NCBI GenBank assembly: GCA_907163375.1
Contig: CAJQUW010010382.1
Location: 85,266-149,265 of the forward strand
Source: Prostheceraeus crozeri
Taxonomy: Eukaryota > Platyhelminthes > Polycladida > Euryleptidae
Length of the DNA: 64,000 nt
Reading direction: 5' to 3'
How positions within the stretch are numbered: the first letter of the stretch is position 1; the number at the start of each line of letters is the position of its first letter. Under the pieces are notes generated by a model. It saw nothing but the letters and a program-made list of their open reading frames with translations, did no database searches and was not told where the DNA came from. The translations under genes were made by a program, and so were the position numbers. Below, piece after piece: positions 1 to 64,000 of this stretch.

Positions 1-360
1 GTCTGTCGCCTCATGTTGAATAAAGTCAGCGTGGCCTGGTGAAGAAGGTGCGTGGTATGGGTCCCAATGAATAAAGTCAAGTAAACGATTTTTCGTAAGC
101 ACTTACAGAGTTTTCCATTCACATTCAATATCAAAATGAGCATGTTCATTTTATTTCAGGCAATTTCATCATTGTGCTAAAGTTAATGCATATTACGTCA
201 AGTTAACATCTAGCAAACTTTGTTCAAGCAAATTCACTATAGCTCATGCTTGTTAGGTTGTATGAATGATGTTTAATGATAAACCAGTCAAGTTAGCTAT
301 TTAAAAGTCAAGTTCGTCTGTATAGCGCCCATTACGTCTAAACACGTCAGACAGTGTCAG
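1..360. other. AT-rich non-coding stretch with GTCAAGT motifs
   Basis: No reading frame of interest. The motif GTCAAGT recurs at about 76, 197, 287 and 307, mostly as GTCAAGTT. The same word is the core of the terminal tandem repeats of the foldback element near 15.7 and 16.8 kb, so this may be the decayed edge of a related repeat. Nothing else is recognisable. Confidence 0.4.
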
Positions 361-1365
361 CAGTATTAGTTCCATCAGCTCTGATGTTGCAATCCGACGA
401 TGCCCTTACGCCAGAATAAGCATCGGAATTAAAGAGCGACTTGTTGCAGCGTGGGAAGAAGGAAAGGATATTGTTGAAATGTCCAATATTTTAAACATAA
501 ATGTTTCTACAGCTCGGTAGATAATTTCAAAATATTTGAGAGCAGGAAGTGTCAGCGATGCGAGAGGTGGGAGGCGTGAGGAATCTATGAAACTTACAGA
601 TATCGTGGTAAGGGAAATTGTAGAATCAGTGGAGCGGCATCCTTACTTTACTCTGGAACAGATAAGGGGGAAGTTGCACCCTCAAGATTTCTAAGCATTT
701 CAAGAGCATTAGATCGCCAACTCATTACAATGAAAAAGTTGGAGGACTGTCCCGTTTGGTGGAACTCACATTAATCCGCAAGCGACGCACGACTTTTTTC
801 CTATCCCTGTAAGGTATAAGGAATTCCTTTTTGCCCACTTGCTAAGTTCCTCGATGTGCCGTCGATTTCGAATTAATCACACTTCTAGCAAACCGAAACA
901 GATAAACAAAATATTTAATTCTGTGCCGAGGACCTAATCTTAATTTGGTGATGGCAATTTCAGCTCTGGCTGGAGTTGTGTACTACGAACTAATTCATGT
1001 CTGTCACCAAATACGAGATAAGTTTTTTATTTACAGGTGAGAGATCCGGAAATTTCATTGGAAATTTGCTCACTATCAGGAGTGTAATATCGTTAATGGC
1101 ACGGTTGTGATGAACAGCGCTCCTGTTCATCGAGGATCCTTCTCCCCGAGTGAAGATCATGCCATTCTAATAAAGTATCCCCTTACAACCCTTTTTTGAA
1201 TCCCAGCGAAAACGTCCTCGGCGTATTCAAACTTAAACTGCGAGCGATCCTGCGAGAAGACCCTACCAAAGACAGACTGTGCAACATCCCAGAGGGCATT
1301 TCCATGGCGGAACATCGTCTACGAATTCTTATGGACTTATCCTCATCCATAATCGAAGATCAGTA
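361..1365 (+). pseudogene. Decayed IS630/Tc1-like DDE transposase
   Basis: Read with frame changes, the segment gives an N-terminal helix-turn-helix-like block (from about 405) containing a stop at 518. A linker reads as an R/G-rich patch followed by a 'FTLEQIRGKL'-like stretch. Near 950 a 'MAISALAGVVYYELIH'-like beta segment is typical of the DDE core. From about 1203 comes the 'NPSENVLGVFKLKL' block, which matches the conserved NP-E-x-x-x-xFK catalytic region of IS630/Tc1 transposases; this frame runs to a TAG at 1363. Several stops and frame changes make it non-functional. A fragment of the R1 dispersed repeat (about 768-910, inverted) interrupts the middle, so the relic was already a landing site for another repeat. 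Family assignment is from motif order; the exact clade is uncertain. Confidence 0.7.
768..910 (-). repeat. Dispersed repeat R1, copy 1 (inverted, nested)
   Basis: The reverse complement matches the R1 copies at 8765-9650, 13060-13330 and 38095-38250. Shared words include GTCGTGCGTCGCTTG and CTTACAG about 20 bases before it. It lies inside the transposase relic and is the only copy here in inverted orientation relative to the other three. Confidence 0.65.
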
Positions 1366-2619
1366 GACTCTAAGTTCCGACAAGGTCGAGCCAATGTGAA
1401 ATCATGTAATGACTTACATGCATCGCTGTTTTGCCATAAAAGAAGTTGAAAAATAGTTTTGAGTACAACATGAATATTTGGAACGAATTTGTTTGCTTTC
1501 CTTATAAGTTGCTTTTAATATTAGCGAAAATTATTGAAATAATTCCTTGCATAACATTTACACGAAAATGTCTGATTAAGTGTGTAATATCTTGAGCTAA
1601 TAACGACTTTGGTTGAAATAAGTCTAATAGTAGACGTAGTGGATATGGTTGAATTAACTACGAATCTGTATGGAAAAACATGTGCTTCACCTTCTATAAA
1701 TAAAAAAATAGCATTTGTTCCAAAGTGTTTGCTTCGAAGCATTAGCTGCAGGCATTTACTGCCGCAGTAAGCATTTGCTTACGAAACTCTGATTCATATG
1801 AATAAAGCAAACCTTTTACTCTGCTTTATGAAGTCTTTACTTCGAAAATATGAAGTCAACTATTTAAGAAACTTCGATGCAGTAATCTTTTACTTCCGTT
1901 GCATCAGAGTGAGAAATGGCGGTCTTTATGCTCATCCAAGAGCAAAAATATATTACTCCTGGAAGCCTCCTATGACTGACGATGAAAAGTATCAAAGACT
2001 ACACCGCATTACGCCCAATGACATGCGCTTTTTAGCAAGCAAGTCCTTGGGCTTTCTTGCGAAACTCAAGGTGGTACGCTTTCGAATTCGCCTGGCCTGG
2101 CTCTGTGCACGATAGCAGAATACATCGAAGCTCTCCATTATTGTTACCAAGTGCCTTATTGAAGATTTCTCATACGATGATGAAAGTCATCCCAGTAGCC
2201 ATTTATAATAGAATATAATGCTTACTAATTCAAATTATTAGTAAAAGTAGTCCTAATGAGGACTGATGGCGTTCTCCAATCCGCAAGTGTACAAAGGCAA
2301 TGCTACTGTAACCATTGGATTAATCAGTTCTTAAAAGAGCTCAATGTAGCTTTCTCGTGACAACGAATTAAAATTGATCAGCTTTGGCCCAATATCTGGT
2401 AAAAATGGAAATCTTAAGACTTGTAATACTACTCATTCTTGCTGTTAATATACTAATACCATATATTCCAAACACTGCCGTATACACGTTCAAAACAGAC
2501 GTCTAATATACTGTACCGACTACAGATGCTGATAGTGGAAATAGAATAAGACAATGGTCACCATAGGTTAAGGAAATTAAAAATGGATATTATAAAACAA
2601 CAGGAAACCGATGAATAAA
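1366..2619. other. Non-coding stretch, nothing recognised
   Basis: Short open frames exist (for example 1798-2115, +, 105 codons) but show no motif I recognise and no splice context. AAGCATTTGCTT at 1769-1780, followed by a TTCATATGAA palindrome, recurs in inverted order at 7509-7534. The two may be ends of a larger element (see findings). Confidence 0.5.
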
Positions 2620-2835
2620 AATTGGAAAAGTGGAGGTAAAATATGGAAATACAACGATGCTACTACACCGATTACAAGTGAACTATATCTGACACTACAC
2701 AAAGTGGATAATGGTAAGAGTGGATAAGTGGAAAGTGGATAATGGAGGTAAACAATCGAACTACAATGACACTCTACTACACCGAAAGCAATGAAACTAT
2801 ACACACTATACCTAAGACTACACATGGAAAATACT
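2620..2835. repeat. Degenerate two-copy tandem repeat (~110-125 bp unit)
   Basis: Two related blocks, each starting with a TGGAGGTAAA-like word, containing CTACTACACCGA and an A-rich 'GTGAACTATA/ATGAAACTATA' word. The second copy begins near 2735. A TGGATAATGG word recurs at the join. No coding content. It may be part of a decayed LTR or other non-coding repeat. Confidence 0.5.
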
Positions 2836-3536
2836 ATTTCTTCACTTGAATTTGTTATCGCCAGTTTCTTCATCCGTCTATAGTACTTAATGTAATTCCA
2901 CATTTCTTCATTTGAATTACAATACATCGACCACTACTTCAGCTACCGATTAAGGGATATAAAACATAATACTGCAGTCCGTCAGTCATCAGCAGGTACT
3001 CGTCTAGTTGTGTTTCGACCCCTAACCTGAACACTCAAACCCAGACGAGCGGGGTCCCACACATAGTGGCTGACAAAATACTGAATAGGTAATAATGATA
3101 TGTCTTGAAAGATATGTCACAAAGATAAATCAGACATCATTCAATTGTTGCGTTTCCCACATGTAAACTGATCCTGTCATTAAATTCATCCCATCAATAA
3201 ATACAGTGTGCTTTTTGCGATCCGCACATGTAAACAAATCCTGTACATCAATCTTTGCCTTTTCGATTCCCACAAGTAAACAGATCCTGTTCATCCTCGA
3301 ATCCCATAAAGATGTAATCGCTGTGTGATAAATATGTAATCCGCCTTTACACAAACTTCGCCTCATACATCAAGACTTAACAATGGGAGCTCTCTCATCT
3401 CCCGTAAGCCACGCTAAGCGCTCTGTATTCACTCTTCACCGCCCCCCATATGATGGCTACAAGTCATTGTTAGTCGTTTATTCACCTATGCAGCAAGGCA
3501 TTAAGGAAAATGTGAGTCGTTTGTTGGTCGCGTGCC
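2836..3536. other. Non-coding; degenerate 56-62 bp repeats
   Basis: Three imperfect copies of a CACATGTAAACAGATCCTGT-like word occur near 3158, 3222 and 3276. A GATATAAAA box lies near 2955, followed by a GAGCGGGGTCCCACACA tract. This looks somewhat like an LTR promoter and U5 region, but no primer-binding site or partner LTR could be found, so no LTR call is made. The right end probably includes the 3' trailer of the Naiad element. Confidence 0.35.
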
Positions 3537-6275
3537 TCATTGAAATTCACAGAGTGAAGTGAATTGTCGAGCCGAGAAAAGACCATATTTGTGAAGCGAT
3601 TCATTATGCCTTGTGAGAGCCTTTTCTGTGTAACTCATCAAGTCATGCTGAGAATAACCTCTAGATTTCATGATATTTAGTGTCTTGTTAGTTTTGTGTA
3701 CAGCGTCTTGTAACTTCGAGCATATTCTACAATATCTGACTACCTGCGACGCGAAAACATGAAGGGCCATCTGTAATGGGATCATGCTCTCCGGAAAAGT
3801 CAGTTGCACCACAGAGAAAGAGAAGTCATCTACCTTATGATATACTGAAGTTCTCAAGCTGTTCTGTGAGATTTGTATTTTCACATCAAGGTAAACTACC
3901 TCTTTATTGTTATCACCATTTCTCTCCGCCAACAAGTCAGGTGGATAAATTCTTTGAATCAACGAATTAAAGTGTTTATAATTGACAACACATATATCGT
4001 CTATGTATCTTGATGTAGGTGATAACAAGCGTGCTAAATGATATTTCTTAGTTTTTATCAAATTTTGCATAAAAACATATTCGCAGTGTAAGAGGAATAG
4101 GTCAGCTAGGAGTGGACTAGAATTTCCTCCCATTGGAATGCCTTTAATCTGCCTGAAAACTAAATTACCGAATGTGACGTAGGTCTGTGATAATAAGAAA
4201 TGTATGGCTTCTTTTAACTTCTGTTTATCAAAACAGTGATAACCATTATATTTTTTCATTGAGCAAAAGGACTTATCATATCCAATGCAAATAAATTTTC
4301 TATTTGAGGAATTAAACACCAAATCCATAATAGCGAATATGTGATCTTCAATCAATTTTTGATCAAGATTCGTATATAAGGTTGAAAAATCGAAAACTTG
4401 CAATGAATGAACTTTTGTCGAATTTAATCTGTGTAGAAATTCTTGTGTGGACTTTATACTCCAGAAGCAATCGAAACCGCTGTTTCTCTTAATTGCCATA
4501 CAATATCTCTGAAAATTGTCACGCAAAATACTTAAGGCTGAATTTACTTTGATGGAAAGCTTTTTCGATGTGCATTGTCGTGCTCCTGCTATGAATCTAA
4601 ATTTGCATGGAGTTTTGTGAAATTTTGGAATCCAATATAATTTTGGTAATTTTCTGTCTTTTTCACAGACAGATAGTTTAAACTCGCTTTTCATAATTGT
4701 TGTGTGTTGCTCAATTACATTCTGCGTTAAAATTTGCTCTGGACCATAGGTATCATTACCCGATATGTTCGACGTGGAAATATCAATTCCCAACTCGGCT
4801 AAGAGAATTTGTAGATAAAACTTTTTGCAAATGAAGGCATAATTATTAGATGCTTTATCAACTGGCGTAATTATGACGTCATTCTGCAATTCTTTCAGAT
4901 TTTTACCCATTTTGACATTAATCTTGTGTCGATTACTGTGTGCGGGAAATCTATTCGAGGATTTCTTGGCAAGATATATTCGATCTTTAATCAGTGCCAT
5001 GATTCTTGATTTCCACGCTGAGAATAAAGTAGCCTCAAGCTTCTCTTTCTTACTTATTTTTGTAATATGCTCATCTAATGAATTACTAATTTGAGTTGTT
5101 ATGGCACTCCAACTAAGGTTTTTGGGGATTCTGTGTTTGGTACCAAAACTAAAGAGTTGACGTAAGTCTTCATCATCCACAATATCCAGATCACCCGTTA
5201 TTACGTGACCATAATGTGGGTAAACAAAAGATTGCCTCTTGCTACATGAGCATGGATTGTTCATGATGTGCATCACATCCTGAAACTTTAGGTTATTCAA
5301 AAAACGCCCATAATTGCAAAACTTCAATGCAGTGGGTTTATCTAATTTATAGAATATTTTCGGTGGATAACGTTCTTGAATTGTGCTTGGAATTAGCTTG
5401 CACACACTGTGATCGCAGAATATGGACATGAGATTGAGTGAGTCTATTGTCTGAGATTCGAACGGGATGATTATGGTTGCTCGTTCTTTTACATTTTTGT
5501 TCTCCGAGTCTAGGTTAAGTTTATGTTGAATGTATGCTGTTAGTACAAATGTCATCATGTTTGTCTCATCCCTTGTCTTGCTTAGAATGGCTCTTAGCAT
5601 AGTTTTAGGGAGAGATTTTAGATGATGATAAAACTTTGACATCCTACGCGTCTCAAAAGAATCTTGCAATTCTGGATAGGTATTGTCAAGTTCCATAATA
5701 CTTGAGCTTTTTCTATCCGATTTTCTTAGTCCATGACTCCTTTTTCGTCTGCTAATCGGATAACTAAAAAATGGATCATTGGATATGGACTGCTGAGATA
5801 CACATCCACCTCCCAAAACTCTATCATTCAAACCCAAGGGGTATAAGGTATTGAGCATCTTGATATGCATGTCTTCCTTGCGGTTGAGCTCTCTGTTTAT
5901 CTCTTCCTGTGATATGTATATATTGTCATCAACATGATCAATAATTTGCAATTCAACATCAGTCCAAGAATGATGATCTTGCTTAAAGTGATTGCTAAGA
6001 TATGTGTTTAAGTGACCTTTTAATACTGAATGACGATGACCATTTAATCTACAATGTAACGGTTGCTTTGTCTGTCCTACATATTGCATTCCACATCTGC
6101 TACATGATATAAGATAAATAACATTTCTACTTTTACAAGTAAAAACACCTGGCTGATCAAAGATAAACCGGTTGCCTGTACTGAAACTTTCGTAGCAATT
6201 TTCGGTATTCAAAGATTTACAACAAAGACATCTATTGCTACCACAAAATCTAACGTTTTCTACCAACGTTTTCTA
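3537..6275 (-). CDS. Naiad-type Penelope-like element protein: GIY-YIG nuclease plus reverse transcriptase
   Basis: The open frame of about 909 codons has no internal stop. The N-terminus has a Cys-rich patch (residues 8-16: C-x4-C-x-CC), then a GIY-YIG endonuclease (NVIY at 48-51, YVG at 62-64, Arg at 73 and 78). The C-terminal half is a PLE reverse transcriptase: motif A 'FDFSTLYTN', motif B 'GIPMGGNSSPLLADLFL', and the catalytic RYIDDI at about 753-758. Nuclease-first order is the permuted architecture described for Naiad/Chlamys PLEs, opposite to Penelope/Poseidon. No ATG precedes the nuclease: the frame opens after a TAG at 6273-6275 and its first possible initiator is a TTG at 6266, so the 5' end is probably truncated or shifted. 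Short duplications of ACCACAAAATCTAAC lie at the upstream border. The frame otherwise looks young. RT and nuclease would act together in target-primed reverse transcription. Confidence 0.9.
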
Positions 6276-7600
6276 ACGTTACCACAAAATCTAACAAAAT
6301 CTAACATGACAAAGATGCTTGTGTGACTGAGGACGCTGACGACGAAATGCACAGCACTTCGAGATAAAAGTAAACGCCGTCGGCAAGAATTAGCAGGATT
6401 TTTATGCGATGCACGGAACACCACTGGACAAATGCTTGAATTTCATGTGTCTATATGTTTGATGTTGTCAGATAGTATTTGATTATTGATCTCAATGATC
6501 TCATTTGCAGTTTTATAATTTTTCTGACTGAAAAAATGTTTGGATAAAATTTATATTTCATGAATATGCCAGCACATAATTATTCACTTACTTATCTACA
6601 ATTAAAGAATATATTATACCCAAACTAGATAATTTTTAATTTTCTGATAAACATGGGTCTTATTATGGGTCATACATAATGCATGCAATTACGAGCAACA
6701 AGGTGCTCAATCTACAGAGAACGTCTCAACATTAACTTTGTTATTTTATACGAGAATGATCAATTAATTTAATCATTCCTTTGTTTTTCATTTTATCAAT
6801 ATTTATTTATGTTTTGCGTATTCAACATTAATTTTTCAATTGAATTTTGATGATTTCAATAGCAAACTAATTTAGTAGATGGGGTCGTCATATAATAAGT
6901 CATCCATTTCTTTAAACAGGTTGCTCAATAGTCTCTAAATAATAAGTTTACAATAAAGAATCTTTAGACCAAATTACAATTGCATAAATTCTACGTCATC
7001 CGGTTGACACTGATTCTGAGAAATGTTGTCAGTAATAGAGCAGTAATTCCTTTTGCCATGAACTAGGAATGAGTTTCTTATTTCCTGTTCTTGTCATGTC
7101 GGATTTGTTTTTCGTGGTTGTCTTCATGTTTGCTATTTTCTTGAGAGCTTACTTTTTATCCAAATGCTTTCCTACAGCTTTTAAATCGACCGAGAGATTA
7201 GCCAAAGCTTCTTCCTTTTTCTGCTTCGTTTCCGGAGTTGTCGAGAAGTGCTAGGTGATGACCTAAAATATTCACAAATGCCTCGTCGAACGTGTTCCCA
7301 TCTTCTGTTTCATATCGTGGCTCATCTGTTCAGCATTTGATATATCTGCGGATCCGCATTGACGGCATCAATGCTAGATGTTTCCTAATGTTGTGCTTGC
7401 ACGATGAATTGCACCATGATAGTTGTCTGCTACAGTCGCTGACAGTCACGTGATTAGGAACACCGAGTTTAGTTGGAAGCTATTGCCTTTAAGCAAAAGC
7501 AAGCTATTATTCATATGAAGATAAGCAAATGCTTTTATTTTAAATGTTTGCTTCGTCAAGTTCGTGAGGCGCATGCTTTTTCTTCAAGCAAAATGCTATT
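6276..7600. other. Non-coding AT-rich stretch
   Basis: No protein motif or structured repeat was recognised, apart from the inverted match of 7509-7534 to 1769-1803 and a run of GCTT/AAGC words at 7490-7600. It is probably 5' flank of the Naiad copy plus unrelated repeat. Confidence 0.4.
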
Positions 7601-7619
7601 AAGTATTTGCTAATTTTTA

Positions 7620-7725
7620 TTCCTACGGCCGCTTGTCTCCATCGCGGACTTCGGTTCGATTCCTGGGTCAGGCGAGTGCGGTCGCTGAATCAAGTTTGTT
7701 GGTATATTTTATTGACTTTATCGTT
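7620..7725 (+). repeat. tRNA-derived SINE relic (B-box)
   Basis: A perfect RNA polymerase III B-box, GGTTCGATTCC, lies at 7653-7663 with tRNA-like sequence before it (CCGCTTGTCTCCATCGCGG) and a GGGTCAGGCGAGTGCGGTCG stretch after it, a layout common in invertebrate tRNA-SINEs. I could not find a convincing A-box or fold a full cloverleaf, so it is not called as a tRNA gene. The 3' end is not delimited. Confidence 0.45.
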
Positions 7726-8140
7726 GTTATTCTCTTTAGATTTGCCGGTACATTATAAGAAGTCATTACACATTAGCATTTCACCAACACATTCATCCAT
7801 GAGAGCGCGCTCTTATGAATGAGTGCGTCGCCAGCGATTTCACTATCTTTGTTGATGAAGAGAGCTTCGTTGATTTTTCGGACCGCACTATTTCGTACTT
7901 TGCGAAATTCCGCAATGTTGCGCCCTCCTCTATAAAGTCGCATACTTTTCAGAAATACTGTTTACTAACCAACTAATAAGTTTCAGAGATACTGGTTGCT
8001 GTTAGGTAATGCATTTTTGGATACAATGCTTGTCTTTCATGTTATACTGGCTTACCAAATTCAAGATTTGCCGTTTCAGCCTTGCCAACATATGGAAGCT
8101 TTATGAAAGTGGATAGTCCATTTTAATCGATGCACTGTAC
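7726..8140. other. Non-coding, nothing recognised
   Basis: No reading frame, tandem structure or terminal repeat that I can support. Confidence 0.5.
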
Positions 8141-8148
8141 CATTCAAT

Positions 8149-8207
8149 CGGGGGCGAACGCACAGAAACACTGTTAAGATAACAATTCCCTAACAGTGTC
8201 ACTCACC
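8149..8207. mobile_element. Minimal 59-bp inverted-repeat element with 8-bp target duplication
   Basis: The arms CAGAAACACTGTTA and TAACAGTGTCACT face each other around a ~12-bp centre. The ends resemble those of the 36817-38279 element (GACCGCACAGAAACA). It is flanked by CATTCAAT (8141-8148) and CATTGAAT (8208-8215), an 8-bp duplication with one mismatch. It is most simply a deletion derivative of the same non-autonomous DNA transposon family. Confidence 0.6.
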
Positions 8208-8215
8208 CATTGAAT

Positions 8216-8764
8216 TTTTTTCTTGTCATCACATGCACTGTTTCTGTGCAAGACCCTCATATCATCAGCCTATATCATTCAGATACTGTTGTATGATCTT
8301 TGTGCTTCTCGAATATCGGCTGAATGGCTATTCCGAGACAGCACTCGAGCATGCAGAGGATAGTCATGAGAATTATATGGTTCAGATTTTTTATTAGCGT
8401 TCTCTATGAGCCACCACTTCAACTGAAGCCTGCATCATTTGTATTGGACTGCAAGACGTGACAAGCGCACGCACGCTTCTCTATAAATGGAGTCCACAAA
8501 GTATTCCTCATTCGGGAAAATTTCAAGAATTATCAATGTCACCAGCTGCATAATAACCAATATCCATTCTGTCTTGCTTTCTTCGGCCAATTATTCAATT
8601 AATTAATGGAAAATAGCAACTTAATTGGAATCAATCTATGTTTCGTGTACTGCAACATAAAGTCAACGACAATGACTTTGCTCCATTGTCACAGCCAACT
8701 TTCGTATCAAGAAAGGGCAATGTCATCTAATTCTTTGAACGTGAGTCGGAAACTATCATTTTCT
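8216..8764. other. Non-coding, nothing recognised
   Basis: Mixed-composition sequence with a CACTGTTTCTGTGC near 8237 that again echoes the ends of the neighbouring small element. No gene is supported. Confidence 0.4.
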
Positions 8765-9650
8765 TGCTGGTCACCTCTGTACCGACCACAGAATTGGATT
8801 GTTTAACTCTTTCAGTTTAGCAAAAGTATGAAACGAAAAGTATGCTGGACCTTAGTAAGTGGGCAGGAAAGAATTCCTAATACCTTACAGAGATGGAAAA
8901 AATAGTCGTGCGTCGCTTGTGGATTGCTTTGAATTTCTCCAAAATGCTTCGATTGCCACGATGGTACTTATGGGTTATCTCCCCCACGTTTTCAAGTTTT
9001 TCTAAATTCCGCAGAAATAAATCAATCGTCTCAAAACTTTAAGTACACGTAAGTGAGGATATTTTCTACCCATATACCAAAATGTGTGCAAATCGGACAA
9101 ATGCTTTTTGAATTAAAGGCGATAACTTGAGTGCAGCGATGTCTGCCGATCTGCAGATGATTTGACTTCTTCTGACCTCATTGTGTGAGCAGAAAGTACT
9201 TGAGGTCAACAAAGTCTTTTCCCGACAACTCGTGAAATAATGATGACCAGGCCACATCCCTTACACCAACATTTTTAACTTAAGAAAGGTGTGGCAAGGT
9301 ATTGGCCGCGGAAAGATTTCAAACAGCAGTGTATGAGACGAAGAGGAGAGAGAACAATGCACACACGAGTAACAATAATGCGTCGAACAAACGAAGTCAG
9401 ATCAAGGGTTGACATCGCTACACTTCACGTTATCGTCTCTAATGGAAAAAGTACTTTTCCGAACTGCATGAATTTTTGTAGGTGGGTAGAAAATATGCCT
9501 AATTACGTCTATCTGAAATTTGGCGACGATTGATCATTTTTGCAGATTTTAGACAAATTGGAAAACCTGGGGCGGAGATAACCCATAAGTACCGCCATAA
9601 TTCCTTTAGATTCGAAGAATTCAGATCATTGCGTACATGTTTTCTCATTA
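8765..9650 (+). repeat. Dispersed repeat R1, copy 2 (split by a MITE)
   Basis: Matches R1 at 13060-13330: CAGAATTGGATTGTTTAA, then CTTACAG, then GTCGTGCGTCGCTTG, then TCAAAATGCT-like and ATTGCCA words. After the 8963-9593 MITE the match resumes with AGATTCGAAGAATTCAGATC. Uninterrupted sequence at 13263-13320 acts as the empty-site reference. Confidence 0.75.
8963..9593. mobile_element. 631-bp MITE with ~110-bp terminal inverted repeats
   Basis: The first ~20 bases, GGTACTTATGGGTTATCTCC, are exactly inverted at the right end. Similarity continues for about 110 bases into each arm, to a TATTTTCTACCCA word. The flanks are GCCACGAT (8955-8962) and GCCATAAT (9594-9601), and the empty paralogue at about 13263 reads GCCATGAT, supporting an 8-bp target duplication. 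An 8-bp duplication suggests hAT, Merlin or a related superfamily; the GG terminus slightly favours Merlin. The interior encodes nothing recognisable. Confidence 0.82.
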
Positions 9651-10912
9651 ATGTTGGTTCGTCAAATTCTTAATTTAGAAGTTGGGAGGCGTAAGAAATT
9701 TAGTTCTCTCCATCGCTTCGTTGGATTTATCAATGAATGGTACTGTGACAGCGAAGTGTGACCGACCGAAAAACTCGATGTGTATGACACGCACGCCACT
9801 GGCTGCTGTCTGATGCTCACTGCTTATTCAGTGACGACTTATTGTTTGACCGTAGATCATGTGTGGTGTCAGAAGTCAGACACTTTTATTTTTCAATGCT
9901 GAAAACACGATATTTATTACAATGAATTCAAATTATGAATGAATTCAGATTACAATGCTCATGACAAATTGTGATGACTTCTATTTATAATTTCGAGAAT
10001 GAGGCAATGAAATACTAACTAATAAATGAAATAAAATGAAATAAAAGAATGAGTCACGTTGGAAGGAGAGGACCTGGAAATGTACAATCATTCATCATTG
10101 GATGTATCAATGTCCAATAATGGTCACAAGATATTAGTTGGATGACATAAACGGCAAAATGAAGTTTATATGTGCTATATTTAAGCATCAAGATTGGTAA
10201 ATGCTTTCCTATCCGATTTGCTAAGTATAATCATAATTATTAATAATGATATATATTAATATATAATATAATATACAATATCAATATGATATATTAATAT
10301 CATTGTACTGGTGTCTGCCATTTCATTATCGCATGCGAGATATGACTGTGCCCTACTAGGAAACAACGACTAGGATGAACGAGAAGTCTGCTTCTGTGGT
10401 ACCGACATCAGAGCCGAATCTTCTCGATCTGTAAAATTAAGTTCTCCACACAAAGCATAATGATTGATGGCAGGACATGCACTGCATCAGTTCTAAGTAC
10501 AATATTGGAAATTTGATAACACTTTTAGAAGATCACAGTAGAGGAGATCCAAACATGAAATCGCTTTAAGATGAATCTCAATTTCATAGGAAAAACAGTA
10601 GTCTCTCTCTGCATTACATTGCCGTGTAAATCTTCCAGCATGACTTCATTTCAGATTATTTTCTTTGATTATGTTTCCTCTCTAGCATTCCTGAGCGTAT
10701 TGAACAAATAACTGAGTGCTCCTTGTCCTACGAATTGTGCTATAAATGTCCTTAATGATTATTGTCTACGATGTTTAGGTAGGTGGTCGAAAGTACTGAG
10801 ATTTTACTTAAGAGTACAAAAAGAGATTGGCAAGATTGACTTGTGCAATGAATGGTAGTCACATGTAAGCTGTATAATGCCACTATATCAAAACTTTTCA
10901 ATAAGTTGCATT
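9651..10912. other. Non-coding stretch with an AT-dinucleotide tract
   Basis: 10235-10305 is nearly pure A/T, made of ATATTAATAT-like palindromic words around TAATGATATATATT and able to extrude as hairpins. Otherwise no gene or repeat is recognised. Confidence 0.45.
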
Positions 10913-11763
10913 CAGACCTAAAAGTGGGCCAGGCAACCGACGGGCCGTATCGGGCGTGGGCCGGGCTTGGGCATCGAAAATTCATCACTTCCATATAGCC
11001 AAATTGTAGCGATCCATTAAATAATGATTGCTTTCCTCAATACTGATGGTCATAGCCAGAACTAGTCGCGAGGTGTCAGAAAAGCAATTTTTCATTGAAC
11101 AGTGTAAATTCAAGTCTGAATTCTGACTAATCAGGACATTTACATCACTTCAAGCATTCACAGTTAGTGAAATTGAGATCGTGAAAGTCAATTGAGGAGC
11201 GAACTGAGAAATCTAAAATTCTTGTAATCAATTGAGTTCATGAGACCATTTTAAAAAATATTTCAATTTATTGAATGTTTTTGATGCTCATATCGGATCA
11301 GAAGGCAGTAATTGTACTCTCCTTTTTATTTTATGCCAAAATAAGAAAATTGAGGTATTCTGCAAAATTCTGTTGAATTGCGCTTCCTTAACCTTGACTG
11401 GTCGCGTGAGACAAAGGAAGATGAATATCTCCTTGTCAATCTACGGCTTGTTGATGTTCGACTTTTCAGAAAATCAAACGAATGAGTAATCCAATTCTAG
11501 ATTGCAGATCATTTTTATAAAGCTCTTGACAAAAATCTATTTTAAGGTCGCAAATTGATAAATCAAAAGTCAAATATTCATGAAATTAATCATGATGATA
11601 TAACAAACACAGTATTATAAAGGCTTATGCATCATATCTGACAAAAGCATCAATAACGGCCCGAGAAGCTGAGATGAGCGGGCCGGACCTGAAGATTTCC
11701 GACGCAGCGGGCCTGGGACGGGCTTTGTTTGAGCGGGCCGGGCCTGGCCCATTTACAAGTCTG
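10913..11763. mobile_element. hAT-like non-autonomous element, 851 bp
   Basis: Left end CAGACCTAAAAGTGGGCCAG and the complement of the right end CAGACTTGTAAATGGGCCAG form imperfect terminal inverted repeats starting with CAG, typical of hAT. GC-rich subterminal blocks (GGGCCGGGC words, 10930-10975 and 11677-11755) stand out from the AT-rich surroundings. The flanks GTTGCATT (10905-10912) and ATTGCATT (11764-11771) are an 8-bp duplication with one mismatch. No transposase is encoded. Confidence 0.8.
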
Positions 11764-11771
11764 ATTGCATT

Positions 11772-13059
11772 TACCAAGACATTATGGTTCGCGCATCTTC
11801 TTTTGACGTGGTGCAATTGGAATGATGCAACCAAGCTCTGGTATATGTACATATATGATAATGCTGACTTTTCGTGCATGCAAAAACATATACTTTTGGT
11901 CGGTACGTCATCGACAATTGTCTATCATAACACAGTGAATCGCACAGGTCCCTTATACATCTGACGCCCGCTTGCCATAAATTCATTGAATTGTGTTAGT
12001 GTCGTCATAAAACTGCAGTTTATTAGTAAAAATGATCTGCTAAGGAAAGCAGAGAGCGGTTATTCCAAAATGATTTTTTGAAATATCGGTAAGAAGCGTG
12101 AGTACCTTACTTCAATTTGATAATTTTCTTTTCATTAAATTTTGTCAATTCAATTGTATCATAACAAAGCGCATTTAACTGATGTAGCAGCATTCGGTGT
12201 AGAAATTGAATTGCTAGACAATTGACTTCTTCTGTAACCCTTCACAACTATCTGTTATTGTGAATAATTATGAAATTGGCATCATCGTTTTAGCATTGTC
12301 ATAAATCTTTCATCTTGCTGTGAAAACTAAGACGATGTAGAAAAAATAGATATTCCAAGTCAATCAAAACAATTATCATAACGACTATTCTAAGTGTGGG
12401 AAAAATGACCAGAATACCCTGGCGCCACGACTAAAGATCTTGATAAGCTTCCAATGCGTTATCAATTTCTCCAACTGAGTGCTTGAATTGAAGAGAGAAG
12501 TGAGTTCGTGATAACAACAAGCTAAGAAGTATCTTTTCAGTTTGTCCTCAATAGTTTTATACCAATGAGAACACCAGGTTCAGAACAATTTAATCTCCGA
12601 CCGGATCGTCAGTGCAACCGGAGTTCCACCAATTTTTCGATACAGAATCGTAAAGATATAAAGTGTTTATTACATTTCATTACCTTTTTAATTTGCATTC
12701 AACAATTTATTGCATTTCATTTGGGCAAAGCAATCGGTTAATTTTAATTGCAGCAGGAAGTCGGGGATTGTCAAAAATTAATTGAATGGTTGATAAACCA
12801 ATCCAATCAATAAATTGCTGCATTTTTCAATGCCAATCAATTAATTTTGAAACAATTACGGTTGCCAAAACATTTGACAAGAAACAATAGCACTAAAAAC
12901 ATTTATTTGAATATTATGAATAACATGTAACTAAAACATAATGAGAAATATTCACACAAGGTTAGATGAATCAATGACTTTATGCCATGACGTAAAACTA
13001 ATGTACAAATGACAGAGAAGACAATGCACTTGTAGATGAAGTGACAAGACTGCTAAATT
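11772..13059. other. Non-coding AT-rich stretch
   Basis: Small AATTGCAGCAG / TTGCTGCAT inverted words around 12750-12825 are the only structure seen. No gene is supported. Confidence 0.45.
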
Positions 13060-13330
13060 TGGAAAGGGCTACCAAAGTAGGAACAGAATACAGAATTAGA
13101 TTGTTTAAGCGTGTCACTTTGCAAGAAGTGCAAACTGTTTCAAAACGATGGCACATGCAGGAAATTGCTAAGTGGACAAAAAGAAATTTTCAGTGCCTTA
13201 CAGAACTAGAAAAATAGTCGTGCGTCGCTTGCGGATTACTCTGAATTCCTTCAAAATGCTCCTATTGCCATGATTTCTTCAGATTCGAAGAATTCAGATC
13301 ATTGCTCAAAAGTTGTATCGATAATGTTTG
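13060..13330 (+). repeat. Dispersed repeat R1, copy 3 (uninterrupted)
   Basis: Carries the full order of R1 words (ATTAGATTGTTTAAGCGTG, GATGGCACATGCAGGAA, AGTCGTGCGTCGCTTG, AGATTCGAAGAATTCAGATC) without the MITE found in copy 2. It is the empty-site reference for that insertion. Confidence 0.7.
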
Positions 13331-13593
13331 TCCCTTCCGATCATTTTAAAAAAAATTAGCAGGAGCACGAAATAACCTTCACAAACTTCTTTGAAGAACT
13401 TGACGTCGTCTGTGTTGCTTTGCTGTGTGATCCAGTCTCGTGTTTAATGTTGTGTCAATTTGGCGTGCTTCATGCTGAACTGACTGCTCATTGTTCGATT
13501 GCTATGGTATTATGTCAGCATATTGTGCCATTTCATTAGCGTTGGATGTTCCAAAGCTTCCTCTCTAGTCAAACAGAAGAAGAAACGACCTGT

Positions 13594-13955
13594 CTAATTC
13601 CGTGGTAACAACAAACTGTATACAAGCTGCTGTACACATAATGGAGGGCTTTTGTTCAAAATATATAAAGCCTCCATGATAGGTAATGAAAAAGAAAAAT
13701 AGGAAGAACATAAAATTGAAAAGTAAGAAGGAAAAGAGTTGCCTGTAAAGACATCACAATTTACAACATGCTTACATACCGAAGATGACGATGAGCCACG
13801 AGTTTGACTGTATAACCAACGCGGAAGATGCTCATTGATCCGTTCTCCCAACCGTCTGCCAGTCCGGCCTATTAACTAGCTCCACAGTCACATTCAAAAT
13901 TGCAAATCACATAGGACCGGCTGACAAGGGTTGTGTGAATATTTATTACTGTGTT
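13594..13955 (-). pseudogene. Penelope-like GIY-YIG endonuclease remnant
   Basis: From right to left the minus strand reads 'YVICNFECDCGAS', then after a stop and 1-nt shift 'IGRTGRRLGERINEHLPRWL', then 'SSVCKHVVNC', then 'IMEALYILNKSPPLC' and a stop at 13594. This is the order of a canonical C-terminal PLE GIY-YIG domain: CxC zinc motif, Y-IGRT, R..EHLP.W, H...C, EAl.I....P.L. The frame break falls at the YIG motif. The reverse transcriptase part is missing, as expected for a truncated copy. Confidence 0.8.
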
Positions 13956-14300
13956 CTAGCTAACTTCGTGACTTCGGCCGTTTTGTAGTTGAAGGCCACG
14001 AAAGCGCTCGCGTACTTTGTCAGTAACATGTCCTTCATCATATAAATGTTCTTGGCGACCTTGTTTCTTCTCAAATTAATTGCTATCTGTTAGTCGCGAA
14101 CTTACAGACGATCTATTTCTTTCTTTCCGTATGCATGCAAGCTAGCAAATTTTAAAATGTAAAAATGATCGGTATAACTTTCTGTACATTGTATTTTGTC
14201 AACTCTTTGGAGAACGATTTTGGTAATTAATTTTGTACATGTGATTTTCATTGTGATTTCAATAAACACTTTATTATTATTATTAGTAGTAGTAGTAGAG
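13956..14300 (+). repeat. Retroelement-like 3' end and triplet microsatellite
   Basis: An AATAAA signal at about 14261 is followed within a few bases by (TTA)n and (GTA)n at 14270-14299. A polyadenylation signal next to a trinucleotide tail resembles the 3' end of a truncated non-LTR retrotransposon. A similar triplet tail marks the insertion at 34447-34610. The body cannot be identified. Confidence 0.4.
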
Positions 14301-15638
14301 TAGCTTAGATTGCTTTTCCAATTTCGCCACCGCAGTGTTTTCTAACAATTCACAATCATAGTAAGCATTTCAGCCTTGTATTTCAGGTTGACAAGCAGCA
14401 ACAACGTTGAGATTCATGAATAGTCACGAATTCATGTTTGAATAGCATGTAGCCCTATGCATGTGTTGTGTGAAGAATGTTACTTAACTATTTTTTTCAT
14501 TCAGCTTGTAATAACTATAGCTCAACGTGGATAGTATTATAAGAGGACAAGAACTAAGGCATCAATTTGATGGCAGATTTAAATTACAAATTTAATTACA
14601 ATCTACTTATTAAAGCATAGAAAATGGTTGGTCTAGCTGTTGTTAACGATATAGCCTGTCTTCATACACAGGAAATCTATAAGACCATAGATTGCTTAAT
14701 GTTGTGTAACGTGCATAGTTAAACAAACATTGGATCAAGTAAATCAATAGATAATGCTATCAAGTTACAGAAACTTTTGAATTTTGGATTCCAATTGTAA
14801 TTAATTGATTTCTTTGTCTAATTAAATTGTAATAAATTATTGACAATCCCTGCAGAAAGTAATTAATCAACCCAATAAAGCGTATAGTGAAGTCATTTTC
14901 ACCTCATCCTATTTTTTATCTTAGAACGCTTTCTACGAGTGGAATTGTCACAAACTGGTCTTTTATAACTTATTATCAGCATTGTCATCAAATCATGAAT
15001 GCTATTAAATAAATTTGGTAAAGCATAGAAATCAGTTGAGCAAGAAATCAACCCGCTACGTTTTGGCAATCTGTGATGTCATTTTGACCTCACTTGACAT
15101 ACCTCTGCGCAATTGGATCCAAATCATCACCAAAGCACTTCATCTTGCATTTCGTATACGCATGAAGTATATTTGTTTCTATTACAGTGTACATTTGATA
15201 ATTGCACTCGCAGTGGATTCATCATGTGTCTCAACTGCTACCTTTTACTGTTATGATCACTTCGGTCATTGTTATTTATTCTTCGATACATACTTACATC
15301 GATTAGTGTCTCTCAATGAATATTTGTCAATCGTCCTTCACAATTTCTATCAGTTACATCAGTCTTTTCACCATATATAATCAGTAATTTCTTCACCATA
15401 TATAACGGAACTGCTGCGCGGAAATTTGTATTTTTTGTGTCGATAACACTCAATACCTTGTTTTCTAACACAAAAATAGATGTTCATTATCACTCACCAA
15501 CATCTGATATAAGGAAAATTGAAAATAAGCCAAACCTGCTGAGAATGCCTTAATAACTTTTTCTGCATATTTCGTCATCCGACCTTGCAGTGTTAATTAA
15601 CACTGCATTCATGGCGTTAGCATGGCATGGCGTAACTG
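14301..15638. other. Non-coding AT-rich stretch
   Basis: One 121-codon open frame (15015-15380, +) is rich in Tyr, Leu and His with no recognisable domain. A duplicated TTTCACCATATATAA / TCTTCACCATATATAA word occurs near 15365 and 15389. Nothing else is seen. Confidence 0.45.
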
Positions 15639-16855
15639 CTTACCTTTTTAACTTCTATTTAAAATAAGTCAAGTTCTAATTAAAACAAATCAAGTTCTAA
15701 TTAAAATGAATCAAATTCTAATTAAAATAAATCAAGTTCTAATTAAAAAAAATCAAGTTTAATTTAGAATATGTCAAATTCTATTTAAAAATTTTGAATT
15801 ACATATTATACAGTGAAACCTCTCTAACTTAGCACCCGCTTTTCAAGCAGCCTCTCTAAATTGGCAGGTCTTCGCCAGTCTCGATTTAATCCGTATTCCT
15901 GATGGTACCCCTTTATCCCTAGCACTCCTCTAACTTAGCACTTTTTGGCGCAGTCCCTTTGGGTGCCAAGTTAGAAGGGTTTCACTGCATACGTAATACA
16001 TATATCCGTAATTATTTCTTATTTACATGATTGATAATAGGGAATTTTCCCCCGACCGCACATTTCAGCCAAAATTTCCCAATTTTGAAAAATTACTGGT
16101 GATTATACCTATTACCGACTGCATTGATAGACGTCTTTTTGTGTTAGATGGAACAAAAGTATGGGTATCATATACGTTGGCCCACCTATTCACATCTTGA
16201 ATACCAGAAGTCTACCCAAATTTGATCAAAAACATTATTGTTCCACTTACTACTCGTAATTTCTATTTGTACATGTATAAGTCATAAGCTACTGTAACAA
16301 TCTCATGCACTAACGTTATCGTACATTGGTAAATCGTGAAGACAGATGCAAGAAGGAAAATGTTTTTGAACATGATTGCATGCTCTTAAACACAAGCGGG
16401 GTCTTAAATCCATCATTGCTTTGTCAATGATGGTTTCGAGGTACCTAAGACGATGTTCGGGTTGCTAATGCAGTTTTGTTCAAGGTCGATGCTATTTCTT
16501 TCAGCTTCATTCATTTGTATTCAATTCGTCAAGTGACTGATTCATCGACCGATGACGCCAATGTGTGGCATTGATTTTTGTAATCCTATTCACCGCTCGT
16601 GTGCACTCGTGTGATGAGAAAATGAGAACAATGGAGAAGTTAGCGCCGATTGAGATCATAGCCATAGATAGATATCTCATGCACAGATAATCCTTAGACT
16701 AAAATCTGAGAACGGTGCAAAACTTTAAATAGAACTTGACTTTTCATAATTAAAACTTGACTTATTTTAACTAGAACTTGATTTATTTTATTTAGAACTT
16801 GATTTGCTTTAAATAGAACTTCATTTATTTTAAATAGAAGTTAAAAAGGTAGTAA
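15639..16855. mobile_element. Foldback-type element with tandem-repeat inverted ends
   Basis: The left end (15641-15795) is CTTTTTAACTTCTATTTAAA followed by about six ~20-bp units of the form TAATTAAAATAAATCAAGTTC. The right end (16725-16850) is the same array in inverted orientation (AGAACTTGATTTATTTTA units), closing with TTTAAATAGAAGTTAAAAAG. Terminal inverted repeats made of internal tandem repeats are the hallmark of Foldback-like elements. No coding capacity. A pogo-like MITE is nested at 15811-15987. No clear target duplication was found. Confidence 0.75.
15811..15987. mobile_element. pogo/Tigger-like MITE, 177 bp
   Basis: Left end CAGTGAAACCTCTCTAACTT and the complement of the right end CAGTGAAACCCTTCTAACTT are inverted repeats, followed by GGCACCC-like words on both sides. 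CAG-starting ends with an A2C2 word are typical of pogo-group MITEs. The left side abuts TA; the right TA is two bases away, so the target duplication is eroded. It is nested just inside the left repeat array of the foldback element. Confidence 0.65.
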
Positions 16856-18305
16856 GGGTGCTGCAGTCGGCATCTATATGGAAACTAACACATGTATGTC
16901 ATTTCACGTGTAACCGACAGTTGCGATCCCATACAAATGCTCGTCACACAGCGCTTAACTTGTTCAAGTATGAGGAGATCTCTGTTCTATGACCACACGA
17001 ACTGCACTTAGGTCTATGCCATATGATCATTTGATTGGCGCTAGCGAATGCCATATGATCATTTGATGAACTTTTGAATGGCGCGAGCGCATTGCAGGAT
17101 ATTTTAAATATCCCAAACATTAACACGCTTGGTGATATATCTATCGCATAATATGTCATGTTATGATGCATAAGTCTTTAATTAATCGTCTCTTTTTTTG
17201 TGTTTGTCGCTCTACCGACACTTTCATATTAACAGTAACATAAAATGCAATCCATAATTTCCGTATAGTAAACTCTCTATTAAAAGCGGCCGAAGCGAAT
17301 GGGAAGCATTTTCCATTTCAATAATAGAAAAGCGCATTTACAATTGGACATTACATTACATTTAGAAACTACATTACAAGGAGAGGTAATTCAAGACAAC
17401 CTGATTTAATCAAAGTAAGTATATTCAAACACTTTTGATTTAATGAGGGGATAGTGTGCTTATGCGGGTAAATTTTTTGAATAACTTTGATATCCCACGG
17501 TCTGCTAGAAATGTAAATTTCGGGAAAGAATATTTGGCATCAACAAAACAGGAGCTGAATCATCGCTTTCACCGAAGCTTTATCACAGCAACAACGGCTA
17601 ATCCTCAAACAGCCGACTGAATTGACAAAAGATAAATGACATCCACAAAATGAATCGAAATGGTTAAAAACCTGTAGAAGTTCAACCCCTCACTACCGAC
17701 GATAAATTTGATACAAGCAGAGAAATCGCAAACGACGCAAAACAGATTAAATGTGATGCGTCATGTCAGGAAACATCTCTCCACTCGTTCTCTGCTCTAG
17801 GATTGTCACAAAATAAGCCGATATGATCAACCGATCACAGGTTTCAATCGAGAGAGCAATTTACAAATACATTTCAGTACAACGTCAAGTTCTACCACTT
17901 TGTTCAATGGTTTTTAAACAGTCGAAGGAAGAAAAAGATAAATTATCATATTCAGAGAGAAAACAGCGAGTCCAATCGCTATCTCCCAGAGTGAGGTGAT
18001 TTATATGCTGAGTATCATCAGCCTGTTAGATATAATTCATACTTAAATGCATCCGGGTAGTATACAGAACACAAAGTTAAAATATTGAAGCGAAGCTTCG
18101 ACAGTAATAAATAACTATATAATATTTAGGATTACAATTCATTCATTATCATGCATTTTGAAGTGAACTCACAAGCCTTTACAACGGTGACTACTTCATC
18201 CATCCTTACATCTAATGACCTTGAATTTCTTATCGCTAACTCCTGCCCAGAAGCGCAGTCTTTGAGAGCGCAGAAGCGCAGTTTGATAAGTTTCATTATG
18301 TACTA
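16856..18305. other. Non-coding stretch
   Basis: A short local duplication (GCCATATGATCATTTGAT at about 17018 and 17050) is the only structure noted. No gene is supported. Confidence 0.45.
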
Positions 18306-18469
18306 TGGAGGTGTGTGACACCAACCCCGACCTGACCAGATTTCGGGTACGTGTCGGGTTTACCAAGTTACTTCGGGTAGATTGTAATATATTCTGGTTT
18401 TATAGGCTGTACTCGCAATCGAGAAACGCACTCCCTTGAATTTCTGCAGATCCGTTAGTTAAAAAAGTA

Positions 18470-19345
18470 AAGAAAAAACGAGCTTTTACTCGACGTTTCG
18501 GGTCCAGACCCTTCTTCATAGAGTATAAAAACAGGTGCATATGACATGCTTCTTGGACATATATATGTAAAAGCTGAATAAAAATCTATATGGCGCAACC
18601 TGTGTTCTCCTACAAATCAGCGAGCTCATGACGACAATTCATAGATGGACATCAGTCCTGAATCATGCGACCTTCTATCGAAGCAGTGTCAACCGTACTT
18701 CGCGCTCTCTGAAGGATATTTACATCGAAATCATCAAGGTCAACAGCAGCACAATCACGAAGATGCACACTCAATGCACTCTTACTGTCCTTATTCATAA
18801 TACTCCGCTTATGTTCTTGATACCTAATTTTGAAAGATCTTGAAGTTTTACCTACGTAACTAGCATTACAAATCCGATATTTAAGCTCATAGACAACATT
18901 ATAACTATTACAATTTATTTTTTCAGGGAAACGATCACAAAGGTTGCAGTTGTTATGTTTTTTTTTCTGTTTATTTGCGACTATTTAGACAACGGGACAA
19001 TGTAGGACTGGTAGTATTAACAAGACGAACATTGAGATTATATTTGCGAATCAGAGAATTAATTTTTCTGTTTAAGCTATCGTTAACGAAAGGCATAGAT
19101 AAATTAATAATTTTACTTGCATTGGAATGACGCTTCCTATTCTTCGATTTCCGTTTAAAATCTTTTTCTTTGAAACTGTTTTTCTTAAGTTTTGTTTAGC
19201 GTTATGAATTGCTTCAGTTTTATCTGCTATCGTACTGCATCTTTCATCGGCTGTGTTCAGAGTATTTTCTATGAAGTTACTTTTAACATGATGTGGTATC
19301 CAGCTGTCTTTGCGTAGAGAGAATTTCTGATACTCAGAAATTCAT
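18470..19345 (-). pseudogene. Canonical Penelope-like element 3' fragment (linker plus GIY-YIG)
   Basis: From about 19310 down, the minus strand reads an 'SWIPHHVKSNFIENTL'-like RT-thumb segment, a Lys-rich linker, then after frame breaks 'CNICDRFPEK' and the endonuclease 'NVVYELKYRICNASYVGKTS', with 'RYQEHKRSI' and 'SALSVHL'. C-terminal GIY-YIG marks it as Penelope/Poseidon type, unlike the Naiad copy at 3.5-6.3 kb. Stops and shifts make it dead. A hammerhead-like motif follows at its 3' end. Confidence 0.75.
18491..18521 (-). ncRNA. Degenerate hammerhead-ribozyme-like motif of the PLE
   Basis: The minus strand shows TGAAGA, then a GGGTC-TG-GACCC stem II, then GAAA followed by CGTC. Flanking ACTC/GAGT and TTTT/AAAA could form stem I. 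The CUGANGA core is disturbed (CTATGAAGA) and stem III is essentially absent. Hammerhead motifs are known in the terminal repeats of PLEs, and this one directly follows the PLE fragment. It is probably inactive. Confidence 0.5.
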
Positions 19346-19908
19346 AAATAGTGCCGTATGTGTTATGTTTTGTTGACTTCATTTGAAAATATACATGTAT
19401 ATATTTCATAAATTTACATGCATACAAATACTATGCTCATGTACTAACTTTAGAATGTTAAGTAATATTTCCTCAAGCGCACATATCTATTACCAACGGT
19501 ATACAGTTCTTTCTTCATCAAACTACAACTTAGCTTTTTTAGGTGCATAAGGCGCAATATTTGAAAAAATAATACGTAGCGCACCGATGCAGTTGAGAGA
19601 TTTGTCTTTATTGTCATTATTGACTACATCCTCATTCATGATCGATCTGCAATTGATGTCGACTTGATTGTAGTAGATTCTAATTAATCGAAAAAGTAGT
19701 GCATTTCATTAAGGCTCAAGTCCAAACATTGAAAACTACATGTAAATTTTCCACGGTCGCAGAAGTTAGATTTTTCAATTAAAGTTTCTTCGGGCTCCGT
19801 TCGGTTTTTTTCGCATCGGTAAAATTGTCGGGTCGGGTTCAAAATTAAGGCTCGGGTGGAAGGTGGTCGGGTTTGGGTCTGGGTTCAGGCATCCGTTGCA
19901 CATCTCTA

Positions 19909-22471
19909 ATTCATAATGTAAAGCAGACAAATATCAGTGGATGCCATGCCGATCTCCACACATATTTCATCACAACTGTACAGCTCCATTAAATTCAATA
20001 TCACTAAAGTTTTAGGAAACATGCAGTTTAGTATACGAGTGCATAATGACAAAAGCGCTAAATTGTGAAGACATCAAGAAACTTTTTGCTTTTGTTGACT
20101 TAAGTTTTATCTACTTTTTCATTACTTTGGCTTATTGCTATATTTTCGTTCTCGTTAAGTCAAACAAAATCTGATAGAATATAACGCATAACAAGATTAA
20201 GAACATTATTGAACATAAACGTTATGACCGTCATAATCCCCCATGTGACGAAATCGTGCATCTTAATGCTGCATGTATATATGACACAATATAACGCAGC
20301 TCAAGTCTAGAGATCACACGACAAATTAAATGATAATTAAAAGAAGACGTGATCTATACCGAATAATAATCACTTTGAATTGTGATAGGCTTTTTCATTT
20401 CATTGCAAGTTCTTCGTTCCGATAGTTCTCCTAGCATCTTCATGAGGTCATGTCTGCTGCAATGTAATTGATTTATTTCATCTTTTCAATTCGTGATGAC
20501 TTTGACAGTTCCCATGGATACATATTCTCGAAATTAAGTTTGAAATTAATTTTCCCAGGTAGTTGCTTTAATACAAGTAGGTGCTATCGCAAAGTTCATA
20601 GACTTTTGTTACTGAGTTGTAAATCCAGTACGTACGTTGTCCTGCATCTTTAATTGAAACCTAGTAGGCATCAATTACTTGTCTTGTCATGGTAGGCCTA
20701 TTGTGAAAACCCTGTTTTCATTTGTGTGTATATATTTGAGAATGATTTGAAATAGGGTTCTGTGACAGCTCGCCGTTTACTTTTTGCCGCGTTTTGGTGA
20801 ACTGCTCTCGATTCTCCCTGATGGGAAATCGAAACTAAACTTTAAATTCTCCCAAAAAATATTGTGTGCGAGATTTTGCTTCCAATAAATTTCCCTTTGG
20901 AAATTGAGTATTTTCACATATTTTATTTTTGTAAATATCCACCTGTAAATTCTTTGTTTAACTGCATCAATGTGAGTGACTTTAATGGTCGTTCACAATC
21001 TAGTATAAAACTACCTGCCAGACTATCTAGCAGCACAGAGTAATTGGTTTTGGAATAAATCGCATTCTGTTACCTGCGACTTCTGCAACAGGTTCCATAA
21101 CTGCAGAACTTTTGCAACTTGCAACAGCGATAGCACTCTCAAAAATCTTGGTTTTTAGTTTTTTAAAAAAATAAACTATTTGGATTCAAAACTTTATCTT
21201 TGGATTTTTGTAAAACCAAGACCTGTATATTGATTTTTGAAAGCAAAGTTTGCTTTCTACCAAAGGTCTATGAATCTTTGCTGGTGGCATAAATAATGTA
21301 CCGAAATAGAATGCGAACGAATGTCTCCTTATACGTGTAGGCGCATACATGCTGATACAATTAATGATATACACATAATCACAACATAAGACCATTAAAT
21401 CCATGGTGTATGGTTGAGATGATTGTACATTGTTTGTAGATGGCTGATATACATGTACATGTAGGTATGCAATCACAATATAAGATTAATGATGGACTAA
21501 TAGTAGTATGTCCGAGAACAAATTGATTTGAAGCATAGGAAGGAAAATCATTTAGTCATTATAACACAGCATGCATGCCTTAGCATCTTAAATCAAATTG
21601 AACGTCTCTCAAAAAGACATCCAAGAAACGAAATCAATAGAAGTATAATTAAAAACTTGTTCATGGGTTTTTGAAACCACATTTGGTTCCAATTAGCACA
21701 TCGAGTGAAATGTTTTCCTTGAAATTTTGAAAATCAGGGATCTTAAATTGATTTCTCAAACCTGCTTCTGATTCCTGATATTGGATGAAATGGCAACTAT
21801 TCAGACACGTTCCCATTTTTCATCTGATATAACTCAATATTTCATATACTGTCTACAGATTTGACTCTATGCCAGGAGGAAAAGTTGAACAACCAAATTT
21901 GTTTTCTTGAAAAAACGACATTTTTAATCTGACTGCTTGAAAGGCTGTGATTATGGTTGTCATCAAGGCAGATATCATTCACTTTATCATGTGATTTATT
22001 GATATTCTGGTGGCCAAAGAGCTATGATGTATACCTGTATCAATAAATTTATTGCTTTAATATTCATAATCACCACAGACTTGATGTATGATTCACAAGG
22101 ATCACGCATTTCATGCAAATGAATGATAGAAGAAATGTTCAAATCACTTTCTCAGGTGATAATTTTTCCAAAAATATCCGTCAATCTGACTACGGCTAAT
22201 TTTGTCAAAAAATATTCGACAATAATAGTAGAGATCCCGTAATTATAACAATTAAAGGGAAAACTGAAAGCATTTATGGTAATTATTTCAATTTTCAGTG
22301 AAATTTGAAGCACAGCTTTTATCGCACACACGCACACATTTAGTCAAAAGAGGAAGTACTTGTAAATGAAATCAAATGAACTGATTGACAAAAGAACTGA
22401 TAATTCCTTTATTTTGTCTGTAGGTGCTGCATCCAAATAGGTCCACTTAATCCGGAATCAATATTTAGAAA
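19909..22471. other. Non-coding AT-rich stretch
   Basis: No transposon ends, tandem arrays or protein motifs recognised over 2.5 kb. Short open frames (for example 21186-21476, -) look like chance. Confidence 0.45.
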
Positions 22472-24913
22472 TTAACCCGGGAACGCGGAGAAATTTTTTT
22501 CGTGATACAAGGTTCATTTTATTTTTTCTTCATTTGGATGTACTGAAGTAGTTTATATGTAGAGGGATTAGTTTTTATACTGTGTACTTCGGGCTGGGTA
22601 GGACTGGACATAAATGTCCAGTCAGCCGTTAGTGAGTACTTTTTTCATGAATAAAAATGAGCTCTGAGAGGTTTCCATTAGCATCTTTTATTGTATCTAT
22701 CGGTCAATGCACTGAATAAAAAGAGGTTGATAGAAATAAACACAGGTCCGTCCAACACAGCTCTCTTCAAAGATAACTCAGTTCTAGTCATTTCGTGTGA
22801 TAGAGTGCGAAGCAACCAACACAAATGAATACGTTGCATTTGAAGCACTTTGTGTTCGGCTTTGACGTATGGCATTCTTGGCAGATGCCACGCTTCTTTT
22901 CAGCAGCCATTACGATCAAATGCCGGATGTTGTCATACCGCACGATGTCACCACCTGGAACTCCTCGGCGAATGTTGTTCGACTTCGGTGCCCTATGAGC
23001 CGCCGCGTTCTCCAAAATGCAACACACCAGTTCTCTCCTGAAGGCAACTTGACTTTCAGTTGCCTGCGTTTTTCACTCCATGCGTTTTGAACCCACGTGA
23101 ACAATGACCACCACCACTTTTTGCCACCGATTGATATTCGGCAATGGTTTACATGTTGATCCATCCTGTCCGTTCCTCCCATTGCTTCATTGTAGCATTT
23201 AACTACAGCCTGGCGGGAGACTTGAATGGTCCTCTTCTCAGCTCGAGAATATCGACGCACCTTATCTACAGGTAAATCCCCAACGACAGTGGATGCGAGG
23301 GTTACGGTCGCGCTATCCTTCCAGCGAGTCACGATGATATTTCCATCCTCTGTTATTGCCGCTTCACAACATCCTCGTTCCACTTTCTTGAAGTAATCTA
23401 CCTTTCTGATAGGTGGCTGTCCTTGGATGCGATTCGGTCGGATTGTACCTGTTACATCGTAGCCTCGTCGCTGCATCTCCTCTAGGAGTTCGAAAGATGT
23501 GAAGTAATTGTCCAGATGGAAATGGAAAGGGAGATGAACAATGTTTTCACGATACTGTTTCAGTAGATAAAGAACAGATGCACCACTTCGACCACAAAGT
23601 GTCACGTTTTCTTCTGCGTGTTCGGCAATACCTTTTCCTTGGTAAAAGTCCAATGCGAACAGATAACCGTCTGGTGTATTTTGACACCAAGCTTTGAATC
23701 CAAAGCGTATTGGCTTATTTCTGATTGCTTGTTTCAAGCCATGACGTCCGAAATACTTTACCATTGCTTCATCATGGCTAACGCTTCTTTCAGGAACAAA
23801 GTGCTCCATGAAGCGTTTTTGAAGGAATGTCATCAGAGGCCGTAGCTTCCAGTAGCGATCATTGTCATCTGATACACCATTGAAGTGGAGGTTCCGCTTT
23901 ATGGTCTTGAACCGATCCCTTGACATCGAATTGGAGACGATTTCATTTCTTGTATCCTTTCCACATTCCCAATACATGGTGAAGTCGGGAACCGTTGTAT
24001 ATCCCGACTGAAGCAGGATGCCGATGAAGGTGCGAAGCTCCTCTCGTTGGATGTTGGGATTTGGACAATTTTTTCTCTGAGCATACTCATTACTTTCTTG
24101 GCAAATTACATCCAAAAGCCCATCCTTCCAGAATAGTTGAAACAGCTCGTTAGCAGTCTTTCCTACAGCCACTACTACAGCCTACTATGCACATCTTCGA
24201 TTGCAAAGTCTTCATCAGACGGACATCTTCCAAGTTGTGCTGGCGCCAGCAAAACCCTTGCAGGCAATTTAGAAGCATCCTTATCACCTTCGTCCTCGGA
24301 TCCTGAATAGCCATCAGATTGATCTCCGTCTGGAGGCTCCAAGAAGATTTCGATTTCTCCATAGTTGTGCTCCGAATCGCTTTCCAAGACCGCATCCAGG
24401 ATCTCGTTGACCGTCATTCGAGAGCGCCTGCAAAAGTGAAGGATTTTGACATTGTACGGACAGTTAAATTAGCGGAATCATGAGGGGTCAAAAAGTACAT
24501 GTACATAGTAACAGCTGGGTGGACATATATGTCCAGTGAAGGAATTTCATCATACTGTATTTACAAAATGAGATTCAAAGCCAATTGAAACAATTATTTG
24601 TAGTAAAAAGTGTTCTTTCTTCCCGGGCGCATCATTCATTTGAGTCCAAACATCTGTGTTAGGGCAGTTTGCTTACCTTTTAGAATTGCTCATTTCTGAA
24701 ATATATATCTGCTTCACTGAAAGAAAAAGAAAGAGTGTATGCACATGGAAATTTGCTTTGTGTAGTCATGATATCCAGCCTTGAGTGAGGCAATACATCA
24801 TTTGTCAAGATCATAGAACATAAATCGATCATACGAGCATGCGCATAGACATATTCCAAATATTCAAAGATATTTATCAAGTGGACATATCTTATCAGCC
24901 GTTCGCGGGTTAA
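22472..24913 (-). mobile_element. Complete piggyBac-type transposon, 2434 bp between TTAA sites
   Basis: TTAA at 22472-22475 and 24910-24913 flank ends CCCGGGAACG (left) and, inverted on the right, CCCGCGAACG: 10-bp terminal repeats with one mismatch. A 16-bp subterminal palindrome, TGGACATAAATGTCCA (22605-22620), has a partner TGGACATATATGTCCA (24520-24535), likely transposase-binding sites. The transposase lies between them on the minus strand. TTAA duplication with C-rich ends is diagnostic of piggyBac. The element looks structurally whole but its gene is frameshifted. Confidence 0.9.
22788..24417 (-). pseudogene. piggyBac transposase (DDE_Tnp_1_7 family), frame-broken
   Basis: Three frame blocks. 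An acidic N-terminus (24417-24175, starting with ATG) is rich in D/E and G. The catalytic core (24172-22916, 418 codons) has SHDEAMVKYFGRHGLKQAI (Asp at core residue 134), HLDNYFTS (Asp 221) and GGTDRMDQH (Asp 335), corresponding to the piggyBac DDD triad. The C-terminal Cys-rich domain in a further frame (ending at 22788) has CQEC, CFKC and CVGC pairs that would bind zinc and target DNA ends. Frame changes near 24175 and near 23020 break the protein. The first could be an intron, but no good splice pair was found. All three catalytic Asp are kept, so decay is recent. Confidence 0.9.
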
Positions 24914-25212
24914 GCAACTGATTTAAGTTGGTCTTTACGTCACGGCTTTATCAACTGCCAGACAATCCTACTACGAAACCAATTTTTGGATGAAATTTAT
25001 TCGCTTTACAATTGACTTGCTACAATTCATTTCTGTCCTGACCTCAAAGCTGATGATAGGGAGATGTCCGCAGGTTTGAAAAAAACTTAAAACATTCATC
25101 AGTGGCTGTAAACACTGCGTTTCATCTTTAATATTTTGGATTGATTATATGTCATTTTTGTTCAAACACGTGGTGGCCTTGATCAAATTTGTGATGAATT
25201 GTAAGCAATTTA
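24914..25212. other. Short non-coding spacer
   Basis: Nothing recognised between the piggyBac element and the inverted repeat of the next PLE. Confidence 0.4.
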
Positions 25213-25596
25213 GCTAATTTGTCATTATATTTCACGAGGCCTTTCGCCCGTCTCTTTTCAAGTGAAACTTCGGGAAGAAATGAAGTTAGTGTACAACAGT
25301 CTTATATGCAAAATCAAAGAGGAAGTGAATTAAAGTCAAATCCATGGCAGTGGGAGCAGTGGCGTATCCAAGGGGGGGACACGGGGGAATGTCCCCCCCC
25401 CCTCTGAGAGATATGATTTTAACACATAAGTTTATGAAGAAGGAAAGTGCACTCAAACATCAATTCTCAATACATTCTGTGGAGTTGAGCTTTAGTGCTT
25501 GATTTGCCTGGGAGTCTTGTGTCAGAGTGTGACGTTGCTTTCTTACCGATAGCCATTGCCGATAGCGCCGATAACACATTCGTCAAACACTGACTT

Positions 25597-25985
25597 GCAG
25601 TGGCGTAGCGTGTATAGTATTCACAGTATTCAGTGAATACCTATTTATTTCCACTGTGTAAACTTAATGAATTCTATCCATTCTTAAATATAACCAGCTT
25701 TTTGTCCGTTGAAAAATCTTCTTTATTCAACCAAAAAGTATATAAAAGAAATCTGCATTATTTCAAAGTACATTTATGATAAGAGCTCATTAATTGCATC
25801 AATCAACGCTAATTTGGTCTTTGTATGTCTTTTCGGACATTTTTCCTTTGCTCTAAACTTTCCGAACGTGTTCAATGCGCCATCACACGCCTCCTTGATT
25901 ATCTGCACCATGTCGACAGTTCTGTTATCAGTTTTAATTCTCCCAATATGAGGCTACTATTCAACTTGAGCATCTGAACACCACT
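25597..25985 (-). mobile_element. Possible nested hAT fragment
   Basis: Begins with the hAT-like tip CAGTGGCGTAGCG. The minus strand from about 25950 to 25785 is open and protein-like (containing 'EACDGALNTFGKFRAKEK') and ends in TAA before the tip. I do not recognise the protein. The other end (near ACCACTG at about 25980) is tentative and no target duplication was found. Confidence 0.3.
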
Positions 25986-26042
25986 GGTGAGTATTCCAAT
26001 CGTGAATATTCTCTCATTCATAGGATAACAAGTACTCAATTC

Positions 26043-26878
26043 ATAATCGGACTCGTGTTACTCAAGAAAATTTTCGGAATCACAGAACAACTTTCGATCC
26101 AACTTCAGGCTAAGAAGATAGATTTTGTGGCAGCCATGGAAGAAGTTCAACATGTAACTGACATCTTCAGGTCTTGGAGAAGTGAATCAATTGTATTCAT
26201 CAATGGTTACGCAGAAGCCGTGAAGCTGTTTCAGTGCATTACGGACGATCCTTCTGCAGAGTTCGAAACACCACGACTGACATCAAAGCAAAAATATCGT
26301 TCGAATGTGCCTTCTTAATTTAATCAGCATCTGATTATTACAGAAAAGCTACATGGTATCCTTTGGTTGATGCAATCATCTCACAGCTGAACGATCGCTT
26401 CAGTGAATCTTCAAAAACTGCCCTATCTATGTCAAACTTCATACCAGATCGAGTTGCCGATGTCATAGTGGAAGATATGAAACGTATCTTTGAAAAATAT
26501 AAATCCATACTACCAGATAGTCTTGATACTTGTATGATGGAATTCTACAGATGGCAGCGAAAATGGAATTCAATTCCTAAACAAGATTGTCCTTCAAGCG
26601 TTGTGGAAGTCCTGAAGTCGTGTAATTCTGACCTATATCCTAATATCTATATCCTACTGAAAGTGTTTGCTTCAATCCCAGTAACTTCGGCGACTGCAGA
26701 GCGGTCGTTCAGCAAGCTTCGTCAAGTGAAAACGTACCTCCGTTCAACAATGAGTGAAGCACGTTTGACAGGATTGACTTTGCTGGCAATACATGTACAC
26801 AAAGACATTCCACTGGATTACGACTTTGTGATTGATTTGTATAAGACGGAGCACAACTCACGCTTTAAATTGTAATAC
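26043..26878 (+). pseudogene. hAT transposase C-terminal half (ZMYM6/P52rIPK-like)
   Basis: Two blocks in different frames. The first (to 26318) has helical 'ITEQLSIQLQAKKIDFVAAM' and 'PRLTSKQKYRSNVPS', a linker typical of ZMYM/THAP-type hAT transposases. The second (26347-26875) has 'DAIISQLNDRF' and the hAT dimerisation domain: 'FASIPVTSATAERSFSKLR', 'STMSEARLTGLTLLAIH', ending shortly after. The zinc finger and the first catalytic region are missing and a frameshift lies near 26320, so it is inactive. Confidence 0.85.
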
Positions 26879-27364
26879 GTTTACTTAACTCCTAACGGTC
26901 TCTCGTAAAAACATTAGTGTAAAGCTCAGAAAAATGTTATGTTTTTAGCTTCTTTCTTCAGGAAAAGTATTTTTCAGTGCCTGTATATTGTTCTGTAATT
27001 TCACTGTACTGATAGAGGATATCTGAAGTATACATGTAGAAGATGCGTACACTAATAATACTGTTTGCGTCACTGTTTAGTTTTATAATAATCTGTACCT
27101 GTTCAGTTTTACTGAATTCAATTTTAGGACGTTACGGTATATCAAAATGTGGGATATCAAAATTCGGGATTAGCGAAAATGAATATGAAAGCGAAGATTA
27201 AATTATCGATAATATTACATGCGACTATGATTATACTATTTATGATTATTATATTTCTTTGCGTTGAATATGCATAATCTTCGTGGTAGGCCAAAAAATT
27301 TATTAATTTTTGTACCCCCCCTTTTCAAAATCCTGGATACGCCCCTGAGTGGGAGAGTCAATAC

Positions 27365-27780
27365 TGATTTTTTTTGGATACACAATACTGGACGGAGATC
27401 GCGGATGAACATGGCTTCCAAATAGAGTAGAAGCAGTGGATGGCGTGACGTCACGATGCGGTTGAAGTATGACAGTTTTGGTCTGTCAGCTGTGAATGAA
27501 GGGCAGACGATCACGTGTCGTGTTACTGCGCTGTTTGGCTCCGCTGATGATCTCGGTCTTGTGTATCCTCGCATGGCCAACGTCGGCAGGTGTTCGGCCG
27601 CACTTCTCTGAAGCCATTTCTCTGTACGCCCAACATAACTGTCGCCCCAGCTACATTCAAATTTGTAGACTACGTTGGACGCACAGGAGAGAGGCAGCGG
27701 ATCCTTGAGAGATCGGACCGGAATGCGCTTAGTGGTGAAGGCAATCTGGGGCTCAACAGCAGGGAGCGCCAGAGCAGTTG
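27365..27780 (-). pseudogene. Penelope-like GIY-YIG endonuclease remnant
   Basis: From about 27780 leftward the minus strand reads 'PQIAFTTKRIPVRSLKD', 'SNVVYKFECSWGDSYVGRTE', 'RSAAEHLP', 'SAVTRHVIVC', 'SYFNRIV', 'LYLEAMFIRDLRPVLCIQ'. These are the ordered motifs of a canonical PLE C-terminal nuclease. One Cys of the usual CxC is replaced (C-S-W-G-D). The hAT insertion interrupts the element just downstream, at 27348. Confidence 0.85.
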
Positions 27781-27897
27781 ACGTCTTTCATTTTGTATTC
27801 ATTTCACCGTTGTACGCCAACCTTATTTCTTCCCGAAGTTTCACTTGAAAAGAGTCGCGCGAAAGGTCTCGTGAAATATAATGACAAATCAGCTTAT

Positions 27898-29132
27898 TTG
27901 TTTATAAGTCATTTTAATTTTCCGTGGATTCAGCTAGGAAATATATGCCTAAGCAAATGAGACAAAATTTGTCTGCGGGAGTTTGATTCCTACCACGAAA
28001 TTAGTCCCCTCATTGCTTCATTTTCGCTTGAGCTCGTTCTTAGCCTTGACATCGACCTTTACCTCGGTTTTCATGTGATCAGCATGTAATTATGAAAAAT
28101 TGTCATCACAATTTGTACAGTTAAAGCGAGTTTTTTAAATTAAATCAACCGTCGTTCAATGTTGGCACGTTTACAATGTCTGTGACCTTGTGATGCCTTT
28201 CAGATTCTCTACTCAGTTTGTAAAGCTTTCAGACCATAAAGCCCTTGTGCAATGATAAAATCGATGAAAATCTCTAATAGATAGCTAAATGCATGCATAG
28301 CAAAACAAGTTAATAAAATTATTAGTATTTAGTTCTCAGCGATCAGTTTGGATGACCAGATAAGCGAACGAGATAAAGTCTGGTAACTAACGTGTTTGAT
28401 CTGTGTAACGGGAATTGATTATCATAAAATCAATAGATTAGTTTTCAAATTCCAAGCTCGAATTCAAATAATGTACTTTTGCATGACATTCAGCTACGTG
28501 AGCGCCTATATCGGATGGAGACTATCGTGTTAACTCTAATGAATGCGCTACCACCAACATGAAAACCTCAAAATGTGAATATATGACGTTCATTAGTATC
28601 AGCATCCACAAGAATTTGTAGACACAAGTGATGAAGTGATAATGGAATCATATCCAAGTAAGTGATGTGGTTTTCAGGAAATACAGAATATCGAGTGCAT
28701 CAAAATAATTTTCAGGGTCAAATTTCAGAAAAAATGAAAGTTTTCAAAATTTAATTGGAGATAGGTAAAATAGAATATAATCTGCAGCTTTTAATTTTTG
28801 CTGCAAATCATATTTTCAGCACATAACATATCTATGTCACGCAACAAACTGTCAAATTCCTCCGAAATCGTTCGCATTGGAGAATTCGATCGACTTATCG
28901 TTTAAACTGAAGGAGAATACTGACGATGCTTATCAGCCTCCTCGTACGATTTCCTTTGAAATTCAGTTTGTTAGTCATACTGAGAAAGCACGTCTCGGTC
29001 ACCGGGTATCGAGAAAAAATGTGTCAAAGAATTTATCGTCAATCAGCAAGTGCAGTCTGCGAAGGTGAATAGTGGACAATCTTAAATTTTTCTGGAATGT
29101 CAGAATTGTCAATCACTAGAGTAGGTAGAGAA
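27898..29132. other. Non-coding stretch
   Basis: No ends, arrays or motifs recognised. Confidence 0.45.
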
Positions 29133-29958
29133 GGTAGACTGGTAACTCCGCAAATATTAAATTCCCAATGTGTATACACTTTCGATTTTATTAAATGAAC
29201 TAAAGGGGATATAGTTGGAAATTGATACCAAAAGTGAGATATGCAAATTTTTGAAGTTTTGAAGACATTGCCACGGAATTGACTGATTCTATTGTAATGC
29301 AGAAGGAATGATGGTATTTTACAGATTCTCAGTGTCATGACAGCCTTGGAGATTTAATGCTTGTTAAATAAGCAATTCGATGGCTTCCAATTACTTTCAT
29401 GCTCAACCTCTAGAGTATTTTCTTAAGCATGATCCACAGGCAACCTGCCACTGGCAGAGCAAAATAACGGAATCAAAAGACAATGACTTCAGTAAAACTT
29501 TGGAAGATGTAAATGGGTCCACATCACTATTCAGATTCTAGAAATGAAATATGAACTTAGTGAATCATAAAATCATGCCGGTGAAATTTGAATTAAAAAC
29601 TTGAAATTTCAGCCAAGAAAGCACGAATAATATCGCGACTTTTTCATGAAGACTTTCATTATGATACAATTCATGAAATTCCCTTGATAATCAGCTTAAT
29701 TTCCGCTTAGTTAGGATGCTTAGTAGCAAATATTCATTCCTTTTGATATCCAACTTGTTTCATACTACTGATTTAGGAGAGTCATCTCGGTAGTATGTAA
29801 ATTTGCAAAATTTTGACTTTTTTCAAAACTGCTCAAATAATTATTTGGACCACGGGAACATAATCTCCGCAAAAAACTGAATCTTTTCATACAAAAATTT
29901 TCACTGTATACAGATACTTTACTGAGTCGACACTCTACATGTATATCACTACTCTATG
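29133..29958. repeat. Interspersed repeat R2, copy 1
   Basis: Directly repeated at 34089-35082 with moderate divergence. Shared blocks include TTCGATTTTATTAAATGAAC, ATTGCCACGGAATTGA, AATCATGCCGGTGAAATTTG and GAGTCGACACTCTAC. Both copies end at CTACTCTATG (29958; 35082). No reading frame is conserved, and the family is unknown to me. Confidence 0.75.
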
Positions 29959-30600
29959 GTCAATCAATTCCCCATCAAATCGTTTTCGCTCAAATAATGA
30001 CAGTAATCTGCTAGACATTATTATATATGCACTGTACAGGGTGGGTCCAAAAAAGAATATGAGCCTACACAACAATTATGGGAAATGTATTTTCACTCTG
30101 TTTGCTCAAAAGTGTTAGTTTTTCATAAGGAATCCTACAGAAGAATATATCTAGAATTATCAGCACTTTGCATACAGCGAAAATTCAATTCTTGCAATGA
30201 TTTATAGCATCAAATACAATCATACTCAATACGCACGGAACATAAATCAATCTGAAGATGTCAACCATCACCTGGCCTCTCCAACACAAAACTGAAACTG
30301 GACGGTTGGCGTAAAAGAAATTATGATGTTCGATGTATTTTTAAGGATGCTTATTTTATTTCTGCTTTGCCACCAAAACAAACATGTTATCATCGTTCTT
30401 CATAAAGATTTCAAAACTTCAAAATGAATTTTATGTCTCTGCGTAATCATGTCTAATATACTACTATTATAGGTAGGCCTGTATGTATTGTGCGAAATAT
30501 GTGACAAAAATTGGGCTGTAATTGGGCTGAACCGGCGCGCAGTTCACCGGTTCTAGGGCCGGTGCACCGAAAGCAAATTTGCTTTTTTATTGTGTAGTTT
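29959..30600. other. Non-coding; a mariner-like terminal word
   Basis: TACAGGGTGGGTCCAAAAAA near 30037 looks like one end of a mariner-type MITE, but no partner end was found. GC-rich ACCGGCGCGCAGTTCACCGG at 30531-30550 and CCGGTGCACCG nearby are short inverted words. No gene. Confidence 0.35.
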
Positions 30601-31211
30601 CTATCTAATTTTGTCAATGAATACAACTGTGCCTGCGGAGCAGGTTATGCCGGCAGAACAGAGAGACCGGCACTACTGCAGTTTAGTGCACCCTAAAACA
30701 ACGGCGCATTCTTCCGAAAACGATGACTACGCACAATACACCGAAGCGCGCGCTCGGTGTAATGTGCGAAGACGAAGACGAAGACACACGAAGACACAAA
30801 GACACTCATTTATAACTATAGGGAAGAACGAACGGCATTCATTCTGTTGATTAAATCATGTTGTTCTCACATGCATTTTAGGGGGCACTAAACTGCAGTA
30901 GGGGTAAAAGAGGGTGCACTAAACTGCAGTAGTGCCGAGAGACCTTTCAACAAGCGCATCAGTGAACATCTGCCGAAATGATGCTTAGAGGGAAGACAGC
31001 AGCCACGCTCAAAAGCCAAGCCATTATTCGCAATAACGCAGATATGTATAATATGTGCCGCCAACACAGACCTTCGACAGAATTGTTTCGTGTCCTAAAG
31101 CAGTGTTTCACCAGTCTTCGTCTGCGCATAACGGAAGCGGTGTGTATTCGTTTTTTTGACAAGCCGTCATTGTGTGTCCGAAAAATGAGTATCTGTTTGA
31201 TTGTCAGCTGA
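30601..31211 (+). pseudogene. Penelope-like GIY-YIG endonuclease, split by a MITE
   Basis: Before the MITE the plus strand reads 'SNFVNEYNCACGAGYAGRTER'. After it come 'FNKRISEHLPK' and, with a frame change, 'FRVLKQCFTSLRLRITEAVC' and 'DKPSLC', ending at a TGA at 31209-31211. These are the CxC, Y-x-GRT, R-I-x-EHLP, EA and P-x-L motifs of the canonical PLE nuclease. The MITE (30669-30936) with its duplicated GAGAGACC sits inside the GRT-ERP segment; ignoring it and one copy of the duplication, the frame is continuous across the join. Later frame changes show the copy was already decaying or has decayed since. Confidence 0.85.
30669..30936. mobile_element. 268-bp MITE with 26-bp perfect terminal inverted repeats
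   Basis: The left end begins GGCACTACTGCAGTTTAGTG and the right end is its exact complement, perfect over 26 bases. GAGAGACC is repeated exactly at 30661-30668 and 30937-30944. A second copy of the right-end core, GGGGGCACTAAACTGCAGTA, lies just inside the right end, and a (GAAGAC)n tract occurs at about 30767-30800. An 8-bp duplication with GG-starting ends fits hAT, Merlin or P-like superfamilies; no coding part is present to decide. Perfect ends and duplication point to a young insertion. Confidence 0.93.
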
Positions 31212-31310
31212 TTCTGCAATAATTTTACTATTCCTTTTCTTTCCTTTTTCTTTCTTTCGTTAATTTATTTGTATCAAAATTTATCTTTGTCGTATATTTT
31301 CATTATAATT

Positions 31311-31583
31311 TTATTTAATATTTTTTTCAAATTCTTTTCTACTAGAGATAATAAAACCAATAATAGCGCGCTTTACATCCATCTCAGAGATGAACATAGG
31401 GGGATAGGCGGCATCGGAAACTTTCAAGTCGGCTTCATTCATAAACTGTTCAGCACTCGAGACACAACAATAGCAGAGGCAAAAGCAATAACACATCTCA
31501 AACCTACAATAAACAGGAAACACGAAGACTACAATCTCTCTTCACAGTTCGACAGTCACGCATGCAACCAATACACTTTTTAA
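31311..31583 (+). pseudogene. Second PLE-type GIY-YIG C-terminal fragment
   Basis: The frame contains 'NNSALYIHLRDEHRG', 'NFQVGFIHKLFSTRD' and 'TIAEAKAITHLKPTINRKHE', the S-A-x-x-x-H, F..., EA-x-x-I and L-K-P-x-I-N motifs of GIY-YIG nucleases in PLEs. It follows the first PLE fragment by about 100 bases but is a separate domain copy, so two different PLE insertions are juxtaposed. Which PLE clade it belongs to is unclear. Confidence 0.65.
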
Positions 31584-31995
31584 CATAACTCGCATCTTAG
31601 AATAAAACTCCACACTGTTGCATCTTGGCCGTTACCATCAACCGATAGAAGGCGCAGGACGCCGAAGGCCCGTCTGAAGCGTGTTTTACTTTTCCACTTA
31701 AAATTATAAACCTCGACAAAACTTTGGGGAGTTTTGCTGATTCTTAACAGTTTCCATGCAATCATGTTGCATTTTCTTTCTTAACTGTCAATATTCTCAT
31801 CAAGTGACTTTACCTTTCACAGTATGTTGTTTGTTGTGCTTCTCACCTTCAGACTACTTTCAACATGATTTGCATGCGTTCATTTTCTGTCAATCCCGTA
31901 TAAATTCTGTGAATATCATTTTTGTGATGTGGACAGTCTGTTTGTTCATCTGTAACAATGACATCGGTTTTTGATGACGTCTTCGTCAACTTTAA
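31584..31995. other. Non-coding, nothing recognised
   Basis: No motif, repeat or terminal structure beyond the TAA target copy of the adjacent MITE. Confidence 0.45.
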
Positions 31996-32185
31996 GGCCT
32001 CAGCCACACTGAAAGCAAAGCAGACACGAGCGTCTCGAGCAAACGTATGTCCGTAAGTTGTAATCGCTCTGGTTTGCTTTGCTCGCAATGTGGCAGTCAA
32101 CAAGGGCTGTAATGGTAACTTTACATTTGCTGCAAAATGCTTTGCTCGGAAAAGCTTGGAAAAGCTCGCAGTGTGACTGAGGCCT
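31996..32185. mobile_element. PIF/Harbinger-like MITE, 190 bp
   Basis: Left end GGCCTCAGCCACACTG and inverted right end GGCCTCAGTCACACTG match at 15 of 16 positions. TAA is present at 31993-31995 and 32186-32188, the 3-bp TWA target duplication of PIF/Harbinger. Subterminal GTTTGCTTTGCTCG words repeat inside. No coding capacity. Confidence 0.88.
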
Positions 32186-33140
32186 AACAGCGATTCGGGC
32201 AAGCTATCCGGTTGTGAGGAATGTCGTATTTCTGCCTACTGATGAAGAATTCCACCCTAACAGTGCAATCAAAGTCACAAAAATGACATCTCATTTTGAG
32301 TTTTTAAATGAATACCGGATCATTACGCTAATGAGTGTATCAAACTCAGACGTACATGGATCTACATGAACAAATGGGATTTTGTAATGTTTGACGATCT
32401 GTAACTCGCAAGACGACTGGAATTAAAACTTAAGAATTGTCGTTTTGCTAATGTTGGGTGACAATATACAAATTAAGAATGATGAGAAGCTTGTACGCGA
32501 ATTTAGGAAGAAAATGTCAGCAACTCACGGACTAAGAATCCTAAATGGACCTCCGTGTTCTCAACGCACTATTTCATGTGCAATTTCAATTATAATTAAT
32601 TCATTCAATCATTCTCTTCGTCACAGCAAATTGGAGAGAGAGCATGCAGTGTAATTATTCCAACTAGGAAGACATAAGTCATTTCTATTTATTAATCAAA
32701 TTCAAAACTTAAAATTTCTATTTCAATAAAATAAAAATTTTTGAAAATCGCGGCTTCGTCATAAAATAACCGATTCATCTCCCTATGTTGAGAAAAAATC
32801 TGAAAAAATGAAGAATAATCGATAAGTTGGATTATATTTGGATATTCATGACAAATGATTTAAGACCAAAAAAATTTCAATTCCCGCAATCTCAGAATTT
32901 CGGATTCTCACATTGAATACCGCGCACCCTGCTGTTCCTCCTCTTGCTAAGACATAGGCCATCTTAGCAATTTGATCTAGCGGCTACACCGGCGAGCGAT
33001 CCGTCCGAAGACTTTTTCGGCATCCAGTAACATTATCACATCACAGAGACTACTTGAAGTCGAGAAATGTCGAAATGCTGACTTTCTTGCATAATAGTCT
33101 GTAGATATCCGTGACATTGCCTCGTGACAATCTCCTTTGC
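32186..33140. other. Non-coding stretch
   Basis: Nothing recognised. A short open frame at 32445-32654 (+) has no recognisable domain. Confidence 0.45.
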
Positions 33141-33530
33141 AAAGATTGCAGAGTGCCAGTTCGCCTGGGCAATGAATAGAAAGATGTCCTCAGACTTGAA
33201 CAATTTAAGCACAACAATTCCTTGGCAGACGTAGACGCTGCGTTTCGCCCTGCAAGGGCTCGTCAGCACGCCTCGGAATGGCCCAAACTAGCTTAAAATA
33301 TCTAGAATGTCTGAACAAGTTGAAGAACTGCACAACTGGCTGCTCTGCATTTATTTACCCTGGCTTTGCCATGCGGCCAATAATCACTCAAATTGCAGAG
33401 TGGCAGTTCGCCTGGGCCACTCCTAGCGTTCTTGTTCAAGTCTGAGGACATCTTTCTCTTTCTTTGTTATAAAGAATTTTTGAAATAATCAATAAAAATC
33501 CGACGTTTCGTAATTTAGTCATTGCAACTG
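33141..33530 (-). repeat. PLE-like terminal region with mixed direct and inverted repeats
   Basis: TTGCAGAGTGCCAGTTCGCC at 33146 recurs directly at 33393 (one mismatch), while AAGATGTCCTCAGACTTGAA at 33181 recurs in inverted orientation, ending at 33454. It contains the hammerhead candidate at 33217-33279. A degenerate CGAAACGTCGG word lies on the minus strand at about 33510-33520. This looks like rearranged PLE terminal repeats without a protein-coding part. Confidence 0.55.
33217..33279 (-). ncRNA. Type I hammerhead ribozyme candidate
   Basis: All catalytic elements are present in order on the minus strand: CTGACGA core; stem II GCCCT-TGC-AGGGC (5 bp, closed triloop); GAAA; a 2-bp stem III CG-CAG-CG; then U-C, with cleavage predicted after the C. 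Stem I is supported by GTG/TAC next to the core, then GGC/GCC, then ATTCC/GGAAT, with internal loops between, as expected for loop-loop contacts of natural hammerheads. A very short stem III is typical of hammerheads in PLEs and retrozymes, where two copies may act as a dimer. The fit comes from complementarity, not from a folding calculation. Confidence 0.75.
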
Positions 33531-33714
33531 TCTACCTTCTTGCTATTCATGTACTCGTATATCTACATGATTTCCGTTTTCATCCAGTTTCAAAGAATTT
33601 CATTAGAGCTATAGATGTATGGGTTACTAATGATCAGAGTGATTTGCAAGTATTAGAAAAATAAGGTTACAGGTCTATCTAAGTCTGTTTTAAATTCCTT
33701 AACATCGTTTCAAT

Positions 33715-33938
33715 TTCAAAATAAAAACCACTATGTTTAGGAAAGATAAAGTTTATCCCGGATAGATAGGAGTCCATCCTTGCCTTCACATGTGTAGTGA
33801 ATCATCTCTATTGCATCATCCATTTAACTGTTTCATTTCCCCTCAAATTTTCATTCCCATGATTATGCTCGCTGAAGGACGAGTGAAAGCTCGGGATAAA
33901 CTTTTTCTTTCCCTAAACACTGTGATTTTTATTTTGAA
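33715..33938. repeat. 224-bp imperfect palindrome (foldback)
   Basis: Left TTCAAAATAAAAACCACTAT...GTTTATCCCG (33715-33760) is inverted at 33892-33938, ~45-bp arms with a few mismatches and small gaps. Next to the right arm lies a hairpin, CGAG-TGAAAG-CTCG. No target duplication found. It may be a small MITE or a decayed retroelement terminus. Confidence 0.6.
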
Positions 33939-34088
33939 TTCTGACTACGCGTGTTATTATCTCTGAAACAATCAACCGTTTCAATTTCCCTATGTAATCT
34001 ATGAAATTCATTTACGATTAGTAGCTGGCCTGTAGTACTTTAGTGTGACTTTTCAAAATATTCAGTGCATAGAATAGGAATATCAGGT

Positions 34089-35082
34089 ACAGTAGTAACT
34101 CCGCATTTATTAAAGCCCCAATATGTGTACACATTCGATTTTATTAAATGAACTCAAGGGAGATACAGATGGAATTGTCACCAAATGTGAGACATGCAAA
34201 TTTTTGCAGTTTTAAGAAATTGCCACGGAATTGAGTGATCAAGATTGTAATGCACAAGGAATGATGTCATTTTACAGATCGTGCGTGTCATGACAGCTTT
34301 GGAGATTTAATGTTTGTTAAATTAGCAGTTCGATGGGTTCCTATTACTTTCATGCTCAACCTCAAGGGTATTTTTTTGAGCGTGATCATATCACAGGCAA
34401 CCTGTCACTGGCAGAGAAAAATCACATAATGAAAAGACAATGACTTAGTAGTAGTAGTAGCAGTATGTGTTTATTCATATGAAATGGAAATCATGCATTG
34501 CAGATACACAGATGAAAAAAACAGAGCTTGTACAGTATGCAGAAGACATGCACAGTAGTTGTAGGAAATATACTCATTGACATGATTAATGAAACAAACT
34601 ATCATTGGCTTGACTTCGTTTGACTTTGAAAGATGTAAATGGCTCTACATCACTATTCAGATTCAAGAAATGAAACATGAATTTAGTGAATCATAAAATC
34701 ATGCCGGTGAAATTTGAATTAAAAACTTGAAATTTCAGCCAAGAGAGCAAAATAATATCGCGACTTTTTCATGAAGACTTTCATTATGATACAATTCATG
34801 AAATTCCCTTGATAATCAGCTTGATTTCCGCTTAGGTAGGATGCTTAGTAGCAAATATTCATTCCTTTTGATATCCAACTTGTTTCATACTACTTATTTA
34901 GGAGAGTCATCTCGGTAGTATATAAATTGGCAAATTTTGACTTTTTTCAAAAGTGCTCAAATAATTATTTGGACCACTGGAACGTAATCTCCGCAACAAA
35001 CTGAATCTTTTGATATAAAATTTTTCACTGCATACAGATACTTTTTTGAGTCGACACTCTACCTGTATATCCCTACTCTATG
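34089..35082. repeat. Interspersed repeat R2, copy 2 (with an insertion)
   Basis: Direct counterpart of 29133-29958. It differs by the 164-bp insertion at 34447-34610, absent from copy 1, where TGACTT is present once in continuous sequence. Confidence 0.75.
34447..34610 (-). mobile_element. Truncated retroelement 3' end with (TAC)n tail
   Basis: TGACTT occurs at 34441-34446 and 34611-34616; the empty paralogue at about 29486 has it once. On the minus strand the insert ends in ATGAATAAACACATACTGC followed by (TAC)n, i.e. a polyadenylation-like signal and a simple-repeat tail. This is the signature of a 5'-truncated non-LTR retrotransposon or SINE inserted by target-primed reverse transcription. 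Confidence 0.75.
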
Positions 35083-36816
35083 ATTCAGTGCAAGCAGTTG
35101 CGGCTAGAGCACAGCCCTAACAAAAGCTCCCAAACTTTTGCACAATTGTATTGGTGAAATGCAAACTTTATAGAATTGTACCTCCATAGTTTTAGTAAAA
35201 TCTTCCGCTCGAGCACCGTTGGACATACGTGCAGTAGATAGTTATGAATTCGATACTGGATGCATGCACTTTACTCGATAGCATTCATGCATTACATAAT
35301 AAATATTCTCCTCTGGACCACGTAATATTTAGGATTAAATAAATTAACACAACTCATGTTGGGATTCCGCAAAATAATACAAGATTTTAAGTGATTCATG
35401 TGATTCGATGCAATAACTATATTTATGCTCCATTGATTTCATGATCATATAGTAGCCATTGAATTACATATGCACCATTGACTGTCCTCCACTTCCATTG
35501 TTTTCAATATTGAATGATCATTTATCATTATTCTATCCTTTGTAAATATCATCGTACCTCATCATCTCGTTTTCCACTTTTTATTTTGTCACTCATCTTT
35601 TCATTGCACATTGCATCCCCTGTTAACGTGTCTTCTTTTGAAAAATATACGTTCTGCTATTCGCAAATTACCTTCATGGAAATTCAGATGCAAGTAGACA
35701 TTTTGATTTGCCACATACTAGAACCTCACCTATTTTAGCGAATATTGTACATAAGTAGGACACTTTTCAATTCATAGCTGCGGATAATGCATGTAATAAA
35801 TTCAGATCAAGCTATTTCGCAGAAAATGCACTATCTAAGTATTCAAGTAAAGACAAGATTTGGAAATCTTCAACATTCATGCCTATACGCTTCATGAAAG
35901 TTGGTGAGACTCTTTCAGTTATTAATTCTTCATCATAAGCTTAACAAATTAATTCTTAGCAGGTTAAGAATCGTCATTGTGTTAGCTTGGAAATCGTGAC
36001 ACATGTGAAAAGATCATAGAGTAATTAGTTAAATCAACGATACAGTTCAAGAAAACATAATCCAGGCGTCGGCAACAGACGTTTAAATTCATCAGTGTTT
36101 AAATAAGCGACTGACTGAATGCACTGGTGTGTTCAGCAATGAATAATTTGTTTCTCTTCTAAAATTATGTTAACGAATAAAGTAGATTTGTATCAATTGC
36201 TGATAAATGGAAATTCACCATAAGTGACTGCTATGTGACATATTCATATTTACTGCACTATCGGTAGATTACAGTGTTGCATGCATGACAACTTAACAAC
36301 GTAGAGCCGAAAAATGACTGTACTTCTCATTTACGAATCTGTAACCAGGGACCTAATGTCTCCTTTATTGATTCTTTGTCAGTCTAATTATTTAATAATG
36401 TAGTTATTATTTTAAATTAGTATACATTAATAATTAATCCTATCCTGTCCGGGGCTTCTCCGCCCCGAGACTTGTGGCTTAATGACTTTACGAGCAGCTT
36501 TGGTGTATTTTTAAGCTATTACCGCAAAATTGCTGGATTTGGGACACTAGAAGGTCAAAATTGTGGCCTATTTTGAAGTATTGTTTCGAAGGGTTGATTT
36601 TTTCAGTTTTTGTAGGTATTTTATAGAAGATAAACTTTGCAAATGCCTGCTCAGCGTTAACCTTTTCTCATCAATTGCTCACTATTTTACATTGCAAATT
36701 GAAGTGCATTTAAATTGAGCATCGAGTGTTCGACTACAGATGGCAATTCGCAGTCTCGGGAGCTATGTTATAGTGTGCGCAAGATTCTATAATTCCTCAA
36801 GCCCATTAACGCCCTA
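35083..36816. other. Non-coding AT-rich stretch
   Basis: No transposon ends, arrays or motifs were recognised. CGGGGCTTCTCCGCCCCG at 36450-36467 is a short GC-rich hairpin in an otherwise AT-rich region, with no gene next to it. Confidence 0.4.
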
Positions 36817-37144
36817 GGGTGACCGCACAGAAACAGCGTTAGATAGTGAGTTGTTTGTGTCAAACAAATCTCCAACAATTGTTAGAGACTTATTGGCCCC
36901 TAACCGCATGATGCGTACAGAAGAGTTGTTGGAGTTTCGTTTCAATCTTTACATGACAACCCTTTTGTTTTCATTATCCATGTTCGTTCTAGTCCTTTAT
37001 TGTTATAGTATCGGAATTCTATGACAATGACGACCGCGGCCACTAATCATAGTCAATGTATGACAACGGCGGTGACAATTATTCGTTTCTGTGCTGACTT
37101 ACGCAACAAATCAGTGTGGTATTTAAGAAACAAGTCATGAATGA

Positions 37145-37713
37145 GGCCGCTGTCACACAGAATAAAGCGTCTTCCATCTTCCATGTCACTCGCCTTTTTG
37201 CACATTCTTCATAAAGTGTCTTCCATAAGGCGCAATGAGGTGACTTTCATCCGCCGTCTTCCGCCTTCCATCTTCCATCTTCCACGTACCGCAGTCACAC
37301 TAGGGAAATCCATCTCCGATACAGTCAGCGCTATTTTTCGCTATTTACTGTTGCTATGACTACTGTCTCTATCCTCGTCCTCGTTCGACATTGTGAACAG
37401 AGGCTGTTTTCTGATTGCTTCTCTTCGCAAATCACAGCTTCCTCTTCCCTCAGACGTCACTTCACGTTGTTCTATTTTTAGAGCAGTCTCAGGACAGAAC
37501 AGGAAATGAACTTCATCAGCCGGATAATTTCATGCCTTATGTCCGATAGACGCCGCCTTATGACTTTTCCTGTGTGACACCTTGATGGACGATGGAAGAT
37601 GACTTGTGGCTGATGACTTTTTCTGTGTGATAGGTTGTATTCTTTTCTACATGCAATTAAAGGGAAATCCCAAATGGAAGATGGAAGACTAATTTTTCTG
37701 TGTGACATCGGCC
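37145..37713. mobile_element. Nested MITE with TGTCACACAG ends
   Basis: Left GGCCGCTGTCACACAGAA and inverted right GGCCGATGTCACACAGAA match at 17 of 18 positions. CTTCCATCTTCCA words follow each end and recur inside (37170, 37270 and inverted at 37670), giving a multi-site subterminal pattern. The GGCC ends resemble the Harbinger-like MITEs of this window, but the flanking triplets (TGA, CAA) do not give a clean TWA duplication. Confidence 0.7.
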
Positions 37714-38094
37714 CAAACAAGTCAAAGAAAATTGCGGCATAAAAGCATAGATTTATAAATAGTATATTGACGGAGATAACCCGAAATCCTTTATTCAGGC
37801 GGGCCCGCTATGTCAGCAACCAGATAGCAGAAATACAATTAGCACACAATGAGTGCTAATGACTTTGTCATGCAGTGCATAATAAGAGCTATTGTCATTC
37901 CTTTTTCACCAAGCAGAAGTCATCAATCTCCTGCTTTTCGATCAATTCATGAAGGTAGACGATTTCTAATCTCGGATCAGTCGGATGACGAAGCAAACGT
38001 CATCCACAATGAATTCACTATCGAATGCAAGACACTCAATATTAGGGACATCTTGATGCCTGCAGAAACCAATCACAGATAGGCTGTCACAAGT

Positions 38095-38250
38095 TAGCGA
38101 TCACTGGCCAAGACTGACTTAACCACAAAATTAGATTGTCTAAGCGCATTACTTTGCTAGAAGTGGAAGCTGATTCAAAGCGATAGCACATGCAGGAACT
38201 TACTAAGTGTGCAAAAAGAAATGGGCTAGTGATGCTGTTAGTGATTTGTT
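38095..38250 (+). repeat. Dispersed repeat R1, copy 4 (in its parent element)
   Basis: Contains AAATTAGATTGTCTAAGCGC, GCACATGCAGGAACTTACTA and GCAAAAAGAAAT in the order seen at 13.1 kb. It is immediately followed by the right terminal repeat at 38254, which ties the R1 family to a DNA transposon. Confidence 0.65.
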
Positions 38251-39249
38251 GGCCTAACAGTGTTTCGGTGCGGTCGCCCCTGATAATTATTGGCACTACA
38301 TTGCTACCTCCTCACTCTTCTACAATAATGTGAACAGTTGAAGTCTTAATGCCATTTGGAACATGATTTTCATTCATTCAAATCTTTCAGTAAACAGGAA
38401 ACATTGTAACTAAATCACGTCAATGATGTCGATTTGAGGCTCTTTAGACACTGAAAGATGAACCTGGGAAAATCTGCATATAACAGGGAGCGGAAACTTT
38501 ATGTTGACACAATTAGACGGATAACAATAGTTATTGGGAGCTATAAACCTTTTGGGCAAGGTAGCCGTCATAATTGCAATATATTCCAATGTAGATGATG
38601 GCAAATCAGATGTAGAACTGTAACAATATTAATTTAATCGAGAAAGTAAGATATTCTTCACTTGAACCACAGAAATCTTGAAAAATTAACACAAATTAAG
38701 TCTCGTTATCAAAAGTTCAGTCTCAAACCTTGTATCACTTTCGAGATCAACATTAGACATGCTGACAGTATTGAAGTCTTGATGACGCCATTGAACAAAC
38801 ATCGCCTGAATTTTCAATGCTGCGATGTTCAACAAAAAACGATCCGCATCGAAGATACGAAAACGTCCCTATCCATAGATCTGGAGAGTCATTATGCAGG
38901 GACCGCGGAGTCTGCCTCAGTGAAGAGCCCGTATTGATGTTCCAAGTACCGCATCAGGGTCCATTTTCGAGGTCCGAGAAGGTCTGCATCTAGGTCCGCC
39001 TCGAAGGTCTGAATAGGATCCATTTATGTTAGGATTCTGTGTTAGGACCCATTTTGATTGTTGAGAGGAGCTGCATCAGGCTCCATTTTCAAAGTCCGAG
39101 AAGGTCTGTAATAGGCTCCAATGCCAGGTCCCTATCCATAGGTCCGGAGAGTCACTATGCAGGCAGCGTCTGTATCACTATATAGTCCACTTTGGTGGTC
39201 CGAGGTCTGTATTAGGCCGGAGGCACACACGATAAGTCATAAGCCGCAA

Positions 39250-41413
39250 GCCATTGAATATTTGTCAGATTCGATCGATCAAGCAAAACTGATCAACTCT
39301 GAGTGCAATATCATTCTTTGTGGTGATTTTAACAAGGTTGATGTCAGTGAAATTATAACTTTTCATGGTTTGGTGAATATTGTGAATGCCCCAACCAGAC
39401 ATAATGCCATCTTGGATATAATTCTTGTTGACGAAAATTTGTGTGAACTATATTTTGATCGTAAGATTTTCCCACCACTTTCAACGTCAGATCACAATGT
39501 CATCTATGTACCAAGTAATCATCGAATTCAAATACCACGCAAAAATGTTACCGTGTACGACTATCGAGATGATAATTTGAAAAAGTTTATAAGGTTTCTT
39601 GAGTCTGTCAAATGGGAAGAAATGTATTCTTCACAAGACGATATTGAGCTAAAGACAAACATATTCTACCGACATTTTAATGATGCATTTGATCTTATAC
39701 CAAGAAGTGTCGTTCAAATATCAGAGAAAGATAAGCCTTGGATCACTCCAGTCGTGAAGCATTTGATACAGAAGCGATGGGATGCCTTCAGATGTGGTAA
39801 TTTTGGATTATATAACCACTACAAACACAAGGTTAAAGAAGAAATTCATCGAGCAAAACTTATGTGGGTTGAAAAGGTACAAAACAGACAGAAAAATGTG
39901 TGGAATGTTGTAAATGAGCATCGAAAGGGACAAAAGACTATAATTAAACATTCTAATTTCACAGCGGAAGTGTTAAATGACTATTTTGTAAGTCTTTTTC
40001 GAGATGATGTTCCAGATGATGCTAATGATAAACATTTAAGTGAAGGAATGGTGTCCTCTTTTTGGAACTGATGAAGTGGAGAGCGCATTGCAAAGATTGG
40101 CCGCAAAGAGCACTGGAAGTGATGAAATCCCCGTAAGACTATTAAAAGCAGCCGCATCAGTTATCTCAAAACCTTTGACACATTTGTTCAATTCGTCTCT
40201 ATCATTACAAACTTTCCCACATCAATGGAAAATTGTAAAAATTGTCCCCATTCCTAAATGCAAGAAACCAAGCATATCTGATTTTCGGCCCATTGCATTG
40301 CTACCTGTAGTTGCAAAAGTGTTTGAAAGACTCATTTTTCGTTGAATTGCAGATAATTTGTTGTGTAACTACGGACTAAATCAGTTTGGTTTTCGACGAA
40401 GCAGCAGTGCGACCTGCTATATGATTGCATTATTCGAAGAAATTCTTCGCAAATTTGAGACAACTAATGCTCGTGCCATTTCATTGATTAGTTTTGATGC
40501 AAAAAAGGCTTTTGAAAGTGTTTCCCATTGACATTTGATTAATACATTTCCCTCTTCGAGTTTACCGCGAGGTTTTATTTCATGGTATCAAAATTATTTA
40601 GATGGAGGGCAACAATATGTGTTTTATAATGAGCGCAGAAGTCAAATGGTACAAATTGCCTCTGGAATACCACAAGGAGCTGTTTTATCTCCGTCACTCT
40701 TTTGTGTTTTCATTTCGTCAGTAAGAGCAGAATTACAACAGAATAATATATATAAGTACGCAGATGATATCATGTTGATGTTGTGTCATTCCGGTGATGA
40801 GGTGTTGAACGAATCCACATCAAAGATAGAGTGGGAAAACATATGTTCATGGACTTCTGATCGTAACTTAGTCCTCAATATGAAAAAATCTTCACATCTT
40901 CTTGTAACAAAATCGCGCAATCCTCCTGAATGTGATTTTCTGTGTTCAGTCCTACCACCAAAAGAGACAATTGAAATCCTTGGATTTAAGTTGAATGCCT
41001 CTTTGACGTGGTCTTCACCTATTGATCAGCGACTGAGAAAAGCGTCGAAGCTAATTCATCTGCTGAGAACCCTAGACCTATAATCACCAAAAAAGATTTA
41101 ATCAACGTGTATCAGTCACTTCATGCTCTCGACTTTGAACTACGGATGCTCTTTGTATGTTAGAGATATTCTGGACAAAGATAAACATCTAATTTTAAAA
41201 TTCGAGAGACGCTGCCACAAAATTATTTGCAGCAGACATTGTAAGCTGAAGTGTTTGCCTGACTTTTTTCATATTCAACGCCAACAAGCTATGAAATTGT
41301 TTCAGTCCGCTTTTAATTGCGATCATGTTCTGAATTCAATCATCCCACATCGTCTTCCAAGTGGGCGGTTGTCACAACCATTCTGCAAGTCTTCGCGTAT
41401 GTGCCACATATGA
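39250..41413 (+). pseudogene. LINE ORF2: endonuclease end plus reverse transcriptase
   Basis: The first block (to 40069) has the endonuclease end 'IILCGDFN', 'TRHNAILDIILV' and 'STSDHNVIYV', then the linker up to the RT. The next frame (40040-41083) has 'IVKIVPIPK', 'DFRPIALLPVVAKVFERLI', 'LISFDAKKAF' (motif A), 'SGIPQGAVLSPSLFCVFI' (motif B), 'YKYADDIMLM' (motif C) and 'LGFKLNASLTW'. A last frame (41123-41413) has the C-terminal thumb and Cys/His-containing tail. Frame break near 40050, TGA at 40343, TGA near 40530, TAA at 41081 and a +1 shift near 41110 disrupt it. Confidence 0.88.
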
Positions 41414-41519
41414 CTATTTTGTATAATGCTATTTTTGACTGTTATTGATTTGATCTTGATTTGCCTGAATGATTTCTATTGATTTGAAAATATACGCTAT
41501 CTTATCTTATCTTATAGGC
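39250..41519 (+). mobile_element. 5'-truncated CR1/Jockey-group LINE with 12-bp target duplication
   Basis: CATAAGCCGCAA occurs at 39238-39249 and 41520-41531 and only once in the other copy of segment X, so the insertion is exactly delimited. It begins inside the apurinic-type endonuclease domain and ends in a (CTTAT)n tail (about 41498-41514). TGA stops, a frameshift near 40050 and another near 41110 show it is a dead copy. Confidence 0.92.
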
Positions 41520-42099
41520 CATAAGCCGCAAATAGAGTTCAAACAGATAAGTTTCAATGAGAGCAGGCATTCAGAATAAGCTACAAGCTTGAAGCAATAA
41601 GCCATCAGACACAAGCCGCCTTTGATTACGGAGGTACATTTGAAAAAGACACTAGTCATAAGTCATAAACCGTCATCCGGTTGTGAATCTATGGACGATG
41701 ATCTTCAATAGAACCGACATTGTGATACAACGCGTCATTCTTTATGCTTGTGCTTTATACTCCTGCAAAAATTAGGAAAATATAATTTATTTTCTTCTTC
41801 TGTCCGGTTGTCATGAGAAATTATTTTGCCAAAAATGGCTTATGACTTATGCATTATTCTGTGTGCCTCCGGCCTTAGGGTCTGTTTGAAGGTCCGAGTG
41901 AGTCATTAGGCATTAGTCCGCAGAGCCACTATACAGGTACCATTGAGTCTGTCTCCCTATATAGTCCGCCATGAAAGAGACCGCACATAATATGTCCACT
42001 ACCGTACAAAGAATTATTGGGTTCAAGAATGTTAAGCAACGAAGGGTTCTATATGGAACATCTTCAAAGTTGTGTGTGGCACTCCCGTTCTACTCAATG

Positions 42100-42546
42100 G
42101 TTCTACAATTGGTTGCATTTATCTTTTGCGATATTGCAGAAGTTTCATATCTCATAGATTCCTTAAATTGCCATTCACAAATAAAATGCAGGATGGATTT
42201 TAGATTTATCGTACTTCTTGTAGTTAAAAGCGTCAAAATGCAGATAGAAATCCATGGGCCTATCAAGAAGCAAGTTTTTACAACGACCTTTGCAATAACT
42301 TTCTTACCATTCATGGCAGAAGCATCGAATGAAATACAGGCGCAAGGGGTTGCTGAAGGAGTCTGTCCAAAATATTTGAATATAATCTTAAGATTTTCGG
42401 TCGACCAGAAGTGAACATGTTCATTAAGATGAAAAACGCATCTGTCTGAAAAGTCAGATTTCTCAAAAACGCTGGATTTTTAGCAAACTTGTGTTACACT
42501 ATCTCGGAACTTATGATCGTCATCTCCATCCAAAAATTCCTGGCAA
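42100..42546 (-). pseudogene. Mariner/IS630-like transposase relic (segment X, left copy)
   Basis: The minus strand from 42546 reads 'CQEFLDGDDDHKFRDSV', a stop, then 'FSDRCVFHLNEHVHFWSTEN', resembling the FCQ-x-(F/L)L ... F-x-DE-x-x-FHL-x-G-x-VN ... W-x-x-ENP region around the first catalytic Asp of these transposases. Asp is kept but Glu is replaced. The relic is cut at 42546 by the pogo-like transposon; in the right copy it continues upstream. Confidence 0.55.
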
Positions 42547-45500
42547 GTAGTAGGTTAGTTGATACATTTTTTGGTTTTTTGCATTTTTTAGGAAAATTTT
42601 AGCAGATATAAAAATTCTAAAATAACATTCGAGTTCTCTATCGTATTAGGAAGCTAGAAAACATAGACACTTTCAGCTCATAGGTTGTTAAGGAACTGCC
42701 ACATAGGTTTTAAAAAGTCCATCAAAACGTATCAACTAACCTGGTAGGGCAGGTTTGTTGATACACTCGACAAGGATAGTTGATACATCTTTCTTTGAAT
42801 TTATACATCTTATCATTTGCTCCATGTTATGCCTACTTGAATACGAAATGAAAAATAACTTATCAAAAAAGTTGTAGCTTTTTACTCTAGACTAGATACA
42901 TCTGAAAATGTGGCACTGGGATCCATCATTTTAGTCAACGATTGCTCGTCATAGCCTATAGGCCTGTCCAAGCTTAGCCCTGGCTAGGTCCATAGGTAGC
43001 GTACTTTACGATGTCTTATCATTTATCAAAATATTTTTAATGCATGTATACGTGTGTTCATGTGTAGGTCTACGCATAGCTTTCTTTGTTTATTGCATCG
43101 ATAAGCATGAAAGATAGGCCTTCTCTACATCTAATACTTCGCAAACTCAATTCCATTTCTATAAGTCAACAAAGGCAACATATTTGAACATGCTTTTAGG
43201 CATTCTATCTGCTATCAAAAATAACAAAAACGGTCGCGTTTGAGCCTAAACAAATTTCTACAAAAAACACAGGCATGCATACCTAAGTTCATATTCCAAA
43301 GTTAGATAGATCATGGTCAAATTTCAAATGATGAGCTCGTCGCGCCGAGCCACCAACTACCTCAGGTCTTGGCAGTTTGGTAAGAATGTCATCAATAAAG
43401 AAAGCGTCTGTGTCATCTTCATCTGGAATAAAAAGATCACTTTGAAATGGCACTTTCTTTAAGAAAATGCCCTTAAATTCTACGTTATCCTTCTTACATC
43501 AATACGGGCAACGTAGTTCATGTGTCTTGATTTGCCTAGAACTCTGACTACAACGAAGTCTCCAATGTCTATTTCTTCGCTTTCAAACTCCATGTCAGGA
43601 GGAGAATTCTCAGAATCTTCTTCATACTCAGACGTTCTGATCAGTTTCCTTCGTCGAATCTGCCTTCTTCTTTCGTTCTTGATTTGTCTCCTCAACTTCT
43701 CGAAGGACCGGTGAGGAGGTCAGTATTCGTGTCTTGCCCTTGCGAGATCGTTTGGTAGATCGCTTTCGTGGCGGAGCCTTCGGTATCGGCAGGACTTCGC
43801 TTGCCGACACGTGAACTCTCTCGATTAGAGGGATCGGTTCTTCTTCGCTTGTGTCTTCGTCGCTCGAGTTCCCCATTTCAGTAGGCCTCTCAGGATCTGT
43901 TAATAAAGAAGGTGCGAAGTCGCTATCGGTGAATAACTCTCGGTTCAATGGGTGGATCCCTGTGCTCTGAAAACCTGACAAGATGTTTCTTGGTGAAATG
44001 GCGGACATTTGAGCCGTAGCAACGAGACCAGGAATATCATATATTGTCAGTGCCTTTCCTTGGTTGGACCTGAGTCAAGAGTCCGTTGCACTGTTGAAAG
44101 CGCTCTTGAAAGGTCCGTACACAGATTTGTCAAGCGGTTGAAGACGGTGAGAAGTATGAGGAGGAATGGTTAGCACGACAATGCCGTTGCTTCGTGCAAA
44201 CTTGATTGTTTCCAGAGACACATGTGATTCCTGATTGTCAAGAATCAGTAGAACTTTGCGGTCCTTTGAACAACGAGTGTGTCTAACAAAGTGTTCCAAG
44301 TATATCAGAAAAATACTTTCGTTCATCCAACCTGATCTATTTGCCCGACCCACACTCCCAGGGGGGCCGCCTCGCACGAAATGGTCTCGAAAGTGTACTC
44401 GCGGGAAGACAAACATTGGAGGTATGAAGTTGCCTGATGCACTGATTGCGTACACAACGGTGACCAATTCACCTCTCTCAGCTGATGTTAATGAGCCCAC
44501 CCGCTTCCGACCTCTTTCAGAAACGATGGCACGTGGTTTCTGTACTGTAGTGCAACCCGTTTCATCCAAATTATAGATATCTTCCGGCTTGAAATGAAAC
44601 TCATCCATATCGCGGGTCAAATTGTCATAAAACTCACCAACCTTCTGACGGTTGAAAGCAGTAGCCCTACCTAAAGATTCAGGCGAACGGATGATTAAGG
44701 ATTGTCTTCGCTTGAATCCTGCCCACCAGGCCATTCCTGCCTTTCCATTTTCATGCCAAGATTGAGGGATCTTAATGTTATTCTTTTTAGCAAACTCGTA
44801 GGCCAATTCGCGACATTTGGTCAGAGATAATCCGAAGAACATGTCTGATAACAGTTTTATGTGACCGCCTAGCTCATTTTCTAAGTCCGATGGAAAGACG
44901 TAATGACCATTCGCTACTGCCGCGTACCCGGAAGTTTCAGGAAAAGACTCAGAGTTTCTAGATTTCACCAAGAACCGATAAAGAGTCATTTTATCGATGT
45001 TCAAATCTGTCGCCGTCTTACGAATCGATTGACCCTGACTAACTAGTTCCGCAGCTTTTATTAACAGATCGTGAGGGGTCCTAGTAGCTCGATTAGTCTT
45101 GCGTGTATAGAATTGCGGCATTTTTCTGCAAAAAAAACAATACTAAGATGACTATTTACCGCAGGTATATTGGATATCTTTATAGTTTTGCGTAGCAATT
45201 ATCAGATGCTAAATTCAAAAAGAAGGTGTCGCTTTAAATAATTTATAGAAGCAGGCTTACCCTTCAAAGCTTCAGTGTAAACTATGTTAATCACACAACT
45301 TGTAGAATAGGCATACCTAGGCAAATTTGCAGACATCTTTCTGGGTCATGCAAAGTCGTTTATTTTATGTTTTTATGAGGTCAATGAACATTTGCAAGAA
45401 TGTAGAATGTCTTAAACTACCACCTGAACCTGTTTATGTAGGTATTTGGTTATAGTCTATGTATGTTGTGGCAACACCCACCCGAAATTCCAGCTTCACT

Positions 45501-45924
45501 CACAGCTGCAGCAAGATGAGGTTAGTTGATACGCGTCTCAACTGACCTGCACGGCACTGTATCAACTTGCCCAACAGGCTGTCATCACAGAAAACCCCTC
45601 CTCACGAATAGCATGTTATCTAATTGCTATGCTGTGTGTACTTTTAAACAAGGGCTTAGTGGCAACTGTCATTTGAAATATTAGAGGCAGCCATATTTGG
45701 TTGCAGTCAGGTGATAGCACGAAGTTCGGGTACTCACCTGATTTTTACTCCTAGCGGCGAAAAAGTGATTGTTGATTCTCCTTCCGCGTGATTAGTTCAT
45801 AAGCCGTTGTCACTAACACCAAAGAACCAATAACATAGGTCTACAAAAGCATCCTACGGCATGACCTCGAAGTCGCTACTTTGTGTGAGAAAAGTCGACT
45901 GTATCAACTAACCTACTCCTCCCC
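42547..45924 (-). mobile_element. pogo-like DNA transposon between the two copies of segment X
   Basis: Terminal inverted repeats AGTAGGTTAGTTGATACA at 42549-42566 and its exact complement at 45900-45917. The core GTTGATAC recurs subterminally: 42729-42742 (inverted), 42751-42764 and 42776-42786 on the left; 45519-45532 and 45559-45568 (inverted) on the right. These look like transposase-binding sites. The element fills exactly the gap between the end of the left and the start of the right segment X (2 and 7 spare bases). A clean TA duplication is not visible, which fits a recombinant rather than a simple insertion. Confidence 0.88.
43289..45121 (-). pseudogene. pogo-group transposase (HTH plus DDE_1), nearly full length
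   Basis: ATG at 45121. Residues 15-55 form a psq-type helix-turn-helix (ending 'KMTLYRFLVKS'); 85-150 resemble a CENP-B-type DNA-binding half ('AGMAWWAGFKRR'). The catalytic Asp are D186 in 'YNLDETG', D295 in 'LILDNQESH' and D331 in 'RLQPLDKSVYGPFK', a DD35D spacing. The usual DNH has become DNQ. An in-frame TGA at 44075-44077 replaces the Trp expected before 'LRSNQGKALTIYDI'. The frame continues with 'GFQSTGIHPLNRELFTDSDFAPS', then shifts near 43690 and back near 43500, giving 'IDIGDFVVVRVLGKSR' and 'LPRPEVVGGSARR' to a stop at 43289-43291. One nonsense codon and two compensating shifts are therefore the only clear breaks. Expressed protein would bind the GTTGATAC sites. Confidence 0.9.
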
Positions 45925-46993
45925 TAGCCGTCATAATTGCAATATATTCCATTGTAGATGATAGCAAATCAGATGTAGAACTGTAACATTCTTAATTTAA
46001 TCGAGAAAGTAACATATTCTTCACTTGAACCACAGAAATCTTGAAAAATTAACACACATTAAGTCTTGTTATCAAAAGTTCAGGCTCAAACCTTGTATCG
46101 CTTTTGAAATCAACATTAGACATGCTGACAGTATTGAAGTCTTGATGACGTCATTGAACAAACATCGCCTGAATTTTCAATGCTGCGATGTTCAACAAAA
46201 AACGATCCGCAGCGAAGATACGAAAACGTCCCTATCCATAGATCTGGATAGTCACTATGCAGAGACCGCGGAGTCTGTCTCAGTTAAGAGCCCGTATTGA
46301 TGTTCCAAATACCGCATCAGGGTCCATTTTCGAGGTCCGAGAAGGTCTGCATCTAGGTCCGCCTCGAAGGTCTGAATAAATCTGTGTTAGGGTCCATTTT
46401 GATTGTTGAGAGGAGCTGCATCAGGCTCCATTTTCAAAGTCCGAGAAGTCTGTAATAGGCTCCGATGCCAGGTCCCTATCCATAGGTCCGGAGAGTCACT
46501 ATGCAGGCACCATAGAGTCTGTCTCACTATATAGTCCACTTTGGTGGTCCGAGGTCTGTATTAGGCCGGAGGCACACACGATAAGTCATAAGCCGCAAAT
46601 AGAGTTGAAACAGATAAGTTTCAATGAGAGCAGATATTCAGAATAAGCTACAAGCTTGAAGCAATAAGCCATCAGCCACAAGCCGCCTTTGATTACGGAG
46701 GTACATTTGAAAAAGACACTAGCCATAAGTCATAAGCCGTCATCTGGTTGTGAATCTATGGACGATGATCTTCAATAGAACCGACATTGTGATATAACGC
46801 GTAATTCTTTGTGCTTGTGCTTTATACTCCTGCAAAAATTAGGAAAATATAGTTTATTTTCTTCTTCTGTCCGGTTGTCATGAGAAATTATTTTGAAACA
46901 ATTGTACCTGTTTGTAATTTTATAAATAAAAAGCGCACAGAATGCTTTAGAAGTCATAATAAAGTTTATTGAAATTAGGAAGAAAAATGTAAA

Positions 46994-47024
46994 CCTGACA
47001 TGTTTCGACTGGTCTTGTCAAAGG
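46994..47024 (-). ncRNA. Degenerate hammerhead-like motif in the Penelope 3' trailer
   Basis: The minus strand reads TTGACAAG, ACCAG, TCGAAAC, ATGTC, with ACCT/AGGT flanks: the spacing of a CUGAUGAG...CGAAAC...GUC hammerhead core, with several core substitutions. It lies downstream of the ORF of the left Penelope copy, where PLE hammerheads are known to occur. Activity is unlikely. Confidence 0.4.
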
Positions 47025-47130
47025 TAACCCAGCATGTGAAATTACATTGAAAGATAGACATTTTTTAAGAAGGAGAAGGTTGAGATACAGGTCAACACGC
47101 GATAGCAGCGGCAGACTGTGAGTCACCCGA

Positions 47131-48043
47131 TTACCATGGCAAGCGAAGATTAATCACATGGTCCTTTTGCTTGCACAGGTTGGGATTATCACGTCTAATA
47201 AACAATGCCTCGAGGATACGTAAAATGCGGTCATTGTAAGCGTGGCATACAATCTCAAACTTGCTGATAGGGTCATTCGGAACACTACAGCAACTGAGCA
47301 CATGTTCAGTAATTGCAGAGCGAGAAATTCCTAAATGACCATTTAAGAACCACCTGGGTATGTGCTCCCGCGCTCGAACTGTCAGGGGTCGTGACGTCCG
47401 TCCAATATAGGTTGATCCACAACCACAACGAAAAGAATAAATAACAGAAGACGTGGCGGCCACTGGCAGACGATCTTTAGGAGAAGCAACAGGAATACAG
47501 TTGGTCTTAAAAATAATTATGGGTTTTGCGGCAGGAGCAAACTTGGCCAGCAGTTCATCGATCGATTTGCGAATGAAAAGACTAGATTTGTCACCATAGA
47601 AAGGCAAGTTGACATAAACAGCCTTTCTTTCAGCGGTGGCAACAGAAACATTATTGATCTCAGTGACTTCATATTGATCGATGAAGTGCTCAGGATAAGC
47701 ATTAGACTTCAAAATAGCACGAATGGTATTGAATTCTTGGTATAACATTTCATCAGAACAAATACGAAGCGCACGAATAAATAGAGAACGGACAAGGCCT
47801 CTTTTATAGGCAATGGGCACGAAACTGTGAAAACTCATGTAAACACCTGAAAAAGTTGGTTTACGGTGCACTGTGGTACACAGTTTCCCGTCAGGCATGC
47901 GTTGTATAGAAACATCAAGAAACGGTAGTCTGCCCTGCTCTTCACATTCATAAGTAAAATTTATATGAGGATGAAAGCTATTGAAAATGTCAAGTAAAGA
48001 TTCTCCTGCCTCCCTGCTCCTCACAAGAGCGAACGTGTCGTCA
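47131..48043 (-). pseudogene. Penelope ORF, truncated copy 1 (RT end plus GIY-YIG)
   Basis: Open from the VDD active-site codons to a stop at 47131, with no internal stop. Order: RT palm end 'LPFLDVSIQRMPDGKL', thumb, then 'SSVIYSFRCGCGSTYIGRTS', 'REHIPRWFLNGHLG', 'SAITEHVLSC', 'ILEALFIRRDNPNLCKQ' and the terminal 'LRLPW'. C-terminal GIY-YIG marks a canonical Penelope/Poseidon element. Over the shared ~297 residues it differs from copy 2 at a single residue (Ala here, Val there). Confidence 0.9.
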
Positions 48044-49079
48044 GGTAGACGGTGTAGCCATGGGCAGTGCTCTCGGCCCTCTCTTTGCCAACATTTTCAT
48101 GGGAAACCTTGAGAGTAGTTTGTCTAGTCATATTGATTCCTTGTGTCATGTGTATTATCGTTATGTTGACGACACGTTCGCTCTTGTGAGGAGCAGGGAG
48201 GCAGGAGAATCTTTACTTGACATTTTCAATAGCTTTCATCCTCATATAAATTTTACTTATGAATGTGAAGAGCAGGGCAGACTACCGTTTCTTGATGTTT
48301 CTATACAACGCATGCCTGACGGGAAACTGTGTACCACAGTGCACCGTAAACCAACTTTTTCAGGTGTTTACATGAGTTTTCACAGTTTCGTGCCCATTGC
48401 CTATAAAAGAGGCCTTGTCCGTTCTCTATTTATTCGTGCGCTTCGTATTTGTTCTGATGAAATGTTATACCAAGAATTCAATACCATTCGTGTTATTTTG
48501 AAGTCTAATGCTTATCCTGAGCACTTCATCGATCAATATGAAGTCACTGAGATCAATAATGTTTCTGTTGCCACCGCTGAAAGAAAGGCTGTTTATGTCA
48601 ACTTGCCTTTCTATGGTGACAAATCTAGTCTTTTCATTCGCAAATCGATCGATGAACTGCTGGCCAAGTTTGCTCCTGCCGCAAAACCCATAATTATTTT
48701 TAAGACCAACTGTATTCCTGTTGCTTCTCCTAAAGATCGTCTGCCAGTGGCCGCCACGTCTTCTGTTATTTATTCTTTTCGTTGTGGTTGTGGATCAACC
48801 TATATTGGACGGACGTCACGACCCCTGACAGTTCGAGCGCGGGAGCACATACCCAGGTGGTTCTTAAATGGTCATTTAGGAATTTCTCGCTCTGCAATTA
48901 CTGAACATGTGCTCAGTTGCTGTAGTGTTCCGAATGACCCTATCAGCAAGTTTGAGATTGTATGCCACGCTTACAATGACCGCATTTTACGTATCCTCGA
49001 GGCATTGTTTATTAGACGTGATAATCCCAACCTGTGCAAGCAAAAGGACCATGTGATTAATCTTCGCTTGCCATGGTAA
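48042..49079 (+). pseudogene. Penelope ORF, truncated copy 2 (RT motif B onward plus GIY-YIG)
   Basis: Starts in RT motif B ('QVDGVAMGSALGPLFANIFM'), then 'YYRYVDDTFALV' with the catalytic YVDD, RT end, and the same C-terminal GIY-YIG as copy 1, ending at TAA 49077-49079. The frame is intact, but about half of the RT (fingers and motif A) is missing, so it cannot be a functional element. The 3' trailer is cut about 65 bases after the stop, whereas copy 1 keeps a longer trailer. Confidence 0.9.
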
Positions 49080-49419
49080 TCGGGTGACTCACAGTCTGCC
49101 GCTGCTATCGCGTGTTGACCTGTATCTCAACCTTCTCCTTCTTAAGAAATTATTTTGCCAAAAATGGCTTATGACTTATGCATTATTCTGTGTGCCTCCG
49201 GCCTTAGGGTCTGTTTTGAAGGTCCGAGTGAGTCATTAGGCATTGGTCCGCAGAGCCACTATACAGGTACCATTGAGTCTGTCTCCCTATATAGTCCGCC
49301 ATGAAAGAGACCGCACATAATATGTCCACTACCGTACAAAGAATTATTGGGTTCAAGAATGTTAAGCAACGAAGGGTTCTATATGGAACATCTTCAATGT
49401 TGTGTGTGGCACTCCCGTT

Positions 49420-49932
49420 CTACTCAATGGTTCTACAATTGGTTCCATTTATCTTTTGCGATATTGCGGAAGCTTCATATTTCATAGATTCCTTAAATTG
49501 CCATTCACAAATAAAATGCAGGATGGATTTTAGATTTATCGTACTTCTTGTAGTTAAAAGCGTCAAAATGCAGATAGAAATCCATGGGCCTATCAAGAAG
49601 CAAGTTTTTACAACGACCTTTGCAATAACTTTCTTACCATTCATGGCAGAAGCATCGAATGAAATACAGGCGCAAGGGGTTGCTGAAGGAGTCTGTCCAA
49701 AATATTTGAATATAATCTTAAGATTTTCGGTCGACCAGAAGTGAACATATTCATTAAGATGAAAAACGCATCTGTCTGAAAAGTCAGATTTCTCAAAAAC
49801 GCTGGATTTTTAGCAAACTTGTGTTACACTATCTCGGAACTTATGATCGTCATCTCCATCCAAAAATTCCTGGCAACACACTTGTTTATCAGGATGAAGG
49901 TTATTTTTCTTTAGAATTCTAAACACTGAGAG
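49420..49932 (-). pseudogene. Mariner/IS630-like transposase relic (segment X, right copy)
   Basis: Contiguous with the upstream motif missing from the left copy: 'SVFRILKKNNLHPDK' directly precedes 'CQEFLDGDDDHKF', then 'FHLNEYVHFWSTENLKIIF'. The order helix-turn-helix end, FCQEFLD, FHLNGYVN-like, W-x-x-EN matches IS630/mariner-group transposases. Stops and missing catalytic residues make it a relic. It is cut upstream by the MITE at 49939. Confidence 0.62.
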
Positions 49933-49938
49933 GATTAA

Positions 49939-50252
49939 AGGCTGGTTTCCATTGGGTCGTAGGTCGCTTCAGCGTCTCCACTGTCGCGTGAAATTTGACG
50001 TCACAATTATCTTCACTTTCTTGCGACAAGAACGCTTGACGCTCATGGCGCTGCAATATTTGAAGTCACAATGGGCACTGCATTGCATGCAACGTCGGAA
50101 GGGTGACACGCACGGTGAAGCAGCAGACACCACTGATTGGAAACCGTCTCACGAGTTGAAGCGCAATTGAGTGAAACATCGATCAATCAGAGCGCGCTAT
50201 TGCGGAAGACGGTGCTACGACGTACGACGCGCGATCCATTGTATACCAGCCT
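49939..50252. mobile_element. PIF/Harbinger-like MITE, 314 bp
   Basis: Left AGGCTGGTTTCCATTGGGTC and inverted right AGGCTGGTATACAATGGATC form the ends. TAA at 49936-49938 and 50253-50255 is the Harbinger-type target triplet. The GC-rich interior contains several CGTCG/CGACG words near both ends. No coding potential. Confidence 0.85.
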
Positions 50253-50255
50253 TAA

Positions 50256-51769
50256 GAAAATTCTTCTTCAGAGAGGCGACGCGTACATTTAGTCGGAAAG
50301 AAATTCAATATCACTGCAACCATTATGCCATTTGCTAGAAATCAGTTATAAGATGCTTATCGAAGGAGAAGTCTATAATTGAATAATTGAGCTCTGTAGG
50401 CTGCAATCTATAATGCCGCGATGCATTGACCCATAATGGTATCCAGTCCAAATGGTCTTGATAGAACTTTCCAGGGAGCGCAACAAAGTGCAATTTAAGC
50501 AAAGTTCTTAGCAACAGCTGAAACTTTAGTGCCACCTCCGCGAACTGAAAGAGCAGCTGATTTCGGGACCAGAAACATACTTTGCAAAGTGTGCTCTTGT
50601 ATTTGATTACCGCACTTGATATTAGTTCGAGGCTTTCTCTGGGACAGTTTTATAAAAACCAAGGTTCAGGTTTTTTGCAAGAAGACCATTACAATCATGA
50701 ACATAATACGCGAAATTGTGCACACTTTAACAATGACATGCGTTCTGAAAGTTATCAGAGTTTCAGAAAATCAATCTCTTTGTCTGCATCTATCTCAGCT
50801 TGAACCAACACAAAATAAATTAGCAGATAGAGTCAAGAGATTTTGTGAAACAACGCAACGGTGACGATGATTGTGTCGTTTCTAGAGGACAGGTAGTTCC
50901 GCGATATCATAAACAGAATGTCCGGAATTTTCAATTAAATTCTCACTTCAATGTATTGAAAAGCTCTCCATAAATCTCGCACATTTTAATCCCATACACG
51001 TAAATCTAATAAATCACTTTTTTTCTTCTATTTCCACCCGGCCTCAGACAATAAATTGACAGAGGCATGGTTCAGCGATACTGTTTGTAATAATCAAAAC
51101 ATAACAGCAGACCATCATTTATTTCACATTTTGTGAACAAAACCTGTCATTTATTACCCCTGCCCATACTGGCATGCACTGAAGCGCGAAGAGGGGATTG
51201 GCCCGCCTTCTCAACCTTTAAACTTTTGCTCCGAAAATATGAACATTACGCTGCAGCACATTTTGTGTATGACCGAAAATGACTTTTCAAAATAAGACGG
51301 TCTACTTTTTTAAAATTCATAAATTTGAACTTTCAGTGAGTCGAATTGAACGATTCATTTATTGGTTTGTTTATTAATAGTCTATGAAATGTTTTAGCAC
51401 TTGCAGGAATTATGATGATTGGATCATATTACATAATAATCACATTATTTCATAGCCTATCACTTGACTATCTTTCAATGCTAGCATAATTTCTATTGAT
51501 GTCTCCTGAAAACCGCAAACCGCATTCTACCAAGTCGATGAAATGATCGATTCGAATATTACGTCTATACTAGTGCATAACTAAATGCAGCATAAATGTT
51601 GGCCAACATTTTATAACATACAAATAGATATCACTCAGTGTTCAATACTACTTACATTGCGATCATGCTGTATCATGTATGGACAATGATCTGGACAGAC
51701 GAAATTAGAATAGTTCCAATTTAGACTTATCAAATTTAGCCTGCATTTAGTAGGCTATAGCTATACTTG
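50256..51769. other. Non-coding stretch
   Basis: Nothing recognised. Short open frames near 50582-50864 (+) overlap each other in different frames and have no motif. Confidence 0.45.
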
Positions 51770-51770
51770 T

Positions 51771-52706
51771 GCAGGGTGCGGCATGAAAATGTGACTAAAT
51801 TTCAATGTAGCATAGCTTTCTAATTATCCAACAGACTATTAACAAATAAGGTCTGATTATGATGTCAATACACATCTTCATTACCGTAATCAACGTTAGT
51901 CAACATTACAATGATTTTAAGGATGAGAGTGCAATATACATGCAAAGCAGTAGAACTCGAAAGCCAAGAAACTAGATGAAAAGAACAACGACGGAATAGA
52001 AAAGTTAGCCTACTTCCAATTTTTCACTTAGATCATAATCATCGTGGCGAAGACTTTTTAGGCATTGTTGCACGGAAAACTTTCAAGCGAAAGGAAGACT
52101 TTCGTCGAGGTAGTTCAAGCGAGGGCTATTCGGCTTATTAATGACGTCAAGCTAACCTGTCATCTCCAACCATTGTCTCATCGTCGAGCAGTTGCCAGCT
52201 TAAGTCTTTTCTACCGCTGTAGTTAAGGTTCCCAAACTTCCTCACAGCGAGGCCCTTCGGGGCATAGGCTCCGGCCTTTCCTAGTCTGTTTCCTAAAAAG
52301 ACTTTAAAAGAAATGAAACAGGAAAATACGAATTTTTGACGTGGATGCTGTGTGATCATCTGCAATAGAAAGATCTCGCCGTGATGCTTATCGCTATAAC
52401 TATGAGTTTCGAGCTTAAATAAAGTTATTTTTATCACTATTATTACTGAAGAATTGGAAGCAGGCTGGTTCTTCCATTTCTTCCATTCAGTCGTCGTTCA
52501 TTTTCATCAAGTTTCTTGGCTTTCGAGTTCTTCTGCTTACATGCATATTATACTCTCATCCTTAAATTCAATCATTGCAATGTTGACTATGGTAATAAAG
52601 ATGTGTATTGACTTCAAATGAGACCTAATTTGTTAATTTCTGTTGGATAATTAGAAAGTTATGCTTCATTAAAATTCAGTCACAATTTTTTATGCCGTAC
52701 ACTGTA
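51771..52706. mobile_element. Inverted-repeat element (~230-bp arms) enclosing an exon-like island
   Basis: 51771-52005 and 52477-52706 are inverted copies with scattered mismatches, sharing TTTCTAATTATCCAACAGA, GTCAATACACATCTT and AACTCGAAAGCCAAGAAAC. The 470-bp centre contains a GC-richer segment with coding character and splice-like borders (52157-52292). Ends and target duplication are not sharply defined. It is either a foldback/MITE that captured an exon or an intronic repeat pair around a real exon. Confidence 0.65.
52157..52292 (-). CDS. Possible internal exon of an unrecognised gene
   Basis: On the minus strand a pyrimidine-rich tract ending TCTTTTTAG precedes 52292, and GATGACAG is followed by GTTAGC at 52157: good acceptor and donor contexts. 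One frame is open through all 136 bases and is Gly/Lys-rich, with 'GAYAPKGLAVRKFGNLNY' then 'WQLLDDETMVGDD'. Local GC content is higher than the surroundings. I do not recognise the protein. Other exons of the same gene were not found in the window, so it may be an isolated captured exon, an exon of a gene extending beyond this window, or chance. Confidence 0.4.
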
Positions 52707-53174
52707 ATCACAGACTTACATAAAAAAGGCTGACTGTGACAAAGATTTTATACATAAAGGAGGAGTTCGCCTGTTTGTTTTACATAGCAACATAGCATCA
52801 TCGGACAACATCTATAATCAAGAAAGGCATCAATTTTCCTACGGATTTTGAAATATGAATTAGACATCTAGTTCATCAAGATGTGAAGACTATGAAGCAG
52901 CAAGAATAATCAAATGACATGTTTTGTTCTAGCAGAGACAATGCTTTCCAAAACATGGGAAAACAGAAATCTTTGTTTAGCATTTATTTGTTAAGAATAT
53001 TGCAGTGACACAATTGATGTACTGTATTCCCACGTGAATTGCAGAATTAGTTTACTCGAATACAGAATTTAATAACCATCCATGCAGGATAAAGGATTTA
53101 CTGAATACAAGTGGAATTCACAAAATTGTTAAACTCATTCTGAGTCTAGTTGTTTGGTCATTATTATGATTATT
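52707..53174. other. Non-coding, nothing recognised
   Basis: AT-rich sequence between two inverted-repeat units; no feature supported. Confidence 0.45.
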
Positions 53175-53926
53175 AGTGGGGGTGATAACTCTAAAACCGT
53201 GCAAATTGAGGGTAGAGGGCCAGATTTTTGCCTATATCTTAATTTTCATCTTGTGAACAATTCCTGATATGTATCTCTTTCTGAATTTCTGCATTTACTT
53301 CTCCCTGAAATACATTACACCAATGGGATTTCGCGCAGACTTTAATGACTAAAAATAATTCTAGTGTTTAAATGCGGAAGCAAGAGTGGATGTATCGTCA
53401 TAGTTACGCAGTACACAAGTGTTTCAAAATTTACCAGCTGAAAATAGTAGTGGCAAAAATCTATGGCAATGGCTATGACATCGGCTGAACCGGTACAAGT
53501 TTGGTCTCCTGGCTATTACACCGGCTGATCCATTACAATATTTGTTCTATCTATATTATCACGCATCGTATTTCTCAGCTATATCAGATAACAGAATCAC
53601 TCAATGTAACAAGAAAAAGGTCTTTGTATCAGAAAGTGACTAGGCTCGCCTCTTTGTCTTTCATCGCCTTACATAGTTTTGCTTCACTTTCTAATTTTTT
53701 GAGAAATTTAGTGGTTTCTGAAAAGAACTAAATAGATTCCTAGGCGACAAACGACTAATATAACAAAATCTCAATTTTCAAGTGCTTTATTTGCTGTTGA
53801 TAATTTTATCTTTTTTTTATTTGAGGCAATCAGCATTACCTGGGGCTCGTTTCATCAAATAAATTAGTGCTCTATCTCAGTATGGAAAATGTTTTGCGTT
53901 TCATAAAATAAATTTAAAGCAGTGAT

Positions 53927-54046
53927 TTAAACAGTCGAAATTCGCAGCGCTTCACAAAACCGCATATTAAGCAGTGATTTATAAAAAGTCCCACACTGCT
54001 TAATATATGGCTTTGTGAAACGCTGTTAATTTCGACTGCCTAATCA
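53927..54046. repeat. Long hairpin, ~50-bp arms
   Basis: ACAGTCGAAATTCGCAGCGC...CATATTAAGCAGTG faces its inverted copy CACTGCTTAATATATGGCTT...ATTTCGACTG with a loop of roughly 15 bases and few mismatches. The upstream GGGGCTCGTTTCATCAAATA resembles a Harbinger-type end. Likely a snapback MITE. Confidence 0.7.
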
Positions 54047-54652
54047 GTATTATTGAGCAGTCTGCAGAGTCTTCACAAAGAAGCATCAGCAGTGGTCGAA
54101 ATTTGAAAATATGGAAATTCACTGATAGAAATGTGAAAATTTTTATCACAAGATGTGAATGATCGTCGAGAAAGTTATGGAAACTTAAGATATCGGAGAA
54201 ATTACTGCAAATATAACTTCAAAATAGAAAAATGGCTTTTGATTTTCAATTCTATTGTCAGTAGTAAACTATTTGTGAGAAGGGCACATTTGCAAGCTTT
54301 TTTTTGAAAATTTCTTCCTTTGAAAAGTGGCAATGCTGTGACGAAAAAACGTCCGGTAACAACAAAATTACAGTGGTTTGATTTGAGGGTTTCAATTTCT
54401 TTCGTGTAATGAGGTATGGAAGAATTTCGTCATTCAAAGTCATGTCATGAAATCATTTCAATATTAGAAGACCTTGAGATATTGACTTTTACATACATCG
54501 ACAACAGCTAGCAAAAGACATGTAGATTCTCAAATACTCTCTAAATTTGTAGTCGCACAATTGACTGCCGGAAACATTTTCCACTCATAATTTTTTACCA
54601 CCTAAACAAATGCAGCCATCCAAGAGTCTAAAGAAAAACGAATCTCACGCGC

Positions 54653-55845
54653 TTTAATCGAATTTCAAATTTTCAAAAACAAAGGTAGTCACAACTCACA
54701 TTTTTCATTGCCGAAAATTCTGTAGAGCTACAGCAATGCTCCACGGTACCTCAATCACCTTCACATCAAGTTTCATCAAAATCCAAACAGTGCCCTGTCC
54801 TACAGAGAATTTATAAGCTAAAAATAACAGCCTGCGCAACTGATTTTCAAATTTTCAAAAACACAGCTAGCCACAACTACTGTTCCTCGATGCAGACAAT
54901 TCCGTAGAGCTACACCAACGTTCTATGGCATCTCACTCACATTTGAGTCAATTTTTATCAAAAGCCATGCATTGCTTTGTCCTACAGGGCCTACACAAGA
55001 TGACCTCTTTAATCGAATTTCAAATTTTCAAAAACAAAGGTAGTCACAACTCACATTTTTCATTGCCGAAAATTCTGTAGAGCTAAAGCAATGCTCCACG
55101 GTACCTCTATCACCTTCACATCAAGTTTCATCAAAATCCAAACAGTGCCCTGTCCTACAGAGAATTTATAAGCCAAAAATAACAGCCTGCGCAACTGATT
55201 TTCAAATTTTCAAAAACACAGCTAGTCACAACTACTGTTCCTCGATGCAGACAATTCCGTAGAGCTACACCAACGTTCTATGGTATCTCACTCACATTTG
55301 AGTCAATTTTTATCAAAAGCCATGCATTGCTTTGTCCTACAGGGCCTACACAAGATGACTACTTTAATCGAATTTCAAATTTTCAAAAACAAAGGTAGTC
55401 ACAACTCACATTTTTCATTGCCGAAAATTCTGTAGAGCTACAGCAATGCTCCACGGTACCTCAATCACCTTCACATCAAGTTTCATCAAAATCCAAACAG
55501 TGCCCTGTCCTACAGAGAATTTATAAGCTAAAAATAACAGCCTGCGCAACTGATTTTCAAATTTTCAAAAACACAGCTAGTCACAACTACTGTTCCTCGA
55601 TGCAGACAATTCCGTAGAGCTACACCAACGTTCTATGGCATCTCACTCACATTTGAGTCAATTTTCATCAAAAGCCATGCATTGCTTTGTCCTACAGGGC
55701 CTACACAAGATGACCTCTTTAATCGAATTTCAAATTTTCAAAAACAAAGGTAGTCACAGCTCACATTTTTCATTGCCGAAAATTCTGTAAAACTGCACCA
55801 ACGTTCTGTGGCATCTCAATCATATTTACATCACGTTTCGTTGAA
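54653..55845. repeat. Dimeric satellite: 355-bp higher-order repeat of two ~173-182-bp monomers
   Basis: TTTAATCGAATTTCAAATTT recurs at 54653, 55008, 55363 and 55718: three units of exactly 355 bp plus a partial one. Each unit contains two diverged halves, both starting with TTCAAATTTTCAAAAACA (offset 182, then 173 bases) and both containing TAGAGCTACA and TTGTCCTACAG-like or CTGTCCTACAG words. Copies of the same half in different units are nearly identical, while the two halves differ clearly: the hallmark of higher-order repeat amplification. Confidence 0.93.
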
Positions 55846-55980
55846 ATGGCCTACTGATTGAAAGTTTGCCGTTTTCAGACACACTGCCATCCACAACTCC
55901 TTCGCATCTTTGCGGACTTTTTCTGCTGCATGATATGCATTCTGTAGTGAGGTCAGATGCGACCACCCGTTTTTGTTGAG
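55846..55980. other. Short linker between satellite and hairpin
   Basis: Partial, diverged continuation of the satellite followed by unrelated sequence; no gene. Confidence 0.4.
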
Positions 55981-56047
55981 TGGGACCCACTACGTAGGGG
56001 AGGAAGTATAATTTTTTTATACTTCCTCCTCTACGTAGTGGGTCCCA
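55981..56047. repeat. Near-perfect 67-bp hairpin
   Basis: TGGGACCCACTACGTAGGGG plus AGGAAGTAT is followed by a T-rich loop of nine bases and its inverted copy ending GTAGTGGGTCCCA: 29-bp arms with one mismatch. The stem would be very stable. It may be a minimal snapback MITE. No target duplication was identified. Confidence 0.85.
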
Positions 56048-56529
56048 TTTAATTTCCCATTGTATTTCCGAAAATTCAAATTGTTGAAAATAATCAAAAT
56101 AAGTTTTAGTCTTGTGATGTAATTCTACAAAAAAAGAGCACCAACATGGCACCGGAACCTAAAATGACATCAGGAAAAGAGCAAAAATGTTTGGAAGATG
56201 CCAAGAAGACTTCATTCAGAATAGTGCTCACTGAAAACTAGGTTTTCTACATAGTTGTGCAATCTTTCATAGTACATTTTCCCAAAGCCACCCTCTAAAA
56301 CCATACTCTCCAAAAATGAGTTTCATACCGTATTATACACGAGCTTGCACAGTAGAGTTAGCAAAAAAGTATTTCAATCCGTTTGTTTAAATAATACACT
56401 ATCAATTCAGTTTTCAGCATGCCTCATCGTTGACAAAAAAGATACACAGCACCTTTAAAACGTCAAGAAAAGCATGAGTGATTCTGTCTCAATTGTAAGC
56501 AAAGCCTGCCACACTTTCACATGACGATT
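56048..56529. other. Non-coding spacer
   Basis: No repeat or gene recognised apart from decayed edges of the next array. Confidence 0.4.
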
Positions 56530-58560
56530 CTCGAAGCGGCACCACAAAAACGGCAACCAACCGGTGACTCTGACAAGAAAAACAATTCATGCAATCATGG
56601 AATGTTTTCTGTCAATGTTTGTGTCGTGCAATCATCGAACCAATTTTGAAACTTTTACATATTGTCTTCGCAACACAGCTTCATGACGTCAGCAAGACAT
56701 TTGCTACCCTAGCTGAATTGCAACCAAAGTCTGTTCATACCCTCTCATAATAATACTCGATAGGGTGCTACAACGCAACAAGCAACGGACAGCAAGGACC
56801 TGTGAAACAACTCATGAAATCATCGGAATTTTCCATCATCTCTCGAATTTCACGTCATTTTCTTCGCAACATGATTTCACATTGTCAAGAAAAACATTAG
56901 TGATTCCGCTTCAATTGCAACCAAAGTCTGTTCATACCCTCTCATAATAATACTCGATAGGGTGCTACAACGCAACAAGCAACGGACAGCAATGACCTGA
57001 GAAACAACTCATGCAATCATCTTAATTTTCCATCATCTCTCGAATTTTTTTCACGTCGTTTTCTTCGCATCAGGAATGCAACTTCATGGCTTCAGTAAAA
57101 CATTAGTGATTCCGCTTCTTTTGCAACCAGAGTCTTTTCATACCCTCTTATCACCATTCTCTAAACGACTTTGCAAACCAACATCCAACCGGCGACTCTG
57201 ACATGAGAAACAACTCATGAAATCATTGGAATTTTCCATCATCTCTCGAATTTCACGTCGTTTTCTTCGCAACATGATTTCACATTGTCAAGAAAAACAT
57301 TAGTGATTCCGCTTCAATTGCAACCAAAGTCTGTTCATACCCTCTCATAATAATACTCGATAGGGTGCTACAACGCAACAAGCAACGGACAGCAATGACC
57401 TGAGAAACAACTCATGCAATCATTGGAATTTTCCATCATCTCTCGAATTTCACGTCATTTTCTTCGCAACATGATTTCACATTGTCAAGAAAAACATTAG
57501 TGATTCCGCTTCAATTGCAACCAAAGTCTGTTCATACCCTCTCATAATAATACTCGATAGGGTGCTACAACGCAACAAGCAACGGACAGCAATGACCTGA
57601 GAAACAACTCATGCAATCATCGGAATTTTCCATCATCTCTCGAATTTCACGTCATTTTCTTCGCAACATGATTTCACATTGTCAAGAAAAACATTAGTGA
57701 TTCCGCTTCAATTGCAACCAATCTGTCCACACCTTCTTATCACCATTCTCTAAACGACTTTGCAAACCAACATCCAACCGGCGACTCTGACCTGAGAAGC
57801 AATTCATGCAATCATCGGAATTTTCCATCATCTCGTATTTTTTTCAAGTCGTTTTCTTCGCATCATGAATGCAACTTCATGGCTTCAGTAAAACATTAGT
57901 GATTCCGCTTCTTTTGCAACCAGAGTCTTTTCATACCCTCTTATCACCATTCTCTAAACGACTTTGCAAACCAACATCCAACCGGCGACTCTGACATGAG
58001 AAACAACTCATGCAATCATTTGAATTTTCCATCATCTCTCGAATTTTTTTCACGTCGTTTTCTTCGCATCAGGAATGCAACTTCATGGCTTCAGTCAAAC
58101 ATTAGTGATTCCGCTTCTTTTGCAACCAATCTGTCCACACCTTCTTATCACCATTCTCTAAACGACTTTGCAAACCAACATCCAACCGGCGACTCTGACC
58201 TGAGAAACAACTCATGCAATCATTGGAATTTTCCATCATCTCTCGAATTTCACGTCGTTTTCTTCGCATCATGACTTCACATCGTCAAGAAAAACCTTGA
58301 TGATTCTGGCTCAGTTGCAAACAATCTGTCCACACCTTCTCATGATAATACTCCACAGGGTGCAACAACGTAACACGCAGCAGACAGCAATGACCTGAGA
58401 AACAACTCATGCAATCATCGGAATTTTCCATCATCTCTCGAAATTAACGTCATTTTCTTTGCAACACAACTTCACAACGTCGGCAAAACATAAAATGATC
58501 CTGCTTCACTTGCAACCAAAGTAGGTCCACACCTTCTCATGATCATTCTTAGGAGCACGC
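56530..58560. repeat. Satellite array, 195-206-bp monomers of two types
   Basis: The anchor TTGCAACC (TTGCAAAC in one unit) falls at 56718, 56915, 57121, 57318, 57515, 57712, 57914, 58120, 58315 and 58510, giving units of 197, 206, 197, 197, 197, 202, 206, 195 and 195 bp. Two interior versions alternate: type A (ATACTCGATAGGGTGCTACA) and type B (CATTCTCTAAACGACTTTGC). Order by unit start: A, A, B, A, A, B, B, B, A-like. A diverged copy precedes the array. All share ACAACTCATGCAATCAT and TTTTCCATCATCTC words. No coding function. Confidence 0.92.
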
Positions 58561-58599
58561 CCGTTATCTACATTCATATACCGGAGCCCGACCGATGAC

Positions 58600-58885
58600 G
58601 AAAATTGGACGCTCGAAGACACCCGTAGTCTGAATTCATGCACTCACGCACTCTACTCCGGTTGTCTAAATTCTTGCCTTGGACACCTGATTTCAGACAT
58701 CGGGTGTGTTCAGGCGCACAAATGTATACCTTCAGAGTGCTCCGGCGTATGAATTTAGACATCGGGTGCGCTCAGTCGTGTGAATTCTGACCTCGAGCGG
58801 GTGTACATGTGCGTGCTCGGTCGCATGAATCTAGACCGCGGCGGGCTTGCTCGTGCTTGTGAATCTAGGCCTCGGGCATTGATTA
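58600..58885. repeat. Degenerate minisatellite, ~50-60-bp unit, GC-richer
   Basis: About five imperfect units built around TGAATTTAGACATCGGGTG and GCGTGCTCGGTCG-like words. Higher in GC than the flanking arrays. Confidence 0.6.
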
Positions 58886-59204
58886 GTGTGATCAAACACA
58901 GAAAAAGTTATGGGAAATGCAAGAAACATACATCAATCCATCATATCTACAAAATCCGAATCGATAGCTCTGCTCATGACGGTCATCCCACACAATTTCA
59001 TCTGTATTCACTCAAATATTTAAACTCCGGATATCTCTACAAAGGAAGATTTCTATGAGAGTTGTCACTACATATCAATGCACATGTATATTCACACGAA
59101 TCTGTGGATACTCACCTGATCCAAACCTCTTGATCATCTTTTTCATTGCTCATTTCAATTCGAAATCTCAGAATTCAAGTGCTACATGTCGCCTATTAGT
59201 CAGG

Positions 59205-60760
59205 GAGTTGTGTGGGTAAGTTTAGTTGTGATTGAGGCAGGATCGTCAAAGTTTTGGCCACCGCTGTGACTGCCATTTTCAGATGCAGATCCACAATTGA
59301 AATGATGCTGTGAGCATAGATCTACACTGTACTGGACCAAGTACTTTATCTCGGAGAAGTGGTTCTCAAGCTAGAGTTATCCTTTGCTCTTGTGTTTTGA
59401 AACGCTAAGGAGAATGATACTGAGGTTTTGGGCAACTGCGGTATTGATTGAGGCAGTAGGCCTACTAACAAAGTTTTTGGCTGACAGCGTGAATATGATC
59501 GAAAACAATTTTTTGTAAAAATGGTGAAAATGTGTGATGATTGCGTGAAATTTTCTCCGGCCAGATTTGCCGGTTAACGCTTGTGTTTTGATACTCCGGA
59601 GATAAAATTGTGAATGTATGGGGTAAGTTTGGTTTCAATTGAGGCAAATTCGCAAAGTATTCGCTGTAGATGTAAAGTTGTTCTTGAAAATTATAGTTTT
59701 GTAATTGGTGAAAACGTGTGATGATAGCATGCAGTGCATGTCAGGCCTGAGTTGTGCTGTTGTCTTTCGATGTGCTCTGCAGAATGATAGTGAGTTGGTT
59801 GCAGTTGAGACAATACTATCAACGTTTTGACTGACAGTGTAAAGAATTGTGCGAAAAATACAATTTTTGCAGAATTGGTAAAGGCGTGTGTTGATTGCGC
59901 GAGGTGCTTCCCATGCCTGGCTGATGCCAGTTTGGTTCGAATTGAGGCAGCATTGACAAGGCCTTTAGGTGTCGATGCGCTGCCTATTCAGATACAGATC
60001 CACAACTGAAACTGTAGCCGGAAATGCATCCATCCGACCAAGCACTTTTACTCGTAGAACCGCTTTTCCGCCCAGAGTTCCCATTTTCCTCTGCATTGTG
60101 AAACGCTCTACTAAATGACACTGAGAAGATGTGGGACAAGTTTGATTGTGATTGAGGTATTTCTGTCTGTCTGTGTACACAGACCAGCTATGTTGTTAAA
60201 GATATTCTTGTCATATTGGTGAAGGCTTGCTTAGAATGCGTGAAGTGAGCTAGGTTGGTGGTGATTGAAGCAGTATTGACAATTTTTTGCCTGACACAGG
60301 AGGTTCATGGTCATCTGTGGGGAAAAATTATTAAAAGTGAACTCCTTTTAGTAGGACGAACGTTTTCACAAAGTACGGTAGGCAAAATATGCATGCATGC
60401 GCATATACAAAGCCAACGTTTCTCGCAGTCTCTGTCAACTTCAAGTTGCAGTAGAAAAACTACTGCACCCTGAAGCTGACAGACTGTCGAAACTTAGACC
60501 TTATGTTTGACTTACCTTACTTTATTGAAACATTCATTCTACTAAGGGAAGTTGACGTCTTATATTTCTCCACACAAATGAGTATTGGCAAATTTGACTG
60601 TCGGTGTGCTGTAAAGTGATAATCTTTTTTGTAAAATTGGTGAAAACATGTAGTTATTGCGTAAAATGTTTCTCAGGACAGATTTGTCCGTTGGGTGTTG
60701 CTGTTTGAAGCGATCTAGAGAATGACACTAAGAAGGGATGCACCAACATTTTAAGCGAAA
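59205..60760. repeat. Old degenerate tandem array, ~110-216-bp spacing
   Basis: The anchor ATTGAGGCAG (or a close variant) recurs at about 59231, 59447, 59638, 59804, 59941, 60151 and 60263, with associated AATTGGTGAAAACGTGTGAT and AGAATGATACTGAG words. Divergence and uneven spacing show it is older than the two arrays to its left. A block without these words (about 60300-60580) interrupts it and contains the 60426-60486 hairpin. Confidence 0.75.
60426..60486. repeat. Imperfect hairpin with ~28-bp arms
   Basis: CAGTCTCTGTCAACTTCAAG...GCAGTAG pairs with CTACTGC...CTGAAGCTGACAGACTG around a 5-A loop, with a few mismatches. It lies in the block that interrupts the older array and may be the core of a small inserted element. 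Confidence 0.65.
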
Positions 60761-61120
60761 TTATCTATAATTTGAATGCTTTGGGTATTGATGATTTATT
60801 CAGTGAACTTTTTTATTAGGCAGTGGATATTACACGCGGTATTGAAGCCGGTACAAAAGTTTTCCATATCTATCAACACGCCTCATGTTTACTACCTACA
60901 AGCATGGCTGCAGATCATTCAATGTGACAAAAAAATTGCGTCAGAATGTGTCTTGACTCGCTGCTTGTCTTGCTTAGCCTTGCTTGGTTTATCTTCGTCT
61001 TCGATGTTTTATGAGATACTTCGTGATTTCTTTAGCGAAGCAAACTTATTTCCCTACGGTGTTTCGGAAACTCCTAATGTAACAAAGTTTAATTTAGTGC
61101 TTTATTTAATGTAGATACTT

Positions 61121-62020
61121 TCTTACCTGCTTATCTATTAGGTAGTCAGTCTTGCTGGCTAATTCGGTGTAATAGCCACCAGATTAAAATTGTTCCAGCT
61201 CAGCCAGTGTAATAGCCATTACCTATTAATTTTGTCCTAAAAGTCAGCCGGAAAATCGATCTCTCTCCAAACGTGACATATTTTGTACGCTCGCTCCACT
61301 TGCGAGTCGTACATGAATTATTGAACGCAAAAATACCCTCTTTTATGAGCTTTCTGGATTTTGTGTACTTTATTTGTTTTCATTTTGACCTTCGATGTAT
61401 TTTAGCCGCCACTACATGCATTTCTCTTTGTAGAAATAGTTGAATGAACGACCTACTTTCAATTGTTGTCGATACACTATTTAACGAAATGCTATATTTA
61501 CTAAAAAATGCCGAAACGATCTCCACGATGTCATAAATAACCGCAAATTGTTCAAAATCGATTGTAACGATGCTGTTCGGTGTATGCTTGCATTACACCA
61601 GCTGATGTCGTTCTTAAAACACATTAAATTCACCAAACTATATTTATATCATCAATTTCGTTAAGTCTGAAGTACAATTTCACTATTCAACTTGTTTATT
61701 ATATTAGAGCACGTGTCATTTCAGATAAATATTTTGCAGCTGACTGAAATTAAACTTCGCTGATTATTGTTACCATAGTGACGCTTACAAATGTAGCAGC
61801 AGTGAATTGCGGCGGACTAAAACAATTAATATCTTAGATAGGGATTCTCCATGTAAAACAAGAATTTTTGGCTGATGATTATGCGTTAAATATAAAAGTG
61901 TCCAAAGAGATACATATCAAGATAAAATACTCATACCTTAATATGTATTTGAGCAAAAATCTGGACCTCTACCCTCTATTTGCACGGTTCAGCCCTTATT
62001 GTCGACTTAGCACCCCGACT
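61121..62020. other. Right terminal region of the 53-62 kb unit
   Basis: Non-coding. Holds the inverted counterpart of 53465-53545 (at 61150-61245) and the right terminal repeat (about 61895-62020). Nothing else recognised. Confidence 0.5.
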
Positions 62021-62269
62021 ATATAATAATATATACATTGCGTGGTCGTGGTAGTGTGCAGACGTGCTAGTTCTCGCTCTTGCTGCTTGACAAAACCTTT
62101 TCTCGCTTGACGGTGTCAAGACAGTCACTATAGTGATATTTTATATCATTCGAATGGCCATAGCATCGTGCATTTCATTGTCATCAAAAAAATCGTCGGC
62201 ATTGCTTCTTTTTCCGGTTATTTTCATTTTTTCGTGTTTGCCAATTGGATAGAGCTCAGATTTACAGTA

Positions 62270-62561
62270 ATGTCGTGGAAAGGCAAGAAAGTTTCTATTG
62301 TCTGCACGGTATACATGCAAATCTTCTATTGATGGTTATCCGATAGTGTGTGCGTGTTGCAGCAAAGTATTTCACTCCAAGAATGACTGTTCCAATCTAT
62401 CAGCAAGTGCTTCCAAAGTTATAGCTTCATCAGAATATCTATGGTATTCCTGCAGTGATTGCAAGGATGTGAATGTAAAAGACATTCTGAACAGATTGAC
62501 CTCCATAGAACAGGATTTGCTACCTGTTAGTCCAGGCAATCTACAGCGAATTACGCTGTAA
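62270..62561 (+). pseudogene. PHD-like zinc-finger fragment, possibly LINE ORF1 N-terminus
   Basis: An ATG at 62270 opens a short frame; after a 1-nt frame change, the frame up to 62561 reads C-A-C-C, then 'VFHSKNDCSN', then 'LWYSCSDC', giving the C-x2-C ... H-x4-C ... C-x2-C spacing of a PHD/treble-clef finger, followed by a short coiled-coil-like 'VKDILNRLTSIEQDL'. PHD fingers head the ORF1 of CR1/Jockey-type LINEs, and no RT follows here. A host-gene exon is the alternative; no clear splice borders were found. Confidence 0.4.
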
Positions 62562-62803
62562 CCCGCCACAAATTGCAATAGTTTCAAGAGTGGGTGTATC
62601 TTGTAGAGAAAAAATCCCTTATCAACATATCAAAAATCTAGGAAAATCTGGTTAGTGGAACACCTTGAACTTTCCATTTGAAGTCACGAGTCTTTTCTAA
62701 ATATAAATACACGCTTACTCCAATGAAATCGCAGATATAGATCAGTATAGAAATACACTCAGATGTGTCCCCTGCCATAGGCAAATTTTCATCAATTTGC
62801 ATC
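62562..62803. other. Short non-coding spacer
   Basis: Nothing recognised. Confidence 0.4.
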
Positions 62804-62805
62804 TA

Positions 62806-63812
62806 CACTGTAAATCGCTCAATACCAATCACATACGAAGGATGCATACCAAAATATTTTTTGGTATATTTCTGTATTCTCTTGGTATATATTTGTATGC
62901 TTTTCGTATGTCATTTCAAATGTGGTATGCTTTGCATACTAAAGCCATACTAGCACAATATTAAAAGAAAGCATAAATCATTTCCAAAGAATCTTGATTT
63001 AAGGCCTTTTGTCAATAAAGATCACACTAATGTTGCTACTATTCTGTAAGTAGTGAGATAATGACATTCAGGAGTCATACTTTCAATACTGAATTCGATT
63101 TTAATACATGTAAGTCTAAGACATTTCATGAATAATCAATAAGTATTCAACTATCAACAATTATGCATTATGTAATTATGAAATAGAGCATATTATCAAT
63201 CCGAAATGAAAATACATTAAAATTCATGAACGCAAAAATAGTTATGTTTGAGATATATAAGTCAACATGATTGTACGAAAGATATCGTTAGAATGAACTG
63301 ATGTTTATCAACTTGGCTCATAAAGTAGAGCTAACTAAACGTCCTGTTAATGTTGCTAGTCAAGTAGCAACGACGATAATCTCGTCGAGCATTAAATTCA
63401 CAATAAATCTAATCTAGTTAAATATCACTCTATCAAACAAAAAACATTCGCGACTGGTATTGCTGAAAAATGCTATTTGACAGCAGTATGTAATACACAT
63501 TTTTTTGCTATGTGACTTAAAGCTGCACATACCAAATACATACCAGAGGCATACGAATAAGGATGGATTTGCATCGGGTCTCGTATATGAAACATACCAA
63601 CAACTCGTATGTCAGTGTAAAGCAGCCAATCACAGATAGAATAGTTCGTATCGCTACATACCAATCACATACGAAAGTAAGTGGGATTTCGTATGAAAAA
63701 CATACCAGATCTCTGTGAGCATACGAGAATCTCGTATCAGATGTTAGTTTCAAATTGTATGTGATTTTGGTATATGTTTGTATGTAATTTTCGTATCCAG
63801 CGATTTACAGTG
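62806..63812. mobile_element. Tc1/mariner-type MITE, 1007 bp, TA-flanked
   Basis: Ends CACTGTAAATCGCT (62806-62819) and its exact complement (63799-63812), each flanked by TA (62804-62805, 63813-63814). The interior near both ends is crowded with CATACGA and CATACCAA words in both orientations (62822-62945; 63520-63795). No transposase. Confidence 0.82.
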
Positions 63813-63814
63813 TA

Positions 63815-63935
63815 CACTGTAAATCGCTCACTACCAATCACATACGAAGGATGCAAACCAAAATATTTTTGGTATATTTCTGTATTCTCTTGGTATATAT
63901 TTGTATGCTTTTCGTATGTTATTTCAAATGTGGTG
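63815..63935. mobile_element. Second copy of the same MITE (left part)
   Basis: CACTGTAAATCGCTCACTAC starts immediately after the shared TA and follows the left ~120 bases of the first copy almost base for base, up to TTTCAAATGTGGT, where the match breaks. It is either internally deleted or continues beyond the window in another form. Confidence 0.75.
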
Positions 63936-64000
63936 GCACAATCAATCATTGTGCTTTCGTAATGCTTGGAATATGAAAAATCACGCATTTGATCAACCAG

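What the first reader, a model, noticed from the sequence alone, without database searches (positions are those of the whole stretch)
38562..49876. Direct duplication with a pogo-like transposon exactly at the breakpoint
Two near-identical ~1.7-kb segments in direct orientation flank a pogo-like element with only 2 and 7 extra bases. The left copy keeps the original left flank. The right copy keeps the original right flank: a transposase relic runs uninterrupted through 49876 there but is cut at 42546. This is the outcome expected from ectopic crossing-over between two allelic insertions of the same transposon at the two ends of segment X, or from alternative transposition or re-replication. 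Seeing a transposon at a duplication junction with both empty sites readable in the same locus is unusual.
Basis: partly seen in the sequence, partly recalled or inferred. Interest (0 to 1): 0.82.

Follow-up and report, generated by a model that had tools for sequence, protein, structure and literature searches.

The report
Transposon at a tandem duplication joint
A 1.7-kb piece of DNA is duplicated head-to-tail with a jumping gene between the copies, and a related contig in the same assembly shows the locus without the duplication, so the joint can be read as a break at one end of the jumping gene mended to the wrong place.

Summary
X (about 1.7 kb without later insertions) occurs twice in direct orientation, 38562-42546 and 45925-49876, around one pogo-like transposon. 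Contig C784 of the same assembly is collinear with the window (96.2-98.5% in eight long pieces) and carries X once, between the same flanks, without pogo or either nested retroelement: the arrangement before duplication.

Sixty fetched end loci of this pogo family define its ends. The left end has lost GGGGAGG and its TA, and is fused to the last base of X through GT. The right edge of X has no TA in C784 or in the right copy.

This counts against a crossover between two insertions and against canonical alternative transposition. Better supported: pogo inserted once, left of X; its left end broke and was joined to the far end of X on another chromatid, perhaps the homologue. Closest precedents are P-element hybrid element insertion and maize Ac/Ds duplications. 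A new variant of a known kind. No reads were seen, and C784 could be a paralogue.

The parts
38562..42546 (+). Left copy of X (XL); TA at its left edge (38562-38563) is an empty pogo target, with no footprint
   Evidence: left junction GGGCAAGG|TAGCCGTC identical in C784
39255..41513 (+). LINE-like insert nested in XL only; absent from XR and C784 (edges uncertain by about 2 bases)
   Evidence: (RVT_1 in the 40532-41083 ORF)
42547..42548 (+). GT at the joint of X end and truncated pogo end: filler, or part of a TIR variant AGTAGTAGG seen in 1 other (L057) of the 30 left-end loci
42549..45924 (-). pogo-like transposon, 3376 bp; the minus-strand frame with the DDE_1 match ends at a stop at 44075-44077; left terminus lacks GGGGAGG and TA, right terminus complete
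45925..45926 (+). TA next to the intact pogo end: the native TA of the left edge of X
45925..49876 (+). Right copy of X (XR), running on into the original right flank
46896..49145 (.). Penelope-like inverted insert nested in XR only, 12-bp flanking direct repeat GAAATTATTTTG
   Evidence: the Penelope label is recalled, only RVT_1 was tested

Best explanation
A pogo-like element inserted once, in the normal way, at the TA that marks the left edge of X. Its left terminus then broke 7 bp inside the terminal repeat (or was cut at the end and nibbled), and the broken end, carrying pogo-X-right flank, was end-joined to the right edge of X on another chromatid that had no pogo at that TA. The product is left flank - X - pogo(truncated) - X - right flank. 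Shown in the sequence: a single-copy arrangement on C784, the normal right end on the native TA, the truncated left end, the absence of a TA at the other joint, and the empty TA of the left copy. Inferred: the order of events, that transposase made the break, that end joining sealed it, and that the partner was the homologue and not a sister chromatid or a paralogous locus.
For: Single-copy locus on C784 with both edges intact. Family termini: TA followed by GGG[G/A]AGG in 23 of 30 fetched left-end loci and CTCCT[C/T]CCC|TA in 21 of 30 right-end loci, the window's own ends counted in both. The window copy is intact on the right and lacks 7 bp plus TA on the left. The left edge of XL is empty and identical to C784, without footprint. 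XL-XR differences: 41 of 955 aligned sites in alignment columns 1-1000 (two of the 41 lie just outside X), against 21 of 990 for XL-C784; in columns 1001-1733 XL-XR is 7 of 731 and C784 is the odd one. Of 73 informative sites, 14 where XL is odd were left out of the test; the other 59 (XR odd / C784 odd) split 30/11 and 2/16 along X, and 0 of 20000 shuffles of site order reach that split. So XL and XR are not simply two copies of one template.
Against: No reads were available, so the joint rests on one assembled contig. C784 may be a segmental duplicate and not the other haplotype: in 2 of 2 control flanks (C1548, C4382) no full-length second copy was found, and right of window 52010 the fetched C784:10001-27033 shows no collinear match to the window. 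The mosaic pattern could also come from gene conversion after the duplication, and linked sites make the shuffle test optimistic. The loss of the pogo terminus could have happened after the duplication. Other family members also have imperfect ends (7 of 30 left, the window's own among them, and 9 of 30 right did not fit the pattern), so a truncated end alone is not rare.
Confidence: 0.58

Rival explanations
1. Aberrant transposition in the strict sense (hybrid element insertion between homologues or sisters, or reversed-ends transposition): transposase joined the left pogo end to a target at the right edge of X, and the terminus eroded later or was joined without strand transfer.
For: A target duplication on one side only of the element at the joint is as described for natural maize hAT duplications, one of which has a 12-bp TIR deletion. 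The pogo-free left copy fits insertion into a homologue.
Against: No TA at the new joint in C784 or XR. In the maize reversed-ends cases each copy begins with an element; here the left copy has none.
Confidence: 0.17
2. X was first duplicated in tandem by an unrelated event; pogo later inserted at a TA lying by chance at the joint, and then lost 7 bp of its left end.
For: XL-XR divergence in the first kb is as large as between contigs, so the duplication could be old. GGCAA occurs both at the right edge of X and just left of the TA, a possible microhomology for a simple tandem duplication.
Against: Needs pogo to land within a few bases of the joint and then a further terminal loss.
Confidence: 0.13
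3. One reading: unequal crossing over between two allelic pogo insertions, one at each end of X.
For: The overall layout is the one expected.
Against: The right edge of X has no TA in either readable empty site, and the pogo left end is truncated and not flanked by TA.
Confidence: 0.04
4. Assembly artefact: two haplotypes joined through the shared pogo.
For: One contig only; no reads.
Against: Three different X sequences exist (XL, XR, C784), with different nested insertions, which two single-copy haplotypes cannot give. The CTGGCAA/GTAGTAGG joint has no long overlap that would cause a misjoin.
Confidence: 0.08

Closest known systems
Drosophila P-element hybrid element insertion and flanking duplications (Preston, Sved, Engels 1996; paper not held; known here from passages and reference lists and from recall)
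   Same: By recall: element kept between two copies of adjacent DNA, produced at one element end, with a sister or homologue as partner
   Different: Different superfamily; here the new joint has no target duplication and the terminus is truncated
Maize Ac/Ds reversed-ends transposition duplications and the natural dhAT-Zm13 case (PMC3744419: passages; section 10)
   Same: Direct duplication with an element at the joint, target duplication on one side only, and in dhAT-Zm13 a 12-bp TIR deletion in one element
   Different: In the maize cases of section 10 each copy begins with an element; here the left copy is empty and only one element exists
Composite insertions from transposition-mediated re-replication, including bz1-m4-D6856 (PMC4270019, passages)
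   Same: End-joined breaks, and truncated transposon sequence joined to truncated duplicated flank
   Different: Starts from two nearby element ends and leaves target duplications; a single element is seen here

Membership tests
pogo superfamily (IS630-Tc1-mariner group) | DDE_1 transposase domain | tested here: met
   DDE_1 E 2.7e-19, 69.9 bits against a cut-off of 22, profile positions 9-130 of 177
pogo superfamily (IS630-Tc1-mariner group) | Helix-turn-helix DNA-binding domain | tested here: inconclusive
   HTH_7 and HTH_23 match below their curated cut-offs
pogo superfamily (IS630-Tc1-mariner group) | TA target duplication and short TIRs (at most 40 bp in most families, PMC7386202 passages) | tested here: met
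   TA|GGGGAGGAGTAGGTTAGTTGATACA family terminus; the window copy has it on the right only
pogo superfamily (IS630-Tc1-mariner group) | Transposase falls in the pogo clade of a tree | not tested
   no tree built
Ectopic recombination between two insertions | TA target and intact element end at both joints | tested here: not met
Hybrid element insertion / alternative transposition | Target-site duplication at the new joint | tested here: not met
   no TA at CTGGCAA|CACACTTG; pogo left end lacks 7 bp
Hybrid element insertion / alternative transposition | Partner chromatid free of the element (recalled feature for exchange with a homologue) | tested here: met
   TA at 38562 empty and without footprint
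Hybrid element insertion / alternative transposition | Transposase-made cut at the element end | not testable with these tools
   needs experiment

The most novel reading that the evidence does not exclude
A pogo-superfamily transposon in an unidentified eukaryote (probably an animal, by inference) made a tandem duplication by a one-ended cut at its own terminus and out-of-register joining to the homologous chromosome, so that single elements, not pairs, can seed inter-homologue duplications without leaving a second target duplication.
Probability: 0.22. Interest if true: 0.55.

Novelty: new variant of a known kind. Interest (0 to 1): 0.4.

Why it matters
Transposons at duplication breakpoints are often put down to crossing over between two copies. 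Here the joint, both empty sites and the transposon's family termini can be read together, and they point to a break at one end of a single element. The same reading test (is each end intact, and does each joint have a target?) can be applied to other duplications in assembled genomes.

Tried and rejected
X as a dispersed repeat: not supported. The first 956 bases of XR match at full length only C8601 (itself) and C784, with XL matching in two pieces; the other 37 places listed match only part of the last third of the query (from about base 626) at 70-82% (40 of 914 candidates scored). The 1444-base query across the right edge finds X again only on C8601 and C784 (40 of 329 scored).

Flank duplication as a habit of this family: on 18 contigs both a left-end and a right-end locus were held. 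Only the window shows a direct repeat of left flank in right flank within 1.5 kb (1 of 18). Five contigs whose two ends span over 20 kb may not be one element; without them it is 1 of 13. Three of the 13 (C3143, C10576, C12626) share their flanks, so they are not independent, and duplications longer than the held flanks could be missed.

Microhomology GGCAA: found at the right edge of X and just left of the TA; a 5-mer of the set taken from that flank occurs at 45 of 10000 positions nearby. It was chosen after looking, so it is only suggestive.

Control for haplotypes: flanks of C1548 and C4382 gave no full-length second copy, 0 of 2, so the assembly is not generally doubled. C784 is collinear further left too: window 10000-12000 matches C784:61172-63067 at 86% for query 1-1661 and 96% for 1781-2001. 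To the right collinearity stops at window 52010: C784:10001-27033 was held and does not match the window there apart from a short inverted repeat piece; C784:1-10000 was not seen.

Literature: eight answered searches; two searches found 0 papers with all terms. No paper on this locus appeared in those listings. The organism was not identified.

Full report
What is there. Self-comparison of the window confirms two direct copies of a segment X: 38562-42546 (XL) and 45925-49876 (XR). After the nested insertions are set aside, X is about 1.7 kb. XL carries a LINE-like insert (39255-41513) and XR a Penelope-like inverted insert (46896-49145) with a 12-bp direct repeat at its ends. Between the copies lies a pogo-like DNA transposon, 42549-45924, with a minus-strand frame that matches DDE_1 (E 2.7e-19) and ends at a stop at 44075-44077.

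The locus without the event. The window is contig C8601:85266-149265 of a 2.05-Gb assembly. Contig C784 is collinear with it: eight aligned pieces of over 700 bases between window 20700 and 52010, 96.2-98.5% identical and about 20 kb in all, plus 91.9% for the first part of XR. Further left, window 10000-12000 matches C784 at 86% and 96% in two pieces. Right of window 52010 the C784 sequence that was held (10001-27033) has no collinear match. The left flank (37400-38559) has two full-length matches, these two contigs (40 of 4370 candidates scored), and X is found only as XL, XR and on C784. On C784, X occurs once (C784:32755-34479, minus strand), between the same flanks, without pogo and without either nested element. 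C784 is most simply the other haplotype, but 2 of 2 control flanks elsewhere gave no full-length second copy, so a segmental duplicate is possible. In either case it shows the arrangement without the duplication.

The joints. Thirty left-end and thirty right-end loci of the pogo family were read, the window's own included. The family begins TA|GGGGAGGAGTAGGTTAGTTGATACA (TA plus the first seven bases in 23 of 30, one base variable) and ends CTACTCCTCCCC|TA (CTCCTCCCC then TA in 21 of 30, one base variable). In the window the right end is complete and is followed by TAGCCGTC. That TA is the native TA at the left edge of X, as C784 and XL show (GGGCAAGG|TAGCCGTC). The left end is not complete: the sequence passes from the right edge of X (CTGGCAA) through GT into AGTAGGTTAG, so GGGGAGG and the TA are missing. 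One other of the 30 left-end loci (L057) has AGTAGTAGG, so GT may be part of the element and not filler. At the right edge of X, C784 and XR read CTGGCAACACACTTG, without TA.

What this says about mechanism. Pogo families other than Fot and Fot-like ones have TA target duplications (PMC7386202, passages). A crossover between two allelic insertions therefore needs a TA and an intact end at both joints; the left joint has neither. The same holds for canonical alternative transposition, which leaves a target duplication at the new joint (PMC3744419, passages and section 10). One normal insertion at the left TA followed by a break in or at the left terminus, joined to the far edge of X on another chromatid, accounts for both joints and leaves only GT as filler or variant. 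The left copy's TA is empty and without footprint, so that chromatid had never carried the element, or had lost it without a trace. Imperfect ends also occur in other family members (7 of 30 left, the window's own among them, and 9 of 30 right did not fit the pattern), so loss of the terminus after the duplication cannot be excluded.

Which partner? Along X the relationships change. In alignment columns 1-1000, XL differs from C784 at 21 of 990 sites but from XR at 41 of 955 (two of the 41 lie just outside X); XR differs from C784 at 41 of 955. In columns 1001-1733, XL and XR differ at 7 of 731, while C784 differs from them at 21 and 18 of 730. Of 73 informative sites, the 14 where XL is odd were left out; sites where XR is odd against sites where C784 is odd split 30/11 and 2/16, and 0 of 20000 shuffles reach that, though linked sites are not independent. 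So XL and XR do not look like two identical copies that aged together: the first part of XL came from, or was converted by, a C784-like sequence. This fits an exchange between homologues, but later gene conversion would look similar.

Is it real? No reads could be checked. Three distinct X sequences and separate nested insertions argue against a simple haplotype misjoin.

How usual? On 18 contigs where a left-end and a right-end locus were held, a direct repeat of the left flank in the right flank was seen only in the window (1 of 18; 1 of 13 without five contigs whose ends span over 20 kb). It is thus not a habit of the family in this sample. Close precedents exist: a natural maize duplication in which one dhAT element lacks 12 bp of a TIR and has a target duplication on one side, and re-replication products with truncated Ds (PMC4270019, passages). 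The window case differs in having a single element, no element before the first copy, and a pogo-type transposon. I rate it a new variant of a known kind.

Noticed in passing
46896-49145: Penelope-like insert made of two inverted arms (47060-48043 and 48167-49150, 99.8% identical) around a short centre.
   Followed up: partly
L011-L014 (C784, reverse-strand positions 17302-20882 of the joined 40 kb): C784 has a 3.6-kb insertion 56 bp right of X, ends GCCGATTTCACGAAGCGG / CCGCTTCGTGAAATCGGC, flanked by CTTAGAG; absent in the window.
   Followed up: partly
C12570, C5366, C12998, C3710 (L022/L047, L017/L052, L029/L056, L038/L049): Left and right ends of this pogo family span 20-27 kb on four contigs: either separate partial copies or very large composite elements.
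   Followed up: no
inside X, e.g. C784 copy, 399 bp: Short inverted-repeat element GGCCGGAGGCACACA...TGTGTGCCTCCGGCC flanked by TTA, PIF/Harbinger-like by recall; 37 other places listed in the genome at 70-82%, a lower bound.
   Followed up: partly
L048 and L016 (C1548): The 13-mer TTCTACAAATATA stands on both sides of an otherwise normal pogo insertion.
   Followed up: no
54652-55847 and 56462-58549: Two tandem arrays, units about 355 bp and about 200 bp judged from self-BLAST offsets.
   Followed up: no
60700-62025: Repeat present at 94-99% on at least 39 other contigs: a recently spread element.
   Followed up: no
L064-L067 (C4184, C3143, C10576, C12626): Four contigs share a pogo insertion with the same left flank: a shared repeat, haplotypes or segmental duplication.
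   Followed up: no
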